Below, in pieces: positions 1 through 63,805 of a stretch of DNA of 63,805 nucleotides (within the stretch, counting starts at the first letter, position 1; each line of letters starts with the position of its first letter). The position numbers and the translations under genes are program-made. The notes beneath the pieces were generated by a model. That model was not told where the DNA came from and ran no database searches. It saw only the letters and a list, made by a program, of their open reading frames with translations. This DNA is from an uncultured Pelagibacteraceae bacterium. Lineage in GTDB: Bacteria; Pseudomonadota; Alphaproteobacteria; Pelagibacterales; Pelagibacteraceae. The stretch covers positions 1-63,805 of the forward strand of contig CACLNT010000008.1 in the NCBI GenBank assembly GCA_902608385.1, given 5' to 3'.

Positions 1-55
1 AGCTCAAAACACAGAAACATCAGAATCATATGAATTAAAATTAAAAAAAATTAAG

Positions 56-2452
56 ATGAACACGCAAAATCAAGAATATAAACAAATTGGCAAAGATATT
101 AGAGGAAGAGTTGAAGGTTTAGAATGGATTAACCGTTTCTATGCATACACAGAAGAAGATAAATTAAAAGGTTTAATAGAAATTTTTACTTTTGATAATA
201 CTGGGCAACGAGGAGAAGGCATTATAAATATGTGGTTTAGAGGTCTTACTTTTAAAAGAGATGAAGAGAGAGGATGTATAGAATCTGATAAAAAAATATT
301 TTTTAAAGTAATTGATCTCCAAACTAGCATAGCGTGTTTGAGTGTCAGAAAAATAAAAGCTGATGAGCTCGCAAGTCCAGATTTTAATAAAGCTCAATAT
401 GTTCCATTTAATAGGAGAGAAGGAATTATAATGAAATTTATTAATAAGCAAAATCTATTAATTCCAGATGAAATGTTAAGAGCTGAACATTATTTTTACA
501 AAGCAGGAAAAATGAATTGGATTCTTTTTTCTTTTGATACAGATGTAAATTCTGAAAAACATATTAAAAAATTTATTAATCAAACTGCTCAAAATCATAA
601 AAAATTTGAAAATCAACTAAAGCTTAAGCACAGTGTTCGATTTGCTTTTGCAGACACCTTTTTTGAAGATAGCAAAATTGATAATGAAACTTCAGAATCA
701 AATACAAAAGAAATTAAAGTAGTCAAAAAGGAAAAGAAAAAAAAGAAAAAGAAAAAGAAAAAAGCCGGAAATCTGGCAGCTAAACTTGAAAACATAGAGC
801 AAGAATACCTTGATGGTTTGATAACTGTTATAGAATGTAAAAAAGCTAAACAAAAATTATTTGCAAGTGCGTCATCTGCCCCGCCTGGTTGCAGAAAAGG
901 TAAAAAACAAATTGCTAAAAAAGAAACTACTAAAACAGAGGAAGAACCATCAGAAGAAGCTAAAAAAGAATTAGAAGAGGTTTTTGAAAGTCAACAAGAG
1001 AAAAAAAAGCTTGAACAAAAAAAAGCTGAAGCTGAAGAAAAAAAAAAATTAGCAAAATTAAAAATCGAAGAAGAGAAAAAAAAGCTTGAACAAAAGAAAG
1101 CTGAAGCTGAAGAAGAGAAAAAAAAACAAGAATTACTTTTAGCGCAAAAAAAAGCTGAAGAAGAATTGGAAAATCAAAAGTTACTTGAATCTAACAAAAG
1201 TAAAACTAGAAAAACTACAAGTAAGAAAAAAAAATCTGGTTCAAAAAATCTTTTAGAAGCTCTAGCTAAAAATGAAGTTATAGAGGATAATAGAAAGAAA
1301 ATTATAAGATATGAGTGTCAGCAACCGTGGGACTTAACAACAGAGGATTACAGACCTTTACTTGATATATACGAACTAGATTTAAAAGATAGAATTCTAA
1401 AAGGGACACATAGATATATTACTGATAAAGAATATACAGAAGAAAGAGTTTATCCAGTTTTAGCTACAGATACGGATAGAGTTTTAGTTCGATACGATTC
1501 TCCAAACGGTAATTTTAGTACTAAGTTTTTTTTCAATTACGGAACAGATCAAAGCATTGTTGCAGCAGATAATTCTTATAAAACACAAGCAAAATGTGTA
1601 AATAGAGATTATTTTGTAGACGTAAAAATTGCTAAAAAAAATATTGATAATGTAGCAATTTCAGAAGAAAATCTTAAAGCATTAGAACAAGCAGAAAAAG
1701 AGGCACTTTTAGCACAAAAAGAAATTGAAGAAATTGAAAACGAACAAAAAAAATTATTAGCAAAACAAAATAAAATATTAAAAGATCAAAAACAAAAAAC
1801 AGAAACTGCAAAAGTTACAAAAATTAAAGTTTATGACAACCCTAAAAAATTAAGTGCTTCCTTATCTTCATCTATTTCTAAATCTCAATTTCATAAATAT
1901 AATGCCACAAGCGTAGTATCGTATCTGTTTTTTGAATCTTCAGAAAACTACCTTATTTCTTTAGAATTATTATATCGTGCCTACGATCTAAATACAGACG
2001 CTGATAAAATTAGGTCTCATATTGCTTACATGAAAGACAGCAAAAGCAGTGAAAACAATAGATTGAAATCAACAAGAAAAATTGTGGAAAGTCAGAGTAC
2101 TGTAATTGTCAACAATATCCAGGACGAAAGTTTAGAGCTGTCAGAACAAGGTAAAGCTTACTACGCTCAATCACTGCCTTATGCTTTGAATGCAGCAATT
2201 GCTACATACAATCTTTATCATGCTGCAAGTAACACTGTTAAAAATGTAGGTCAATCAGGCGATATTGTTTTTGGAATACTAAATAATTTAAATAACGTTA
2301 TAGGTATAGCTCAAATTTTACCTCAACTACCTGCTTATTCAAAAAATATGTACAAAACAACAAAATTAATTATTACTGGCGCTAAGGTTAAAAAAATAAA
2401 AGATTCAACTAATGTAAATAAGGCACTAGATGATCTTAATTTAAGTACTTAA
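56..2452 (+). CDS. Unrecognised lysine/glutamate-rich coiled-coil protein (5' end may lie outside the window)
   Basis: I do not recognise this family. The first ATG is at 56, but the frame stays open back to base 2, and no clear ribosome binding site precedes the ATG, so the gene may begin upstream. The protein has an N-terminal globular part (about 1-215), a run of lysines (about 224-238), a short segment around 238-270 that loosely resembles a SHOCT-type helical hairpin (YLDGLI then CKKAKQKL), a long Lys/Glu/Gln coiled coil (about 300-400), a mixed region, a second coiled coil (about 540-590) and a C-terminal part with a mildly hydrophobic stretch (about 735-776). No signal peptide is visible at the ATG. 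The stop is followed by an in-frame copy of the protein's own C-terminus (see 2453-2512). It is convergent with the next gene, whose stop is only bases away. Confidence 0.75.
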   Translation: MNTQNQEYKQIGKDIRGRVEGLEWINRFYAYTEEDKLKGLIEIFTFDNTGQRGEGIINMWFRGLTFKRDEERGCIESDKKIFFKVIDLQTSIACLSVRKIKADELASPDFNKAQYVPFNRREGIIMKFINKQNLLIPDEMLRAEHYFYKAGKMNWILFSFDTDVNSEKHIKKFINQTAQNHKKFENQLKLKHSVRFAFADTFFEDSKIDNETSESNTKEIKVVKKEKKKKKKKKKKAGNLAAKLENIEQEYLDGLITVIECKKAKQKLFASASSAPPGCRKGKKQIAKKETTKTEEEPSEEAKKELEEVFESQQEKKKLEQKKAEAEEKKKLAKLKIEEEKKKLEQKKAEAEEEKKKQELLLAQKKAEEELENQKLLESNKSKTRKTTSKKKKSGSKNLLEALAKNEVIEDNRKKIIRYECQQPWDLTTEDYRPLLDIYELDLKDRILKGTHRYITDKEYTEERVYPVLATDTDRVLVRYDSPNGNFSTKFFFNYGTDQSIVAADNSYKTQAKCVNRDYFVDVKIAKKNIDNVAISEENLKALEQAEKEALLAQKEIEEIENEQKKLLAKQNKILKDQKQKTETAKVTKIKVYDNPKKLSASLSSSISKSQFHKYNATSVVSYLFFESSENYLISLELLYRAYDLNTDADKIRSHIAYMKDSKSSENNRLKSTRKIVESQSTVIVNNIQDESLELSEQGKAYYAQSLPYALNAAIATYNLYHAASNTVKNVGQSGDIVFGILNNLNNVIGIAQILPQLPAYSKNMYKTTKLIITGAKVKKIKDSTNVNKALDDLNLST
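998..1114 (+). repeat. Internal 42-bp repeat in the coiled-coil coding region
   Basis: Two copies of a 42-base unit coding for EKKKLEQKKAEAEE lie at 998-1039 and 1073-1114, 75 bases (25 codons) apart. They differ at one third-codon position (AAA against AAG). The near identity at DNA level suggests a fairly recent internal duplication within the coiled coil, or a length-variable repeat. Confidence 0.8.
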
Positions 2453-2512
2453 AAGATCAAAGATGATAAAAACTTAGATGATGCATTAGATGAATTAGAT
2501 CTATCAGCTTAG
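2453..2512 (+). pseudogene. In-frame duplicated C-terminal segment beyond the stop codon
   Basis: Directly after the TAA at 2450-2452 the same frame continues for 19 codons, KIKDDKNLDDALDELDLSA, to TAG at 2510-2512. This is clearly related to the last residues before the stop, KIKDSTNVNKALDDLNLST. The simplest reading is a tandemly repeated C-terminus cut by a nonsense change; readthrough or a sequencing error could also explain it. Confidence 0.55.
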
Positions 2513-2513
2513 T

Positions 2514-3677
2514 CTATTTAACTTTTTCAAGAAGAGTTTTTAAATTTTTAAGATCTTTTTTAATTTTATTTTTAGTTGTCTCTTTTAGCCATTTTTTATC
2601 TTGTTTAATAATATTTTTTGAAAAATTATTAAATAAAATTTCTAAGTTGTAGTAGTACTTTCTCCAGTCATTTACTTCAGTTTGACCTTTGGGAATTTTT
2701 ATTTTCGTAACACCTCTTAATCCTTCATCAAAATATATTTTATTTAAATCAGGTTGAAAAAATTTCAAGTCTACAAATGATCCATAAAGGTATAGGTCCT
2801 CTGATGCAGATGATTTTGCTAATACCTTTTTAAAACCTTTTAGATTAATATGAATATGATAATCAGGATTTGGCAATTTTATTGAATAAATTTCATCTGT
2901 TTGAACAAACATTAATTTCATATCTTTTCCAATTGCCTGGCCTTCCATAAAAGGAACAATTGCTACATTATGGTGTATTGAGAGTCTTTTTGAAAAAGTT
3001 TGCGCAATAAGATTTTTTACAGATTCACTAGAGCTATTTGGCATTTCTTCAAAAGCTCTATCTTGGATATCAACCTTTGTAATACCAATTCTACGATCAT
3101 ACTTTTTTTTAATTTCAAATTGATTAATTCTTTGATCCAAATCCAAAAAAGGATCATCATTAACATAAAAATCTTTAATACGTTTTAATATTTGACTTTC
3201 CTCAAATTTAACTTCTGAAAGCATTTGAATTTCAAAATCAAATGGAATACTTGCAATTAAATTTTTATCAGAAAAATCATAAAACAATATTTGAAAATAA
3301 GCATCATAAAAACCCATATATGATTGACTTGAATAATTAAATTCTTGTGTGAATTCCTCATGTTGTAAAGCAACAGACATAACAATTGCACTATCTGGAT
3401 ATTTATCAAAATCTAATAAATTCTTTGTGTCTAAATCAATTTTATTAAATTTACTCTTTTTTACTTTGTTTAATAATTCATGTGAAATTATATTAATTCC
3501 TGTTTCAGGGTTTTTTTCTTTAATTAAATTTGAGGTATATTTTGCGTATGCAACATTAGACTCGTAAGTATTTGATAAAGAAAATCCTGAATAAAAAATT
3601 TTTATTTTTTCCTCAGCTATTACTTGATTTGCTGAATATAACAAAAAAATAAATAATATTACTATAATTTTTTTCAT
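2514..3677 (-). CDS. Unrecognised secreted protein
   Basis: I do not recognise the family. From the ATG at 3677 the protein begins MKKIIVILFIFLLYSANQ, a classic signal peptide with likely cleavage after VIA, so it is probably periplasmic. An earlier ATG at 3698 would put seven extra residues before the signal and is less likely. The mature part (about 365 residues) is mixed alpha/beta with a lysine-rich helical C-terminus, and has no lipobox or membrane segment. Its start lies 7 bases after the stop of the ligase remnant, so it may be the last gene of the operon descending from 6843. Function unknown. Confidence 0.75.
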   Translation of the reverse strand: MKKIIVILFIFLLYSANQVIAEEKIKIFYSGFSLSNTYESNVAYAKYTSNLIKEKNPETGINIISHELLNKVKKSKFNKIDLDTKNLLDFDKYPDSAIVMSVALQHEEFTQEFNYSSQSYMGFYDAYFQILFYDFSDKNLIASIPFDFEIQMLSEVKFEESQILKRIKDFYVNDDPFLDLDQRINQFEIKKKYDRRIGITKVDIQDRAFEEMPNSSSESVKNLIAQTFSKRLSIHHNVAIVPFMEGQAIGKDMKLMFVQTDEIYSIKLPNPDYHIHINLKGFKKVLAKSSASEDLYLYGSFVDLKFFQPDLNKIYFDEGLRGVTKIKIPKGQTEVNDWRKYYYNLEILFNNFSKNIIKQDKKWLKETTKNKIKKDLKNLKTLLEKVK

Positions 3678-3684
3678 ATGTTCG

Positions 3685-3795
3685 TTAATTATAGACATAA
3701 TAAATATTGTTTAAATTTAAATTATTTTTGTCTACTAATTGAAGTTCTATCTCAACCCCTATAGTTGGTTCTGGGCTTGAGTTAAATTTAATCAT
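3685..3795 (-). pseudogene. N-terminal remnant of a GCS2/YbdK-type carboxylate-amine ligase
   Basis: A 36-codon reading frame starts with ATG immediately after the TAA of the gamma-glutamylcyclotransferase gene (no gap). It reads MIKFNSSPEPTIGVEIELQL and then VDKNN before degenerating to a stop at 3685. The core SPEPTIGVEIELQLVD is the N-terminal signature of the GCS2 family (glutamate-cysteine-ligase-like carboxylate-amine ligases), which are normally 350-450 residues. Everything after about residue 25 is absent and the next gene follows directly. I infer a gene that lost most of its length by deletion. It could still be translated as a short peptide. Confidence 0.65.
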
Positions 3796-4203
3796 TTAAA
3801 ATCTATATTTAATTCTCAAATCAATATTACAGTCTTCATAGCCTCTGTTAATTGTATCAACATAACTTTTAGGTGGGTCTTTAATAAAATACTTATACAT
3901 AATATAAAACATAACCTTTTTTTTTCTTAAATAAAAATATTCTTTTTTATAAATATTAGGAAATTGTTCGTAACTATCTAATATTTTTTCATGTTCTTTT
4001 GTGATTTCCCAAATGGCTCCTATTACCTTAGATCCCTTTTTTTTTATTATATTTCCATAACCAAATTTATTTAATTTATTTGGGTGAGAGAATATAAATT
4101 TGTAACCTTTGAGATCAAAAGATTCTAAGTATCTTGATCCAAAACATCTAATATTTTTCATTTGATAATGATTTAAATTACTACCGTAAGCAAAATACAA
4201 CAT
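3796..4203 (-). CDS. Gamma-glutamylcyclotransferase family protein
   Basis: 135 residues, the usual size for the GGCT-like fold. The protein starts LYFAYGSNLN, the glycine-containing YGSNL substrate-binding loop of the family, and has the expected catalytic glutamate in the segment DSYEQFPNIYKK. Members release 5-oxoproline from gamma-glutamyl amines or peptides in the cytoplasm; the substrate here is unknown. Its ATG overlaps the stop of the CinA-domain gene by one base, and the next frame downstream is a remnant of a GCS2 ligase, an enzyme class that makes gamma-glutamyl-type amide bonds. The pair suggests that a gamma-glutamyl metabolite was once handled here. Confidence 0.8.
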   Translation of the reverse strand: MLYFAYGSNLNHYQMKNIRCFGSRYLESFDLKGYKFIFSHPNKLNKFGYGNIIKKKGSKVIGAIWEITKEHEKILDSYEQFPNIYKKEYFYLRKKKVMFYIMYKYFIKDPPKSYVDTINRGYEDCNIDLRIKYRF

Positions 4204-4955
4204 TAATTTTTCTCAACAATTTTAATTTTTTTATGTTTAACAAAATCTAATATCTGTGAACTGCAAAAATTAATTTTGTTTTGATCTTCAGATCTTATTA
4301 CTATTGAAACTCCTATTTTACCTGCTTGGAAAAATGGATAACTTCCAATTTCAACATCCTTATTGTTATCCTGAACCTTGGTTAAGGAGCTAGCTATCTC
4401 ACTTTCGACTGTTCGGAGGTTGATTGTATGACTTAAGATAGGTTCGCCACCTACTATGTCATTTTTTAAGCCACCAAGCATAGATTTTAAAATTGAAGGC
4501 ACTCCTGGTAAACAAAAAACATTTTCAACATTAAAACCGGGTGCACCACTAGTTGGATTTAATATTAATTTTGCATTTTTTGGCATCCAAATCATTTTCT
4601 GTCTACCTTCATTAAATTCTCCAGATTTATAATATTTTTCAAGAATTTTATATCCTTCTTTATGAATCTCGTATTTTAGATTAAAAGCTTTGGCGACAGA
4701 CTCGGCAGTTATATCATCATGTGTTGGACCTATACCACCTGTTGTAAAGACATAATCATATAGTTTTCTTAATAAATTTATTGAATCGATAATTGTTTCT
4801 TCAATATCAGGAATTATTTTAACCTCCTCAACTTTAACTCCTATAGAATTTAACCATAATGCTAAAGTACTCGTGTTAGTATCAGAAGTCCTGCCAGATA
4901 AAATTTCATTACCTATTATCAATATAGCTGCATTTACTTTTGTTTTTTTTTTCAA
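4203..4955 (-). CDS. CinA/MoaB-type molybdopterin-binding domain protein
   Basis: 250 residues covering only the N-terminal MoCF-like domain of CinA. Visible motifs are IIGNEILSGRTSDTN (about 13-27) and TTGGIGPTHDD (71-81), the classic nucleotide/pterin-binding loop. The C-terminal NMN deamidase (PncC) domain of full-length CinA (about 410 residues) is missing. Such stand-alone domains are common in Alphaproteobacteria and are usually annotated as competence/damage-inducible or molybdopterin-binding; the CinA domain can have ADP-ribose pyrophosphatase activity. Its ATG overlaps the stop of the pyruvate-kinase-like gene by four bases, so the two are translationally coupled. Confidence 0.85.
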   Translation of the reverse strand: MKKKTKVNAAILIIGNEILSGRTSDTNTSTLALWLNSIGVKVEEVKIIPDIEETIIDSINLLRKLYDYVFTTGGIGPTHDDITAESVAKAFNLKYEIHKEGYKILEKYYKSGEFNEGRQKMIWMPKNAKLILNPTSGAPGFNVENVFCLPGVPSILKSMLGGLKNDIVGGEPILSHTINLRTVESEIASSLTKVQDNNKDVEIGSYPFFQAGKIGVSIVIRSEDQNKINFCSSQILDFVKHKKIKIVEKN

Positions 4956-5953
4956 TTTTTAATTATTTTTTTACTTCTATTAAATTCTTTAATACATTTT
5001 TTTAAAAATTTTACACACGCAACTGGATCTTTTCCTATAGCTGTCTCAGCTGCCAGAACAAGGCCTTTTGCTCCTTGTTTTAAAGTAGAGTATACATCAT
5101 GACTCTCTGCTCGTGTTGGCAAATTTTGTTCAATCATTGTTTCTAATAGATTTGTTGCTACATAAGTAGGTTTATTTATTTTATTTAAAAACTTTATAAC
5201 TTGTTCTTGAGCAAGTGGAATTTGTTCAATTGGAATATATCTTGACAAATCTCCTCTATCAATAAGCAACGCGTGAGAGAATTGCGATATTTTTTTTAAA
5301 TTTTTAATCGCATTATTTGTTTCAATTTTTGATATTATTTTACTTTTTTTACCAACATAACTTTTAACAATCTTTAAATCTTCATGAGAATTTACAAAAC
5401 TTATCGCAAAATGTTTTATATTGTGTTCTTTCGCAGTCTTTAAGGCAAAAATATCTTTATCTGTTAAAGGTGAAAGTTTTAAATTACATTTTATATGAAC
5501 GCCTTTTTTGGATTCGAGATAACCATTTTTTAAAACTTTACAAATCAGTAAGTTTTTATCCTGTATTTTTCTTAAAACTCTAAGTTCAAGATTGTTAAAA
5601 CCTATATAAATGACAGTATTTTTCTTTACAGATAAAAGATTGAATTTTGGATATAGGGAAATTTCATTATCATTACTTTTTCTATCAATATTTGAAATTT
5701 TAATAATCTTATTTTTTTTAAGATAGTATTTTTTTTTACACTCAGTAGTTCTTATTTGAGCACCTTCTGTATCTATACATATATTTTTTATCTTATTCTT
5801 TTTGAGATATAAAATTTTAGATTTTATTTGGTTCTGTGGTGTGTGAGATAAGTTTATTCGGAAAACATTAACTTTTTCCTTTTTTAAATTATCTAATACT
5901 TTCTTAGAATATGAAGATGGACCAAGAGTGCAAATAATTTTAGTTGAATTCAT
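4952..5953 (-). CDS. Pyruvate-kinase-like protein without the C-terminal domain
   Basis: 333 residues against about 470 for normal pyruvate kinase. The barrel motifs are present in order: TKIICTLGPSS (4-14), FRINLSH (31-37, with the catalytic-loop Arg32), DTEGAQIRT (61-69), SKIET (208-212, with catalytic Lys209 and metal ligand Glu211), DRGDL (232-236, Asp235) and ATNLLETMI (266-274, Thr267). The lysine of the usual DTKGPEIRT motif is replaced by Glu63. The C-terminal allosteric domain is absent, since the protein ends shortly after the helix following AAETAIGKDPV. It may be a true PEP-ADP phosphotransferase or a related enzyme with another phosphate acceptor. The gene sits in an operon with a nucleotidyltransferase and an APS-kinase-like gene, a context unlike glycolysis. 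Confidence 0.75.
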   Translation of the reverse strand: MNSTKIICTLGPSSYSKKVLDNLKKEKVNVFRINLSHTPQNQIKSKILYLKKNKIKNICIDTEGAQIRTTECKKKYYLKKNKIIKISNIDRKSNDNEISLYPKFNLLSVKKNTVIYIGFNNLELRVLRKIQDKNLLICKVLKNGYLESKKGVHIKCNLKLSPLTDKDIFALKTAKEHNIKHFAISFVNSHEDLKIVKSYVGKKSKIISKIETNNAIKNLKKISQFSHALLIDRGDLSRYIPIEQIPLAQEQVIKFLNKINKPTYVATNLLETMIEQNLPTRAESHDVYSTLKQGAKGLVLAAETAIGKDPVACVKFLKKCIKEFNRSKKIIKN

Positions 5954-5956
5954 TTT

Positions 5957-6313
5957 TTATAAATTGTTTTTTCTAATTTTAGTTGCTGAAATTTTTTCTA
6001 TTTTTTCTGGTAAATTAATACGATTAATTTTATAGCCAACTTTTCTTCCATATACAACTTCTGAAACAACAGGTATTTTAATTATTATAAATTTATTTTT
6101 ATATTTTGATAAGTTTTCCAAAATCTTTTTTTTAACATATTTAAACTCATAGGGATTTTTATTATTTATTTTGTGGCTATCCATCACTAAAATTGCAACT
6201 TGATTATTCTTTTTAACAGCCTTTAAAAATAATTGCTTATGGCCATTATGAAATGGTTGAAATCTACCAATAAAAATAGCTGTTTTTTTTCTCCAATTAA
6301 ATTTTTTTGACAT
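5957..6313 (-). CDS. Short HxGH-family nucleotidyltransferase (NMN/cytidylyltransferase-like)
   Basis: 118 residues. It has the N-terminal nucleotide-binding motif GRFQPFHNGH (16-25) and the C-terminal ISATKIR motif (about 108-114) that close the active site of the NadM/cytidylyltransferase superfamily. Members are usually 160-180 residues, so the middle is shortened while both signature motifs are kept. The reaction would be transfer of AMP or CMP to a phosphate-bearing substrate; the sequence does not say which. The GRFQPFHNGH form is typical of NadM-type NMN adenylyltransferases, but the tight link to the kinase-like genes on both sides suggests activation of a small phosphorylated metabolite. 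Confidence 0.7.
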   Translation of the reverse strand: MSKKFNWRKKTAIFIGRFQPFHNGHKQLFLKAVKKNNQVAILVMDSHKINNKNPYEFKYVKKKILENLSKYKNKFIIIKIPVVSEVVYGRKVGYKINRINLPEKIEKISATKIRKNNL

Positions 6314-6318
6314 TGTTA

Positions 6319-6843
6319 TTAAAGAATTTTTTTTAAAATTAAGTTAGTACATTTTGATATATTATATTTTTCAGTATCTACAATAATTTTTTTATAATTT
6401 GATTTTTCATATTTTATTTTTGAGTTAAAACCAATTAAATTGTTAACTAATTTATTTTTTGCTTTTTTATAAAGTCCCTTAGTGTCTCTTTTGGCAAGTT
6501 CTTTTAATCCACATTTAATATAAATTTCAATATATCTATGCTTAAAAATTTTTCTAGCTTTTTTTCTAGTTAATAACAATGGAGAAATTACAGATATAAT
6601 AATAAAATCAAATTTTTTTTCTAATCTTTTTACGTACAAAATAATTCTAATATTATTAAAAATAATATTTTTTTTTGTAAAATTATTTTTATTTTTTGTT
6701 TTTTTTCTAAAGATGTCCCCATCTATTTTTAAAAGCTTAAAATTATACTTATTTAATTTTTTGTATGTTTGATTTGCTAGAGTAGTTTTTCCTGCGCCAG
6801 ATAATCCAGTGAACCATAGTATTTTGGCTTCTTTTTTTTCCAT
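6319..6843 (-). CDS. Adenylylsulfate-kinase-like protein
   Basis: 174 residues, close to the length of APS kinase (CysC). It shows the Walker A loop GLSGAGKTT (13-21), IDGD (40-43), the ISVISP strand and the family hallmark KGLYKKA (122-128), followed by a degenerate version of the FTGIDSPYE segment (NLIGFNSKIKYE). APS kinase makes PAPS, but homologues phosphorylate other nucleotide-linked substrates; the CDP-phosphoramidate kinase of Campylobacter capsule synthesis belongs to this family. Cultured SAR11 strains lack assimilatory sulfate reduction, so a role in cysteine synthesis is unlikely. PAPS supply for the sulfotransferase at 14275 is one alternative. It is the first gene of the minus-strand operon and starts only 22 bases from divergent sfsA. 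Confidence 0.75.
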   Translation of the reverse strand: MEKKEAKILWFTGLSGAGKTTLANQTYKKLNKYNFKLLKIDGDIFRKKTKNKNNFTKKNIIFNNIRIILYVKRLEKKFDFIIISVISPLLLTRKKARKIFKHRYIEIYIKCGLKELAKRDTKGLYKKAKNKLVNNLIGFNSKIKYEKSNYKKIIVDTEKYNISKCTNLILKKIL

Positions 6844-6865
6844 TTCTTATATATATATTTTGAAT

Positions 6866-7561
6866 ATGGAATTTACCAAGTCTTTAATTAAAGGCAAACT
6901 TGTAAAAAGATATAAAAGATTTTTTGCTGATATTAAATTAAATAAAAAGATTATTACAGCTCATTGTCCTAACACTGGATCTATGATGGGTTTGACAAAC
7001 ACTAATAATGACGTGTGGATATCAAAAAGTGATAACCCTAATAGAAAGTTAAAATTTACCTTAGAAATAATAAAAGTAAAAAATAATTTAGTTGGTGTTA
7101 ACACTCATTTAGCAAATAAAATTGTACATCATGGCTTGACTCATAATTTAATTGATGAATTTAAGAAATGTGATCAAATAAAACCTGAGGTTTTTTTTAA
7201 TAAAGAGACTAGATTTGATTTTCTTGTTAACAAAAAAAATCAAAAAATTTTTCTTGAAGTTAAGAATGTGACTTTATTTAGAAGTGATAAAATTGCTGAA
7301 TTTCCTGATGCAATCACTTCCAGAGGATCAAAACACTTAAAAACTCTTATTGATGCCATAAAAAAAGGTTATAAATCTTACATTGTATTCTTAGTTCAGA
7401 TACAAGGAATGAAATATTTTAAAATAGCAAATGATATAGATAATGAATATTATCAAAATTATTTAAATGCAAAAAAAGCAGGTGTTAATTTTTTAGCTTA
7501 TAGATGCAAAATTAGTCCAAAAGAAATTAGAATAGAAAAAAAATTAAAAATTATTGATTAA
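6866..7561 (+). CDS. sfsA: SfsA family DNA-binding/nuclease-like protein
   Basis: 231 residues from the ATG at 6866. This start gives the standard SfsA N-terminus (MEFTKSLIKGKLVKRYKRF) and avoids overlap with the divergent kinase; an ATG at 6809 is in frame but lies inside that gene. Conserved blocks include AHCPNTGSMMGL, LVGVNTHLANK, FLVNKKN with FLEVKNVTL, FPDAITSRGSKHL and the C-terminal YRCKISPKEI. SfsA was named for stimulating maltose fermentation in E. coli; the fold resembles PD-(D/E)XK nucleases, and the cellular role is still unclear. It heads the plus-strand run leading to map and the purine genes. Confidence 0.9.
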   Translation: MEFTKSLIKGKLVKRYKRFFADIKLNKKIITAHCPNTGSMMGLTNTNNDVWISKSDNPNRKLKFTLEIIKVKNNLVGVNTHLANKIVHHGLTHNLIDEFKKCDQIKPEVFFNKETRFDFLVNKKNQKIFLEVKNVTLFRSDKIAEFPDAITSRGSKHLKTLIDAIKKGYKSYIVFLVQIQGMKYFKIANDIDNEYYQNYLNAKKAGVNFLAYRCKISPKEIRIEKKLKIID

Positions 7562-7564
7562 AAT

Positions 7565-7711
7565 ATGAAAAAATTAATTTTATTTTTATTCTTAACTTCA
7601 TGTAGTTTTCAGGCTGAAACAAATAATTTAGATATTAATTATCTTAATATTAAGAATCTAAATGTTGAAAAGTTACATTTTTCATTAGATGAAAAGATAA
7701 AAAAAAAATAA
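7565..7711 (+). CDS. Small putative lipoprotein (48 aa)
   Basis: A 48-codon frame in the 159-base gap between sfsA and map. The protein starts MKKLILFLFLTSCSFQ, a lysine-led hydrophobic signal with a lipobox (LTSC, lipidated Cys13), then about 35 polar residues rich in Asn, Leu and Lys. It begins 3 bases after the sfsA stop and ends 9 bases before map, filling the gap. The lipobox and tight packing argue for a real gene encoding a membrane-anchored lipoprotein of unknown function. LptM-type mini-lipoproteins are a comparison, but I see no specific homology. Confidence 0.6.
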   Translation: MKKLILFLFLTSCSFQAETNNLDINYLNIKNLNVEKLHFSLDEKIKKK

Positions 7712-7720
7712 TAATTTTAT

Positions 7721-8491
7721 ATGAATAATTATTCTGAAAAATTTGAAAAAATGAAAATTGCAGGCAACCTTGCAGCTAGAACACTTGATATGTTAACTGA
7801 TCATATTAAAGTTGGAATTTCAACAGATTATATAGATAAACTTGGGTATGAATTTATAAAAGATAATCATGGGCATTCCGCTCCACTCTTCTATCGTGGT
7901 TTTAAAAAATCTTTATGCACATCTCTTAATCATGTTGTGTGTCATGGTATTCCATCTGATAGAATTCTTGATGATGGTGATATTATAAATATTGACGTCA
8001 CCGCAATTGTAAATGAACATTATGGTGATACTAGTAGAATGTTTTGCATTGGAAAGACTCCTGTAAAAGCAAATAATCTAATTGATTCAACGTATGAGTC
8101 TATGATGAAAGCAATTAAGATATTAAAACCAGGTTTAAAGCTTGGAGATATTGGTCATGAAATTCAAAATTATGTTGAAAGCAAAGGTTTCTCAGTTGTA
8201 AAAGATTTTTGTGGACATGGTATAAGCACTATTTTTCATGAACCTCCAAATATATTACACTATGGAGAAAAAAATACCGGAATTGAACTAGACCCAGGAA
8301 TGACTTTTACAATTGAACCTATGATCAATGCAGGAAAATATGATATAAAAGTTTTAGATGACGGATGGACGGCTGTTACAAAGGACAAATCTTTATCCGC
8401 ACAATTTGAACACACAATTGGAATTACAGAAAATGGTTGTGAAATCTTTACAAAATCTGTTAAAGGTTACTCAAAGCCTCCATATTTATAA
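7721..8491 (+). CDS. map: Methionine aminopeptidase, type I
   Basis: 256 residues, full length. It removes the initiator methionine from nascent proteins in the cytoplasm. All metal-ligand motifs are visible: NIDVTAIVNEHYGDTSRMF (two aspartates), CGHGISTIFHEPP (His), FTIEPMI (Glu) and AQFEHTIGI (Glu). The substrate histidine is in the VVCHGIPS segment. There is no N-terminal zinc-finger extension, as expected for a bacterial type Ia enzyme. It is followed 3 bases later by purB. Confidence 0.96.
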   Translation: MNNYSEKFEKMKIAGNLAARTLDMLTDHIKVGISTDYIDKLGYEFIKDNHGHSAPLFYRGFKKSLCTSLNHVVCHGIPSDRILDDGDIINIDVTAIVNEHYGDTSRMFCIGKTPVKANNLIDSTYESMMKAIKILKPGLKLGDIGHEIQNYVESKGFSVVKDFCGHGISTIFHEPPNILHYGEKNTGIELDPGMTFTIEPMINAGKYDIKVLDDGWTAVTKDKSLSAQFEHTIGITENGCEIFTKSVKGYSKPPYL

Positions 8492-8494
8492 TTA

Positions 8495-9787
8495 ATGATA
8501 ACAAGATATTCTAGAAAAGAACTTACTAATATTTGGTCAGAAGAAAATAAATATAAAATTTGGCTTGATGTAGAAATTGCTGCAGCTCAAGCAATGGAAA
8601 AATACAAAATCATACCCAAAGGTGTTGCATCAATTGTTAAAAAAAAAGGAAAAATTAATGTTAAAAGGATTCATTCTATCGAATCTAAAGTTAAACATGA
8701 TGTCATTGCATTTTTAACTTCAATAACAGAAAAAGCAGGAATAAAAGCTAGATATCTTCATCAGGGAATGACTTCTTCTGATGTATTGGATACAAGTTTT
8801 AATATACAATTAATCCAATCGGGAAAAATACTCCTAAAAGATATTGATCAAATATTAAAAATTTTAAAAAATCAGTCTAAAAAATACAAATTAACTCCTT
8901 GCATAGGAAGAAGTCATGGCATTCACGCCGAACCTTTAACTTTTGGACTAAAGTTAGCTTCATTTTATGAAGAGTTTAAAAGAAATAAAAAAAGACTTTT
9001 AAGTGCAATTGATGAGGTTTCGACTTGTGCAATTTCAGGTGCTGTTGGTACATTTGCAAATATTAATCCAAATGTTGAAAAGCATGTTGCAAAAAAACTT
9101 GGACTTAAAATTGAGCCAATCTCTACACAAATAATACCAAGAGATAGACATGCATTTTATTTTTCAGTTCTAGGTATTATCGCAGGATCAGTAGAAAGAG
9201 TCGCAACAGAAATAAGACATTTACAAAGAACTGAAGTTTATGAATTACAAGAATTCTTTTCAAAAAAACAAAAAGGGTCATCTGCAATGCCACATAAAAA
9301 AAATCCTATATTGAGCGAAAATCTTACAGGATTAGCAAGAATGGTTAGAAGTTATGTAATTCCTGCTTTAGAAAATATAGCTCTATGGCATGAGAGGGAT
9401 ATTTCTCATTCGAGTGTTGAAAGAAACATTGGTCCTGATGCAAATATAACATTAGATTTTGCACTTGTAAGGTTATCTAATATTTTAAAAAATATGATTG
9501 TCTATCCTAAAAAAATGGCAACTAATCTTAACATAACTAAAGGTATTATTTTTTCTCAAGAATTAATGCTAGAGCTTACAAAAACTAATTTAAGTAGAGA
9601 AAAATCATACAGAATGGTCCAATCACACGCAAAAAAATGTGTTTCACAAAATTTAAATCTATTTGAAGTTGTAAAAAAAGATAAAAATATAACTGATAGA
9701 ATTCCTTTAAATAAACTAAACAAAATATTTAATTATTCATCGCACTTTAAGAATGTTAATTTAATTTTTAATAGAGTTTTTAAATAA
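8495..9787 (+). CDS. purB: Adenylosuccinate lyase
   Basis: 430 residues. It catalyses two purine steps: SAICAR to AICAR, and adenylosuccinate to AMP, releasing fumarate. The fumarase/aspartase signature [11 protein letters not shown] is present, with the mobile-loop serine, as are [12 protein letters not shown] and [10 protein letters not shown] (catalytic His). It is first of the co-oriented purB-purC-purS-purQ-purL set, and its stop overlaps the purC start by one base (TAATG). That arrangement suggests coupled translation of purine enzymes. Confidence 0.95.
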
Positions 9788-10575
9788 TGAAAAAAGGTAA
9801 AAAACTATACGAAGGTAAAGCTAAAATTCTTTATGCGGCTCCAGAAAAAGGAACAGCAATACAACACTTTAAAGATGACGCGACTGCTTTCAACAATCAA
9901 AAAAAAGCAAATATTGAAGGAAAAGGTATTTTAAATAATAGAATTTCTGAACATATATTGTCAAGTCTAAATCAAATAGGTATTGAAACTCATTTAATTA
10001 AAAGGATCAACATGAGAGAACAGTTGGTTAAATTAGTTGAAATTATTCCCATTGAATTTGTTGTAAGAAATATTGCCACTGGTTCGCTGACTAAAAGACT
10101 AAACATAGAAGACGGAACTGTATTAGAGAAGCCACTAATAGAATTTTGTTATAAAAATGATGACTTAAATGATCCTTTGGTTGCAAGAGAGCATATTTAT
10201 TCTTTTGGTTGGGCTAACAACATGGAGTTAGATTGGATAACCAAACAGTGTTTTAGAATAAATGATTTTATGCAAGGAATGTTCAAAGGTGTTGGAATTA
10301 AACTGGTAGATTTTAAACTTGAGTTTGGAAGATTAAATCAAGATGGTAAAAAAAAAATTCTTCTAGCAGATGAAATTAGTCCCGATACATGTAGATTGTG
10401 GGATGCGAGCAATGACAAAAAACTAGATAAAGATAGATTTAGAAAAGATTTAGGAAACCTACTTGAGGCTTACCAAGAAGTTGCTAGAAGACTGGATATA
10501 CTGCATGAGCAAATTAATAATGTAAGACCAATTAAATTCCCTAAACCTACAGCTGTAAAAATCAAAAAAAAATAA
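9787..10575 (+). CDS. purC: Phosphoribosylaminoimidazole-succinocarboxamide synthase (SAICAR synthetase)
   Basis: 262 residues. It joins CAIR and aspartate with ATP to give SAICAR. Visible motifs are [10 protein letters not shown] at the N-terminus (nucleotide-binding strand), [23 protein letters not shown] and [15 protein letters not shown]. The C-terminal extension after the conserved fold is short and basic. purS starts at the base following its stop. Confidence 0.95.
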
Positions 10576-10818
10576 ATGAAAATTAAAATCATAATAACAC
10601 TTAAAGAAAGTGTTTTAGATCCACAAGGTAAAGTTGTTCAGCAAGCGTTAAATGGAATGGGTTTTAAAAATGTTAATGAAGTGAGACAGGGGAAATTTTT
10701 TGAGATTAATATAGATGAAAAAGATCAAAAGAAAGCAGAAGAAAAAGCTCATGAAATGTGTAAAAAACTCTTAGCAAATTTAGTTATTGAAGATTACAAA
10801 ATTATTGGATCACAATAA
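10576..10818 (+). CDS. purS: Phosphoribosylformylglycinamidine synthase subunit PurS
   Basis: 80 residues, the normal size for the small bridging subunit of the PurLQS complex, which helps move ammonia from PurQ to PurL. Features are the typical KESVLDPQGKVVQQAL segment and the NEVRQGKFFEI strand. Its presence agrees with the separate purQ and short-form purL that follow, in contrast to the single large PurL of gammaproteobacteria. Confidence 0.93.
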   Translation: MKIKIIITLKESVLDPQGKVVQQALNGMGFKNVNEVRQGKFFEINIDEKDQKKAEEKAHEMCKKLLANLVIEDYKIIGSQ

Positions 10819-10824
10819 CAAATA

Positions 10825-11508
10825 ATGAATTCATCAGTAATAACTTTTCCAGGTTCAAATTGTGATAGAGACATGCATGTTGCTCTAAAAAAATTTGGAT
10901 TTAAAAATAAAATGGTTTGGCACAATGATGTTGAATTGCCTAAAAGTGATCTTGTCGTTCTACCAGGAGGCTTTTCTTATGGAGATTATTTAAGATGTGG
11001 ATCTATGGCTTCGAAATCTAAAATAATGAAATCAGTAATTAATTTTGCAAATTCTGGTGGTTTACTTATGGGTATTTGTAATGGTTTTCAAATACTCACT
11101 GAAACAGAACTATTGCCTGGAATACTCTTAAGAAATAAGCATGCCGAATTTATTTGTAAAAATGTTTTTGTAAAAATCAGTGATAATAAAAATAGTTATT
11201 TTAAAAATATCAAAAAAAAAACATTAGAACTTCACATAGCACATAATGAAGGTAATTATTTTTGTTCTAACGAACAAATGAAAGAAATTGAAGATCATAA
11301 CCAAGTAGCTTTGCTTTACTGTGATAAAAATGGAGAAATTAACGAAAGTTCAAATCCAAATGGTGCAAGCAAAAATATAGCTGGCATATTCAATAAGAAA
11401 AAAAATATTTTAGGTATGATGCCTCATCCTGAAAGAATGGTGGATGTGGCCTTATCTGGTGAGGATGGTTCTATTTTCTTTAAAAATTTAGTTAATAATT
11501 TAAAATAA
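10825..11508 (+). CDS. purQ: Phosphoribosylformylglycinamidine synthase glutaminase subunit PurQ
   Basis: 227 residues. This class I glutamine amidotransferase supplies ammonia to PurL. Motifs are [10 protein letters not shown] (N-terminus), [12 protein letters not shown] (oxyanion region), [12 protein letters not shown] with the nucleophile cysteine, and [10 protein letters not shown] with the catalytic His/Glu pair. It is 2 bases from purL. Confidence 0.95.
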
Positions 11509-11510
11509 AT

Positions 11511-13700
11511 ATGGTTAATGAAAAAATTGCTATAGATCATGGTTTAAAAAAAGAAGAATATAAAAAAATTTGTGATCTTCTTAAACGTACACCAAATATC
11601 ACTGAGTTAGGAATATTTTCTGCGATGTGGAACGAACACTGTTCTTACAAATCGTCAAAACTTCACTTAAAAAATCTACCGACAAAAGGAAAAAAAGTTA
11701 TTCAAGGTCCAGGTGAAAATGCTGGCGTAGTAGATATAGGGGATGATGATGCTATTGTTTTTAAAATAGAAAGCCATAATCATCCGTCATTTATTGAGCC
11801 CTACCAAGGCGCGGCTACTGGCGTAGGTGGGATATTGAGAGATGTTTTTACAATGGGAGCAAGACCTATTGCTAATCTTAATTCAATTCATTTTGGCTCA
11901 CCACAACATAAAAAAACTAAAAACTTATTAAGAGGTGTAGTTCATGGAATTGGTGGGTATGGAAATTGCATGGGAATTCCAACTATAGCAGGTCAAACAA
12001 GTTTTGATGAATCTTATAATGGAAACATTTTAGTTAACGCAATGACATTAGGTTTAGTTAAAAAAAATAAAATATTTTACTCAAAAGCTGCTGGACTAAA
12101 TAAACCAGTAATTTATGTTGGTTCGAAAACTGGTAGAGATGGAATACATGGAGCAAGTATGGCTTCTGCTATTTTTGATGAAAAAATCGAAGAAAAAAAA
12201 CCTACTGTTCAAGTTGGTGATCCTTTTACTGAAAAATTATTACTTGAAGCATGTTTGGAACTTATGGCTGGCGACTCTATTATTTCAATTCAAGATATGG
12301 GTGCAGCTGGTCTAACATCGTCAAGTATTGAAATGGCTTCAAAAGGTAAATTAGGAATTGAAATTAATTTAAATAAAGTTCCTTGTAGAGAACTAAATAT
12401 GACACCTTACGAAATAATGTTATCTGAAAGTCAAGAAAGAATGCTGATAGTTTTAGAAAGTGGAAAAGAAAATATCGCAAAGAAAATTTTTGAAAAATGG
12501 AATTTAGATTTTGCAGTAATTGGGAAAACAACGAATAGTAAAAAAATTCAACTTTATTTTAATGAAGAAAAAGTTACCGATATACCTGTTGATACTTTAG
12601 TTGAAAACGCACCCATGTATGACAGGAAATGGAAAAAATCAAAACTCCCAAAAAAAAATAAGATAAGTAAAGAAGAATTTAAAAATTTAAAAATACCAAA
12701 TATTTTATGTAAAATTTTATCTAATCCAAATATATGCAGTAAAGAATGGATTTGGCAACAATATGATCATACAGTAATGGCAGATACAATATTAAAACCA
12801 GGTAGTGATGCAGGAGTTGTTAGAGTTCATGGTACAAATAAAGCTGTTGCATCAACTGTAGACTCTTCTGCTGGTTATTGTTATGCGCATCCATTAACTG
12901 GTGGAAAACAAATTGTTTGTGAGAGTTGGAGAAACTTAATTTCTGTAGGCGCAGACCCAATAGCAATTACTAATTGCTTAAATTTTGGCAATCCAGAAAA
13001 TGAGGAGAATATGGGTGAATTTGTTGAATGTGTTCAAGGAATAGGTCAAGCGTGTGAATATTTAGATTTTCCAGTGGTTTCTGGAAATGTATCTTTTTAT
13101 AACCAAACAAAGGACAAAGGTATAAAGCCTACGCCTTCAATTGGTGGTGTTGGCCTAATTCAAGATTATAAAAAAATGATTACAATGGGTTTAAAAAATA
13201 TTGATAATATTGTTTTAGTTATTGGAAAAACTGAAGGTCATTTAGATCAAAGTGTTTTTGCAAAAGATATTTTAAATCAAAAAAAAGGACCCCCACCTGA
13301 AATCAACTTGTTCAACGAAAAAAATAATGGAGAAACTATCTTAAATTTAATTAAAAAAAATTATATCAAGTCAGCTCATGATGTTTCTTTAGGTGGAATT
13401 ATTACTGCAATCGCGAAAATGTGCATAAATGGAAATAAAGGAATTAAACTTAAAAAACCAAATTATCTTATTCATCAATTTGAATATCTTTTTGGTGAAG
13501 ATCAAGGAAGATACATTATTGAAATAGAAAAAGATAATTTCGATAAAATCAAAGAAATATTAACTAAAAGTTCTATTCATTACGATGTGCTTGGAATTGT
13601 AACAGAAAAAGATATAATTATTGATAATAAGTCAAAAGTAACAATTGATGAATTAAATGAATCAAATAAAACTTGGCTTATTAAATATATGAGCAACTAA
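11511..13700 (+). CDS. purL: Phosphoribosylformylglycinamidine synthase large subunit PurL
   Basis: 729 residues, the short form that works with PurS and PurQ to convert FGAR to FGAM with ATP. Recognisable segments are [50 protein letters not shown] and the C-terminal HDVSLGG and FGEDQGRY blocks. Its TAA overlaps the ATG of the bolA-like gene by one base. The purL-bolA-glutaredoxin order is common in Alphaproteobacteria. Confidence 0.96.
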
Positions 13701-13927
13701 TGGCAATGGACTTAAAGGAAATTGAAAAACATATTAAAGAAGCATTACCTGATGCTTTGGTTGAAATTCAAGATTTAGCAGGAGATGGCAATCATTATTC
13801 TGCAACTATCACATCAGCTAAATTTTCAGGAAAAAGTAAAATTGAGCAACATAAAATGGTATATAATTCGTTAAAAGGTAAAATGGGTAATGAGCTACAC
13901 GCTTTAGCAATTAAAACAAAGGAATAA
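13700..13927 (+). CDS. BolA family protein
   Basis: 75 residues. It has the BolA/KH-like fold pattern: an N-terminal helix (EIEKHIKEALPDA), the VEIQDLAGDGNHYSATI strand-loop with its histidine, and the conserved KIEQHKMVYNSL block ending in HALAIKTKE. BolA proteins pair with CGFS glutaredoxins to bind or transfer [2Fe-2S] clusters, and the next gene encodes one. Two ATGs (13700 and 13706) could serve as the start. Confidence 0.9.
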   Translation: MAMDLKEIEKHIKEALPDALVEIQDLAGDGNHYSATITSAKFSGKSKIEQHKMVYNSLKGKMGNELHALAIKTKE

Positions 13928-13929
13928 TT

Positions 13930-14268
13930 ATGGATCAACAAATAAATGATTTAATCGGAAAAGAAATAGAAAATAATGAAGTTTGTCTATTTATGAAAGG
14001 AACACCTGACGCTCCGCAATGTGGATTTTCAATGGCAATATCGAATATGTTAAAAATTTTAGAAGTAAATTTTAAAGGTGTGAATGTTTTAGAAAATGAA
14101 AAATTAAGACAAGGAATAAAAAATTATAGTGATTGGCCAACAATACCTCAATTGTACATTAAAAAAGAATTCGTAGGTGGGTGTGATATTGTAAAAGAAA
14201 TGTACGAAAATGGTGAATTAATTAAATTTCTTGAAGAAAAAAAAATAAATTATAAAAAAAAACAATAA
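13930..14268 (+). CDS. grxD: Monothiol glutaredoxin, Grx4/GrxD type
   Basis: 112 residues. The active site is CGFS (31-34) in the context MKGTPDAPQCGFS, with downstream WPTIPQLYI and FVGGCDIVKEM motifs for glutathione binding. These proteins carry glutathione-ligated [2Fe-2S] clusters and partner with BolA rather than acting as dithiol reductases. It is 2 bases downstream of the bolA-like gene. Confidence 0.94.
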   Translation: MDQQINDLIGKEIENNEVCLFMKGTPDAPQCGFSMAISNMLKILEVNFKGVNVLENEKLRQGIKNYSDWPTIPQLYIKKEFVGGCDIVKEMYENGELIKFLEEKKINYKKKQ

Positions 14269-14274
14269 TTTTTA

Positions 14275-14979
14275 ATGAGTATTAAAAAAGAATTTTGTAA
14301 AATTTTTTTTAAACTAATTGATACAACGGCGTATACTGATTTTTTCCCAAAAATAATAAATAGAAATTCATCTACGATGAATAAAAATGATTACAAAGTA
14401 TCAAGTGAATATGATTATATATTTGTTCACGTTCACAGAACTGGGGGGACTTCATTTAGATCTTTAATTGAAAAGATTAATAAAGAGATGAATAGTAAAA
14501 AAATTTTCCCTGGTAATCATAACCCAATGACTATTTTGCACCCTCCATTAGAAAAAAAATATATAACTGTTTTAAGAGATCCGGTGGAGCGAGTTTATTC
14601 ATATTACTATGTTTCACTTAATGACAAAAAGCAACCTTATCATTATTTGGCAAAAAAAAATATTTTTCACTTTTTAAAATATTCTCCAGAAGCTCAAAAT
14701 TTATATTGTAAGTATTTTTCTGCTGATACTGAAAAAGATATAAACAATGATCTATATGAATTGGCAATAAAGAATCTTAAAAACTTTGATACAATTATTA
14801 AGTTTAATAACTATAACAATGATATGAGAAAGTTTTTAGAAAAAATTAATATTAATAATATTGAAATACCTCATATCAATACTAGCCCTAAAAAAAGAAA
14901 GATTTCGGATGAAGAGTTAAAAGCAATTAAATTTTATAATGATTATGATATTAAGCTTTTTAATCAAATTGGAACTTAA
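14275..14979 (+). CDS. Sulfotransferase family protein
   Basis: 234 residues. It shows the two PAPS-binding signatures of the membrane/heparan-type sulfotransferase family: the 5'-phosphosulfate loop in FVHVHRTGGTSFRSL (the usual Lys is replaced by Arg) and the 3'-phosphate strand in VLRDPVERVYSYYY. No signal peptide or membrane anchor is visible, so it is probably cytoplasmic; the acceptor is unknown, perhaps a polysaccharide or lipid. It follows grxD by 6 bases but is unrelated to Fe-S chemistry, so it is probably a separate insertion at the end of the operon. The APS-kinase-like gene at 6319 could in principle supply PAPS. Confidence 0.75.
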   Translation: MSIKKEFCKIFFKLIDTTAYTDFFPKIINRNSSTMNKNDYKVSSEYDYIFVHVHRTGGTSFRSLIEKINKEMNSKKIFPGNHNPMTILHPPLEKKYITVLRDPVERVYSYYYVSLNDKKQPYHYLAKKNIFHFLKYSPEAQNLYCKYFSADTEKDINNDLYELAIKNLKNFDTIIKFNNYNNDMRKFLEKININNIEIPHINTSPKKRKISDEELKAIKFYNDYDIKLFNQIGT

Positions 14980-14982
14980 AAT

Positions 14983-17199
14983 TTAAAATTTCTTAGATAG
15001 AAATAAATTAGCATTCTGATCATTGTAATCATGTAAAGATTGATCAACCCTAAAATTTAAGTCAATTCCATTAACTTTTTTTACTACATTTAAATTAGCA
15101 TTTGTTTGTTCTGTTCCATTTAATAAAAAAGCATATTCAGTTTCCATTTCAGATACAAAATTGAATTTCAATTTAATCATGTTTGTATGCTCATTATCAC
15201 TTCCTTCTATTCTTTTATAAAGTGCAGTGACATTAAAATTATTTTGTACTTTAAAATCAAATCCTAGCACTCCAGAGATTAATTTCGAAGAATTGTTGTC
15301 TCCTTTATAAAAATAGATGGCACTTGTATCAGATAGATAATTCATTTCAGCAGTTGAAGAGTCGCTGAAATCTATTCCATACTCGATTGAACCAAATGTA
15401 TTTAAAGAATTATTTTCTAATTTTGCCAATTTGTTAAAATTTAAACCTAAGGATGCTAACCCAGTCCTAATATATTGCCTTGAATAAGATAATGCGTCGG
15501 TTCCTTCTTCAGAATATGGACTTAATTCTGTATATCCAAGCTCTAAACGACAGGTAGGTGTTAAATTAGAATTGTCTTTTTCAATTATACTTCCATAGTT
15601 AATTGACCCAAATATTTGTTTTCCATCTCTAGATCCAGTCAAAGTATTTGAATCTTTTTTTCTTACCAAATCCGATTTGATTAATCCAAAACCAAACGAA
15701 CCTTCAATAAAATTTTTATTACTATGAGGTTTCGCGCCATACCACGAAAAATTGTAGTTTTCGCTATCTACAGAAGTTCCATCAGACCCTATAACGCTAT
15801 CGCTTTTTCCATACTGTAAAGCAAATCCATATAAACTTTCATCACTTATTTTTTTATCAAAACCAAATACAAAACTATTTGTATCGATTTCTCTTGAAGA
15901 TGAGTTGTCGTCAGAATCAAATTTAGTTACGCTAATTATTCCTTCGCTCCAAGTAGACCATTTTTCGGGAATAAGATTTTCTTGCACACTACTTGAAACA
16001 GGCGAGATTTCTCCGTAAGATTTAATTAAAGAAGATAAAGTATTATTTAATTTTAAATCTAGTCGAGCTTTTTGATTTGTAAGATTATCTTTGCTTCTAT
16101 TTTGCCTCAAATACCTTAATCTATTAGATACTGATCCGATTGATTGTTTTATTAAAATATTTGATAAACTAATTTGCGCATCAATTAATCCAGTCACGTT
16201 TAAATCTGCTGTCGGATCACTTTTTGATGTAGTTGTAAAACTTAAAGCTGTTGTTGAACTAATTCCTGCATAAGAATTACTTGAACCATCATCAAACGCA
16301 GTTGCATCTATTAACACATAGTATTCTACTCCATAATCAAAATCTGAAGATGGGTTAATTGTTATTTGGCTAGATCCAGATCCAGAAATTTGAGAGCCTG
16401 TTACATCAATTGTTTCAACTGTACTGTCATCTGAAGTTTTTTTGATGGTAATATTTCCACTTTCAACATCAACACTTTCGCTAAAATTTAAAACAATATC
16501 TGCATCTACTTCAACAGATGTTGCATTGTCAGCTGGGGTTGATGAAGTAAGAGTTGGGTCTGTGGCATCAGCAAAAAATTCAAGCTCATTAATCTGATGG
16601 TGTACACCGGATTTTATAGAAGTTACATAATATCGAAAATGTGAAAAAGCAGCTGGTATTTCAAAGTCATCTCCACCACCGGTGTATTTAATTACTTGAG
16701 AACGATCGCTGAACGGCGATGTGCCATTATTATTATACTCATAAATATCTGTCCAAATTGTCCCATCATTTGAACCTTGTATCTTCCATTGATCTGGATC
16801 TCTCCTTACTTGGTCATTTCCTGAGGTAATTGTAAAATGTGACAGTACATAAGATGTTTCAAATTCTACTGCAATAGACTGAGTAGGTCCGTTACAACAC
16901 CACTTATCATTACTAACTCCAACTTTATTATCAAACACATTGTAAGCGCCTTCACCGGTCCAACTATTCTCACTACTTGCACTGATTGATGACCAATTCC
17001 AGTTTCCTTCTTCGCCATCAGTGCCATCAATACCATCATCTTCAGGATCAGTAAGATCACCACCCAGCAATGCTTCGGTTCCTGTGCCTAAAATAGTTGC
17101 AGCAGATACAAAATTATTCCATCCTAAAACTAATAAAAATAAAAAAAAAAATTTAATTAATGGTTTAGATAGGAAAAAAAATTTTAGAAAAATTTTCAT
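14983..17199 (-). CDS. Autotransporter with F5/8-type (discoidin-like) and Ig-like passenger domains
   Basis: 738 residues. The N-terminus has a hydrophobic signal (FFLFLLVLGW, cleavage likely after VSA, about 33). Residues about 65-210 resemble an F5/8 type C carbohydrate-binding domain (SASSENSWTGEGAYNVFD, WKIQGSNDGTIWTDIY, FRYYVTSIKSG). Residues about 213-325 match a bacterial Ig-like Big_5/SbsA domain (STPADNATSVEVDADIVLNF). A linker leads to a C-terminal beta-barrel (about 410-738) of alternating strands ending LFLSKKF, with the terminal aromatic expected for outer-membrane insertion. Adhesion or glycan binding at the cell surface is the likely role. Two adjacent cysteines (WCCNG) are unusual for an autotransporter passenger. 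It is convergent with the sulfotransferase gene, 3 bases apart. Confidence 0.8.
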   Translation of the reverse strand: MKIFLKFFFLSKPLIKFFFLFLLVLGWNNFVSAATILGTGTEALLGGDLTDPEDDGIDGTDGEEGNWNWSSISASSENSWTGEGAYNVFDNKVGVSNDKWCCNGPTQSIAVEFETSYVLSHFTITSGNDQVRRDPDQWKIQGSNDGTIWTDIYEYNNNGTSPFSDRSQVIKYTGGGDDFEIPAAFSHFRYYVTSIKSGVHHQINELEFFADATDPTLTSSTPADNATSVEVDADIVLNFSESVDVESGNITIKKTSDDSTVETIDVTGSQISGSGSSQITINPSSDFDYGVEYYVLIDATAFDDGSSNSYAGISSTTALSFTTTSKSDPTADLNVTGLIDAQISLSNILIKQSIGSVSNRLRYLRQNRSKDNLTNQKARLDLKLNNTLSSLIKSYGEISPVSSSVQENLIPEKWSTWSEGIISVTKFDSDDNSSSREIDTNSFVFGFDKKISDESLYGFALQYGKSDSVIGSDGTSVDSENYNFSWYGAKPHSNKNFIEGSFGFGLIKSDLVRKKDSNTLTGSRDGKQIFGSINYGSIIEKDNSNLTPTCRLELGYTELSPYSEEGTDALSYSRQYIRTGLASLGLNFNKLAKLENNSLNTFGSIEYGIDFSDSSTAEMNYLSDTSAIYFYKGDNNSSKLISGVLGFDFKVQNNFNVTALYKRIEGSDNEHTNMIKLKFNFVSEMETEYAFLLNGTEQTNANLNVVKKVNGIDLNFRVDQSLHDYNDQNANLFLSKKF

Positions 17200-17293
17200 T
17201 TACAAAAACCTATATCAAAAAGACTTGATAAATGATTTTGCGATAAATTTCTATCTTTTAAATACTTAAAATAGGCTAGTTTGTTCTATAAAA

Positions 17294-17911
17294 CTATCTA
17301 GAGTAATACTCTATTACTAAATTAGGTTCCATTACAATGGGGTAAGGAACTTCTTCAAATTTTGGTGTTCTAACAAATTTTACTTTTTTATTTTTTTCAT
17401 CTACTTCTAAATATTCAGGAACTTCTCTTTCTTTGTTAGCAAGAGCAATGTCAATAAAGGCTAGTTGCTTAGACTTGTCTCTAATCTCGATAGTTTCTTC
17501 TTCTTTCAATTGATAACTTGAAATATTTACTTTTTTTCCATTAACCTTAACGTGACCATGATTAATCAATTGTCTTGCAGAAAAAATTGTCGTTGACAAT
17601 TTTGCTCTGTAAACAGCTGCATCCAATCTTCTTTCAAGAAAGCCAATTAAATTTTCAGCAGTGTCCCCTCTTTTCATTATTGCTTTTTTATAAATATTTC
17701 TAAATTGTCTCTCGTTAATATTTCCATAATAAGATTTTAATTTTTGTTTTGCCTGAAGCTGAATTCCATAATCAGATGGTTTTGAAGATTTTGTTTGTCC
17801 GTGCTGACCGGGAGGATATGCCCTTGAGTTAAATGGACTTTTTGGTCTACCCCAAAGATTAACTTTTAATCTTCTATCTACTTTGTGTTTAGAATTAAGT
17901 CTTTTTGTCAT
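17294..17911 (-). CDS. rpsD: 30S ribosomal protein S4
   Basis: 205 residues, full length. It starts MTKRLNSKHKVDRRLKVNLW and lacks the zinc-binding cysteines of the C+ form. The S4 RNA-binding domain (about 95-160) includes the LERRLDAAVYRA and QLINHGHVKVNGK signatures. It is a primary 16S rRNA binder and assembly initiator; in E. coli it also represses its own operon, but here the gene stands apart from the alpha operon, as in many Alphaproteobacteria. Confidence 0.97.
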   Translation of the reverse strand: MTKRLNSKHKVDRRLKVNLWGRPKSPFNSRAYPPGQHGQTKSSKPSDYGIQLQAKQKLKSYYGNINERQFRNIYKKAIMKRGDTAENLIGFLERRLDAAVYRAKLSTTIFSARQLINHGHVKVNGKKVNISSYQLKEEETIEIRDKSKQLAFIDIALANKEREVPEYLEVDEKNKKVKFVRTPKFEEVPYPIVMEPNLVIEYYSR

Positions 17912-17951
17912 TTAATATGAGGCTTTATAAACTTACTCATAATTTTGTCAA

Positions 17952-18665
17952 TCACCGTTTTTTAGCTAAACTTGCAAATACACCAGATAAAATACGTGTT
18001 TCTTTTTTTGATAGTTCCATTTTATAAAATATGCTTCTTAAATTTTCCAACATAATGGGCTTTTTTTCGTACGATTTAAAAAAATTTATCTCCTCAAGGT
18101 TTTTAATACAAAGATTTACCATTGATTGAATTTCCTTTTTGCTAGCAATCTTTACCTTATTAGACTTAGTGTATTTTGAATCTTTTAATTTAATTAAACT
18201 GGATACTGTTTGAGAAATAATTATTACACTATGAGATAAATTTAAAGATTTAAAATCAGGATTAGTAGGAATTTGTAAAGTGTAATTTGCATAACTAATT
18301 TCATTATTTGACAAACCAGAAGCTTCAGAACCAAATAAAAAAGCTATTTTTTTATTAAAATCAATTTTTTTTAAATCATTTAATTTAATATGTTTAATAT
18401 TTTTATTCCTAGATCTTGAAGAGGTTGCAATTACAAAATCAACTTTTTTAACCGCATGTTCTAATTTATTATATACTTTGCTGCCTTTTATGATTTCTTT
18501 TGCTCCAACCGATGTAGCTAAAATTTTATCATTAGGAAATAAAGGTTTTGGATTGACTATAATTAATTTATTAAAATTAAAATTTTTTATAGCTCTAGCA
18601 CAAGCTCCAATATTTTCTGATAATTGTGGTTTATTAAGAATGAACGAAATGTTAGAAAATAACAT
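17952..18665 (-). CDS. TrmH/SpoU (SPOUT) family RNA methyltransferase, TrmJ-like
   Basis: 237 residues from the ATG at 18665, which overlaps the citramalate-synthase TGA (TGATG); a TTG one codon earlier is a less likely start. SPOUT knot motifs are present: FILNKPQLSENIGACARAIKN (motif 1), FLFGSEASGLSNNEI (motif 2) and IPTNPDFKSLNLSHSV (motif 3). These fit TrmJ-type tRNA (Cm32/Um32) 2'-O-methyltransferases, including the roughly 80-residue helical C-terminal extension. The precise target cannot be read from the sequence. Confidence 0.87.
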   Translation of the reverse strand: MLFSNISFILNKPQLSENIGACARAIKNFNFNKLIIVNPKPLFPNDKILATSVGAKEIIKGSKVYNKLEHAVKKVDFVIATSSRSRNKNIKHIKLNDLKKIDFNKKIAFLFGSEASGLSNNEISYANYTLQIPTNPDFKSLNLSHSVIIISQTVSSLIKLKDSKYTKSNKVKIASKKEIQSMVNLCIKNLEEINFFKSYEKKPIMLENLRSIFYKMELSKKETRILSGVFASLAKKR

Positions 18666-20266
18666 CAATTGCTAGCAGGAGCTTTATCTTTAAACAATTT
18701 GTAATCTAAACTGTCGACAAGAGCTTTAAATGATGCTTCAATAATGTTTGGGGATACACCTATAGTAAACCAATTTTTTCCTTTTGAGTCTGTACTTTCA
18801 ATCGAAACTCTAGTTACTGCCTCTGTTCCAGTATTTAAAATTCTAACTTTATAATCTACTAACTTAAGATCCTTTAAGTATTTCGAATATTTTGCAAGTT
18901 TATCTACATTATTTCTAATTGCATTGTCCAAGGCATGAACAGGACCATTTCCTTGGCCTTCACACAAAATTATTTTTTTGTCTACTTCTAGCTGTGCTTT
19001 CGCTGAAGAAATAATCTTTCCAGAATTATCTTTTTTTACAGTTACATCGTACTCTTTAATTGAAATATATCTTGGAATTTCGCCCATAATTCTTCTTGCA
19101 AGTAATTCAAAAGAAGCGTCAGCTCCATCATAACTATAACCAATAAACTCTCTATCTTTAACTTCTTCTAGTAATTTTTTAATCTTTGTATCGTTTTCTT
19201 TAAAATCAATTCCAATAGAGTTAAGTCTTGATATAATATTTGATTTTCCAGCTTGATCCGAGACAACAATGTTTCTTACATTTCCTACTAACTCAGGTTT
19301 TATATGTTCATATGTTTTTGGATTTTTTTGAACTGCCGAAACATGCAATCCACCTTTATGAGAAAAAGCAGCTGCACCAACATAAGGTAAATGTTGATTT
19401 GGTTTTCTATTTAAAATTTCATCCAACAATCTAGAACATTGTGTTAATTTATTAATATTTTCAGATTTTATATTTGTAGTAAATTTTTTTGAAAAATTAT
19501 CTTTTAGATGAATTGTTGGTATAATTGACATTAAATTTGCATTACCACATCTTTCACCTAGTCCATTTATGGTTCCTTGCACTTGTCTTACACCTGAAAG
19601 TACTGCTACTAATGAATTAGCTACAGCGTTTCCCGTATCATTATGTGCATGAATACCTAGATTTTTTCCTGGAACATGTTTTGTTACCTCAGTTACAATT
19701 TTTTCAACCTCATTAGGAAGAGCTCCTCCATTTGTGTCGCATAAAACTATCCATCTGGCTCCATTTTCATATGCAGATTTTATGCAAGAAATTGCATATT
19801 CTTTATTATTTTTAAAACCATCAAAAAAATGTTCAGCATCAAACATGAATTCTTTCTTCTGTTTTACAAAATGTTTTGTGCTTTCTCTTATGTTTTCTAA
19901 ATTTTCTTCATTTGAAATTCCTAAAGCAACATCCACATGAAAGTCCCAAGATTTTCCAACGAGACAAATTGCTGGAGCTTTAGAATTTAACAAAGCAGAT
20001 AAACCAGGATCATTCACTGCACTTCTCCCAGTTTTTTTTGTCATTCCAAAAGCAGTTAATATAGATTTTTTAATATTAATTTTTTTTTGAAAAAATTCAG
20101 TATCAGTAGGATTGGCTCCTGGCCATCCACCTTCTATATAATCAACCCCTAAATTTCCCAAAGCTTCTGCTATTTTTAATTTATCATCAATAGAGAAATC
20201 TACACCTTGAGTTTGGGCGCCATCTCTTAATGTTGTATCAAATATATATATTTTTTCTTTGCTCAT
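18665..20266 (-). CDS. cimA: (R)-citramalate synthase
   Basis: 533 residues. It belongs to the DRE-TIM metallolyase family, with FDTTLRDGAQTQG (about 9-21) and HAHNDTGNAVANS (metal-binding histidines). The long form and the C-terminal LeuA-type regulatory domain (about 400-530) match CimA, which condenses pyruvate and acetyl-CoA to citramalate as an alternative route to 2-ketobutyrate for isoleucine. LeuA (2-isopropylmalate synthase) is the main alternative; the ADASFELLARR and GNGPVHALDNA segments favour CimA. The ATG overlaps the cysS stop by four bases. Confidence 0.87.
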   Translation of the reverse strand: MSKEKIYIFDTTLRDGAQTQGVDFSIDDKLKIAEALGNLGVDYIEGGWPGANPTDTEFFQKKINIKKSILTAFGMTKKTGRSAVNDPGLSALLNSKAPAICLVGKSWDFHVDVALGISNEENLENIRESTKHFVKQKKEFMFDAEHFFDGFKNNKEYAISCIKSAYENGARWIVLCDTNGGALPNEVEKIVTEVTKHVPGKNLGIHAHNDTGNAVANSLVAVLSGVRQVQGTINGLGERCGNANLMSIIPTIHLKDNFSKKFTTNIKSENINKLTQCSRLLDEILNRKPNQHLPYVGAAAFSHKGGLHVSAVQKNPKTYEHIKPELVGNVRNIVVSDQAGKSNIISRLNSIGIDFKENDTKIKKLLEEVKDREFIGYSYDGADASFELLARRIMGEIPRYISIKEYDVTVKKDNSGKIISSAKAQLEVDKKIILCEGQGNGPVHALDNAIRNNVDKLAKYSKYLKDLKLVDYKVRILNTGTEAVTRVSIESTDSKGKNWFTIGVSPNIIEASFKALVDSLDYKLFKDKAPASN

Positions 20267-21624
20267 TTAAATTTCCAAGTGGTTTTATCATTTGTGTCTT
20301 CAATTAAAACACCTTTGTCTAAAAGTTCATCTCTTATTTGATCTGCTAATTTATATTTTTTATCTTCTCTTGCTTTATTTCTTTCGTCTATTTTTTCTAA
20401 TATTTCTTTTTCAGATAAAATTGACTTATTTTTTTTAAAATCGATCCATTTCTCTTTTGTAGTTGTAAGTAATCCAACAAAATTACATGCTGAAGTAAAA
20501 ATTTCTTTATCTTTTAGTTCACCTTTTTGTGATTTGTCAAATAGTTTATGTAAGTTGGCAATATAGCCGGGCGTATTTAAATCATCATAAAGTGGAGTTA
20601 AATAATCTTCTGGTATTAAAACTGGTTTTTTTAATTCTGTGTAACATTCATACCATTTGTTGATAGTGTTCTGACATTGCTCAATTAAATTATCATTCCA
20701 ATCTAATGGTTGTTTATAGTGTGCGCTCATCAATGCTAATCTCAAAACTTGGCCACTAATAGTTTTTTTAAATTGACTAATTTTTAAAATATTTCCTTGA
20801 GATTTTGCCATTTTCTCATTTGACATTGTTATGAAGCCATTATGAATCCAATAATTTGCAAAAAATTCATTTTCATTTGCACATCTAGATTGAGCTATTT
20901 CATTTTCATGATGAGGAAAAATTAAATCTATTCCTCCTCCATGAATATCAAATTTGTCTCCTAAATATTTTTTTGACATAACAGAACATTCTAAATGCCA
21001 ACCTGGCCTACCCTTTCCCCAAGGAGAATCCCAGTAAGGCTCGTTATCATTAGATGGTTTCCATAAAACAAAATCTTCTGGGTTTTTTTTATTATCAGAT
21101 ATTTCAACTCTTGAACCAGCAATTAATTCATCTAAGTTTTTATTAGATAATTTTCCATAATCTTTAAATTTTTTAACCTCAAAATACACATGTTCTTTCT
21201 TGATATAAGCAAAATTTTTTTTAATTAATGTAGTGATCATTTCTATCATTAAAGGAATATTTTCAGTTGCCTTAGGTTCAAAGTTAGGTTTTTGACAATT
21301 TAAATAAATACAATCTTCATGAAAGTTTTTTGTAATTTCTTTTGTTAATACTTTAGTAGAAATATTTTTTTCAATAGAAGATTGAATTATTTTGTCATCT
21401 ATATCTGTAATATTTCTAACATATTTAATTTTGTCTTCTCCATAACTACATTTTAAAATTCTAAACAAAACATCAAATACAACCAATGGTCTTGCATTTC
21501 CAATATGTGGATCCTCATAGACTGTTGGACCGCATACGTACATGCCTATTTTATTTTTGTTTATTGGTACAAATTTTTCTTTTTTGTTTCCAAGACTATT
21601 AGTTAAAAAAATATCCTTATTCAT
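20263..21624 (-). CDS. cysS: Cysteinyl-tRNA synthetase
   Basis: 453 residues, full length. The class I HIGH motif appears as YEDPHIGNAR and the KMSKS motif as KMAKSQGN. Zinc ligands are visible in YVCGPTVY, HLECSVM and HHENEIAQS. It charges tRNA-Cys in the cytoplasm. It lies in a minus-strand run nadE-cysS-cimA with overlapping or one-base spacing. Confidence 0.96.
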   Translation of the reverse strand: MNKDIFLTNSLGNKKEKFVPINKNKIGMYVCGPTVYEDPHIGNARPLVVFDVLFRILKCSYGEDKIKYVRNITDIDDKIIQSSIEKNISTKVLTKEITKNFHEDCIYLNCQKPNFEPKATENIPLMIEMITTLIKKNFAYIKKEHVYFEVKKFKDYGKLSNKNLDELIAGSRVEISDNKKNPEDFVLWKPSNDNEPYWDSPWGKGRPGWHLECSVMSKKYLGDKFDIHGGGIDLIFPHHENEIAQSRCANENEFFANYWIHNGFITMSNEKMAKSQGNILKISQFKKTISGQVLRLALMSAHYKQPLDWNDNLIEQCQNTINKWYECYTELKKPVLIPEDYLTPLYDDLNTPGYIANLHKLFDKSQKGELKDKEIFTSACNFVGLLTTTKEKWIDFKKNKSILSEKEILEKIDERNKAREDKKYKLADQIRDELLDKGVLIEDTNDKTTWKFK

Positions 21625-21625
21625 G

Positions 21626-22363
21626 TTATTTGGGAATTTTACATACCGGAATCAATTCCATTTTGTGTAAGTTTAATTTTCTTATTTCCTCATATTTTAA
21701 TCTATTTTTTGAATTACAATTAGACATTGCTTCTTCAACTTGTTCGTATGTTAGGCCTATTTGTTTTTCATCAGTTCTTCCATCCTCCCATAGACCATCA
21801 GTTGGTTGAGCTTTAATTATTTCTTCTAATATTTTTAATTCTTTTCCTAATTCCCACACTTCAGTTTTTGTACAATCAGCAATTGGAGAAATATCAACAC
21901 CTCCATCACCATATTTTGTAAAAAAACCAACTCCAAAATCTTCTACTTTGTTACCTGTTCCTACAACAATTCCGTTGTTTGCTGCTGCTACTTGATAAAG
22001 AGTTGTCATTCTAATTCTTGCTCTAGAATTGGCCATGCCATGACTATTATCAAATTTTGATAATTTCGATTGAAAAGATTTAAATACTTCATCAAGCTCT
22101 ATTGTATAAGTTTCTACATTTTTAAATTTTTCTTCTAACCATTCTTTATGTTTAAGACTTAAATCATGCTGAGAACGAATTTGTTTAATTGGCATACACA
22201 AAGCTATAGTTTTTAAACCCGTCATTGCGCATAAAGCGCTTGTTACCGATGAATCAATTCCTCCAGACACACCAATTACTAGCGATTGAGCTTTTTTTGG
22301 CATTGAATTTACATAATTCAATATCCAATCTTTAATAAATATAGTTTTTTTACTAACTTCCAT
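21626..22363 (-). CDS. nadE: NH3-dependent NAD+ synthetase
   Basis: 245 residues, the short ammonia-dependent form without the glutaminase domain. It carries the PP-loop VIGVSGGIDSSVTSAL, the VVGTGNKVEDFGVGFFTKYGDG segment and SPIADCTKTEVWEL. It amidates deamido-NAD in the last step of NAD synthesis. The gene ends one base from cysS. Confidence 0.93.
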   Translation of the reverse strand: MEVSKKTIFIKDWILNYVNSMPKKAQSLVIGVSGGIDSSVTSALCAMTGLKTIALCMPIKQIRSQHDLSLKHKEWLEEKFKNVETYTIELDEVFKSFQSKLSKFDNSHGMANSRARIRMTTLYQVAAANNGIVVGTGNKVEDFGVGFFTKYGDGGVDISPIADCTKTEVWELGKELKILEEIIKAQPTDGLWEDGRTDEKQIGLTYEQVEEAMSNCNSKNRLKYEEIRKLNLHKMELIPVCKIPK

Positions 22364-22401
22364 AATTCAAATATACGTTATAGGATTTCTTTTATAAACG
22401 C

Positions 22402-23781
22402 TTAAGATACCGCTCTAATTCCGCTTCTTGCGTTATTAGAGTTTTTTTTAATCTCGTCAGAAATTAAAAATGCAAGTTCTATAGCTTGATTGGCATTTAA
22501 TCTTGGATCACAATGTGTGCGGTACCTACTTGATAAGTCCTTATCAGAAATTTTTTGTGTTCCACCAGTACATTCAGTGACATTTTGTCCTGTCATTTCT
22601 ATATGCAGCCCCCCAGCATAAGAGCCCTCGCTCTGATGTACAGCAAAAACATTTTTAACTTCTTTTAAAATATTATTAAATGGTCTTGTTTTAAAACCTG
22701 TAGAAGATTTAACAGTGTTTCCATGCATAGGATCACACGACCAAATAACATTTAAACCTTCTTTTTTAATAGTTCTAACTAATTTTGGTAAAAATTTTCC
22801 GACATTTTCATAACCAAATCTTGAAATTAAAGTTATTTTTCCTTTTTCATTTTTAGGATTTATAACATTGCAAATTTTAACTATTTCTTCAGGTTTTGAT
22901 GTTGGTCCACACTTGATTCCAATTGGGTTTTCAATACCTCTGCAAAATTCAACATGACCGCCATTCAGTTGTCTTGTTCTGTCGCCAATCCAAACAAAGT
23001 GTGCAGATGTATCGTGATATTCTCCTGTTGTTGAGTCTATTCTTGTCATGCTTTCTTCGAAAGGAAGTAATAAAGCTTCGTGTGAAGTCCAAAAATTAAC
23101 TGTTTTTAATCTTCTGTTGAAATCGGAGTTTATTCCACATGCATCCATAAAAGCTAACGCATCAGCAATTTTATCTTCTAATTCTTTAAACTTTTTAGCT
23201 TGTGGACTTTTTTTAATATAACCTAAGTTCCATAGATGAACTTTTTTTAAATCAGCAAATCCTCCATGGCAAAAAGCTCTTATTAAATTTAAAGTGGATG
23301 CTGCTTGAGAATAAGCCTTAAATAATCTTTTTGGATCAGGTTTTCTTGCCTTTTCAGTAAATTCTATACCATTTATATTATCACCAAGATAACTTGGTAG
23401 CTCTACATCTCCTTGTTTTTCTGTTGGAGCAGTTCTTGGCTTGGAAAATTGTCCTGCAATTCTTCCAAGTTTAACAACTGGTAAAGATGCTGAATAAGTT
23501 AAAACTAGTGACATTTGCAAAATAACTTTAAAATAGTCTCTAATATTGTCTGGGTTAAATTCGGCAAAACTTTCAGCACAATCGCCGCCCTGTAACAAGA
23601 AAGCTTTTCCGTCAACAACATCAGCAAGCTGTTGTTTTAAATGTCTTGTCTCTCCAGCAAATACCAAAGGAGGAAAGTTTTTTATTTTTCCAAGAACCAT
23701 ATTAAGTTCTTTTTCATTCCCATAATTAGGTATGTGTTTTACAGGATAATTTTTCCAGCTATTTGTTTTCCATTTTTTCAT
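22402..23781 (-). CDS. 3-deoxy-7-phosphoheptulonate synthase, class II
   Basis: 459 residues from the ATG at 23781 (a TTG two codons upstream is in frame). This is class II (plant-like) DAHP synthase, first enzyme of the shikimate pathway, condensing PEP and erythrose 4-phosphate. Signature blocks are FLLQGGDCAESFAEF (metal-binding Cys), VVKLGRIAGQFSKPRT, FWTSHEALLLPFE, GDRTRQLNGGHVEF and WSCDPMHGNT. The length agrees with the class II family (about 450-470). Confidence 0.95.
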   Translation of the reverse strand: MKKWKTNSWKNYPVKHIPNYGNEKELNMVLGKIKNFPPLVFAGETRHLKQQLADVVDGKAFLLQGGDCAESFAEFNPDNIRDYFKVILQMSLVLTYSASLPVVKLGRIAGQFSKPRTAPTEKQGDVELPSYLGDNINGIEFTEKARKPDPKRLFKAYSQAASTLNLIRAFCHGGFADLKKVHLWNLGYIKKSPQAKKFKELEDKIADALAFMDACGINSDFNRRLKTVNFWTSHEALLLPFEESMTRIDSTTGEYHDTSAHFVWIGDRTRQLNGGHVEFCRGIENPIGIKCGPTSKPEEIVKICNVINPKNEKGKITLISRFGYENVGKFLPKLVRTIKKEGLNVIWSCDPMHGNTVKSSTGFKTRPFNNILKEVKNVFAVHQSEGSYAGGLHIEMTGQNVTECTGGTQKISDKDLSSRYRTHCDPRLNANQAIELAFLISDEIKKNSNNARSGIRAVS

Positions 23782-23816
23782 ATTCAACCTAAGAGTGTTC
23801 TAGCAGAGTTTATTGA

Positions 23817-25637
23817 TTATTCAACAGTGACTGATTTAGCTAAATTTCTTGGCTTATCAATATCATATCCTCTTTTAAGCGCTGAATAATAGGCTAACTT
23901 TTGAAGAGGAATAGTTATTAAAAAAGGTAACAAATCATCAGATGCATTTTCAACTTCAATTTTTTCCCAAATGTTTTCTGAATAAACTTCATCTTTACTT
24001 TTATTTGTAATTAAAAGAACTTTAGCTCCTCTTGCTATAACTTCTTGCATATTAGACATTGTTTTTTTGTAATACTCATCTCTTGGAGCTAAAACAACAA
24101 CGGGCATACCTTCTTCAATTAATGCAAGCGGTCCATGTTTCATTTCACCAGCTGGATATCCTTCTGCATGTACATAAGCTAATTCTTTTAATTTTAATGC
24201 ACCTTCTAAAGCAATTGGAAAAGAATATCCTCGTCCTAAAAACATTGATCCTTTAATTTCAGCAAATGAACTACACACAGATTGAACTTTGCTGTCAGTT
24301 TCTAAAGTTTGTTTTGTTAATTTTGATAATGAAAAAAGTGATTTGATTTTTTCTAAATATTTTTTTTTATCAATATCTTTTCTCATTTTAGAAATTTTTA
24401 AACATAAAATATATAAAACTAACATTTGACCTAAAAAAGCTTTTGTAGAAGCTACTCCAATTTCAGGTCCGCAATGAATCGGAAGTACAAATTTCGACTC
24501 TCTAGCTATGGAGCTTTCAACAACATTTACAACGCTGCATGTTTTCATCTTGTTTTTATTGCATAAATCTAATGCTGCAAATGTATCTGCAGTTTCACCT
24601 GATTGGGAAACAAATACATAAAGAGTATCTTTTTTAAACCTATTATTTCGATATCTAAACTCTGAAGCAATATCTACATTGACATTTAATGTAGTTAATT
24701 GTTCAAACCAATATTTGGCCAATAAGCATGAATGATAAGCGGTTCCACAGCCAATCAACATTATTGAAGAAATTTCATTCACCTTCCAAGGGAAATTAAA
24801 AATATTTATATCGCTGTTAACTTTGTCAATATATTCATTTACACAATTTTTAATTGTTGTTGGTTGCTCTTCAACTTCTTTAGCCATGAAATGCTTATAA
24901 TCACCTTTGTCATAATTTTGTCCATCTAAAGAAAGTTCTAAAACTTTTTTGTTAACCTTTTTTCCATTTTCGTCAAAAAATTCTACATTATCCTTTTTAA
25001 GAATACAAAATTCACCATCATTTAAATAAGAAATCTTATTTGTCATTGATTTAAGAGCGTAAGAATCAGAGCCAAGATAATTTTCATTTGGTCCATACCC
25101 AACCGCCAAAGGAGATCCTCTTCTTGCGCCAACAATTAAATCTGGCTGTTCTTTAAATATTATCCCAAGTGCAAAACTTCCATGTAGTTTGTTTAAAACC
25201 TTTAAAATGGATTTTTTTAAATCATTTTTTTTTAAGTATTCGGTAATTAAATGAACTATAACTTCAGTATCAGTTTGTGATTTAAATTTGTGTCCTTTTT
25301 TGATTAATAATTTTTTTAATAAAGTAGAATTTTCTATTATACCATTATGCACTACAGATACACTTTCGGAAGAATGTGGATGAGCATTTATTGAGTTTGG
25401 TATTCCGTGAGTAGCCCATCTAACATGACCAATTCCAATAGTTCCCTTTAAATTACTTTTAGATAAATTTTTTTCCAACACATCAACTCTTCCTTCACAT
25501 TTAACTTCGTTTAAGTGTCCTTCGTTTATTGTGGCTATTCCAGCAGAATCATATCCTCGATATTCTAATTTTCTTAAAGAATTTATTATTGATGTAGTAA
25601 CTTGTTTTTTGCTTGTTATTCCAATTATTCCGCACAT
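23817..25637 (-). CDS. glmS: Glutamine-fructose-6-phosphate aminotransferase (isomerizing)
   Basis: 606 residues, full length. The N-terminal glutaminase domain starts MCGIIGI with the Cys2 nucleophile exposed after Met removal (1-220); two SIS domains follow (about 285-606), ending DIDKPRNLAKSVTVE. It makes glucosamine 6-phosphate for peptidoglycan and LPS. Its ATG overlaps the stop of the GlmU-like gene by one base, so the two amino-sugar genes form an operon. I see no glmS ribozyme, since the upstream gene is directly adjacent. Confidence 0.97.
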   Translation of the reverse strand: MCGIIGITSKKQVTTSIINSLRKLEYRGYDSAGIATINEGHLNEVKCEGRVDVLEKNLSKSNLKGTIGIGHVRWATHGIPNSINAHPHSSESVSVVHNGIIENSTLLKKLLIKKGHKFKSQTDTEVIVHLITEYLKKNDLKKSILKVLNKLHGSFALGIIFKEQPDLIVGARRGSPLAVGYGPNENYLGSDSYALKSMTNKISYLNDGEFCILKKDNVEFFDENGKKVNKKVLELSLDGQNYDKGDYKHFMAKEVEEQPTTIKNCVNEYIDKVNSDINIFNFPWKVNEISSIMLIGCGTAYHSCLLAKYWFEQLTTLNVNVDIASEFRYRNNRFKKDTLYVFVSQSGETADTFAALDLCNKNKMKTCSVVNVVESSIARESKFVLPIHCGPEIGVASTKAFLGQMLVLYILCLKISKMRKDIDKKKYLEKIKSLFSLSKLTKQTLETDSKVQSVCSSFAEIKGSMFLGRGYSFPIALEGALKLKELAYVHAEGYPAGEMKHGPLALIEEGMPVVVLAPRDEYYKKTMSNMQEVIARGAKVLLITNKSKDEVYSENIWEKIEVENASDDLLPFLITIPLQKLAYYSALKRGYDIDKPRNLAKSVTVE

Positions 25638-26248
25638 TATTTTTTTCTTTTATAATTTTTAACTTCAGTTTGAGCAGTTCTTGTTAATGCTAATGAATTT
25701 TTTTTTACATTTTTAGTAATTACAGAGCCAGCACCAACTACACTATTTTTATTGATTGTTACTGGAGCTACCAATGAAGAATTTGATCCTATAAATACAT
25801 TATTTTTAATTTTTGTTTTATTCTTTTTAACTCCATCATAATTACATGTAATTGTTCCAGCACCTATGTTTGTTGAGTTACCAATTGAAGTATCGCCAAT
25901 ATAAGATAAGTGATTTACTTTTGATCCCTTTCCAATTGTGCTTTTTTTAACTTCAACAAAATTACCTATTTTTGATCCTGATTTTAATACGGTTCCTGGT
26001 CTTAATCTTGCATACGGACCTACACTAACATTGTTCTCTATTTTTACATTTTCAACATGTGAAAAAGAAAAAATTTTAACATTGTTTTGAATTTTTACTT
26101 TTTGACCAAAAACAACATATGGATCAATTGATACATTTTTTCCTATTTTTGTATCTTTTGAGAAAAAAACTGTATCAGGAGCAATCATCTTCACTCCTTG
26201 TTTTTTAAATTTTTTTCTTAAACTATCTTGTAAATTTATTTGTTTCAT
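25637..26248 (-). CDS. glmU: GlmU acetyltransferase domain only (left-handed beta-helix)
   Basis: 203 residues made of hexapeptide repeats, matching the C-terminal half of GlmU: VGPYARLRPGTVL, GNFVEVKKSTIGKGSK, NHLSYIGD, GAGTITCNYDGVKK and VGAGSVITKNV. This half acetylates glucosamine 1-phosphate. The N-terminal uridylyltransferase domain (about 230 residues) is absent, so a separate enzyme must make UDP-GlcNAc. The first 20 residues form a short basic helix. It is operonic with glmS. The start at 26248 is divergent from the phosphatase gene, with 72 bases between. Confidence 0.85.
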   Translation of the reverse strand: MKQINLQDSLRKKFKKQGVKMIAPDTVFFSKDTKIGKNVSIDPYVVFGQKVKIQNNVKIFSFSHVENVKIENNVSVGPYARLRPGTVLKSGSKIGNFVEVKKSTIGKGSKVNHLSYIGDTSIGNSTNIGAGTITCNYDGVKKNKTKIKNNVFIGSNSSLVAPVTINKNSVVGAGSVITKNVKKNSLALTRTAQTEVKNYKRKK

Positions 26249-26320
26249 TTATTAAGATTTCTTATAGTAGACTAATCATGTTCTTTAATTCACAAATTAT
26301 TTCTTATTAATACTTTTAAA

Positions 26321-27010
26321 ATGAGTCAAAAATTAACGATAATATTAGATCTTGATGGAACTTTGGTAGATACGGCACCAGATCTTTTGCTTGCACATAA
26401 CCATGTGATGAAAAAATTTGGATATAGCTCAAGAGATCTTAATGAAATAAAAAATCTTGCTGGCAAAGGTGCTGCTGTAATGATTGGAAGATCAATTTGG
26501 GAATCAGCAAAAAAAGAATTCTCTTCTATTAATGATAAAAAAACTAAAGATGAAATGGTAAAAGAATTTATTAATTTTTATGGAAAAAATATCGTTGTAA
26601 AAAGTAAACTTGTTAGTGGTGTTTTTGAATTTTTAAAATGGGCAAAGTCAAAAAATATATCCATGGGTGTTTGTACTAATAAACAAGAACATTTAGCTAT
26701 AAATTTATTAAAAAAAATTAAAATTTATGATTTTTTTGAATATGTTGCTGGTAGGAATACTTTTGAATATTGCAAGCCTGATCCAAGACATATTACAAGC
26801 ATGATAGAAATAATGAATGGAAGTATAAAAAAAAGTTTAATGATTGGTGATAGCGAAAATGATTCAGAAGCTGCCAAATCTGCCGGAATTCCAATGATAC
26901 TTTTAAAAGATGGATATACAGATAGAAATGTAGATCAAATTTATCATAATCATTTAATAAAAGATTTTAACAATATAGAAAAAATAATATCTTTATATTT
27001 AAATGATTGA
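26321..27010 (+). CDS. HAD-family phosphatase, phosphoglycolate-phosphatase-like
   Basis: 229 residues. HAD motifs are complete: LDLDGTLVDT (motif I, nucleophile Asp), VCTNK (motif II), KPDPRH (motif III lysine) and MIGDSENDSEAAKSAG (motif IV), with a helical C1 cap between about 18 and 90. Gph-type enzymes clear 2-phosphoglycolate, but relatives act on other small phosphates. It overlaps the downstream LysE-type gene by 8 bases. Confidence 0.85.
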   Translation: MSQKLTIILDLDGTLVDTAPDLLLAHNHVMKKFGYSSRDLNEIKNLAGKGAAVMIGRSIWESAKKEFSSINDKKTKDEMVKEFINFYGKNIVVKSKLVSGVFEFLKWAKSKNISMGVCTNKQEHLAINLLKKIKIYDFFEYVAGRNTFEYCKPDPRHITSMIEIMNGSIKKSLMIGDSENDSEAAKSAGIPMILLKDGYTDRNVDQIYHNHLIKDFNNIEKIISLYLND

Positions 27011-27605
27011 TCTTAATCTTTTTTTTGCATTAACAAGTTTTTATTTTGTTATGTATGTAACTCCAGGACCAAACAATGCCATGGTTCTGACCTCAGGAAT
27101 AAAATTTGGTTTTTCAAAAACTATTCCTCACATGTCAGGAATAACTATTGGTCATGTTTTACAGGTAGTTCTTGTTTGTCTTGGCTTGGGAAAACTATTT
27201 CAATTATTTCCAGTAATTCAAAATGTACTAAAAATAGTCTGTGCAATATATCTTTTATACCTTGGTTATAAAATTATTGGGTCCTTTAGTAATATTAAAG
27301 AAGATGGTTCAAGACCTTTAAAATTTTATGAAGCTGCATTATTTCAATTAGTAAATCCAAAAGCTTGGACAATTTCTTCAATGGTTGCGTCAGGTTTTTT
27401 ACCTAAAGATGAAAACCTTATTACAGCCATTTTTTTCATTTCAATTACCGCTTTAATTATTTGCCCTATATCGATATCCATATGGGCTGCATTTGGTTCG
27501 GGAATTAGAAATTTAGTAAAGAATGATAAAAAAAAAGCTATTGTAGAGTATTTTTTAGCCATATTGCTTTTAATAACTGCCATTTTGATTGTATTAGAAA
27601 AATAA
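27003..27605 (+). CDS. LysE/RhtB family amino-acid exporter
   Basis: 200 residues with about six hydrophobic segments, the family's normal topology. The signature near the N-terminus, MYVTPGPNNAMVLTSG, and FQLVNPKAWTISSMVA in the centre are characteristic of LysE-type exporters. It would act in the inner membrane; the exported amino acid or metabolite is not predictable. It overlaps the upstream phosphatase gene and precedes prpD by 37 bases. Confidence 0.9.
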   Translation: MIDLNLFFALTSFYFVMYVTPGPNNAMVLTSGIKFGFSKTIPHMSGITIGHVLQVVLVCLGLGKLFQLFPVIQNVLKIVCAIYLLYLGYKIIGSFSNIKEDGSRPLKFYEAALFQLVNPKAWTISSMVASGFLPKDENLITAIFFISITALIICPISISIWAAFGSGIRNLVKNDKKKAIVEYFLAILLLITAILIVLEK

Positions 27606-27631
27606 TTTACTATTACTGTTAACAAAAATTT

Positions 27632-27637
27632 AAGGAG
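27632..27637 (+). promoter_or_regulatory. Shine-Dalgarno site that fixes a TTG start for prpD
   Basis: AAGGAG sits 5 bases before the TTG at 27643. No ATG occurs in frame until about 40 codons in, past conserved sequence, so this site decides the start. Strong Shine-Dalgarno sites are uncommon in this window. Confidence 0.65.
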
Positions 27638-27642
27638 TTATT

Positions 27643-29145
27643 TTGATTTTACATAAAGTAAAAGTTTATCCGTCAAAAACAAAGCTGCCTAAAAAAAAAC
27701 AGCTAGCTTGGAAAATTGCTGAAATAGCTAGTGACAATGCAAAATTAAATAATAAATCAATTGAAATGGTAATAAACAGAATTATAGATAACTCCTCTGT
27801 CGCTGTAGCATCACTAAATAGAAAGTCTGTTATTTCTTCTAGAGAAATGGCATTAGCACATCCAAAAAAGAATGGAGCAACCTTATTTGGTGTAAGTTCA
27901 AAGTTAAAATTTCATTGCGAGTGGGCAGCCTGGTCAAATGGCACTGCGGTAAGAGAGTTAGATTTTCATGATACTTTTTTAGCAGCTGATTATAGTCACC
28001 CTGGTGATAATATTCCTCCATTGTTAGCAGTAGCACAACAAAAAAAGAGAAGTGGGTTAGATTTGTTAAGAGGAATCATTACAGCTTACGAAGTTCAAGT
28101 AAATTTAGTTAAAGGAATTTGCTTACACAAACACAAAATAGATCATATAGCACATCTGGGTCCAAGTGTTGCTGCAGGAATTGGATCTATGTTAAGATTA
28201 AATACTGAAACAATTTACCAAGCAATTCAACAATCTTTACACACAACGGTTTCAACAAGACAATCAAGAAAAGGTGAAATTTCAAGTTGGAAAGCTTATG
28301 CGCCTGCACATGCAGGTAAATTAGCTATCGAAGCTGTTGATAGAGTTATGAGAGGTGAAGGAGCGCCAAGTCCAATATATGAAGGTGAAGATAGTGTGAT
28401 CGCAAGAATACTTGATGGTAAAAAAGCTCTATATAAAATTCCTTTGCCGAAAAAAAATGAAGAAAAAAAAGCAATATTAGAAACTTATACAAAAGAATAT
28501 TCTGCTGAATACCAAGCACAAGCATTAATAGATATTGCAAAAAAACTTAATAAAAAAATTAATAATTTAAATCAAATTAAAAAAATTGATATTTACACAA
28601 GTCATCACACTCATAATGTAATTGGGACAGGTGCAAATGATCCTCAAAAAATGGATCCTAATGCCAGCAGAGAAACTTTGGATCATTCAATTATGTATAT
28701 TTTTGCCGTTGCTTTAGAAGATGCAAAGTGGCATCATATTAAATCCTATACCAGATCAAGAGCAAATAAAAAAAGTACAATTAAGATATGGCGTTCTATT
28801 AAAACACATGAAGATAAAAAATGGACTAAAAAATATCATGATCTAAACCCAAAAAATAAATCTTTTGGTGCAAAAGTTATTGTCACTTTAAAAAATGGGA
28901 AAAAAATAATTGAACAATTAGATAAAGCTGACGCACATCCATATGGTGCAAGACCATTTGTTAGAAACAATTATATAAAAAAATTTCTCACATTAACAAA
29001 AAATATTATTTCAAAAAAAGAAATTGATAAATTTTTAAAGAATGTACAAAATTTAAAAAAAATAAAACCTGGACAACTAAATAAATTAAATATTGAAATT
29101 AGAAAATATAATTTGAAAAAAAATACTAAAAAAGGAATTTTCTAA
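27643..29145 (+). CDS. prpD: MmgE/PrpD family 2-methylcitrate dehydratase
   Basis: 500 residues, the typical PrpD length. Translation probably begins at TTG, placed by the AAGGAG at 27632. Family blocks include AVRELDFHDTFLAADYSHPGD, QVNLVKGICLHKHKIDHIAH, WKAYAPAHAGKLA and TLDHSIMYIFAVAL. It dehydrates 2-methylcitrate to 2-methylaconitate in propionyl-CoA oxidation. It leads a prpD-prpB-prpC operon with one-base overlaps. Neither PrpE nor AcnD/PrpF is in the window. Confidence 0.92.
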   Translation: MILHKVKVYPSKTKLPKKKQLAWKIAEIASDNAKLNNKSIEMVINRIIDNSSVAVASLNRKSVISSREMALAHPKKNGATLFGVSSKLKFHCEWAAWSNGTAVRELDFHDTFLAADYSHPGDNIPPLLAVAQQKKRSGLDLLRGIITAYEVQVNLVKGICLHKHKIDHIAHLGPSVAAGIGSMLRLNTETIYQAIQQSLHTTVSTRQSRKGEISSWKAYAPAHAGKLAIEAVDRVMRGEGAPSPIYEGEDSVIARILDGKKALYKIPLPKKNEEKKAILETYTKEYSAEYQAQALIDIAKKLNKKINNLNQIKKIDIYTSHHTHNVIGTGANDPQKMDPNASRETLDHSIMYIFAVALEDAKWHHIKSYTRSRANKKSTIKIWRSIKTHEDKKWTKKYHDLNPKNKSFGAKVIVTLKNGKKIIEQLDKADAHPYGARPFVRNNYIKKFLTLTKNIISKKEIDKFLKNVQNLKKIKPGQLNKLNIEIRKYNLKKNTKKGIF

Positions 29146-30041
29146 TGCATTTTATAGAAAAAAAACCTGAAGAAAAAAGAGAGATTCTTAATCAAAAATT
29201 AAAGTCTAATAAAATTTTAAGAGTACCAGGCGCATTCAACCCACTAACAGCAAAAGTTATAGAGGAGATTGGCTATGATGCAGTTTATGTATCTGGTGCC
29301 GTTATGGCAAATGATCTTGGTTTCCCAGATATAGGTTTAACAACTTTAGAAGATGTAAGTACAAGATCTTATTTAATTTCTAGAGTAACCAACTTACCAA
29401 CTATAGTTGATATAGACACAGGTTTTAAATCGTGTGAAAAAACAATACAAACTTTTGAGGAATTTGGTGTAGCGGCAGTTCATTTGGAAGATCAAATTGA
29501 ACGTAAAAGATGCGGCCATCTAGATAATAAAGAATTAATCTCTACTGACAAAATGGTAAATAAAATTAAAGAATGCGTAAAAGCAAAAAAAGATAAAAAT
29601 TTTAAAATAATAGCCAGATCTGATGCTAATTCAGTAGAAGGTATAGATAAAATGATTAATAGATGTAAAGCATATATTGATGCAGGAGCTGAGATTATTT
29701 TTCCTGAAGCTCTTTCAAATGAGAAAGAATTTGAAAATGTTAGAAAATCTCTGAATTGTTATTTGCTTGCAAATATGACGGAGTTCGGCAAATCAAAATT
29801 GTTGAATTATAAAGATTTAGAAAATTTGGGATATAATATTGTAATTTATCCAGTAACAACTCAACGATTAGCAATGAAAAGTGTAGAAGATGGTTTGCGT
29901 GCTATTTTTAAAGATGGACATCAAAGTAACATTATAGATAAAATGCAAACTAGGAAAAGATTGTACGAAATAGTAGATTATGAAAAATATAATTCTTTAG
30001 ATGAGGAAATTTATAATTTTAGCAAAAAAGGTCATGAATAA
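29145..30041 (+). CDS. prpB: Methylisocitrate lyase
   Basis: 298 residues, a member of the isocitrate lyase/PEP mutase superfamily. It cleaves 2-methylisocitrate to pyruvate and succinate. The active-site loop reads ERKRCGHLDNK with the catalytic cysteine, and metal-binding IVDIDTGF and AVHLEDQIE motifs precede it. The KRCGH loop separates it from PEP mutase and oxaloacetate hydrolases. It overlaps prpD and prpC by one base each. Confidence 0.93.
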   Translation: MHFIEKKPEEKREILNQKLKSNKILRVPGAFNPLTAKVIEEIGYDAVYVSGAVMANDLGFPDIGLTTLEDVSTRSYLISRVTNLPTIVDIDTGFKSCEKTIQTFEEFGVAAVHLEDQIERKRCGHLDNKELISTDKMVNKIKECVKAKKDKNFKIIARSDANSVEGIDKMINRCKAYIDAGAEIIFPEALSNEKEFENVRKSLNCYLLANMTEFGKSKLLNYKDLENLGYNIVIYPVTTQRLAMKSVEDGLRAIFKDGHQSNIIDKMQTRKRLYEIVDYEKYNSLDEEIYNFSKKGHE

Positions 30042-31165
30042 TGAGCGATGAAATAAAAAAAGGTTTACTAGGTATTGTTGTTGATGAGACAACTGTATCC
30101 CAAGTAATGCCTGATATTAATTCTCTTACTTACAGAGGTTATGCCGTTCAAGACCTTTGTGAAAAGTGTACTTTTGAAGAAGTAGCTTATCTCGTCCTAA
30201 ATGGGGAACTTCCTAACAAAATACAATTAAAAAAATTCATTAAAGAAGAAAGATTAGATAGAACGCTTTCAAAACAAATATTAAATGACATTCAGAAAAT
30301 GCCTAAAAAAGCACATCCGATGGATGTTATAAGAACAGCAGTAAGTTTAATGGCTTTAGAAGATAAGGATACCAAAGACAATTCTCCTAAAGCAAATATG
30401 AGAAAAGCTATTAGAATATTTGCAAAGACGCCTATTGCTTTAGCTGCTTTCTTTAGGTCTAGAAAAGGTAAAAGAATAATACCTCCAAAGAAAAATTTGT
30501 CTTTTTCTGAAAATTTTTTTCATATGTGTTTTGGAAAAGTTCCTATTAAAGAAATTGTTAAAGCTTTTGACGTCTCATTAATTCTTTATGCTGAACATAG
30601 TTTTAATGTTTCAACATTTACTGCAAGAACAATAACTAGCAGTTTATCAGATATACACGGTGCAATTACTGGCGCTATAGCAAGTTTAAAAGGACCATTG
30701 CATGGAGGAGCTAACGAGGAAGTCATGCATATGATGAATAAGATTAAAAAACCTGATAATGCTTTAAAATGGATCAATAAAGCTCTTAATAATAAAGATG
30801 TAGTAATGGGCTTTGGTCATAGAGTTTATAAAAAAGGTGATTCAAGAGTTCCCACAATGGAAAAATATTTTAGAAAGGTTTCTTCAATTAAAAAAGATAA
30901 AAAATTTATTAAAATTTATGACGTTGTTAAAAGTGTAATGATTCAAAGAAAAAATATTCACCCAAATGTTGATTATCCAACTGGACCGACTTATCATTTA
31001 ATGGGTTTTGATACTGATTTTTTTACACCAATTTTTGTTATTTCAAGAATTACCGGATGGTCAGCACATATAATGGAACAACACGCTGCCAATAAATTAA
31101 TTAGACCTCTTTCTAAATACAGTGGTAGAGAACACCGTAGGGTAATGCTTCTAAATCAAAGATAG
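30041..31165 (+). CDS. prpC: 2-methylcitrate synthase
   Basis: 374 residues, a citrate-synthase-fold enzyme. Catalytic segments are LYAEHSFNVSTFTAR (His), MGFGHRVYKKGDSR (His) and GFDTDFFTPIFVISR (Asp). The length and placement after prpD and prpB favour 2-methylcitrate synthase, which joins propionyl-CoA and oxaloacetate, over the larger hexameric GltA. Dual citrate-synthase activity is possible. Confidence 0.93.
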   Translation: MSDEIKKGLLGIVVDETTVSQVMPDINSLTYRGYAVQDLCEKCTFEEVAYLVLNGELPNKIQLKKFIKEERLDRTLSKQILNDIQKMPKKAHPMDVIRTAVSLMALEDKDTKDNSPKANMRKAIRIFAKTPIALAAFFRSRKGKRIIPPKKNLSFSENFFHMCFGKVPIKEIVKAFDVSLILYAEHSFNVSTFTARTITSSLSDIHGAITGAIASLKGPLHGGANEEVMHMMNKIKKPDNALKWINKALNNKDVVMGFGHRVYKKGDSRVPTMEKYFRKVSSIKKDKKFIKIYDVVKSVMIQRKNIHPNVDYPTGPTYHLMGFDTDFFTPIFVISRITGWSAHIMEQHAANKLIRPLSKYSGREHRRVMLLNQR

Positions 31166-31180
31166 TTTGTAGATTAAAAT

Positions 31181-31228
31181 TTATTTAACTATAAGCCAAA
31201 CAATAACTGCAATTGCCAATATTTCCAT
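31181..31228 (-). CDS. Candidate 15-residue hydrophobic microprotein downstream of nrdB
   Basis: The frame MEILAIAVIVWLIVK lies 17 bases after the nrdB stop on the same strand. It is preceded by a purine-rich stretch (AAGGAAGAGG) at good Shine-Dalgarno spacing. The peptide would be one very short membrane helix with a terminal lysine. AT-rich DNA easily encodes hydrophobic runs, so only the ribosome binding site and position support it. Confidence 0.35.
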   Translation of the reverse strand: MEILAIAVIVWLIVK

Positions 31229-31245
31229 TTTTTCCTCTTCCTTTT

Positions 31246-32259
31246 TTAATTGAATGCTTCTGACCAAGTGCCTTTTGTAGACGCTTTAGAATATTCTGTA
31301 GCTCTACCTTCAAAAAAATTCATATGTTCTACTGCATTCAACATTGTATCTAGCCAAGTTAAGGGATTTTTTTCAATTTTATAAATTGGTTCTAAACCTA
31401 ATTGAATTAATCTTCTATTCCCAATCCACCTAATATAATCTTTTATTTCTTGTGGAGTTAGTCCTTCTATAGGACCCATATTAAATGCCAAATCTATAAA
31501 AGCATCTTCATGATTAATAATAGTTCTACAAGATTCATAAATTTCTTTTTTTAGTTGAGGTGTCCATATTTCAGGTTGCTCTTTTATGAAAGTATTAAAA
31601 AGTTTAATCATTGAATTACAATGCAACGTTTCATCTCTAACAGACCAAGTCACTATTTGGCCCATACCTTTCATTTTATTTTGTCTTGGAAAATTTAATA
31701 AAATTGCAAAACTTGCAAATAACTGAAGTCCTTCTGTAAATGCACTAAAAACTGCTATAGTTTTTGCAATATCATGATGTGATTTTACATCAAAACCTTG
31801 CATGTAATCATACTTATCTTTCATTTCTTTATACTTTAGAAAAGCAGAATATTCTGTCTCCGGCATACCGATTGTATCTAATAAGTGTGAGTAAGCTGCT
31901 ATGTGAACTGTTTCCATTGAAGCAAAAGATGACATCATCATTAATACTTCGGTTGGTTTAAAAACATTCATATAGTGCCTGATATAACAATTGCTTACCT
32001 CAACATCTGCTTGTGTAAAAAATCTAAAAATTTGTGTTAATAGGTTTTTTTCTTCTGGTTTAAGATTTTTTTGCCAGTCTCTAACATCATCTCCTAAAGG
32101 AACTTCTTCTGGCAACCAATGAATTCTTTGTTGAGTTAGCCATGAATCATAACACCAAGGATATCTAAAAGGTTTGTAGACAGGATTTTCAACCAATAAT
32201 CCCATTTCTCGGGGTTTGTCTTTAATTATTTCAACTTTTTTTAATTTTTTTACTGACAT
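31246..32259 (-). CDS. nrdB: Ribonucleoside-diphosphate reductase, beta subunit (class I)
   Basis: 337 residues from the ATG at 32259 (MSVKKLKK), which lies within the nrdA end; an upstream GTG at 32268 is in frame. The di-iron and radical site is visible: MSSFASMETVHIAAYSHL gives Glu, His (+3) and the radical Tyr (+7), followed by AFTEGLQLF (Glu) and VRDETLHCNSM (Glu and His). This is a tyrosyl-radical class I enzyme that supplies electrons for deoxynucleotide synthesis with NrdA. Its coding region overlaps nrdA by 10 bases. Confidence 0.93.
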   Translation of the reverse strand: MSVKKLKKVEIIKDKPREMGLLVENPVYKPFRYPWCYDSWLTQQRIHWLPEEVPLGDDVRDWQKNLKPEEKNLLTQIFRFFTQADVEVSNCYIRHYMNVFKPTEVLMMMSSFASMETVHIAAYSHLLDTIGMPETEYSAFLKYKEMKDKYDYMQGFDVKSHHDIAKTIAVFSAFTEGLQLFASFAILLNFPRQNKMKGMGQIVTWSVRDETLHCNSMIKLFNTFIKEQPEIWTPQLKKEIYESCRTIINHEDAFIDLAFNMGPIEGLTPQEIKDYIRWIGNRRLIQLGLEPIYKIEKNPLTWLDTMLNAVEHMNFFEGRATEYSKASTKGTWSEAFN

Positions 32260-34181
32260 GATAAACACTCTTCATATTCTGTTTCTTTATCTTCTTTGTT
32301 TTTATAAACATTCATCTCTATATCTGTGGATGAACCACTATTTATGTTCTCCGCTCTTTGGATCGATTTAGACCTGCAATAATAAAGGCTTTTTAGTCCC
32401 TTTTTCCATGCTTGAAAGTGAATTTGATGAAGTTCTTTTTTATGAACATCGGCAGCTAAAAATAAATTTATAGATTGAGCTTGAGAGATATGAGGTGTTC
32501 TATCGGCCCCAAGTTCTACAATCCATTTTTGATCAAGTTCAAAAGCAGTCTTAAATGTATCTTTTTCTTCTTTAGACAAGAAGTCCAAATGTATTACGGA
32601 GCCTTGATTTGTTGTAATACTAGACCAAATTTCATCATTATTTTTATTATATTTTTCTAAAACTTTTTCTAAATATTTGTTTCTAACATTAAATGAACCC
32701 GATAGAGTTTTGTGAGTATAACTATTAGCAGCAATAGGTTCAACTCCAGGAGATGTTCCTCCGCATATAATTGAAATAGAAGCTGTTGGTGCTATAGCTG
32801 TCTTATTAGAAAATCTTTCACTGATTCCATATTCTGCTGCATCTGGGCAAGCTCCTCTTTCTTCAGCTAGTTGTTTTGATGACTCGTCAACTTTTTTTTG
32901 AATATGTTCGAATATTTTTTTGTTCCAAACCTTGCTCATTACAGATTCTAAAGGAATATTTTTTTGTTGAAAAAATGAATGTAAGCCCATAACCCCTAAA
33001 CCAACACTTCTTTCTTTCATAGCAGAATATGTTGCATCACTAAATTGCTCTGGAGCATTTTCTATAAAATCGTTTAAAACATTGTCCAAAAACCTCATTA
33101 CATCACCAATAAAATTTTTATCATCTTTCCACTCATCATATTTTTCAATATTAAGTGAAGACAAGCAACACACGGCGGTACGATCTTTTCCTTCTCTATC
33201 AATTCCAGTTGGAAGTGTAATTTCGCTACATAAGTTTGAAGTTTTAACAGTTAGTCCTGCTAATTTATGGTGTTGAGGAATTTGTCTATTAACTGTATCA
33301 ATAAAAATTATATAAGGTTCTCCAGTTTCTATTCTTGCTGTTAAAAGTCTAATCCACAAATTTCTTGCAGATATAGTTGATTGAATTACTTTATCCTTTG
33401 GACTCTTAAGTGCCCACTTTTCATCCATTTCAACAGCTCTCATAAATGCATCTGATACCAATACACCATGATGTAAATTTAAAGCTTTTCTATTAGGATC
33501 ACCACCAGTTGGTCTTCGCATTTCAATAAATTCTTCAATTTCAGGATGATCAATTGGTAAATAGCAAGCTGCAGATCCTCTTCTTAGCGAACCTTGGCTG
33601 ATTGCCATGGTTAAAGAATCCATAACTTTAATAAAAGGAATTATTCCAGAAGTTTTTCCAACTCTCCCAATTTTTTCTCCAATCGATCTAAGATTACCCC
33701 AGTAACTTCCTATTCCACCGCCTCTTGCTGCAAGCCAAACATTTTCACTCCACAAATCTAAAATTCCATCTAAACTGTCACCTGCTTCATTTAAAAAACA
33801 CGAAATAGGTAAACCTCTTTTTGTTCCACCATTTGATAATACTGGTGTTGCTGGCATAAACCATAGATTGCTTATATAGTTATAAATTCTTTGAGCATGT
33901 AAATTGTCATCAGCATAATAACTAGCTACTCTTGCAAATAAATCTTGATAAGATTCATTAACCCCCAAATACCTATCACTTAGAGTTGCCTTTCCAAATT
34001 CTGTAAGATTATCATCTCTTGATCTGTCAATTTTTATTGTTATGCCTTTTTCGTTTTGAAAAAGCTCAGTTTCATTACTTAATGAAAATAGATCTAACCT
34101 TTTTTCCTTGTTGACCTCTATTTTATTAGGGCTATATTCGGAAACAGCTTTCTTAATTGCCTGTGATAGAACCTTATTCAT
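32250..34181 (-). CDS. nrdA: Ribonucleoside-diphosphate reductase, alpha subunit
   Basis: 643 residues. Active-site blocks are LPISCFLNEAGDSL, VKTSNLCSEITLP (Asn-Leu-Cys-x-Glu) and TAVCCLSSLN (radical cysteine), and the C-terminal redox tail is EECLSCQ. The N-terminal ATP-cone of E. coli-type NrdA (about 90 residues) appears to be missing, since the protein enters the reductase domain within the first 60 residues. That suggests loss of dATP feedback at the activity site. It is transcribed with nrdB from the 155-base region shared with the mutase gene. Confidence 0.93.
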   Translation of the reverse strand: MNKVLSQAIKKAVSEYSPNKIEVNKEKRLDLFSLSNETELFQNEKGITIKIDRSRDDNLTEFGKATLSDRYLGVNESYQDLFARVASYYADDNLHAQRIYNYISNLWFMPATPVLSNGGTKRGLPISCFLNEAGDSLDGILDLWSENVWLAARGGGIGSYWGNLRSIGEKIGRVGKTSGIIPFIKVMDSLTMAISQGSLRRGSAACYLPIDHPEIEEFIEMRRPTGGDPNRKALNLHHGVLVSDAFMRAVEMDEKWALKSPKDKVIQSTISARNLWIRLLTARIETGEPYIIFIDTVNRQIPQHHKLAGLTVKTSNLCSEITLPTGIDREGKDRTAVCCLSSLNIEKYDEWKDDKNFIGDVMRFLDNVLNDFIENAPEQFSDATYSAMKERSVGLGVMGLHSFFQQKNIPLESVMSKVWNKKIFEHIQKKVDESSKQLAEERGACPDAAEYGISERFSNKTAIAPTASISIICGGTSPGVEPIAANSYTHKTLSGSFNVRNKYLEKVLEKYNKNNDEIWSSITTNQGSVIHLDFLSKEEKDTFKTAFELDQKWIVELGADRTPHISQAQSINLFLAADVHKKELHQIHFQAWKKGLKSLYYCRSKSIQRAENINSGSSTDIEMNVYKNKEDKETEYEECLSCQ

Positions 34182-34211
34182 TACTTTATTATTATCTGTT
34201 TTTTTAACAAA

Positions 34212-34226
34212 ACAACTATATGTTGT
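34212..34226. promoter_or_regulatory. Perfect palindrome upstream of nrdAB (possible regulator site)
   Basis: ACAAC-TATAT-GTTGT is a perfect 5+5 inverted repeat with a 5-base centre, located 31 bases upstream of the nrdA start in the 155-base divergent region. Its AT-rich core and nrd position recall NrdR boxes, but it is 15 rather than 16 bases long and lacks the GTGT ends. The rest of the gap is AT-rich and shows a direct repeat of AACATTT near 34270-34286. Confidence 0.3.
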
Positions 34227-34336
34227 ATGTAATTAATGTTGATATACTATATAAAATATAAATCAACAGAACATTTATAGAACATTTGGAAAAAATATCA
34301 ACTAAAAAAATGAAAAAAATGTAAGAAACAAAGAGC

Positions 34337-35791
34337 ATGTCTAAAGAAATAAAAATAGATCCATTAGGTTTCAGAGAATATGACGCAAGATGGATATACG
34401 AAAAAGACATAAATAAATTAGGAATAGAGAGTCTTGGAAAAGGGTTAGGAACACAAATAATAAAGCATACCAAAAAAAATAATCCAAGAGTTATTGTTGG
34501 TCACGATTATAGATCTTACAGTGAAGAAATAAAAACTTTTTTAAAAAAAGGATTAATTTCTACAGGATGTAATGTCGAAGATATTGGTTTGTCATTATCT
34601 CCTACTGTATATTTTGCTCAATTCAATTTAAATGCTGATGCAGTTGCTATGATAACAGCAAGCCATAACGAAAATGGATGGACTGGTGTAAAAATGGGAA
34701 TTCAAAAAGGACTAACTCACACTCCAGATGAAATGAGGGAATTAAAAGATATCACATTAAATAACAAATTTATTGAAGGTAAGGGAAATGAGAAAAAAAT
34801 AGAAAACTTTAAAAAAATATATATTCAAGATTTAGTACAAAAAAATAAAATAAACAAAAAGCTTAAAACTGTTGTTGCTTGTGGAAATGGTACGGCTGGT
34901 GTATTTGCCCCAGAGATTTTGAAAAATATAGGTTGTGAAGTGGTTGAATTAGATTGTAACTTAGATTTTACCTTTCCAAAGTATAATCCAAACCCTGAAG
35001 ATCTTAAAATGCTACATGCAATAAGTAAAGCTGTAAAAGATAGTAATGCAGATATAGGTTTTGGTTTTGATGGCGATGGAGATCGTGTTGGAGTTATAGA
35101 TAATAAAGGAAATGAAATTTTTTCAGATAAAATAGGATTATTAATTGCAAGAAACCTTTCATCAAAACATAAAGGATCAAAGTTTGTGGTCGATGTAAAA
35201 TCGACAGGTTTATATAAAAAAGATAAAGTTCTTTTAGAAAATAATTGTGAAACTATTTATTGGAAAACTGGACATTCACATATTAAAAGAAAAGTATATA
35301 CTGAAAAAGCATTGGCAGGTTTCGAAAAAAGTGGTCATTTCTTTTTTAATCAACCATTGGGTTATGGTTATGATGATGGAATTAATTCAGCAATTCAAAT
35401 TTGTCATTTATTAAATAACAGTAGTAAAAAAATGGATGAAATTATTAATGAATTACCAAATACTTATCAAACACCGACTATGGCCCCTTTTTGTAAAGAT
35501 GAAGAAAAATACCAGGTTGTTAAAAATTTAGTAAAAAAAATTGAAAAAATTAAATCTGATAATATAAAAATAGATAATCAAATAATAACCGAAGTGCTTA
35601 CTGTAAATGGAATTAGATTTTCTTTTGAAGATGGATCATGGGGATTGATTAGAGCTTCATCCAATAAGCCATCATTGGTAGTTGTTACAGAAAGTCCCAC
35701 ATCTGAGAAAAGGAAAAAAGAAATCTTTTATTTCATTGATAATTTGTTAAAGCAAACTGGCAAAATTGGTGAATACGACCAAAAAATTTAA
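34337..35791 (+). CDS. Phosphomannomutase/phosphoglucomutase
   Basis: 484 residues, the alpha-D-phosphohexomutase family (AlgC/ManB type). The phosphoserine loop is MITASHNENGWTG, the metal-binding loop is GFDGDGDRVGVID, and the sugar-binding loop is AGFEKSGHFFF. A C-terminal phosphate-binding segment (RASSNKPSLVV) completes the four domains. It interconverts hexose 1- and 6-phosphates for nucleotide-sugar synthesis. Its stop overlaps the convergent TauE-type gene by 4 bases. Confidence 0.9.
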   Translation: MSKEIKIDPLGFREYDARWIYEKDINKLGIESLGKGLGTQIIKHTKKNNPRVIVGHDYRSYSEEIKTFLKKGLISTGCNVEDIGLSLSPTVYFAQFNLNADAVAMITASHNENGWTGVKMGIQKGLTHTPDEMRELKDITLNNKFIEGKGNEKKIENFKKIYIQDLVQKNKINKKLKTVVACGNGTAGVFAPEILKNIGCEVVELDCNLDFTFPKYNPNPEDLKMLHAISKAVKDSNADIGFGFDGDGDRVGVIDNKGNEIFSDKIGLLIARNLSSKHKGSKFVVDVKSTGLYKKDKVLLENNCETIYWKTGHSHIKRKVYTEKALAGFEKSGHFFFNQPLGYGYDDGINSAIQICHLLNNSSKKMDEIINELPNTYQTPTMAPFCKDEEKYQVVKNLVKKIEKIKSDNIKIDNQIITEVLTVNGIRFSFEDGSWGLIRASSNKPSLVVVTESPTSEKRKKEIFYFIDNLLKQTGKIGEYDQKI

Positions 35792-36570
35792 ATATTAAAA
35801 TAATTATATAAAAATTTTGTAGCTACAATTAATAAAAAAATTCCAAATAATTTGCTCACTTTACTTTTGTCAACCTTGTGCATTGTATTGGCGCCTATTT
35901 TTGCCATAAAAGTTGTTATGGGTACTATAATTAAAAATGCTGGTATGTTTATAAAACCAACGCTCAAAGGTAAATTTGCATTTAAATATGTGCCAGAAAT
36001 GAAAAATCCTAATGCACCACATAAAGCAATTAAAATGCCAATAGCAGCAGCAGAACCTATTGCTTTGTTTATTGAAAATCCTGAATGTTTTAGAACGGGA
36101 ACATTTATGATCGCTCCACCAATCCCCATCAATGAAGATACAAAGCCAGAAACAAAACCTAATATTATTTTTGGAATTAAAGTAAATCTTTTTTTAATTT
36201 CATTTTTTTCTTTTATAAAAAAAATATTAAAAGCAAAAAAGTATAGAACAATACTAAAAAACAATACCAATGATTTAGTGTGCAAATTTGCTGAAATTAT
36301 TGTTCCTACAATTACACCTATAACAACAAATAAACCATAACTTCTTAAAACAGAAAAATCTACAGCTCTATGTTTATAATGAGTAAAAACAGACATGACA
36401 GCTGTTGGCACGATTATTGCAAATGAAGTTCCAATAGCTAGATGCATAATAAAGTTATTATCAAAATTTAATGTTTGAAAAATGTAATAAAGAATAGGAA
36501 CTGTAATTATTCCTCCACCTATTCCAAAAAAACCTGCTAAGAAACCAGCCAGCAATGCTGCTGTTATCAT
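35788..36570 (-). CDS. TauE/SafE family (sulfite exporter-like) membrane permease
   Basis: 260 residues from the ATG at 36570; a TTG two codons earlier is in frame. About eight hydrophobic segments are arranged as two repeats with the family glycine motifs (GFFGIGGGIITVP near the N-terminus and SLMGIGGAINVP-like in the middle). Such permeases move sulfite, sulfoacetate, sulfonates or other small anions; the substrate is not predictable. A large frame on the opposite strand (35852-36340) is an antisense shadow. Confidence 0.87.
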   Translation of the reverse strand: MITAALLAGFLAGFFGIGGGIITVPILYYIFQTLNFDNNFIMHLAIGTSFAIIVPTAVMSVFTHYKHRAVDFSVLRSYGLFVVIGVIVGTIISANLHTKSLVLFFSIVLYFFAFNIFFIKEKNEIKKRFTLIPKIILGFVSGFVSSLMGIGGAIINVPVLKHSGFSINKAIGSAAAIGILIALCGALGFFISGTYLNANLPLSVGFINIPAFLIIVPITTFMAKIGANTMHKVDKSKVSKLFGIFLLIVATKFLYNYFNI

Positions 36571-36619
36571 TAACAAAATAAAAAAACTATAATCGTTTGA
36601 AATAATTGAGCTAAACAGT

Positions 36620-37603
36620 TTAACCTACAGATGTATTTAAATTATTAAATTTAATTTTATCCATAATATGATCAACTTTCTGAACATCTGCATCACGAAC
36701 GCACATATTTTCACTTAAATATCTTTTCCAAAAACTTGATCCGGTTTGACCGTGAAATAAACCAAGAGTATGTCTCATAATTTGATTTAATCTTGTTCCT
36801 TTTTTTGTTTCATCTTTTATATAAGGAAGTAATTGTTCAACAACCTCCTGTCGGCTAGGAACATTATCATTTTCAAAAATTTCTTTTTCAATATCAGAAA
36901 GAAAATATGGAGAGTGATAAACTGATCTTCCCAGCATAACACCATCTACTTTTTTTAAATGATCTTTGATTTGAATTGTAGAAGTTATTCCACCATTAAT
37001 AATAATTTCATCATTAGGAAAATTTTCTTTTAATTTATAAACTACATCGTACTTTAATGGTGGAATATTTAAATTTTGTTTTGGTGTAAATTTACCTAAA
37101 ATTGCTTTTCTTGCATGAATTATAAAAGTTTTCACTCCAGTTTTTTTTAATGTTTCTATAAATTTGTGTAAATTTTCATAATCTTCAACATCGTCATAGC
37201 CTATTCTTGTTTTAATAGTAATTGGTAATTTACACACTGATTGCATTTTACTTAAACAATCAGCAACTAGATTTGGTTCCTTCATTAAACAAGCACCAAA
37301 TTTATTTTTTTGCACTTTTTTGCTTGGGCAACCTAAGTTTAAATTAATTTCATCATACCCAAAATCTTCACCAGCCTTTGAAGCTTCGGATAAAAGTTTT
37401 GGAGATGACCCACCTATTTGAAGTGCAAGTGGTTTTTCATTAATATTAAATGATAAAAGTTTTTTTTTATCTCCTCTGCTAATTGCTTCAGAAACAATCA
37501 TTTCTGTATAAAAGAGAACATGCTTACTAATTAATCGCAAAAAAAACCTTTCATGCCGATCGGTGCAATCCATCATAGGAGCAACTGAAACTTTCCTATT
37601 CAT
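36620..37603 (-). CDS. dusA: tRNA-dihydrouridine synthase A
   Basis: 327 residues. This FMN-dependent TIM barrel starts VAPMMDCTDRHERFF, has the catalytic cysteine loop EINLNLGCPSKKVQ, and carries the DusA-specific IIHARKAILGKFTPKQN and MRHTLGLFHGQTG segments. It reduces U20/U20a in the tRNA D-loop. A 22-base gap separates it from rpoZ, and the two may be co-transcribed. Confidence 0.93.
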   Translation of the reverse strand: MNRKVSVAPMMDCTDRHERFFLRLISKHVLFYTEMIVSEAISRGDKKKLLSFNINEKPLALQIGGSSPKLLSEASKAGEDFGYDEINLNLGCPSKKVQKNKFGACLMKEPNLVADCLSKMQSVCKLPITIKTRIGYDDVEDYENLHKFIETLKKTGVKTFIIHARKAILGKFTPKQNLNIPPLKYDVVYKLKENFPNDEIIINGGITSTIQIKDHLKKVDGVMLGRSVYHSPYFLSDIEKEIFENDNVPSRQEVVEQLLPYIKDETKKGTRLNQIMRHTLGLFHGQTGSSFWKRYLSENMCVRDADVQKVDHIMDKIKFNNLNTSVG

Positions 37604-37625
37604 TACTATATTTTATATTATTTTT

Positions 37626-38162
37626 TTAGGTATTTGAAGATTCAGAATCTTCTTGATTTACTTCGTTAGATTTTTTTTCTGCATCTGATAACTCGTCCAA
37701 TGAAACAGCAGATTCTTCAGATTCTGTTGTTTGTTCATTATCAGATTCAACATTAGGTTCACTTGATGATTTAAGCTCATCAAGATCTTCTTTTGAAACT
37801 TGTATCTTTTCAGGATTTTTTCTAGCCCTTTTGGATGGCAATATAGGAGTTCCGCTTTTAGAAATTTCACCTTTGTATAAATCTGCAAAATTATCACCTA
37901 TTACTTCATCATCCTCTGATCCATCGTCAACTTGCTCAATATGTTTTCTTAATTTGTAAACTGCACTCTCTATTAAATCAGGAACTTTAACATTTTCTGA
38001 TGCAATCTCTCTTAATGAGATAACTGTATTTTTATCATTATCTCTATCTAAAGTTGGTTCGATTCCTGAATTTAACTGAGTTACTCTTTCTTTTGCTACT
38101 AAAACTAATTCGTAGGGACTTTCTACTTTATCTACACAATCTTCAACTGTAACTCTTGCCAT
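37626..38162 (-). CDS. rpoZ: RNA polymerase omega subunit with a long acidic C-terminal extension
   Basis: 178 residues. The first 85 or so match RpoZ: MARVTVEDCVDKVESPYELV, LVAKERVTQLNSG, and a KNTVISLREIASE block in place of KPTVIALREIA. The remaining 90 residues are very rich in Asp, Glu and Ser (for example DDGSEDDEV), look disordered, and contain one short basic patch (SKRARKNPEK). Typical omega subunits are 70-130 residues. Omega chaperones beta-prime assembly; the tail's role is unknown. Confidence 0.88.
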   Translation of the reverse strand: MARVTVEDCVDKVESPYELVLVAKERVTQLNSGIEPTLDRDNDKNTVISLREIASENVKVPDLIESAVYKLRKHIEQVDDGSEDDEVIGDNFADLYKGEISKSGTPILPSKRARKNPEKIQVSKEDLDELKSSSEPNVESDNEQTTESEESAVSLDELSDAEKKSNEVNQEDSESSNT

Positions 38163-38193
38163 GCGGGTTGTTTATATTGAGCCTTATTAAAAA

Positions 38194-39426
38194 TCAAGTT
38201 TTATTTTGTAATACGGGTTTGTAGTGTCCTTGAAAAATGAGAACTATGACTATCGAAATTGCTATATAAATTGAACAAAAAATAGCAATATTTTCTATTG
38301 AATATCCTAAATCAATTAATATTCCAAAAACTGCAGTAGCTAAAGCTGTAGAAAAAACCATAAAGGAACCCGTTAGAGCTTTAATGGATCCCAAATAATT
38401 TACACCATAAATTTCAGCCCAGAATGAAATCATTAAAACGTTTGTTAATCCATTTGAAATACCCATAAGACCCATAAAAACAAAAACTGTATAAGGATGA
38501 TCAAAAATTGCTAATACCACTAAACTAAATAATAAAGGAACATTTAAATATGGGAAAACTTTTCTACTGGTAAATTTATCAACCAAAAAACCTGAAAAAA
38601 ATAAAGTTACTACAGTAAGTATTGAGTAAACCATAAACGATTGTGCCATGGAAAATTTTCCCCAATCTTTAGATTCAATAATGAATGTTTGGTTAATAAC
38701 TATACCAGTAATTATAAATGAAGATGCAAGCATAGCTGGCAAAATAGAATAAAATTTAAAATCTCTTAGTACTTCTTTTCTTGTCCAGCTTTTGATCGAG
38801 TCGATAACTTTGTTGTCATTTTTTCCATTTTTATTTTCTCTGGAAAATATACTTATCTCTTTGACTGTAAGATATGTAAAGATTGGTAATAATAATATAA
38901 TTAAAAGTGAAAATCCTAGCCATAAATCTCTCCAGTATATAAATGTCAGAAGATAAACTATAATTATTGGTAGTAAAAATTCTCCAAAAGACATCCCTAC
39001 CCAAATGTAACTTAATGCTTTGCCTCTACTTTGGTTAAAAAATCTACTAGTAGCAACTGATGCAGTGTGAGCCATTAATCCTTGACCTGATAATCTTAAA
39101 AAAAATATACCCATAGCCAACAAAATTATTCCATTAACAAATGAAAAGAAAAGTGATGCAAGACTTAAAAAAATAACAACTAGTAAAGAATAATTAACTA
39201 ACTTTAAATCATCAATTTTTTTTCCAACCCATATTAACGCTAAACTGCTACATAAAGTAGCAATCCCATAAATAGATCCAAATTCTGCATTAGTAATATT
39301 TAACTCTTCCCTAATATCAGAATTGAATAAACCTATAAAAAAGCTCTGTCCTATGCTGGAAAAAAAAGTAAAAACAAAACCAAAAATTATTATTTTGAAA
39401 TTAGATCTAACTATATCTATAATCAT
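38194..39426 (-). CDS. Major facilitator superfamily transporter
   Basis: 410 residues with about 12 hydrophobic segments and the MFS A-like loop between helices 2 and 3 (WVGKKIDDLKL). Related to the oxalate/formate and monocarboxylate-type branch by general look, but the substrate cannot be assigned. Its start codon is only 3 bases from the divergent dehydrogenase gene, so each promoter must lie inside the neighbour's coding sequence. Confidence 0.85.
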   Translation of the reverse strand: MIIDIVRSNFKIIIFGFVFTFFSSIGQSFFIGLFNSDIREELNITNAEFGSIYGIATLCSSLALIWVGKKIDDLKLVNYSLLVVIFLSLASLFFSFVNGIILLAMGIFFLRLSGQGLMAHTASVATSRFFNQSRGKALSYIWVGMSFGEFLLPIIIVYLLTFIYWRDLWLGFSLLIILLLPIFTYLTVKEISIFSRENKNGKNDNKVIDSIKSWTRKEVLRDFKFYSILPAMLASSFIITGIVINQTFIIESKDWGKFSMAQSFMVYSILTVVTLFFSGFLVDKFTSRKVFPYLNVPLLFSLVVLAIFDHPYTVFVFMGLMGISNGLTNVLMISFWAEIYGVNYLGSIKALTGSFMVFSTALATAVFGILIDLGYSIENIAIFCSIYIAISIVIVLIFQGHYKPVLQNKT

Positions 39427-39429
39427 TTT

Positions 39430-40299
39430 ATGAGTTGCAAAGTTGCTTTTATAGGTCTTGGTGTCATGGGGTATCCAATGGCTGGATATATATCAAAAGC
39501 TGGACATAATGTAACTGTTTATAATCGAACAACAACAAAAGCAGATAAATGGCTTGGAGAATATAAAGGTGTAAAGGCAGAAACTCCTGCAAAAGCTTCT
39601 GATGGAGCTGATTTTGTTTTTACATGTGTTGGAAATGATAACGATTTAAAAGAAGTTACTTTTGGAGATAACGGAATTTTTAAAACAATAAAAAAAGGTG
39701 CTATCTACATTGATAACACAACCGCTTCAGCAACAATCGCACGAGAAATTTATGATTATTCAAAAAAAAATAGTTTTGGATTTTTAGATGCCCCTGTTTC
39801 TGGAGGACAGGCTGGAGCAGAAAATGGTGCACTAACTGTAATGATCGGTGGTGACCAAGATAGCTTTAATAAAGCTAAACATATTATCGATTGTTATAGC
39901 AAAAAAATGAAATTGCTTGGCAAAGCAGGAAATGGTCAGTTAGCTAAAATGGTAAATCAAATATGTATAGCTGGTCTTGTTCAAGGACTTTCTGAAGGGA
40001 TTAATTTTGGAATAAAAGCAGGATTAAATATGGAAGATGTAATTGAAGTTATATCGAAAGGTGCAGCTCAATCATGGCAAATGGATAATAGATATAAAAC
40101 AATGATTGATGATAAATTTGAATTTGGTTTTGCTGTTGATTGGATGAGAAAAGATTTAAAAATTGCATTAGAGGAAGCTAAAAAAAATAATTCATTGCTG
40201 CCAATTACAAAAATAGTAGATGAATACTATGGTGATGTTCAAAAATTAGGTGGTCAGAGATGGGATACATCAAGTCTTATCAAAAGACTTAGAAAGTAA
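39430..40299 (+). CDS. 3-hydroxyisobutyrate dehydrogenase family oxidoreductase
   Basis: 289 residues, beta-hydroxyacid dehydrogenase family. It has the Rossmann fingerprint FIGLGVMGYPMAGYI, the substrate loop FLDAPVSGGQAGAENGALT, the catalytic lysine segment GQLAKMVNQI and the C-terminal MRKDLKIALEEA. Members reduce or oxidise 3-hydroxyisobutyrate, tartronate semialdehyde or succinic semialdehyde, and the sequence does not decide among them. The PNPOx-like gene follows after 6 bases. Confidence 0.87.
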   Translation: MSCKVAFIGLGVMGYPMAGYISKAGHNVTVYNRTTTKADKWLGEYKGVKAETPAKASDGADFVFTCVGNDNDLKEVTFGDNGIFKTIKKGAIYIDNTTASATIAREIYDYSKKNSFGFLDAPVSGGQAGAENGALTVMIGGDQDSFNKAKHIIDCYSKKMKLLGKAGNGQLAKMVNQICIAGLVQGLSEGINFGIKAGLNMEDVIEVISKGAAQSWQMDNRYKTMIDDKFEFGFAVDWMRKDLKIALEEAKKNNSLLPITKIVDEYYGDVQKLGGQRWDTSSLIKRLRK

Positions 40300-40305
40300 T
40301 TAAGT

Positions 40306-40905
40306 ATGCAACCAGCATACTATGAAGATTTTAAAGAAATTAAAAAAAAAATCTGGTCAATGTTAGATGACGCTGTAACTAACAGAAGTTCTCAATTTAG
40401 AATTCCAGTTTTTGTTTGTGGAGGTCAAAAAGATTTCGATGGAAGAATTGTAGTTCTTAGAAAATCTAATCAATCAAATAATCTTCTTCAATTTCATAGC
40501 GATATTAGATCAGAGAAAATAACTAAATTAAAAAATAATAAAAATGCTTCTATGCTTTTTTATGACAAGGTAGAAAAAATCCAAGTAAGACTAAAAGTTG
40601 AATGTACAGTTCATCATAACAATGAAATAACAAAAGAGTCTTGGTCAAAAACAGGTCATATTAGTAGAAAATGTTATTTAGTTGATGGGGGACCTGGAAC
40701 TGAGTCACCTACTCCAACTTCTGGATTAAAATCTGAGTTAGATAATTTTGAATTTACAATGGAGCAAAGTGAAGAAGGTTATAAAAACTTTACTGTAATT
40801 CAGTGCAAAATAAGAAATATTGAGTGGCTTTATTTGGCAGCCAAAGGCCACAGAAGAGCTAGATTTGATTTAACAAGCAATAAAGAATATTGGCTAGTTC
40901 CTTAA
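40306..40905 (+). CDS. Pyridoxamine 5'-phosphate oxidase-like FMN-binding protein
   Basis: 199 residues with the split-barrel flavin-binding fold of the PNPOx-like family: FQFHSDIRSEKI-type phosphate-binding segment (LQFHSDIRSEKITKL), NASMLFYDKVEKIQVRLK strand pair, and a C-terminal RRARFDL block. The homology is to the Alr4036-type subgroup rather than to true PdxH, whose C-terminal RLHDR motif is missing. Function is uncertain; it may oxidise or reduce a small molecule. Confidence 0.75.
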   Translation: MQPAYYEDFKEIKKKIWSMLDDAVTNRSSQFRIPVFVCGGQKDFDGRIVVLRKSNQSNNLLQFHSDIRSEKITKLKNNKNASMLFYDKVEKIQVRLKVECTVHHNNEITKESWSKTGHISRKCYLVDGGPGTESPTPTSGLKSELDNFEFTMEQSEEGYKNFTVIQCKIRNIEWLYLAAKGHRRARFDLTSNKEYWLVP

Positions 40906-40923
40906 AGATTTATTTCATTAAAT

Positions 40924-41715
40924 TTATTTAATTGTAATTCTGTGCATTACTCTTTTTCCCTTAAAAGGAGTAGCCTGATGTAGCATTGATCTATTATCCC
41001 AAATTGCAAGCTGGTTTTTTTCCCATTCCAAAGAATATTGAAATTTTTTTTTTATTTGATGATTAAATAAATATTTTTCTAACTTTTTTTTTCTAATTAG
41101 ATTAGAATTAAATCCAACAAAGTGGCCTGGGCTGCAGTAAATTGTATGTTTAGAGTTAATTTTTCTAATAATATTATGTCTAGATTTTAATTCTTTATTT
41201 ATTTTTCCTTTTTCTTTAACTCTTTCTTTGGTTGTAATTGAAATAGGACCTTCGGAAGAATAATTGCCTTTATATTTTTTTAATTTATTTTTAATAGATT
41301 TAGGAAGAGATTTATAAGCTAAATACTGAGAGCAAAATTCAGTATTAGCCTTACCTTTTTTTGGAACTAATTTTGATAAAAGCATAGTAAATCTTGGAGG
41401 TTTTTTTGTATAAATAGAGTCCGTATGAAATTGTTCACCAAAACTTGGTCCCTTATCTGATAATTTTCTTTGAACAACTGTAATTTTTGGATATTTTTTA
41501 TTTAATCCTCTTAATCTTGGATAATTAGCAAGTTGGCCAAAGCTTTTGGCAAATTTAATATACGATTTTGAATTTAATTTTTGTTTTCTAAAATATAACA
41601 TTCCATATTTTTGAAGAGCAGATTTAATTTTCTTTAAATCATTTTTGTTTATTTTCTTTATGTTGCAAAAAATTTCTGCACCAATGTCATATTTGCCTGG
41701 AATAATTTTAAACAT
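40924..41715 (-). CDS. TauD/TfdA family 2-oxoglutarate-dependent dioxygenase
   Basis: 263 residues. The iron ligands are visible as FHTDS (His-x-Asp) and the distal histidine in DNRSMLHQATPF, followed by the 2-oxoglutarate-binding arginine near the C-terminus (KRVMHRITI). Taurine, sulfonate, phosphonate and betaine-type substrates occur in this family; none can be chosen here. The protein is unusually lysine-rich. Its stop is 18 bases from the convergent PNPOx-like gene. Confidence 0.83.
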   Translation of the reverse strand: MFKIIPGKYDIGAEIFCNIKKINKNDLKKIKSALQKYGMLYFRKQKLNSKSYIKFAKSFGQLANYPRLRGLNKKYPKITVVQRKLSDKGPSFGEQFHTDSIYTKKPPRFTMLLSKLVPKKGKANTEFCSQYLAYKSLPKSIKNKLKKYKGNYSSEGPISITTKERVKEKGKINKELKSRHNIIRKINSKHTIYCSPGHFVGFNSNLIRKKKLEKYLFNHQIKKKFQYSLEWEKNQLAIWDNRSMLHQATPFKGKRVMHRITIK

Positions 41716-41718
41716 TTT

Positions 41719-42231
41719 TTATTTTATTGATTCAGAATATTTTTTCCAGTTTTCTTGATAGCGTATTGCATTTTCTTTAATTGCATTCGCTTCATCATCT
41801 GTAATCTTTCTAATAACCCTTCCAGGTGAACCAACTACAAGTGAGTTGTCAGGAATTTCTTTATTTTCAGTTATTAAAGATTTTGCACCTATGATGCAAT
41901 TTTTTCCAATCTTAGCATTGTTTAAAATTACTGCTCCTATTCCAATTAAGCTATTGTCTCCAATTGAGCAGCCATGAAGCATAACCAAATGTCCGACTGT
42001 TACATTTTTCCCAACTTTTAGAGGATATCCTGGATCAGTATGAAGTACACTTCCGTCTTGGACATTAGAACCTTCTCCAACACAAATATTCTCAATATCT
42101 CCTCTTAAAGTTGCATTAAACCAAATACTTGTATTTTTTTCTAATGTAACGTCTCCTATTATCGTTGCATTAGGTGCAACCCAATTTTCGCCTGAATTTT
42201 TTGTTTTTTTATCTTTCAAATCATAAAACAT
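41719..42231 (-). CDS. Gamma-carbonic anhydrase family hexapeptide-repeat protein
   Basis: 170 residues folding as a left-handed beta-helix: VAPNATIIGDVTL, SIWFNATLRGDIE, NVQDGSVLHTDPGYPL, VTVGHLVMLHGCSIG and GIGAVILNNAKIG. The zinc-binding histidines (H in VLHTD, GHLVMLH) match gamma-class or YrdA/PaaY-like proteins. Carbonic anhydrase activity is plausible but many relatives have other or no proven function. It is operonic with the TauD-type gene and divergent (21 bases) from the thioredoxin-like gene. Confidence 0.87.
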   Translation of the reverse strand: MFYDLKDKKTKNSGENWVAPNATIIGDVTLEKNTSIWFNATLRGDIENICVGEGSNVQDGSVLHTDPGYPLKVGKNVTVGHLVMLHGCSIGDNSLIGIGAVILNNAKIGKNCIIGAKSLITENKEIPDNSLVVGSPGRVIRKITDDEANAIKENAIRYQENWKKYSESIK

Positions 42232-42252
42232 AATTTATATAATATTTTTATC

Positions 42253-42807
42253 ATGGCACTTACAAAAACACCAATATGTGATTTTGGTAAGAAAGCAGAA
42301 AACTTTCAACTAAAATCAACTGAAAATAAAATAATTTCTCTAAATGATGTAAAGGGAGAAAAAGGAACCTTGATAATGTTTATTTGTAATCATTGCCCTT
42401 ATGTTAAAGCAGTTATTGAAGATATTGTTAACGATTGCAAAACTTTAGATAAAGAAGGAATAAAATCTGTTGCTATAATGTCAAACGATACAAAAAATTA
42501 CCCTGAAGATTCTTTTGAAAATATGAATGAATTTCATAAAAATAATCATTTCAATTTTTCATATTTAATTGATGAAACACAGGAAATTGCAAAAAAATAT
42601 GATGCTGTGTGTACTCCTGATTTTTTTGGGTACAATAGCAACTTAGAATTACAGTACAGAGGGAGAATAAGAGAGCTTAAAGATTTAAAACCAGTTAGAA
42701 GTGGTGAGAGCGATTTGTTAAAAGCAATGAAACTTGTTGCACAAACTGGTAAAGGTCCAGAAAATCAAATTCCAAGTATGGGATGTAGTATTAAGTGGTT
42801 TAAATAA
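42253..42807 (+). CDS. Thioredoxin/peroxiredoxin-like protein
   Basis: 184 residues of the AhpC/TSA-thioredoxin fold. The active-site region reads FICNHCPYVKAV, with a CNHC motif; this FICNHCP pattern defines a widespread bacterial subfamily of unproven role. A later pair, VCTPDFFGYN, carries the conserved cis-Pro-like loop. There is no signal peptide, so it is cytoplasmic. A glycosyltransferase follows within 4 bases. Confidence 0.82.
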   Translation: MALTKTPICDFGKKAENFQLKSTENKIISLNDVKGEKGTLIMFICNHCPYVKAVIEDIVNDCKTLDKEGIKSVAIMSNDTKNYPEDSFENMNEFHKNNHFNFSYLIDETQEIAKKYDAVCTPDFFGYNSNLELQYRGRIRELKDLKPVRSGESDLLKAMKLVAQTGKGPENQIPSMGCSIKWFK

Positions 42808-42810
42808 TAA

Positions 42811-43893
42811 ATGTATTTAATTGTAACAAGATCTTTCCCACCTGAAATAGGTGGAATGCAAAGTTTAATGTGGGGACTAACCTGCTCTTTAGCAAAATAT
42901 AATTTGGTAAAAGTTTTTGCTGACCATCATGAAAAATATAAAGATCATGATGAAAAAGTATCTTTTTCTATTGATAGAGTTGGAGGAGTAAAGATTTTAA
43001 GAAAACACAGAAAAGCCTACCTGATAAATGAATTTATAAAAAATAACAAAAATATTAATTGTGTTATTGCAGATCATTGGAAGAGTTTAGAGCTAATTAA
43101 AACAAATAAAAAAAAAATCTGTCTAATTCACTCAAAAGAAATTAATTATAAAAAAGATTCTTTTAGAAATAGAAGAATTTTAAAAGCTTTCAATAATATC
43201 GATCAAGTAGTTGCTAATTCCCAATTTACAAAAAATCTTGCTATAGAAATTGGTATAGATGAAAACAAAATCACTGTTATTAACCCTGGTGTATTTCCAT
43301 CTAAAAATTTAGATAATTCATCAATTAAAGAAGCAGAAAAATTACTGAAAAATAAAAATCCAAGGTTAATTACTGTTTCAAGATTGGATAAACGAAAAAA
43401 TCATGAAAAAGTAATAATGGCATTAAGAAATCTTAAACAAATATACCCAAATATTGTCTACACTTGCATAGGTTATGGCGATGAGGAAGAAAATTTAAAA
43501 AAACTTACAAAAGAATTAAAGTTAAATGAGCAGGTCTTATTTTTAAAAAATATTAACCAAGATTTAAAAAACTCTTTAGTTTCTAAGTCAAACCTTTTTG
43601 TAATGCCATCAATAATACACAAAAATTCAGTTGAAGGGTTTGGTATTGCTTATGTTGAGGCTGCACAATGTGGAGTTCCATCAATTGGTGGAAAGGATGG
43701 TGGTGCTTCAGATGCAATCCAAAACAATGAAACAGGAATTATTTGTGATGGTAATAATTTAGAAGAAATTTATTCTAGTATAGATTTAATTTTAAAAAAT
43801 AATTCATATTTGGAAATGGGTAAAAAGGCTAAAGATTACTCAACTAAATTTGAATGGGATAATATAGTTAAAGAATACTTGAAAATTTTGTGA
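42811..43893 (+). CDS. Glycosyltransferase family 4 protein
   Basis: 360 residues, GT-B fold. N-terminal RSFPPEIGGMQSLMWGL is typical of GT4 acceptors, and the C-terminal half has TVSRLDKRKNHEKVI and the nucleotide-sugar EGFGIAYVEAAQCGVPSIG motif with the ExFxxxxxE pattern. It probably adds a sugar to a surface polysaccharide or lipid. It precedes a small membrane-protein gene. Confidence 0.88.
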   Translation: MYLIVTRSFPPEIGGMQSLMWGLTCSLAKYNLVKVFADHHEKYKDHDEKVSFSIDRVGGVKILRKHRKAYLINEFIKNNKNINCVIADHWKSLELIKTNKKKICLIHSKEINYKKDSFRNRRILKAFNNIDQVVANSQFTKNLAIEIGIDENKITVINPGVFPSKNLDNSSIKEAEKLLKNKNPRLITVSRLDKRKNHEKVIMALRNLKQIYPNIVYTCIGYGDEEENLKKLTKELKLNEQVLFLKNINQDLKNSLVSKSNLFVMPSIIHKNSVEGFGIAYVEAAQCGVPSIGGKDGGASDAIQNNETGIICDGNNLEEIYSSIDLILKNNSYLEMGKKAKDYSTKFEWDNIVKEYLKIL

Positions 43894-43905
43894 TAAGATA
43901 AAATT

Positions 43906-44325
43906 ATGATCGAAAAATTTAATGGAATTTTTTATTTAATCGTTTTCATAATCCATTTTTTAGGTTTTGGAATTTATGCTTATAAAATGATTATTGATAA
44001 CGAAAAATTTAGAGCAAAATTTGAAATAGACGAAACAGCAACAGTAATAATGCGAATGATAGGTGCTTCGTTTCTTGGAGTATTATTAATGGCTCTTTAC
44101 ATTATGTTCATTAGACCCGGAGGAGTAGAGGGTACTTGGGGATTTTTTAATTTAGTTTTTGTTCAAAATCTTTGTATCTTCATTGTAAATACTTACTCAA
44201 TTAAAATTAATAAGACAGGAATAAAAGAGGGAACTAATCATAATGAAGGGGTTATTGCACCACTAGTTTTTACAATTTTAAGCGCTATTCTTTGTTACGG
44301 TTTAGCAGACAAAATATATTCTTAA
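43906..44325 (+). CDS. Unrecognised four-helix membrane protein
   Basis: 139 residues with four hydrophobic segments (about 8-27, 50-70, 80-98 and 117-134), separated by short polar loops. The N-terminus is inside by the positive-inside rule (YKMIIDNEKFRAK follows helix 1). I do not recognise the family. It begins 12 bases after the glycosyltransferase and so could be part of that unit. Confidence 0.7.
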   Translation: MIEKFNGIFYLIVFIIHFLGFGIYAYKMIIDNEKFRAKFEIDETATVIMRMIGASFLGVLLMALYIMFIRPGGVEGTWGFFNLVFVQNLCIFIVNTYSIKINKTGIKEGTNHNEGVIAPLVFTILSAILCYGLADKIYS

Positions 44326-44363
44326 TTATTTTTATTAAGAAAATTAAATAAGGATGTAATAGG

Positions 44364-44759
44364 ATGCCCAAAAAAGTTCTTCGACCCAAGAACCTTGAAT
44401 TTCAACCACGCCCAACATTTCCATATTCACCTGGTGCTCGTGGTGGCAATATGGTGTTTACTGCTGGACAAGTAGCCTGGGACAAGACAGGTAACTTGAT
44501 TGGCATAAATGATGTTCGAGCGCAAACTGTCCAGACATTAACGAATGTGGAAGCGGTACTAAAAGAAGGAGGTGCAGAATTAAGTGACGTTGTTAAGTGT
44601 AATGTGTACCTTAAAGATATGAAAGACTTTCAAATTATGAATGAAGAGTTCGCAAAACTCTTTCCTGACAACCCTCCAGCTCGAACTACGGTACAGGCAC
44701 CAATGGCTGATCCTGATATGTTAGTTGAGATAGAAGCAATAGCTCATGTAGGAAAATAA
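44364..44759 (+). CDS. RidA family enamine/imine deaminase with atypical codon use
   Basis: 131 residues, YjgF/YER057c/UK114 family. It shows FTAGQVAWDKTGNL, VYLKDMKDFQIMNEEFAKLF, and the arginine segment PPARTTVQAPM that binds the carboxylate of the substrate. It hydrolyses reactive enamines from PLP enzymes or has a related role. All five arginines use CGN codons and GC is clearly above its neighbours, where AGA dominates. That points to recent transfer into this genome. A weak Shine-Dalgarno (AAGGA) precedes it at 44350. Confidence 0.9.
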   Translation: MPKKVLRPKNLEFQPRPTFPYSPGARGGNMVFTAGQVAWDKTGNLIGINDVRAQTVQTLTNVEAVLKEGGAELSDVVKCNVYLKDMKDFQIMNEEFAKLFPDNPPARTTVQAPMADPDMLVEIEAIAHVGK

Positions 44760-44768
44760 TTAATAAAT

Positions 44769-45710
44769 CTAAATTAAAAGATTAGTAAGTTTTTCGAATA
44801 CTTTTTGTGCAGTAAGTTTTGATAAATCTGTAACCTGAATTGCTTTAAAATTTTCTCTTTCAATACTAACTTTATAAGCTGTGGTATGAGATCCAAATAA
44901 AGTTAATCCTTTTGAATTTAAATGTGCAGCCATATGAGCTGGGCCTGTATCGTTAGCTATTACAAAAGAACTTTCTTTTATTAAAGAAGATAGTTGAGAA
45001 ATATCTAGCGCTTTTCCATTATCTAATATGCATAAGGCATTAATCTCTTTTGAATCTGCAATTTCATTTGGACCAGGAGCAACCACAACTTTATACTCGT
45101 TATTATAATGATTTTTTATTTTTTCAATTATTTCATTATAGTAAGGCCATTTTTTTTGAGTAAGATGAGGTGAGCAGAATGGGAATAAAACAATAGATTT
45201 TTCTAATTTATATTCTGATTTTATTTTAGAAATATCAGTGCAGCTCCATGAAAAATCAGGAAGCATTGTATGTTTGGTGTTTATTCCTGAAGTTTGCATT
45301 TGATGATTAAATCTCTCTAAAACAGATTTTTTATCAAATTCTTCTTTTGTTTTATCATTAGGCAATGTTGTTTCAGAAGATGACCAAACATTTAAGTTTG
45401 AATTTGGAAATAATATTCTTTTATAAAAATTAGTTCTAGAAGAGTTTTGTAGATCATAAACTTTAGAAATTTTTAGTTTTTTTATTTTTCTCATTAAAGA
45501 ATAAAGATAAATCAAATTAAATTTTGGCAATCGTTTATCTAAAATAACATCATGTATAAATGGATTCTTTTTAAAAAGGTCAAAGTAAGGGTTTGTAGTC
45601 AATAAATGGATTTGATCATTTTTGTGATGCTCAGATATATCTTGAATTGCCCCACTTGCTTGAGCTATATCTCCTAATGAGCCGTGTTTAATAATTAAAA
45701 TATTGGACAT
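44769..45710 (-). CDS. Glycosyltransferase family 9 (heptosyltransferase-like)
   Basis: 313 residues. The N-terminal LIIKHGSLGDIAQASGAI and C-terminal FVIANDTGPAHMAAHLNSKGLTLFG motifs define GT9, which adds heptose or related sugars from nucleotide-sugar donors to the LPS core. The DxGxxH-type segment NDTGPAH is intact. It faces a gene of the DUF6165 type, 32 bases away. Confidence 0.88.
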   Translation of the reverse strand: MSNILIIKHGSLGDIAQASGAIQDISEHHKNDQIHLLTTNPYFDLFKKNPFIHDVILDKRLPKFNLIYLYSLMRKIKKLKISKVYDLQNSSRTNFYKRILFPNSNLNVWSSSETTLPNDKTKEEFDKKSVLERFNHQMQTSGINTKHTMLPDFSWSCTDISKIKSEYKLEKSIVLFPFCSPHLTQKKWPYYNEIIEKIKNHYNNEYKVVVAPGPNEIADSKEINALCILDNGKALDISQLSSLIKESSFVIANDTGPAHMAAHLNSKGLTLFGSHTTAYKVSIERENFKAIQVTDLSKLTAQKVFEKLTNLLI

Positions 45711-45742
45711 ATTTTTAACAACTTAACATACTATTAAATTTT

Positions 45743-46132
45743 ATGAATAAAATTCTAGCAGAAGTATCAGTTGGTGAGCTTTTGGATAAAATTTCAATTT
45801 TAGAAATCAAACAAGATAAAATTAAAGACAATAAGAATCTTAGGTTTATTAATGATGAATACAACGTGTTAAAAGCAGAATTAAATAAAAATATAAAAAA
45901 TGATGATAAATTAAACAATCTTTTCAACTCATTAAAAGAAATCAACGCGAAGCTTTGGGTTATTGAAGATGATAAAAGAATGTGTGAAAAAAATAAAGAT
46001 TTTGGAGAAAAATTTATAAAACTTTCTAGAGATGTTCATTTCTTAAATGATGAAAGAGCCAAAATTAAATTAGAAATTAATAATCATACAGGTTCAAAAA
46101 TTAAAGAAATTAAAGAATATACAAATTATTAA
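45743..46132 (+). CDS. DUF6165-like protein
   Basis: 129 residues of mostly helical, Lys/Glu/Asp-rich sequence. The start ILAEVSVGELLDKISILEIK resembles the family annotated as DUF6165, often found near glycosyltransferases, which is the case here (GT9 is divergent). It has a DERAKIKLEIN block near the C-terminus. No catalytic residues are known. Its stop overlaps the convergent nitrilase stop by 4 bases. Confidence 0.65.
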   Translation: MNKILAEVSVGELLDKISILEIKQDKIKDNKNLRFINDEYNVLKAELNKNIKNDDKLNNLFNSLKEINAKLWVIEDDKRMCEKNKDFGEKFIKLSRDVHFLNDERAKIKLEINNHTGSKIKEIKEYTNY

Positions 46133-46914
46133 TTCAAGCTTGGAATAACTTCTCTAAGCTTCATTGATTCATTCGGATTAATATTTGCATACAAAACTCC
46201 AGTACCTGATTTTTTAATTTTTATAATTTTTCCATCTGGAGAAATTATTGTTGAATGACCAAAAGTTTCTCTTTTTTTTGTATTTTTTCCAGTTTGATTT
46301 GGTGCAAATATATAACAAAAATTTTCAATTGCTCTAGCCTTTAACAATTCTAACCAATGTTTTTTTCCAGTAACTTTTGTGAATGCTGATGGAACGCTTA
46401 TAAAATGTAAATTTTTTTTAGATAAACTTCTATATATTTCAGGAAATCTTAAATCAAAACAAATTGTAAGTCCTAGTCTTCCCCATGGAAGGTTGACTGT
46501 AACAAGTTTCTTGCCAGGCCTATATGTTTTGCTTTCTTGATGTTTCTCTTTATTTTGTAATTTAACATCAAACATTTTAATTTTATCATAATAGGCAACT
46601 ATATTACCTTTTGGACCTATCATTATAGATCTGTTTCGGTATTTATTTTTATCTTTAATTGGAAGAGATCCTATCAATATCCATTTTTTGTTTTTTTTTG
46701 AAATTTTTTTAATTTCTTTAATCAATGGATCTTTGTGCATAGAGTATGTGTTCTTAAATAATATTTTTTTATCACTGGTAATTATCGATGATGTTTCGGG
46801 CGTTATTATTAAGTCAGATTTGTTCTTAATCGCTTGATTTAAATATAAAATAATCTGTTTAAAATTTTTATTATAGTTTTCTCCACTTGATAACTGAATA
46901 CAAGCTACTTTCAT
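46129..46914 (-). CDS. Nitrilase-superfamily carbon-nitrogen hydrolase (Nit1-like)
   Basis: 261 residues. The catalytic triad is visible: Glu in LIITPETSS, Lys in YYDKIKMFDV and Cys in GLTICFDLRFPE. The KIKMFDV loop and VPSAFTKVTGKKHWLELLKARAIEN block are typical of the Nit1 branch, whose characterised members remove the amide from deaminated glutathione; other omega-amidases are alternatives. Its ATG overlaps the permease stop by one base, so it is the last gene of the ABC operon. A role in using an imported amide substrate is possible. Confidence 0.85.
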   Translation of the reverse strand: MKVACIQLSSGENYNKNFKQIILYLNQAIKNKSDLIITPETSSIITSDKKILFKNTYSMHKDPLIKEIKKISKKNKKWILIGSLPIKDKNKYRNRSIMIGPKGNIVAYYDKIKMFDVKLQNKEKHQESKTYRPGKKLVTVNLPWGRLGLTICFDLRFPEIYRSLSKKNLHFISVPSAFTKVTGKKHWLELLKARAIENFCYIFAPNQTGKNTKKRETFGHSTIISPDGKIIKIKKSGTGVLYANINPNESMKLREVIPSLN

Positions 46915-47588
46915 TATTGATATCCATACTTTTTTTCTAAAAATTTAATTACGTTGTGGATTATAAAAGTCATTAATAAATATATACTTCCTGCAACAAT
47001 AAAAACTTCTACTGGTCTAAAAGTGGTTGATATTATATGTTTCGCAACCCCTGTAAGGTCAAGCAAAGTAACAGTGCTGGCTAAAGAAGTTCCTTTTAAC
47101 ATTAATATCATTTCATTCCCATAAGCGGGTAATGATTGTCTTATAGCTATTGGTAACTTTATTTTGAAAAAAGTATTTATTTTATTTAGTCCTAAGCTTT
47201 CTGCTGCTTCAACAACGCCTTTATTGATTGTTTCAAATGCAGATCTAAATATTTCAGAAGAATAAGCTCCAGTATTAAGAGTGAATGCTAGAATTGCACA
47301 TGAGTAAGGTTCTTTTAAAAAAATCCAAAGAAAAGATTCTCTTATCCACTCCACCTGGCCAAGTCCAAAATATATTATAAAAATTTGAACTAATAGCGGA
47401 GTTCCTCTAAAGATATATGAATAATAGTACGATATAAAAAAAAGTATTTTAATTTTACTTGTTCTTAAAATGGCAAAAAAAACACCAACAAATACACCAA
47501 AGAATAATGATAATAAAGTTAGTTCAATAGTTAATTTTGTTGCTTTTAACAATCTTGGAAAATGTTCTGAGATGAATTCCAAATCCAT
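46914..47588 (-). CDS. Polar amino-acid ABC transporter permease (HisM type)
   Basis: 224 residues with about five membrane segments. The ABC-interaction loop reads AAESLGLNKINTFFKIKLP (EAA motif), and FRGTPLLVQIFIIYFG is the family N-terminal block. It pairs with the upstream permease. Its start is immediately after that gene's stop. Confidence 0.9.
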   Translation of the reverse strand: MDLEFISEHFPRLLKATKLTIELTLLSLFFGVFVGVFFAILRTSKIKILFFISYYYSYIFRGTPLLVQIFIIYFGLGQVEWIRESFLWIFLKEPYSCAILAFTLNTGAYSSEIFRSAFETINKGVVEAAESLGLNKINTFFKIKLPIAIRQSLPAYGNEMILMLKGTSLASTVTLLDLTGVAKHIISTTFRPVEVFIVAGSIYLLMTFIIHNVIKFLEKKYGYQ

Positions 47589-48281
47589 TTAATATCCCTT
47601 GCTATAATGTTGTTCTAGCTTGTTAAATAATTTCATACTTAAAAAAGTCAAAAATAAATACAAAACAGCTGCAAAAGAATAAAAGAATAGAGGGTCTCTT
47701 GTTGATCCAGCAGCAATATATGACATTCTCATAATTTCCACTAAACCGGTAACTGATATTAAAGATGTGTCTTTTAAAGTAATTTGCCAAACATTACTTA
47801 TATTTGGTAATGCCAATCTTAGCATTTGTGGAATAATTACTTTGTAATAGTAAATTTTTTTTTTAAAACCTAAAACTTCAGAGGCTTCGAATTGACCTTT
47901 GTTAATAGATTGAACTGCTCCTCTAAAAACTTCTGTTGAATATGCTCCAGATATGATGCCTATAGAAAATGCTCCAGTTAAAAACGCATTTATCTCAATA
48001 TATCCGTCATACCCAAAGATCTTTGCGACATACATAATTGCACCACTGCCTCCAAAAAAAAATAAATATATTACTAAAAGTTCAGGAACACCTCTAAAAA
48101 CAGTGGTGTAAAAACTTCCTATTAAATTTAATATTTTATTTTTTGATAGTTTAAAGGATGCAAAAATTGCAGCTAAAAAAAAACCAATAAAGATAGCTGC
48201 TGCAGCAACTGCTATTGTCATTAGAGTTGCAAAAAAAAGTTCGTCTCCCCAGCCAGTGTCTCCGTAAGCTAAAAGTCCCAT
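47589..48281 (-). CDS. Polar amino-acid ABC transporter permease (HisQ type)
   Basis: 230 residues, about five membrane segments. It has the EAA-type loop FEASEVLGFKKKIYYYKVIIP and VFRGVPELLVIYLFFFG. It forms the permease pair with the HisM-like gene. The start codon lies 3 bases beyond a strong hairpin (48285-48320), so in mRNA the hairpin covers the region where ribosomes would bind. No ATP-binding protein gene follows in the operon. Confidence 0.9.
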   Translation of the reverse strand: MGLLAYGDTGWGDELFFATLMTIAVAAAAIFIGFFLAAIFASFKLSKNKILNLIGSFYTTVFRGVPELLVIYLFFFGGSGAIMYVAKIFGYDGYIEINAFLTGAFSIGIISGAYSTEVFRGAVQSINKGQFEASEVLGFKKKIYYYKVIIPQMLRLALPNISNVWQITLKDTSLISVTGLVEIMRMSYIAAGSTRDPLFFYSFAAVLYLFLTFLSMKLFNKLEQHYSKGY

Positions 48282-48284
48282 ATA

Positions 48285-48320
48285 TTTTAAGGCGATAGAA
48301 TTTAAACTATCGCCTTAAAA
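48285..48320 (-). promoter_or_regulatory. 14-bp perfect hairpin between the binding-protein and permease genes
   Basis: The inverted repeat TTTTAAGGCGATAG / CTATCGCCTTAAAA (48285-48298 and 48307-48320) forms a 14-bp stem with an 8-base loop. It is the strongest such structure I see in the window. It sits 9 bases after the binding-protein stop and 3 bases before the permease ATG. It probably protects the upstream mRNA end or partly terminates transcription, and may occlude permease translation, giving excess binding protein over permease. Confidence 0.75.
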
Positions 48321-48329
48321 ATTAAATTA

Positions 48330-49157
48330 TTACATAGAAGCGTCAAAGCCAAACCATTTGATAGCTAGTTCGCTTATCTTGCCACTTTTTCTTGCTTGAT
48401 CAATAGCTTTGTTAAAAGCTTTAAGAAGATCAGTATCATCTTTTCTGATACCAACGCCTACACCATTACCAAATGCACCACCTGATAAAGTAGGACCAAC
48501 TAACACAACTGGTTTGCCAGATTTTTCAGCATAGTCAGTAAATGCAACTGCTGCTGCTAGAGCTGCATCGCATCTTCCTGCTGATAAATCTAAATTAACT
48601 TCATCTTGAGTTTTGTATGTTCTGACAGTTACACTTCCAACATCTCCAGACTCTAAGAAGTTTTGGTGAATAGTTGCCGTTTGAACACAAACAGTTTTAC
48701 CAGCTAAAGCAGCTGTTAATGTTTTAAGTGCACTCTTAACGTTAGATCCTCCTAATGATAAATTGATACCTGATGGAGTATCCATTCCTTCAAGGCTAGA
48801 ACCTTTCATAACTGCTAACTGCGCAACTTCATCTGCATAACCTTGTGAGAAATTAATAACTTTCATTCTTTCACCAGTGATAGACATTCCAGCCATTATA
48901 GCATCGTACTTTCTCATTATTAACCCGGGTATCATACCGTCCCAATCTTGTTCAACAATTGTGCAATCAGCTTGCATGTAAATGCATAACCAATTCGCAA
49001 GATCAACTTCAAAACCAATTAATTGACCAGCTTCATTTTTTGAATTCCAAGGGGGATAAGCACCTTCAGTTCCAATCTTTATTGAACCAGCATTAGAATT
49101 GCTGATTAAAAATAAAGAAGTAAGAACTGTTAAAATTATTTTTTTAAATATATTCAT
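48330..49157 (-). CDS. Basic-amino-acid-type ABC transporter substrate-binding protein
   Basis: 275 residues from the ATG at 49157, set by an ideal GGAGG upstream; an earlier TTG is in frame. A signal peptide (FKKIILTVLTSLFLISNSNA) is followed by GSIKIGTEGAYPPWN, GFEVDLANWLC and DAIMAGMSITGERM, all typical of the HisJ/ArgT (lysine-arginine-ornithine, octopine) cluster. Two cysteine pairs could form disulfides. It acts in the periplasm, feeding the two permeases. SAR11 cells make such binding proteins in large amounts. Confidence 0.9.
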   Translation of the reverse strand: MNIFKKIILTVLTSLFLISNSNAGSIKIGTEGAYPPWNSKNEAGQLIGFEVDLANWLCIYMQADCTIVEQDWDGMIPGLIMRKYDAIMAGMSITGERMKVINFSQGYADEVAQLAVMKGSSLEGMDTPSGINLSLGGSNVKSALKTLTAALAGKTVCVQTATIHQNFLESGDVGSVTVRTYKTQDEVNLDLSAGRCDAALAAAVAFTDYAEKSGKPVVLVGPTLSGGAFGNGVGVGIRKDDTDLLKAFNKAIDQARKSGKISELAIKWFGFDASM

Positions 49158-49222
49158 TGTTACCTCCAAAAATTACATATAGTAAATCACAATTTTATTA
49201 ATATAAAAAGAAGTTTTTAGTC

Positions 49223-50263
49223 TTAATGGTTTATAGATGAAGAAAAATTCCAAGAACAATCAAAACTTGGGATATAAACCCTATCTAAAGTTGCATTTCC
49301 AAAGTTTTTATTAAATACATTTAGCCAATTTTTCACCTGTCTAGGCTTTTTATCTTGACTACCTACTTGTGCGGTTATGACCCCTTTGGGTTTTAATATT
49401 CTAATCAATGAATCCATATTTTTTGAAGCAAGATCAATACAAAATTGATCATCATTTAAATCTACAAATATATGATCATAACGATCATCTTTGACTTTCT
49501 TTATACTTTCAAAGGCATCACCCCATACACATTTTACTGAATTTTTTTCTGTAGCTTTATTTCCAATTTTTCCTAAATGTTTCTTGCAAACTTCGACCAC
49601 TTCAGGATCCAGCTCATACCAATCTATAAAACTAAAATCTTTAGAGATACATTCTCTTGCAACACCGCCATCGCCGCCACCAATTATGGCGGCTTTTTCT
49701 TTATTTTTATTTAATTTTAGACCGGCTTTAACAAAAGTAGAACTATATAAATGTTCATCTGAAGCTGCTACCTGAATTTCATTGTCAATAAACAATGATT
49801 TACCAAATTGTTCTAAGTCTAATATTTCTATATGTTGACCAACTTTTGAAGTAAAATCCTCGAGTACATTGTTTACAACATATGATTTTTGTAAACCTGG
49901 TGAGCTATAAATGTCATGATAAAGAGAAACTGTATCTCTATTAAATTCCTTTTTAATAATTCTTGTATGTTTTATTTCTTTTTTAATTATTTCAAGTGCT
50001 ACTGATGGATTAACTTTTCCACATGTAAAAAAATCAAAACTTATTATACCTTTCTCAGGAAAGGTGTGAAAACTAATATGACTTTCTGCTAATAAAGCAA
50101 GAATTGTAAAACCTTGTGGTTCAAATTTATATTTCGAAATTTCAAGGATAGTTACTTTTGCAGCTTTTGAAATTTTGTATATAAGATTTTCAAAAAAAGA
50201 AGGATCGTATTCTTTTTTGGTTCCAATAATGTCTAAAGTTATATGCTCTCCTACTTTAGTCAT
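49223..50263 (-). CDS. Fused S-adenosylmethionine decarboxylase - spermidine synthase
   Basis: 346 residues with two domains. Residues 1 to about 115 are prokaryotic AdoMet decarboxylase: LAESHISFHTFPEKG contains the self-cleavage serine (ESH), which becomes the pyruvoyl group, and FDFFTCG holds the catalytic cysteine. Residues about 120-346 are an aminopropyltransferase (SpeE): AIIGGGDGGVARECI, YELDPEVVEVCKKHLG and FVDLNDDQF. The fusion would make decarboxylated AdoMet and use it to form spermidine from putrescine. Such fusions have been reported in bacteria. It is last in the mtnP-mtnA-...-aldolase run. Confidence 0.92.
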   Translation of the reverse strand: MTKVGEHITLDIIGTKKEYDPSFFENLIYKISKAAKVTILEISKYKFEPQGFTILALLAESHISFHTFPEKGIISFDFFTCGKVNPSVALEIIKKEIKHTRIIKKEFNRDTVSLYHDIYSSPGLQKSYVVNNVLEDFTSKVGQHIEILDLEQFGKSLFIDNEIQVAASDEHLYSSTFVKAGLKLNKNKEKAAIIGGGDGGVARECISKDFSFIDWYELDPEVVEVCKKHLGKIGNKATEKNSVKCVWGDAFESIKKVKDDRYDHIFVDLNDDQFCIDLASKNMDSLIRILKPKGVITAQVGSQDKKPRQVKNWLNVFNKNFGNATLDRVYIPSFDCSWNFSSSINH

Positions 50264-50270
50264 AAAAAAA

Positions 50271-50930
50271 TTATCCTTTTTTATAATTTTTTATCTTCTC
50301 CAAGATTTTTTGCATTTCAGCAAATGAAAGAATCTTAGGTTGTCCTAATTTTAAAGCAATTATGTATTGATGACAAATATTTTCTACCTCTTCAGCTAGT
50401 TCAAACGCTTGCTTTAAGTTTACTCCAAATGCAACCTGTCCGTGGTTTGACATTAGACAAGCCTTTCTTTTTTCAAGAGCATTTAAAATATTTTTAGATA
50501 ATTCTTTTGTTCCAAAAGTTCCATATTCTGAGCATTTTATGTCGTCTCCACCTGCTAGAGCTATCATGTAATGAAATGCTGGAATTGCTTTTCCATGAGT
50601 TGATACAGCTGTAGCGTGAGGTGAATGAGCATGAACAATAGCTTTTGCTTCTTTTTTTTTTAAGTAAATATCCTGATGAAAACGCCACTCAGATGAAGGA
50701 TTAAGACTAGAATTAAACATTTTTAACAAATCGTACTCTTTGTTTAATTCAAGAAAAACTATATCTTCAGCTTTAAGTGTCTCGTATTTTTTGCCCGAAG
50801 GTGTTATCAAAAAACCTTCTATTCCATTCTTTGTTGTCCTAACTGACACATTTCCTGATCTTAATGGAGATAAATTTGTACTATTCAGTTTTTGAGTAAA
50901 TTTAATTACTTCTTCTTTTAAATCGTTCAT
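50271..50930 (-). CDS. Class II aldolase/adducin family protein (MTRu-1P aldolase or dehydratase)
   Basis: 219 residues. Zinc ligands are in IVHAHSPHATAV (His-x-His) and MSNHGQVAFG (His); the phosphate loop is LSPLRSGNVSVR. Family members include fuculose-1-phosphate aldolase, methylthioribulose-1-phosphate dehydratase (MtnB) and the methylthioribulose-1-phosphate aldolase (Ald2) of the DHAP shunt. mtnA and mtnP are neighbours, while mtnC, mtnD and the remaining steps of the methionine salvage cycle are not, which favours the aldolase reading: MTRu-1P to DHAP plus methylthioacetaldehyde. The exact activity is inference. Confidence 0.82.
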   Translation of the reverse strand: MNDLKEEVIKFTQKLNSTNLSPLRSGNVSVRTTKNGIEGFLITPSGKKYETLKAEDIVFLELNKEYDLLKMFNSSLNPSSEWRFHQDIYLKKKEAKAIVHAHSPHATAVSTHGKAIPAFHYMIALAGGDDIKCSEYGTFGTKELSKNILNALEKRKACLMSNHGQVAFGVNLKQAFELAEEVENICHQYIIALKLGQPKILSFAEMQKILEKIKNYKKG

Positions 50931-50942
50931 TTAAATACTTTT

Positions 50943-51134
50943 TTATTTGCTTTTTAGTTTTTTAATTTCTTCTTCACAAAATTTTCTAGATTTATCAGCA
51001 TCAAATGATTTATTTGTTTGTTTTTGAGCAACCATACAAGCGCCTACTGTTCTATTTAAGTTATGATCGCTATATTTCAAAATAACAAACATTGCGATTA
51101 CTACAAATGCAACAAATAATAATTTTTTTTTCAT
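50943..51134 (-). CDS. Small single-helix membrane protein in the mtn operon
   Basis: 63 residues, starting MKKKLLFVAFVVIAMFVIL, a signal anchor or signal peptide, then a charged periplasmic tail with two cysteines (GACMVA and KFCEEE) about 34-56. Its ATG overlaps the mtnA stop (ATGA), and the class II aldolase gene follows after 12 bases, so it is well embedded in the operon. I do not recognise the family. The two cysteines in a short secreted helical tail hint at a disulfide. Confidence 0.75.
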   Translation of the reverse strand: MKKKLLFVAFVVIAMFVILKYSDHNLNRTVGACMVAQKQTNKSFDADKSRKFCEEEIKKLKSK

Positions 51135-52207
51135 TTAAACAATGCTTTTAATCCTTCAGTAGATGCTTCGCAAACACCTTTTTCAGTAATTAATCCAGTA
51201 ACATATTTTGCTGGAGTTATATCAAAAGCCAAATTCATTGACTTGCTTTTCTTTGGGTAAATTAATACTTTTTGAACATTGTTATTTTCATCTACACCTT
51301 CTACATAAGATAGTTCATCTGAATTTCTCTCTTCAATTGGAATATCTTTAAAATCTTTTGTCTCCCAATCAATTGTTGAACTTGGTAATGCCACGTAAAA
51401 AGGTACATTATTATCATGTGCGGCTAATGCTTTTAAATAAGTTCCAATTTTATTTGCAACATCCCCGGTTGAAAGAGTTCTGTCAGTCCCAACAATACAC
51501 ATATCAACCTCGCCTCTTTGCATTAAAATTCCACCTGTGTTATCTGCAATAATTGTGTTTGAAACTCCTTCTTCATTTAATTCATAAGAAGTTAAATTAG
51601 CTCCTTGGTTTCTAGGTCTTGTTTCATCTACCCAAACATGAACTTTAATTCCTTTTTTGTGTGCATGATAAATTGGAGAAGTTGCAGTACCCCAATTAAT
51701 TGTTGCAAGCCAACCTGCATTACAATGGGTTAGAATGTTTACTGTATTTTTTTTTTTATTATAAATTTCTTCAATTATTTTTAGCCCATTAATTCCTATA
51801 CTTTCACAAAATTTAACATCTTCTTCACATATTTCTTTTGCCTCATTTAAGGCCATGTTTAAAATTTCATTACTATTTATTCCTGATAATTTTTTCATCA
51901 TTCTATCTACAGCCCATTTGAGATTTATTGCAGTAGGTCTTGAATTAATTAATTCTTCACTAGATTTTTTTAAAAATGACTGATCATTATTTTCTAAGAT
52001 TGATAAAACTATACCATATGCAGCTGTAGCTCCTATAAGAGGTGCACCTCTAACCTCCATGGTTTTAATTGCATTAACTGCATCATTAACTTTCTTAAGA
52101 TCTTTAATGATAAATTTGTGAGGTAGTTTTGTTTGATCTATTATTTTTACAATTTTATTTTTTTCATCAAACCAAATTGTCCGATATTCTTTTCCTTCTA
52201 TTTTCAT
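51131..52207 (-). CDS. mtnA: S-methyl-5-thioribose-1-phosphate isomerase
   Basis: 358 residues, full length, eIF2B-like fold. Catalytic segments are ILTHCNAGWLATI (Cys) and CIVGTDRTLSTGDVANKIGTY (Asp), with VWVDETRPRNQG earlier and the C-terminal VYLP-equivalent SSTIDWETKD block. It isomerises methylthioribose 1-phosphate to methylthioribulose 1-phosphate. The start overlaps the mtnP stop by one base. Confidence 0.95.
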   Translation of the reverse strand: MKIEGKEYRTIWFDEKNKIVKIIDQTKLPHKFIIKDLKKVNDAVNAIKTMEVRGAPLIGATAAYGIVLSILENNDQSFLKKSSEELINSRPTAINLKWAVDRMMKKLSGINSNEILNMALNEAKEICEEDVKFCESIGINGLKIIEEIYNKKKNTVNILTHCNAGWLATINWGTATSPIYHAHKKGIKVHVWVDETRPRNQGANLTSYELNEEGVSNTIIADNTGGILMQRGEVDMCIVGTDRTLSTGDVANKIGTYLKALAAHDNNVPFYVALPSSTIDWETKDFKDIPIEERNSDELSYVEGVDENNNVQKVLIYPKKSKSMNLAFDITPAKYVTGLITEKGVCEASTEGLKALFK

Positions 52208-53079
52208 TATTTATTAAGAGCTCTGCCAGCTATTGTTTTTAATTTATCTTTTGTTTTTTGAGTTCTTTTTTTAGGATCAGTAATGATTGCCACATCTAAA
52301 CAATTGTTTGCTGGATCTTTTGGATCAATATGTTTTTCAAAATTATCTATAAGGTTTTTAATCATGTTTTTAGCTTTTGTAGCATTACCTAATAAAACTT
52401 TAATTACAGATTGCACATCAACATTTGCATGATCTGGGTGCCAGCAATCATAATCCGTAACCATTGAAACAGATGCATATCTAATTTCTGCTTCTCTGGA
52501 TAATTTAGCTTCAGGCATATTGGTCATGCCAATAATATCTGCCTTCCATGATCTATATAAATTTGACTCCGCTAATGTAGAAAACTGAGGTCCTTCCATA
52601 ACAACATAAGTTCCTCCTCTTTGATAAGGTATATTTTGTTTTTTTATTGCTTCTTCACATGCGTTCATTAGACCATTTGATGTTGGATGGGCCATTGATA
52701 CATGAACAACAATTTCATCATCAAAAAAAGTTTTATTTCTAGCAAAAGTTCGATCAATAAATTGATCAACAATAACAAATTTTCCTGGGTTTAATTCTTC
52801 CTTTAAAGATCCTACTGCTGAAATTGATACTATATCTGTTACTCCTAATTGTTTTAATGAATCAATATTTGCCCTAAAGTTTATTTTTGAAGGTGAAATA
52901 AAATGACCCCTTCCATGTCTTGGTAGAAAAAAAACTTCTTTTTCATTAAATTTAGTCTTTAAAATTTGATCAGAAGGTTTACCCCAGGGTGTATTTAAAT
53001 CTAAAAACTCTCTATCTTTAAGTTCTTCAATGTCATATAGGCCACTTCCACCAATTATTGCTAATTTATTATTTGCCAT
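52207..53079 (-). CDS. mtnP: S-methyl-5'-thioadenosine phosphorylase
   Basis: 290 residues. Family motifs are LAIIGGSGLYDIE, FLPRHGRGHFISPSKINFRAN, ISAVGSLKEELNPGKFVIVDQ and YVVMEGPQFSTLAES, plus IGMTNMPEAKLSRE. It cleaves methylthioadenosine, the by-product of aminopropyl transfer, to adenine and methylthioribose 1-phosphate. Adenine can be salvaged by Apt, encoded divergently 43 bases away. Confidence 0.95.
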   Translation of the reverse strand: MANNKLAIIGGSGLYDIEELKDREFLDLNTPWGKPSDQILKTKFNEKEVFFLPRHGRGHFISPSKINFRANIDSLKQLGVTDIVSISAVGSLKEELNPGKFVIVDQFIDRTFARNKTFFDDEIVVHVSMAHPTSNGLMNACEEAIKKQNIPYQRGGTYVVMEGPQFSTLAESNLYRSWKADIIGMTNMPEAKLSREAEIRYASVSMVTDYDCWHPDHANVDVQSVIKVLLGNATKAKNMIKNLIDNFEKHIDPKDPANNCLDVAIITDPKKRTQKTKDKLKTIAGRALNK

Positions 53080-53122
53080 AATTAAAAAATAATTTATTTA
53101 TCAATATATAACTTAAAGAATT

Positions 53123-53650
53123 ATGGATTTAAAAGAATATATTCGATCAATTCCAGATTATCCCAAAAAAGGGATTCTATTTAGAGACATAACAACATTA
53201 ATAAAAAATGAAAAAGCTTTTACTTATTGCATTGATCAAATAGTTGAAAAATCTAAACAATTTAATTTTAACAAAATAGCTGCTGTTGAATCTAGAGGTT
53301 TTGTTTTTGCTTCAGCAGTTTCTTATATTCTTAACAAACCTTTTATTTTACTTAGAAAAAAAAATAAGCTACCAGCTGAAACTCATTCTGTTGATTTTGA
53401 ATTGGAGTATGGAACGGCAACTATTGAGATGCACAAAGATTCAATAAATAGGAATGACTCTGTTCTTGTAATAGATGATCTTATCGCAACTGGAGGAACG
53501 GCAGAAGCTGCTGCAAAATTAATAAAGATCTCAGAAGGAAAAGTAACTGGATTTATATTTGTAATAAATCTTTTTGATCTAGGTGGTTGTGATAAGCTGA
53601 AAAAACAAGACTACAAAGTTCAAAATCTAATTGATTTCCCTGGTCATTAA
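53123..53650 (+). CDS. apt: Adenine phosphoribosyltransferase
   Basis: 175 residues, full length. The PRPP-binding loop is VLVIDDLIATGGTAEA, and the flexible loop is LLRKKNKLPAETHS. N-terminal IRSIPDYPKKGILFRDITTL is the family signature. It turns adenine and PRPP into AMP. It is divergent from mtnP, matching supply of adenine from MTA cleavage. Its stop overlaps the convergent glycosyltransferase stop by 4 bases. Confidence 0.95.
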   Translation: MDLKEYIRSIPDYPKKGILFRDITTLIKNEKAFTYCIDQIVEKSKQFNFNKIAAVESRGFVFASAVSYILNKPFILLRKKNKLPAETHSVDFELEYGTATIEMHKDSINRNDSVLVIDDLIATGGTAEAAAKLIKISEGKVTGFIFVINLFDLGGCDKLKKQDYKVQNLIDFPGH

Positions 53651-54498
53651 TCATTTATTCTAAACCAAGATTTCTTACCAATGATAGAATTATACAAGCC
53701 GCAAAGACGCATTAAATAAATTTTTTTTTTGTGTGAGTTAAATAAAATTAAATAAAATACATATTTAAATATAGCAGATGCCAAATTTGAAATAATTTTA
53801 AGAAAAGCACTAAAATAACCATAATGTTTTTTGTTAAAATAAAATTTTGACCACATCCAATGCCAATTTCTTAAATACTCTAAATTTTTTGAAGTTATTG
53901 ATGCTGCGCCCAAATGAGTAATAAATGAATTTTTAATAACAAAAATATTTTGATCTCTTTTTTTTGCTCTTAAGCATAAATCGGTATTTTCTAAATATAA
54001 AAAAAAATTTTCATCAAAAAAAACATCATCCATAAATTTTTCTTTATTTATGAGCATAGAAAATCCATCTACATAATCAACACTTATAATATTTTCATTT
54101 ATATTTTTATTATCATTTGATATTTTGTAATTAGGATAATCTTGATCACTGTTTGTTGGTGAAATTATCGCAAAGTCATTGATAGATTCAGAAGCTTCAA
54201 AAATTTTTTTCAAAGTATCATTGTTAAATTTAGCATCAGGATTAATAATAAAAGCATATTTTGTTTTACTTTTTTTAATACCAATATTGTTTGATGCTCC
54301 CATACCTAAATTTTCATTAATTATTACCTCAATATTGTCATATTTACTCTCTAGTTCTTTCTTCAATTTAATGTTTTTAGAATTTTCGATAACTATTTTA
54401 TTCGAATCTCTTGGAAGTGAATTAATGCATTCATGAATAATTTTTTCACTTTTAAATGTGACAATAACATAAGTGATATTGTTGAGGTTTAAATTCAT
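53647..54498 (-). CDS. Glycosyltransferase family 2 protein (rhamnosyltransferase-like)
   Basis: 283 residues, GT-A fold. It begins ITYVIVTFKSEKIIHEC, has the metal site FIINPDAKF (variant DxD, NPDAxF typical of rhamnosyltransferases) and the acceptor region FFLYLENTDLCLRAKKR. A hydrophobic C-terminal segment (about 235-262) may anchor it. It lies next to the dTDP-rhamnose genes, which could make its donor. Confidence 0.88.
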   Translation of the reverse strand: MNLNLNNITYVIVTFKSEKIIHECINSLPRDSNKIVIENSKNIKLKKELESKYDNIEVIINENLGMGASNNIGIKKSKTKYAFIINPDAKFNNDTLKKIFEASESINDFAIISPTNSDQDYPNYKISNDNKNINENIISVDYVDGFSMLINKEKFMDDVFFDENFFLYLENTDLCLRAKKRDQNIFVIKNSFITHLGAASITSKNLEYLRNWHWMWSKFYFNKKHYGYFSAFLKIISNLASAIFKYVFYLILFNSHKKKIYLMRLCGLYNSIIGKKSWFRIND

Positions 54499-54545
54499 TG
54501 AGATAAACGACTATACTTAAAGAAAGTATTATTGTAAAAAAAATA

Positions 54546-55568
54546 ATGCATAAAGTTTTAGTAACAGGTGGATTAGGTTTTATTGGAAGTAATTTAATCC
54601 ACATGCTCTTAAATAGAAAATTCAAAGTTATTAATATAGATAAAGTAACTTACTCATCAAATTTTTATAATTTAAAAGGTATACCAAAAAATAAAAATTA
54701 TAAATTTATTAAGTGTGACATTAATAATAAAAAAAAAATTTACGATATATTAAAAAAGTATAGACCAAATTGTATCTTTAATCTTGCTGCTGAAACTCAT
54801 GTTGATAGATCAATAGATTCTCCAAAAAATTTTATAGATTCAAATATAGTGGGTGTTTTTAATTTACTTGAATCTTTCAAAAAATATTCAAAGACAAATA
54901 AAAAAACAAAGTTAATTCATGTATCTACAGACGAAGTTTTTGGAGATATAAAAAAAGGAAGATCAAAAGAGCATGATGGATATAAACCTAGCTCTCCATA
55001 CTCAGCATCTAAAGCTGCATCTGATCATCTTGTGTTTTCTTATATAAGAACTTTTAAAATAAATGCTATTGTTACTAATTGCTCAAATAATTATGGACCT
55101 AGACAACATCCTGAAAAATTAATACCAAAACTTATTTACAATATTATTAAGAACAAAAACTTACCAATATATGGAAAAGGTAAAAATTTAAGAGAATGGA
55201 TTTTTGTGGAAGATCATTGTGATGCACTAATAAAAATATATCAAAAAGGTAAAGTTGGAGAGTTTTATAATATAGGCTCAAACTTTAATATCAACAATTT
55301 GGCAGTTGTTAAAAAACTTTTATCCACTAGTAAAAAAAAAATCAAAGTAGGTAAAAATGTAAAAATCAAATTTATTAAAGATAGACCAGGTCATGATATG
55401 AGATATGCAATTAATAGCAACAAATTAAAAAGAAAAATTAACTGGATACCAAAAACCAACTTTTCAAATGGTTTGAAAAAAACATTTTTATGGTATTTAA
55501 AAAATCAAAAGTACTATTCAAAAATAAATAAAAAAGATATCACTAAGAGAATTGGAATGAATAAATGA
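54546..55568 (+). CDS. rfbB: dTDP-glucose 4,6-dehydratase
   Basis: 340 residues, extended SDR. The Rossmann fingerprint is VLVTGGLGFIGSNLI, followed by NLAAETHVDRSIDSP, STDEVFGDI and the catalytic Tyr-Lys YSASKAASDH, with NCSNNYGPRQ and RPGHDMRYAI in the sugar domain. It converts dTDP-glucose to the 4-keto-6-deoxy intermediate. Its 3' end overlaps rfbA by 4 bases, in an rfbB-rfbA-rfbC-rfbD-like order. Confidence 0.94.
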   Translation: MHKVLVTGGLGFIGSNLIHMLLNRKFKVINIDKVTYSSNFYNLKGIPKNKNYKFIKCDINNKKKIYDILKKYRPNCIFNLAAETHVDRSIDSPKNFIDSNIVGVFNLLESFKKYSKTNKKTKLIHVSTDEVFGDIKKGRSKEHDGYKPSSPYSASKAASDHLVFSYIRTFKINAIVTNCSNNYGPRQHPEKLIPKLIYNIIKNKNLPIYGKGKNLREWIFVEDHCDALIKIYQKGKVGEFYNIGSNFNINNLAVVKKLLSTSKKKIKVGKNVKIKFIKDRPGHDMRYAINSNKLKRKINWIPKTNFSNGLKKTFLWYLKNQKYYSKINKKDITKRIGMNK

Positions 55569-56434
55569 TTAAAAAAGGAATTATATTATCGGGCGGAAAA
55601 GGAACAAGAATGAGCCCTTTAACAAAAGCTGTAAACAAACAATTACTTCCTATCTATGACAAGCCACTAATTTTTTATTCACTTTCAGTATTAATGTTAG
55701 CAAAAATTAAAGATATTTTAATTATAGTTAACAAAGGTGAACTTAAACAGTATAAAAAAATATTACCAAATGGAAAAAATTTAGGAATTAAAATTAAGTA
55801 TATAGAACAAAATTCACCTAAAGGTTTACCAGATGCATTTATATTAGGAGAAAAATTTATAGGTAAAGACAACGTATCATTAATTCTTGGAGATAATTTC
55901 TTTTACGGCAAATACTTAACAAAAAAACTATTAGATTGTATAAAATTAAATAAAGGAGCAAAAGTATTCCTTCACAAAGTATCAAATCCAGAAAGATACG
56001 GAGTAGCAAAAATTAAGAAAAATAAAATTACATCTATTAAAGAAAAGCCAAAAAAATTTGTATCTAATTTAGCCATAACTGGGTTGTATTTTTTCGACAA
56101 TAAAGTGATTAAATATTCAAAGAAATTAAAACCCTCTAAAAGAAAAGAATTAGAAATCACTGATCTCTTAATTAAATATCAAAAAAAAAATCAACTTTAT
56201 GCAGATTATATTGGCAAAGATGGCACATGGTTAGATACTGGATCTATTAAAGATTTTTATAAAACAAACAATTTCGTTTCAACTATTGAAAGCAAAAAAA
56301 ACTTTAAAATAGCATGCATTGAAGAAATCGCATTACTGAACAAATGGATAAATAGAAAAAATATTTTAAATTCAATAAAATTTTATGGAAACTGTGAATA
56401 TTCATCCTATTTAAAGAAATTAATTTATAAATGA
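55565..56434 (+). CDS. rfbA: Glucose-1-phosphate thymidylyltransferase
   Basis: 289 residues. The nucleotide signature is LSGGKGTRMSPLTKAVNKQL, with LGDNFFYGKYL, SNPERYGVAKI, KEKPKKFVSNLAITGLYFFD and WLDTGSIKDF. The extra C-terminal segment of about 50 residues seen in RmlA is present. It activates glucose 1-phosphate to dTDP-glucose. Confidence 0.94.
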   Translation: MIKKGIILSGGKGTRMSPLTKAVNKQLLPIYDKPLIFYSLSVLMLAKIKDILIIVNKGELKQYKKILPNGKNLGIKIKYIEQNSPKGLPDAFILGEKFIGKDNVSLILGDNFFYGKYLTKKLLDCIKLNKGAKVFLHKVSNPERYGVAKIKKNKITSIKEKPKKFVSNLAITGLYFFDNKVIKYSKKLKPSKRKELEITDLLIKYQKKNQLYADYIGKDGTWLDTGSIKDFYKTNNFVSTIESKKNFKIACIEEIALLNKWINRKNILNSIKFYGNCEYSSYLKKLIYK

Positions 56435-56958
56435 TAACTAAAACCAAATTTAAAGGATTGTTAGTAATTCAAAATAAATCTCATAAAGATAAAAGAGGCT
56501 ATTTTAAAGAGTTAATTAATGAAAAAAAATTAAATAAAAGATTTCCATTTACGGTAATTTCTTTTTCAAAAAAAAATGTTATTAGAGGACTTCATATTCA
56601 AACAAAAAATCCACAAGGAAAATATCTGTCTGTGCTAAAAGGCAAAATATTTGATGTTGCGCTAGATCTCAGAAAAAATTCTGAAACTTTTGGAAAACAT
56701 TTTACAACAATAATCAGTGAAAATAACTCAAAATCAATTTTTATACCAAAAGGTTTTGCACATGGTTTTTGTACTTTGGAAAAAGAAAATTATATAATGT
56801 ACTCCAACACAAATTACAGACACAAAAGAAGTGAACTTGGCATTAAATATAACGATAAAGAATTAAAAATTAAATGGCCTATAAAAAAACCAATTATTTC
56901 AAAAAAAGATAGTAAAAATATGAGTTTTTCAAAATTTAAGGAAAAATTTTATAAATGA
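56431..56958 (+). CDS. rfbC: dTDP-4-dehydrorhamnose 3,5-epimerase
   Basis: 175 residues, cupin fold. The catalytic histidine is in VIRGLHIQTKNPQGKYL, and FIPKGFAHGFCTLE and RSELGIKYND follow. Length matches RmlC. It epimerises C3 and C5 of the 4-keto sugar. It overlaps rfbA by 4 bases and the next gene by 4 bases. Confidence 0.92.
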   Translation: MITKTKFKGLLVIQNKSHKDKRGYFKELINEKKLNKRFPFTVISFSKKNVIRGLHIQTKNPQGKYLSVLKGKIFDVALDLRKNSETFGKHFTTIISENNSKSIFIPKGFAHGFCTLEKENYIMYSNTNYRHKRSELGIKYNDKELKIKWPIKKPIISKKDSKNMSFSKFKEKFYK

Positions 56959-57659
56959 GAAAAAAAATATTAGTAACAGGCGGTGATGGAAGGTTTGCTT
57001 CTGTTTTAAAAAAAAAAAATAAAAAACTTAATCTTATTTTTAAATCAAAAAAACAATGCAATATATTAAATTTTAAATCTCTTGAAAGATGCATAAAAAA
57101 AACTAAACCAAATGTTGTTTTACATTGCGCTGGCTTGTCGAGGCCTATGTCTGTACATGATAAAGATATATCCAAAAGCATAGATATAAATATTATTGGT
57201 ACTGCAAATGTTACAAAAATATGTAAAAAATATAATTTAAAATTAATATATTTTTCATCTGGGTATGTTTATGAAGGAAAAAAAGGAAATTATTCTGAAA
57301 AAGATTCAGTTAAACCATTTAATAATTATGGATTATCAAAACTAGGAGGAGAATCTTCCGCTTTAATGTACAAAAATTCATTAGTATTAAGAATTACTAT
57401 GACTGAAAAACCTTTTTTATATAAGGAAGCTTTTTCAAACTTAAAAACAAATTTTATGTTCCATGAAGATCTTGTCAAAATTCTCCCCAAACTTATTGAC
57501 AAAAAAGGCATAATAAATGTAGGAGGACCCTCACAATCAGTTTATTTATTTGCAAAAAAAAATAATTCAAAAGTTAAAAAAATTAAAGCCAAAAAAAGCT
57601 TAGCTTTACCTTTAAATCAGACAATGAACTTGGCTAAAATGAAAAAAATTATAAGATAG
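56955..57659 (+). CDS. NAD-dependent sugar reductase, RmlD-like SDR
   Basis: 234 residues, against about 280-300 for RmlD. It begins ILVTGGDGRFASVL, where the second glycine pattern of the nucleotide loop is altered (GDGRFAS in place of GxxGxxG), and has VVLHCAGLSRP, YFSSGYVYEGKKG and the catalytic Tyr-Lys YGLSKLGGESS. Placement after rfbB-A-C suggests the final dTDP-rhamnose reductase or a related 6-deoxysugar reductase. The C-terminal substrate domain is short. It ends 3 bases from the tRNA gene. Confidence 0.75.
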   Translation: MRKKILVTGGDGRFASVLKKKNKKLNLIFKSKKQCNILNFKSLERCIKKTKPNVVLHCAGLSRPMSVHDKDISKSIDINIIGTANVTKICKKYNLKLIYFSSGYVYEGKKGNYSEKDSVKPFNNYGLSKLGGESSALMYKNSLVLRITMTEKPFLYKEAFSNLKTNFMFHEDLVKILPKLIDKKGIINVGGPSQSVYLFAKKNNSKVKKIKAKKSLALPLNQTMNLAKMKKIIR

Positions 57660-57662
57660 TTT

Positions 57663-57739
57663 TGGTAGCGGGAAGTGGGATCGAACCACTGACCTCGGGC
57701 TTATGAGTCCCGCGCTCTAACCAACTGAGCTACCCCGCC
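57663..57739 (-). tRNA. tRNA-Met (CAT anticodon)
   Basis: A 77-base cloverleaf on the minus strand: acceptor GGCGGGG paired with TCCCGCT (G-U at both ends), D-arm GCTC...GAGC, anticodon loop CTCATAA, variable AGGTC, T-arm AGTGG-TTCGATC-CCACT, and an encoded CCA. The anticodon is CAT. The elongator methionine identity is favoured over tRNA-Ile2 (CAT, later lysidine-modified) by overall similarity, but this cannot be settled by eye. The last anticodon-stem pair is an A-G mismatch. Confidence 0.93.
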
Positions 57740-57755
57740 GCTATAGTATTATTAG

Positions 57756-57783
57756 TTTATAATGCATTTTTTTATTGTTACAA
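57756..57783 (-). promoter_or_regulatory. Candidate promoter of the tRNA gene
   Basis: On the minus strand TTGTAA (57778-57783), a 16-base spacer and TATAAA (57756-57761) end 16 bases before the tRNA. The -35 element lies inside a 15-base near-palindrome TTATTGTTACAATAA (57772-57786). The fit to the consensus is reasonable but AT-rich DNA gives many chance matches. Confidence 0.4.
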
Positions 57784-57840
57784 TAAATTTTAACATTTTG
57801 CTTACTTAGACCAAATAATTTGTACAGTCAAAATAAAAAC

Positions 57841-57906
57841 TCAGACCAGTATCAAGATAAGTATTAATATAATCAAACCAATTATAGGAACAAAGAAATG
57901 TTGCAT
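57841..57906 (-). CDS. Candidate 21-residue hydrophobic microprotein
   Basis: A minus-strand frame between the MOSC gene and the tRNA promoter, beginning MQHFFVPIIGLIILILILIL, would form one membrane helix. It starts 53 bases past the MOSC stop. A purine-rich AAGAG lies directly before the ATG, too close for a good Shine-Dalgarno site. In AT-rich DNA such frames arise by chance, so this is tentative. The rest of the 57740-57959 gap holds only the tRNA promoter region. Confidence 0.25.
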   Translation of the reverse strand: MQHFFVPIIGLIILILILILV

Positions 57907-57959
57907 ACTCTTATTCTACCACGATCCCTAAAAGCTTTTTTATTTATTTTTCTTCTTGT

Positions 57960-58421
57960 TTATTCGTTTATGCTTTCTTCATACTCTTTAATATCATCTC
58001 CTGATTTAATATTGGACGAGGTTAAAATTTCACATCTTAATCCACCCATTTTTAAAAATTCTTTAATTATGTTTTTTTTGCCTAAATTTTCTTGAAGAGA
58101 TTTGCAAGGTCTACATAAATCAATTCCTTTTATTTCTGTTTTACCAATTATTAATTTTTTGCCTACTAAATCATTTAATTTAATTCCTTTAGTGACAATA
58201 TTTCTTCTAAAATTTAGATAAGGAATTTTTAAATTAAATTTATTATTGTAATAATCTATGTTTTCACTTTCTATTAATGTTAATTGATTACGATCTTCAT
58301 TTTTTTCATTAAAATATCTATCTCCAATAATTCCTTTACCAGCAGAAACGTTTATTTCCTTAACTTCTTGGATTTCTCCATTTTTACTTTTTGCAATACC
58401 AATTTTAATAACTTCTGACAT
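57960..58421 (-). CDS. MOSC-domain protein
   Basis: 153 residues. The MOSC pattern is clear: GIIGDRYFNEKNEDRNQLTLIE, FRRNIVTKGIKLNDLVGKKL, and the conserved cysteine segment KGIDLCRPCKSLQ. MOSC domains bind sulfur carried on a cysteine and often act near molybdenum cofactor enzymes; stand-alone proteins of this length include YiiM-type N-hydroxylated base reductases. The stop at 57960 precedes the microprotein candidate. Confidence 0.85.
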   Translation of the reverse strand: MSEVIKIGIAKSKNGEIQEVKEINVSAGKGIIGDRYFNEKNEDRNQLTLIESENIDYYNNKFNLKIPYLNFRRNIVTKGIKLNDLVGKKLIIGKTEIKGIDLCRPCKSLQENLGKKNIIKEFLKMGGLRCEILTSSNIKSGDDIKEYEESINE

Positions 58422-58500
58422 TTGAGCTTTATTTATTGGTTTTAATATACCAATACAAAACGATCAATTGATTAAAAATAAATATTTGAAATCTATATTG

Positions 58501-58686
58501 CTATAAAGAAGCAATAATGGCGGTAATAACTATCACTGATGCAATTAAGCTAAAAAAAACAATATTTTCTTTTTTTTGTTTTTTTTCATCGTCTCTTACT
58601 CTGGACATCAAATCATTAATATCCACTCTATTAGGTCTTGTGTTAACGTTATTAATCTTGCTGTAATTGACCTGATCTCCACTCAT
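58501..58686 (-). CDS. Small C-terminally anchored membrane protein
   Basis: 61 residues. An N-terminal polar part (MSGDQVNYSKINNVN) with a charged amphipathic helix (INDLMSRVRDDEKKQKKE) is followed by one hydrophobic helix at the very C-terminus (IVFFSLIASVIVITAIIASL). That tail-anchored layout suggests an inner-membrane protein with a cytoplasmic domain. I do not recognise the family. It lies between the MOSC gene and the divergent regulator, and is not obviously in an operon with either. Confidence 0.7.
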   Translation of the reverse strand: MSGDQVNYSKINNVNTRPNRVDINDLMSRVRDDEKKQKKENIVFFSLIASVIVITAIIASL

Positions 58687-58796
58687 ATATTCCTAATTTA
58701 AACATGCATCACAAAATTGAACAAGAATAAAAAAGCTCATTGTGGGTTTTATTATATTTTATTGTGACCATTTTAGGTTTATTCTATAATATCTTC

Positions 58797-59786
58797 ATGA
58801 AAGAAAATCTTCCAAAAATTTCACAAGCAACAGAGGTAAAAGATATTAATTGGTGTTTAGAAGAAAATTACAATTCATTATCTGTAGATTGGCATCTAAT
58901 TTTAGAAAAATGGATGTATAATTCATATAAAATATTTAAAGATCATGAAAAATATCTAATTCTTATATTGTTGGTAAAAAAAACTTTTGATTATTACACT
59001 GCAAACTTTGTACAATTAAATTGGGATCAATTTTTTGCATTAAAAAAAATTGAACTTGGAAAATTTAGTATAATAGATATTTCAAAAGAATTAAATATTT
59101 CTAAAGAAACAACAAGAAGAAAGATAGAAGAACTTCAAAAAATAAATATTATAAAAAAAACAAAAAAAGGAATAATTGTTCAACCGGAATTTTATAGTAA
59201 GTCATTTGTTAAAGATCATGAAGAGTTTCGTAAGTCGATATGTGGATTTCTAAATAAGATTTCTATAATATTATTTAAAGATAAGATTCTTAAAGAAAAA
59301 ATTACATTAGAATCTATTGAAAAAGTTGTTAGTGAAAATTTTTCTTATGCTTGGAAAGTATTTTTTGAAATGATGATACCTATATTGGTGGATTGTAAAT
59401 ATGTATTTCAAGACCTAGAAACGTGGCACATATGGGGAACTTGCACGGTAAATCAAAACTACGAACTTCAAAAATACTTAAAATTAAATAGTGTGAGCGC
59501 TAAAAATAGAAAAGATTTTTTTAAAATTAATTCTAAAGTTTCTGATGCAGTTGGTATAAACGCGATGTCAATATCAAACATAACTGGAATACCAAGGGGA
59601 ACTGTTTTTAGAAAATTACAAATTTTATTAAAAAAAAATTTTTTGAATATTGATAGTAAAAAACTTTACTATCCAAATATGAAAATTAATAAAACAGATG
59701 TTTTTTATAAACTAAATGTTTTGAGTGTTAAAAGACTTTCTATTTTTATTAATAAAATACTAAACTTAACGAATGCTTCTAGGTAG
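58797..59786 (+). CDS. Transcriptional regulator with two winged-helix domains
   Basis: 329 residues from the ATG at 58797 ([10 protein letters not shown]); a longer frame upstream encodes a hydrophobic leader unlikely to be real. A winged-helix motif near residues 95-135 ([21 protein letters not shown], then [10 protein letters not shown]) is echoed by a second near 260-310 ([20 protein letters not shown], then [10 protein letters not shown]). The middle is helical. It is a probable DNA-binding regulator, perhaps of the convergent DMGDH-like gene, with which it overlaps by 8 bases at the stops. Not assigned to a named family. Confidence 0.75.
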
Positions 59787-62220
59787 AACGGATATTTTTA
59801 TTATTTAAAGGTTTTAAAATTATTGAAGCTGGATATTTCTTTTTTTCTACTTCTATAAATAAATTTCCTTTTACAATATCCTCTTTTGAATATTCAGGAT
59901 TTATATATCCAAAAGCAAGATTCTTATTAAAGTTAAAAGAAAAATTTCCAGACGTAGTTCTGCCGATAATATTTTTGCCACTATATATTGGCTCATCATG
60001 AAGTAGCAATGGTTCTCCAGGTTTACTATCATTTAAAGTTAGCATGATAAGTTTTTTATTATCTTTTTTATCCTTGATTTTTAGTAAAGATTCTTTGCCT
60101 ATGAAATCAATATTTTTTTTATAGCTAATTGCAAATTGTAAACCCGCTTGATATTGATTTTCTTCTGGCGACATATCGTGGCCCCAATGTAAATATCCTG
60201 TTTCCATTCTCATTGTGTCCATTGCAAGCATGCCGCAATTAGAAAGATCAAATTCTTTTCCTGCATTGATTATTAAATTATATATTTCTTTAGACTCATT
60301 CATTTTAATATAAAGTTCCCAACCTAATTCACCTACATAAGATAATCTCTGTGCCCAAACATCTTGACCATTAATTGTAATTTTTTTTCCAGTAGCAAAT
60401 TTAAAATTTTCATTTGACAAATCATCTTTTGACAATTTAGACATTAAAGTTCTACTTTTTGGACCAAACACTCCAAGACATGCTATTTCATCAGTTACAT
60501 CTTTAAACTCAATTTCTTTAGACAAGTATTTTAAAATATGAAATTTATCATGTTCTCTGTTTGCTGCAGAAGTAATTATTCTAAAATAATTTTTATCTAA
60601 ACAAACAACAGTTAAATCTGTTTCTATCCCTCCATCTTCATTTAGCATTTGCGTGTAGGTAGTTTTTCCTATTTCATCTTTTATATTTGCTGTACAAATT
60701 TTTTGTAGTTCGCTGTGAGCATTTTCTCCTTTTAAGTCGTATTTTGAAAAAGCTGTCATATCAAATAGTCCAACATTTTTTCTTGCATTTTTTGTCTCAA
60801 ATTCAACTGCTGGGTACCAGTTTTGATAATTGTAACTATATTTAAATTCAGGTTTTTCATTATTTAAAGCAAACCACATTGGCCTTTCATATCCATTTGA
60901 CACTCCAAAACAAGCTCCTGCTTTTTTTAGCTCTTCATGGTAAGGAAACAATTTTTGATTTCTAGATGTTTTATGCTGTTTGTATGGCCAATGCATTCCA
61001 TATAAATCACCTAATGTTTCTGTTATTCTTTCTTTAATAAAATTGATTTTCGAATGAAATTTTTGAAACCTTTTTATATCGTATATGAATAAATCTTCAT
61101 TTATATAGCCATTCATCATCCATTCTGCTGTTACTTTTCCTGCGCCTCCGCCACTTCCAATTCCAATACTGTTAAACCCACAACAAACAAAAAAATTTTT
61201 AACTTCTGGAACTTCACCCAATAAAGTATTTGTATCTGGAGTAAAAGATTCTGGTCCAGCAAAAAATTTTCTAATTCCTGCTTTTTCTAATAGGGGAACT
61301 CTTTTAAAAGATGCTTCTAAATATGGTTCAAAATGGTCAAAATTTTCAGGAAATTCTCCAAAAGAAAAATCATTAGGAACTTTGTTGGTTTTGTTAAAAG
61401 CTGGTATCGATTTTCCTTCAAAAATACCAACTAATAATTTACCCGCATCTTCTTTTAAATATAAACTATTATTAAAATCTCTTAGAACTGCCAAATCTTT
61501 TGGTAAATCTTTTATTGGCTCTGTAATTATATAAAAATGTTCAGCAGGATATAAAGGAATGCTTACTCCTAATTCCTCTCCTATTTGCCTTGACCACATT
61601 CCGGTTGCTAAAACAATATATTCACATTCAATTACTTGATTATTAACTTTTACTCCTGCAATTCTTCCATTTTTAACTAAAATTTTTTCAACTGGGGTTT
61701 TTTCAAATATTTTAACTCCTTCTTGTTTGGCAGCTTTTGCTAATAAATTTGTTACTCCTATAGGATCGGCTTGACCATCACCTTTCATAAAAATACCACC
61801 CAGAACATCTTTTTCATTAATTATTGGATATTTTTCTTTTATCTGTTTTGTATTTAAAACGTCTACTTCTACATCGAATAACTGGGCAGTAGTTGCTTGT
61901 CTTTGCAGTTCTTGCCATCGTCCTTTTGTGGTAGCAATGGATAATGCGCCGTTTAATTTCAATCCTGCAGAAAAGTCAATTTTTTTTTCTAATTCTTTGT
62001 ATAAGTCAGTTGTATATTTTCTTATCTTGGTAATTGCAGCAGAAGGTCCTAATTGACTTACGAGTCCAGCTGCGTGCCATGTAGTTCCTGAAGTTAGCTG
62101 ATCTCTTTCAAGCAAAATTGTATCCTTCCAACCAAATTTGGCCAAATGATAAGCTGTTGAACACCCTGCTACACCACCACCGATTACAACTACTTTTGTA
62201 CTTTTAGGAATTTCTTTCAT
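59779..62220 (-). CDS. FAD-dependent dehydrogenase, dimethylglycine/sarcosine dehydrogenase-like
   Basis: 813 residues with two parts: an N-terminal DAO-type FAD domain (about 1-370) with [21 protein letters not shown], and a C-terminal GcvT/aminomethyltransferase half (about 430-813) that binds tetrahydrofolate ([27 protein letters not shown]). The conserved [12 protein letters not shown] block, where mammalian enzymes attach FAD covalently, is present. It demethylates dimethylglycine or sarcosine, passing one-carbon units to folate. In SAR11 this fits the use of glycine betaine derivatives. Last gene of an alanine dehydrogenase-SET-dehydrogenase run. Confidence 0.9.
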
Positions 62221-62238
62221 AAAAAGAAAGTTTATTGA

Positions 62239-62679
62239 TTAAATCATTTGCAAACCTACGCCTGTTTTAGGATAGGTGTAAAGATTGTAGTTAGCAGTTA
62301 ATTCTTGACTTGTTTTGATATCTTTAACTGTTATCAAAAACATATATTTTGCATCACTCTTCTCACCCAAATTATAAAACATGTCTTGTCTATCATTTTT
62401 TCCATCTTTAAGTTGTTTTTTATTTACATTTGGATCAACAAGATCACCAAATTTTAATTTTGGTAATACGTCTGACACCATTCTAATTATATTTGGGTCG
62501 TTAGAATGATTGTAAAAACCTCCTAAAGGAGTTCTAATATATTTGTTTTCAAATTGTTCATCTCTTATATGAGTTACACCAATAAAAGTATTTTTTTTAA
62601 TATCCTCTTTTGCATACAATCCTAATCCTTCAATTGGTGAATTTTTAATAGTTAGTTCTTTTGGTAAAGGTCTATACAT
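62239..62679 (-). CDS. SET-domain protein
   Basis: 146 residues. It has the SET-family pattern: N-terminal SPIEGLGLYAKEDIKKNTFIG, central GGFYNHSNDPN (the NHS motif that contacts S-adenosylmethionine) and C-terminal ELTANYNLYTY (the catalytic tyrosine). SET domains are lysine methyltransferases, mostly eukaryotic, and bacterial versions are sporadic. The usual cysteine-rich post-SET region is missing. It is 2 bases from the alanine dehydrogenase gene and 18 from the dehydrogenase, so is operonic; the protein substrate is unknown. Confidence 0.8.
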   Translation of the reverse strand: MYRPLPKELTIKNSPIEGLGLYAKEDIKKNTFIGVTHIRDEQFENKYIRTPLGGFYNHSNDPNIIRMVSDVLPKLKFGDLVDPNVNKKQLKDGKNDRQDMFYNLGEKSDAKYMFLITVKDIKTSQELTANYNLYTYPKTGVGLQMI

Positions 62680-62680
62680 T

Positions 62681-63796
62681 TTAGTTTATTGCCTCTTTTG
62701 GAGAAATGTATTTGTGCCCAAAGGCATCTGCAACTGCCTTATAGGTTATATTTCCTTGAAAAACATTTAAACCTTCTAAAAAATTTTCATCATCGTTTAA
62801 AGATTTTTTATAACCATCTTTTGCTAATTTTGTTAAAAAAGGAAGTGTTGCTTTATTTAAAGCAAGTGTAGAAGTTCTTGGAACTCCCCCCGGCATATTT
62901 GCCACACAATAATGAACCACATCATCAACAATATATGTGGGATTTGCGTGAGTAGTTGCTTTACTTGTTTCAACGCAGCCACCTTGATCAATTGCTACAT
63001 CAACAATAACTGATCCACGTTTCATACTTTTTAACATATTTTTTGTAACCAGTTTTGGTGCCTCAGCGCCTGGTATTAAAACACTGCCAACTAATAAATC
63101 ACATTCAGAAATTAATTTATTTAAATCAGTTTTTTCACTTAATTCAGGGATAATTTTATCACCAAATATTTCTGTTAGTTGTTTTAATCTTTCATCTGAC
63201 TTGTCAACGATATGAACCTTTGCTCTCATACCTGTTGCAATTACAGCAGCATTTTCTCCAACAACTCCACCTCCAAGTATAACAACATTTGCTGGTACAC
63301 CTCCAGGTACACCTCCTAACAATATACCTCTTCCTTTTTGATTTTTTTCTAAACAATGTGCTCCAGCTTGAACTGACATTCTACCCGCAACCGCACTCAT
63401 TGGAGCCAACAATGGCAATCTACCGTTTTTATCTGTAACAGTTTCATAGGCAATACAAATTGATTTTGAATTAATTAAACCTTGAGTTAATTCTTTTGCT
63501 GCGGCTAAGTGTAAATAAGTAAAAATAATTTGATTTTCTCTTAGCATTTTTACTTCATTGGATAATGGTTCTTTTACTTTAACAATAATTTCTGCATCAT
63601 TAAAAACATCTTCTGCTTTATCTATTATTTTAGCTCCAGCAGATTTATATTGGTCATTATCAAATCCTGCTTCAAAACCTCCATTGTTTTCAACTAAAAC
63701 ATCATGTCCATCTGAAGTTAAAGATTTTACACTGTCTGGTGTTAGACCTATTCGATTCTCTTGAGGTTTAATTTCTTTAGGGACTCCAATTTTCAT
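62681..63796 (-). CDS. ald: Alanine dehydrogenase
   Basis: 371 residues, full length. It starts MKIGVPKEIKPQENRIGLTP, has the catalytic FTYLHLAAA region (His), the VVILGGGVVGENAAVIATGM NAD-binding loop and VVDVAIDQGGCVETSKATTH. It reversibly deaminates alanine to pyruvate and ammonia with NAD. Its start is near the window edge; only 9 bases remain upstream, so its promoter is outside. It is the first gene of the minus-strand operon. Confidence 0.96.
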   Translation of the reverse strand: MKIGVPKEIKPQENRIGLTPDSVKSLTSDGHDVLVENNGGFEAGFDNDQYKSAGAKIIDKAEDVFNDAEIIVKVKEPLSNEVKMLRENQIIFTYLHLAAAKELTQGLINSKSICIAYETVTDKNGRLPLLAPMSAVAGRMSVQAGAHCLEKNQKGRGILLGGVPGGVPANVVILGGGVVGENAAVIATGMRAKVHIVDKSDERLKQLTEIFGDKIIPELSEKTDLNKLISECDLLVGSVLIPGAEAPKLVTKNMLKSMKRGSVIVDVAIDQGGCVETSKATTHANPTYIVDDVVHYCVANMPGGVPRTSTLALNKATLPFLTKLAKDGYKKSLNDDENFLEGLNVFQGNITYKAVADAFGHKYISPKEAIN

Positions 63797-63805
63797 ATTT
63801 TTTTA

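Follow-up and report, generated by a model that had tools for sequence, protein, structure and literature searches.

A gene block in a SAR11-group bacterium very probably encodes a DHAP shunt coupled to the formation of spermidine, judging by the activities predicted for its enzymes. Comparison with related genomes makes it fairly likely that SAR11 chromosomes reserve a single place, flanked by apt and the speD-speE fusion gene, for the disposal of spermidine-derived methylthioadenosine (MTA), and that this place has repeatedly been filled by one of three interchangeable modules: mtnP and mtnA with either a plain aldolase gene or an aldolase-dehydrogenase fusion, or else a gene resembling a nucleosidase. 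As part of the same proposal, the fusion would represent a version of the DHAP shunt that has so far gone unrecognised, with a single protein that cleaves methylthioribulose-1-phosphate and reduces 2-methylthioacetaldehyde (or acetaldehyde); it would supply the alcohol dehydrogenase that the R. palustris study lists as 'putative' and would also operate in other Alphaproteobacteria. The DHAP-shunt route itself is already known, and the new result is the comparative pattern of three fillings.

The window, which is the whole analysed stretch of 63,805 nucleotides, comes from a SAR11-group genome that is 85% complete. An earlier note had placed mtnP, mtnA, a class II aldolase gene and a fused speD-speE on one strand, with apt divergent from mtnP, and the ORFs and family scores confirm this arrangement (Table 1). 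The three enzyme types of the MtnP variant of the DHAP shunt (MtnP, MtnA and a class II aldolase resembling FucA) are encoded together. The genes had also been called overlapping or adjacent, which holds for mtnP and mtnA but not for mtnA and the aldolase gene, as these are separated by an overlooked ORF of 63 amino acids, which shares 4 bases with the end of mtnA and stops 12 bp short of the aldolase gene. This ORF has no Pfam match and may lie outside the pathway; an 87% identical copy occupies the same place in locus L058, and weaker copies are found between the aldolase gene and mtnA in loci L059, L064 and L068. The speD-speE gene starts 7 bp past the aldolase gene; according to the available part of PMC8437039, the SpeE of SAR11 is encoded by a gene fusion. 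The ABC transporter is a conserved neighbour of speD-speE and not itself a component of the route; its binding-protein gene is present in 65 of the 80 fusion-type loci. An Rfam scan of positions 44000-58000 revealed no riboswitch over the block, as only a tRNA exceeded its gathering score.

Table 1. Features of the gene block and its neighbourhood (window coordinates)
Feature	Position	Strand	Evidence and remarks
ABC transporter, best matches to basic amino acid transporters	46914-49169	-	scores below the cut-offs of specific transporter models
ABC transporter permease	46914-47588	-	
ABC transporter permease	47589-48281	-	
ABC transporter binding protein	48330-49169	-	
speD-speE fusion, S-adenosylmethionine decarboxylase-spermidine synthase, predicted MTA source	49223-50263	-	AdoMet_dc PF02675 92.5 bits; Spermine_synth PF01564 90.3 bits
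FucA-like class II aldolase; predicted Ald2 role, cleaving methylthioribulose-1-phosphate and 5-deoxyribulose-1-phosphate	50271-50930	-	PF00596 168.3 bits (cut-off 22.2)
63-aa ORF, N-terminal hydrophobic stretch	50943-51134	-	between mtnA and class II aldolase
mtnA, methylthioribose-1-phosphate isomerase	51131-52207	-	TIGR00512 411.0 bits (cut-off 279); 1-base overlap with mtnP
mtnP, S-methyl-5'-thioadenosine phosphorylase	52207-53079	-	PRK08931 438.8 bits (cut-off 437); TIGR01694 306.4 bits (cut-off 274.85)
apt, adenine phosphoribosyltransferase	53123-53650	+	TIGR01090 205.7 bits (cut-off 185.85); divergent, 43 bp from mtnP

In the proposed route, SpeD-SpeE would form spermidine and release MTA, which MtnP would split with phosphate into methylthioribose-1-phosphate and adenine, the latter being recycled by Apt. 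MtnA is expected to convert methylthioribose-1-phosphate to methylthioribulose-1-phosphate, and the aldolase is predicted from its sequence to cleave this into DHAP and 2-methylthioacetaldehyde, which an unlinked dehydrogenase encoded in the same genome would probably reduce to 2-methylthioethanol. The enzymes of the DHAP shunt also process 5'-deoxyadenosine, which the earlier note omitted; here it may be a second substrate, from which the same enzymes would yield DHAP and acetaldehyde. A point against the shunt is that SAR11 SpeE has been proposed to run backwards too (PMC8437039, available in part) and would in that direction use MTA up instead of producing it.

The fate of the methylthio group differs between organisms. 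In E. coli it ends chiefly as 2-methylthioethanol (PMC10986504, available sections), while aerobic R. palustris converts 2-methylthioethanol to methanethiol (PMC5893883, likewise in part), and therefore both sulfur loss and sulfur recovery exist. That the cell throws the methylthio group away, as stated earlier, is an assumption, since R. palustris recovers the sulfur and the SAR11 genome encodes an O-acetylhomoserine sulfhydrylase (581.7 bits, above the family cut-off), through which at least part of the sulfur could be regained via methanethiol.

Across 150 genomes, an aldolase of either type and mtnA are found together in 70, the aldolase alone in 4, mtnA alone in 3 and neither in 73 (Fisher p 1.5e-33, uncorrected for relatedness), hence the arrangement is not due to chance. 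Close relatives of the window aldolase are present in 53 genomes, and mtnA was detected in 49 of them. In the four without an mtnA match (G001, G005, G076 and G078), the aldolase gene sits no further than about 5 kb from the end of its contig; G001 additionally appears rearranged. Three genomes carry mtnA without either aldolase; the mtnA contig stops short of the aldolase place in G031 and G044, which is not evident in G073. These four and three genomes, together with the higher score of the window aldolase to FucA than to Ald2, are points against the DHAP-shunt reading.

Within the genus group, 73 genomes with speD were split according to what occupies the place. It is filled in 52 by an aldolase of the window type (mtnA detected in 48) and in 16 by a fusion that joins a distant class II aldolase with a short-chain dehydrogenase (mtnA in all 16); the remaining five, which lack mtnP and mtnA, carry an MTA/SAH-nucleosidase-like gene, sought in 161 loci. 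The five nucleosidase-type loci retain apt and have no aldolase either. The two aldolase types were found in the genus group only in genomes with speD (68/68), and on the unrooted SpeDE tree they swap at least 14 times, 8 changes being forced by supported branches. In addition, both aldolases lie side by side in one locus out of 80 (L160). Because of the three fillings, the recurrent switching and this double locus, the place between apt and speD-speE appears to serve MTA disposal.

The fusion belongs to the bifunctional aldolase/short-chain dehydrogenase family PRK08324.1-6 (NF006192), for which two proteins scored 905.3 and 796.2 bits against a cut-off of 639. For a RhaD-type rhamnulose-1-phosphate aldolase/dehydrogenase, the two proteins did not reach the TIGR02632 cut-off (441.5 and 458.0 versus 567.75 bits). 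The aldolase domain of the fusion has no detectable BLAST similarity to the window aldolase (E about 1), and in SAR11 the fusion gene lies on the strand opposite to mtnA. In other Alphaproteobacteria, mtnA is found within about 1.5 kb of the fusion gene in 16 of 30 loci (from 30 of the 49 fusion genomes at class level). The fusion may provide the aldehyde reduction step that the DHAP shunt still lacks, and a literature search found no paper on the aldolase-dehydrogenase fusion in connection with MTA.

The window aldolase itself scores higher with E. coli FucA (43% identity, 171 bits) than with E. coli Ald2 (38% identity, 144 bits). Its best PDB matches are FucA entries (6btd, 4.2e-38); 6btd/6btg, displayed as 'Fuculose phosphate aldolase', are entries for DrdA. 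Among the matches listed (25 of 30), it falls below every NCBIfam cut-off. The columns of the catalytic Glu and the metal-binding His residues of FucA are conserved, and the catalytic columns are identical in 38/38 SAR11 aldolase rows, while F206 of the aldehyde pocket is substituted in all 38. This replacement is not a mark of the DHAP shunt, since E. coli Ald2 retains F at this position. Clustering with fuculose-phosphate aldolases, which had been proposed as a refuting result, has no discriminating power, because Ald2 from the DHAP-shunt operon of E. coli ATCC 25922 shares 58% identity with E. coli FucA and is named 'L-fuculose-phosphate aldolase' in RefSeq.

The later enzymes of methionine salvage were sought by profile search in the 150 genomes, the source genome included, alongside 14 named control genomes. 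Neither MtnD (PF03079) nor MtnC (TIGR01691) exceeded its cut-off in any of the 150, while two and one of the controls passed, respectively. RuBisCO or a RuBisCO-like protein (PF00016) passed the cut-off in a single genome outside SAR11 and not in the source genome, and fucose isomerase (PF02952) gave no match whatever in the 150 genomes (3/14 controls positive). The source genome encodes only two class II aldolases, which score 61.4 (the window aldolase) and 36.3 bits against the MtnB model TIGR03328 (cut-off 137.05), so it lacks an MtnB-grade protein by this measure. The absence of mtnC and mtnD is argued from the relatives because the source genome is incomplete; with this support, what the earlier note had seen in the window extends beyond it, and the complete salvage set that could have refuted the note was not found in the source genome or its relatives. 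Together with the co-occurrence of aldolase and mtnA, these results support a truncated route with a DHAP-yielding aldolase. On the same grounds, universal methionine salvage and the MTA-isoprenoid shunt were rejected, as were MtnB identity and a FucA in a fucose pathway, since the aldolase also misses the TIGR01086 cut-off (170.7 versus 400.25 bits).

It is conceivable, although unlikely, that the block mainly clears 5'-deoxyadenosine from radical SAM enzymes, as DrdK/I/A do in B. thuringiensis, with MTA as a side substrate. Clusters of a kinase or phosphorylase, an isomerase and a FucA-like aldolase for 5-deoxyribose disposal have been described (PMC6079011, part available), and three genomes from another family of the order (G095, G133 and G141) carry mtnA and an aldolase-dehydrogenase gene without a SpeD match. 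However, the restriction of the genus-group aldolases to speD genomes, and the nucleosidase-like gene that takes the same place in five of them, argue for MTA; the two readings overlap, since the DHAP-shunt enzymes act on both substrates. We also regard as rather improbable that the block really serves to recycle adenine and phosphate, with an MTA phosphorylase acting on several nucleosides and mtnA and the aldolase merely clearing the sugar phosphate. Such a role would fit the position of mtnP beside apt, the nucleosidase-type loci that keep apt alone of these genes, and the broad role proposed for this phosphorylase in Prochlorococcus (PMC11698098, part available), but one or other aldolase type is present in 68 of the 73 genus-group genomes with speD, a gene cost in small genomes, which argues that the sugar moiety or its removal matters.

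An ordinary L-fuculose-1-phosphate aldolase, here by happenstance, would account for the identity to E. coli FucA and the best PDB matches, yet it is already disfavoured and very improbable in view of the missing fucose isomerase, the co-occurrence with mtnA, the swapping with a distant aldolase in this position and the loss of F206. It is just as hard to credit that the aldolase is an MtnB dehydratase and that an unrecognised enolase/phosphatase and dioxygenase finish ordinary methionine salvage: MtnB belongs to the same superfamily and its model matches weakly, but far under the cut-off, the FucA-type catalytic and metal-binding columns are kept, and MtnC and MtnD exceed their cut-offs in none of the 150 genomes.

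A DHAP shunt in SAR11 would be of wider significance, as the group is one of the most abundant among marine bacteria (PMC8437039, available part). The way SAR11 uses its sulfur also matters for methanethiol and dimethyl sulfide. In the portions of the literature searched, no description of how SAR11 handles polyamine-derived MTA was met. Three disposal gene sets in one place point to the role of the block and make it testable; depending on its module, a lineage would be expected to keep only the carbon, the carbon together with the sulfur, or neither of them. In addition, the three fillings provide functional evidence for an aldolase that sequence alone would assign to fucose metabolism, and indicate a candidate enzyme for the aldehyde reduction that the known DHAP shunt is missing.

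Among known systems, the DHAP shunt of Rhodospirillum rubrum and Rhodopseudomonas palustris (MtnP-MtnA-Ald2; the DHAP-ethylene and DHAP-methanethiol shunts) uses the same three enzyme types in the MtnP variant (PMC5893883, available part), whereas the predicted SAR11 shunt is linked to apt and a speD-speE fusion, in small genomes of marine bacteria, and either of two distant aldolases can occupy its aldolase place. The shunt of E. coli ATCC 25922 (Pfs, MtnK, MtnA, Ald2), which yields 2-methylthioethanol (PMC10986504, in part), has an MtnA 57% and an aldolase 38% identical to those of the window; however, a nucleosidase and a kinase replace MtnP, and its operon has a putative transporter gene and no spermidine gene in the stretch examined. 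The DrdK-DrdI-DrdA salvage of 5-deoxyribose in Bacillus thuringiensis resembles the block in its clustered FucA-like aldolase, and its three enzymes in tandem convert methylthioribose too (PMC6079011, excerpts), but it is of the kinase type and mainly disposes of 5'-deoxyadenosine. E. coli FucA shares its family and its catalytic and metal-binding columns with the window aldolase, but differs in the aldehyde pocket and in its fucose context. Finally, the PRK08324.1-6 fusion occupies the same chromosomal place with a class II aldolase domain, and differs by carrying its own dehydrogenase.

On the minus strand of the window, the genes for methylthioadenosine (MTA) salvage and polyamine synthesis are separated by overlaps of 1 and 4 bases and gaps of 12 and 7 bp, and this tight spacing suggests that those from mtnP to speD-speE form a single transcription unit. 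Re-reading of the ORFs confirmed the gene coordinates of an earlier note made from the sequence alone. Its adjacency of mtnA and the aldolase gene holds for the strand, but a 63-aa ORF lying between the two had been overlooked. Small ORFs resembling it occupy the same place in four loci of relatives (L058, L059, L064 and L068), lie between speD-speE and a nucleosidase-like gene in L204, and are found at other positions in other relatives.

Features of the window, with the salvage and polyamine genes in order of transcription
Feature	Position	Strand	Remark
mtnP	52207-53079	minus	first
mtnA	51131-52207	minus	second
63-aa ORF	50943-51134	minus	N-terminal hydrophobic stretch; between mtnA and aldolase
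class II aldolase	50271-50930	minus	fourth
speD-speE fusion	49223-50263	minus	last
apt	start 53123	plus	divergent, 43 bp from mtnP
tRNA gene	57666-57739	minus	62.6 bits

In the comparison set of 150 genomes (including the bacterium's own; 91 in the same genus group), mtnA is matched in 73 genomes (72 over cut-off) and mtnP in 72 (70 over cut-off), excluding a weak match in G145. With the window aldolase as query, 114 genomes gave matches at E of 0.001 or below, and 53 of these hold a close aldolase, defined as E below 1e-40; the remaining matches are distant class II aldolases with 21-32% identity. A gene of about 677 aa that joins a class II aldolase to a short-chain dehydrogenase (NF006192) is over cut-off in 21 of the 150 genomes and in none of 14 control genomes. 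One fusion protein scores 905.3 bits against NF006192, and the two domains score 77.7 and 119 bits, respectively, in the one member scanned with Pfam. Close aldolase and fusion never occur together in one genome (0/150), and among the 73 genomes with mtnA, 70 carry one or the other. BLAST shows no recognisable similarity between the window aldolase and the fusion's aldolase domain (E about 1), so that the window-type aldolase is replaced by a distant member of the class II aldolase superfamily.

The stretch between apt and speD-speE can also be filled in a third way. Five genus-group genomes with speD (G012, G019, G057, G062 and G074) lack a match for mtnP, mtnA and either aldolase type, and G012 is a single contig listed as 100% complete. 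All five carry there a gene of the phosphorylase/nucleosidase superfamily, 172-175 aa long (taken from the ORF in two genomes and from the match length in three); among 161 fetched loci the gene is confined to these genomes. The two proteins scanned score 57.3 and 50.6 bits against PF01048, and their top NCBIfam matches are nucleosidases, including MTA/SAH nucleosidases, all below cut-offs. Of the genus-group genomes, 73 thus have a speD match: 52 of these carry the aldolase (48 together with mtnA), 16 the fusion (all 16 together with mtnA) and 5 the nucleosidase-like gene; a speD match is missing in 18 of the 91, none more than 90% complete, and 3 of these have mtnA.

A set of 80 named fusion-type loci was kept from 567 confirmed candidates; 76 of the 80 are titled Pelagibacteraceae or Pelagibacter, and the bacterium is accordingly treated as SAR11-group. 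The 80 loci contain speD-speE in 74 cases, mtnA in 65, mtnP in 60 and apt in 58, which are counts of loci rather than genomes, as the fetched sets partly repeat the same genomes. The six loci without speD-speE are three whose contigs start at the fusion gene (L116, L152, L168) and three from outside SAR11 (L167, L173, L174). One locus (L160, Pelagibacteraceae AG-435-M03) carries speD-speE, window-type aldolase, fusion, mtnA, mtnP and apt consecutively. A tree built from 106 different SpeDE proteins (74 fusion, 31 aldolase, 1 both; identical rows removed, quick method) requires no fewer than 14 changes of aldolase type, 8 of them forced by well-supported branches. The aldolases of SAR11 group together in a single clade apart from three references (support 99, quick method). 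Furthermore, aldolase and fusion each co-vary with SpeDE (Mantel r 0.59 for 34 rows and 0.66 for 75 rows), and none of 2000 permutations reached the observed values. The likely history is that both types have long been present and that losses or recombination have recurred at the aldolase place.

Other rearrangements and insertions were seen in relatives. In L206 (genome G001), a rearranged or broken case, the transporter genes separate mtnP and apt from speD-speE and the aldolase gene; the aldolase gene is truncated by the end of the contig, and no mtnA was found. Read by eye, L040, L042, L060 and L093 hold sulfatase-like and TRAP-transporter-like genes between mtnA and the aldolase place, joined in the longer loci by a fumarylacetoacetate-hydrolase-like gene, while serA-, serC-, DUF1015- and tryptophan-synthase-beta-like genes lie between aldolase and mtnA in L056 (5184-10160) and also in L061. 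In 15 of 98 loci (not genomes), such as L048, L053, L067 and L095, the interval separating mtnA from mtnP encodes a protein of about 300 aa with a signal-like start.

In the proposed route, MtnP would split MTA into adenine and methylthioribose-1-phosphate, MtnA would isomerise the latter to methylthioribulose-1-phosphate, and the aldolase would cleave this to DHAP and 2-methylthioacetaldehyde. Eight columns of the aldolase (E73, H92, H94, H155, N29, S71, S72 and Y113 in the E. coli FucA reference), which include residues with catalytic and metal roles, are unchanged in 38 of 38 SAR11 rows. F206, which a docking study counts as a flexible residue of the E. coli FucA binding site (PMC11274987), is replaced in all 38 by A, V, T, I, S or M, a change that would widen the aldehyde side of the pocket. 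Loss of F206 does not mark the DHAP shunt in general, since F is kept in E. coli Ald2 and in the aldolase of G146.

The earlier note's lack of mtnC and mtnD is borne out: MtnD (PF03079) and MtnC (TIGR01691) are each over cut-off in 0 of 150 genomes, the own genome being 85.18% complete (1.18 Mb, 37 contigs; window G+C 28.4%). Matches below cut-off occur for MtnD in G147 only and for MtnC in 44 genomes, the own genome not among them. RuBisCO-like protein (PF00016) is over cut-off in 1 of 150, G144 of another family, and none of the 150 genomes gives any match to fucose isomerase (PF02952), which is matched in 3 of 14 controls. Two class II aldolases are encoded in the own genome, the window copy and a PRK07490 member on contig C16 (321.6 bits, cut-off 260), and neither reaches the MtnB cut-off.

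SAR11 requires reduced sulfur. The earlier note proposed that the methylthio group is discarded, but the genome is compatible with loss or recovery: it encodes an O-acetylhomoserine sulfhydrylase (TIGR01326, 581.7 bits, cut-off 495.1; over cut-off in 112 of 150 genomes), through which sulfur might be recovered if some enzyme frees methanethiol. A possible candidate for freeing it from 2-methylthioethanol is a PhyH-type dioxygenase. Such a gene lies between mtnA and mtnP in L040 (5804-6595; Pfam 77.4 bits), with tblastn matches in L042, L049, L093, L137 and L152; the mtnA-mtnP interval is 792-801 bp in 11 of 98 loci, in two sequence groups. Reverse running of SAR11 SpeE, consuming MTA, has also been proposed (PMC8437039, available text), and MTA removal by MtnP would pull against it.

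At the class level, the fusion is over cut-off in 49 of 289 genomes. Among the 30 best-scoring, several of which share genus or family and some of which have cut flanks, mtnA lies within about 1.5 kb in 16 loci, and 2 further loci have mtnP with or without apt. In the named set, mtnA also lies near the fusion in one MAG each of Gammaproteobacteria (36 bp), Thalassospiraceae (23 bp) and Rhodospirillaceae (888 bp). In G095, G133 and G141 (L055, L088), which belong to a different family in the order, mtnA and the fusion are present with no SpeD match, so that 5'-deoxyadenosine may also serve as a substrate.

Database names hide the DHAP shunt: in E. coli ATCC 25922, RefSeq gives the name L-fuculose-phosphate aldolase to the gene that follows mtnK and mtnA in the ald2 position (L084:11197-11838). 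The open-access literature searched yielded no paper on Pelagibacter with 5-deoxyadenosine and aldolase, none linking the aldolase-dehydrogenase fusion to methylthio compounds or mtnA, and, in the available parts of that on SAR11/Pelagibacter and methylthioadenosine, methionine salvage or methylthioribulose, no description of a DHAP-shunt route. As far as the available texts go, the SpeD-SpeE fusion of SAR11 is already known (PMC8437039), six phyla have three-gene clusters that combine a phosphorylase or kinase with an isomerase and a FucA-like aldolase (PMC6079011), and by one count about 6.5% of sequenced bacteria have homologues of MtnP, MtnA and Ald2 (PMC5893883). The predicted route via MtnP, MtnA and the aldolase is the DHAP shunt described there and in PMC10986504, in which, in the same texts, sulfur is lost in E. 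coli (PMC10986504) and recovered as methanethiol in aerobic R. palustris (PMC5893883). The window block alone is of a known type, and the novelty lies in the three ways of filling a single place and in the fused aldolase-dehydrogenase form.
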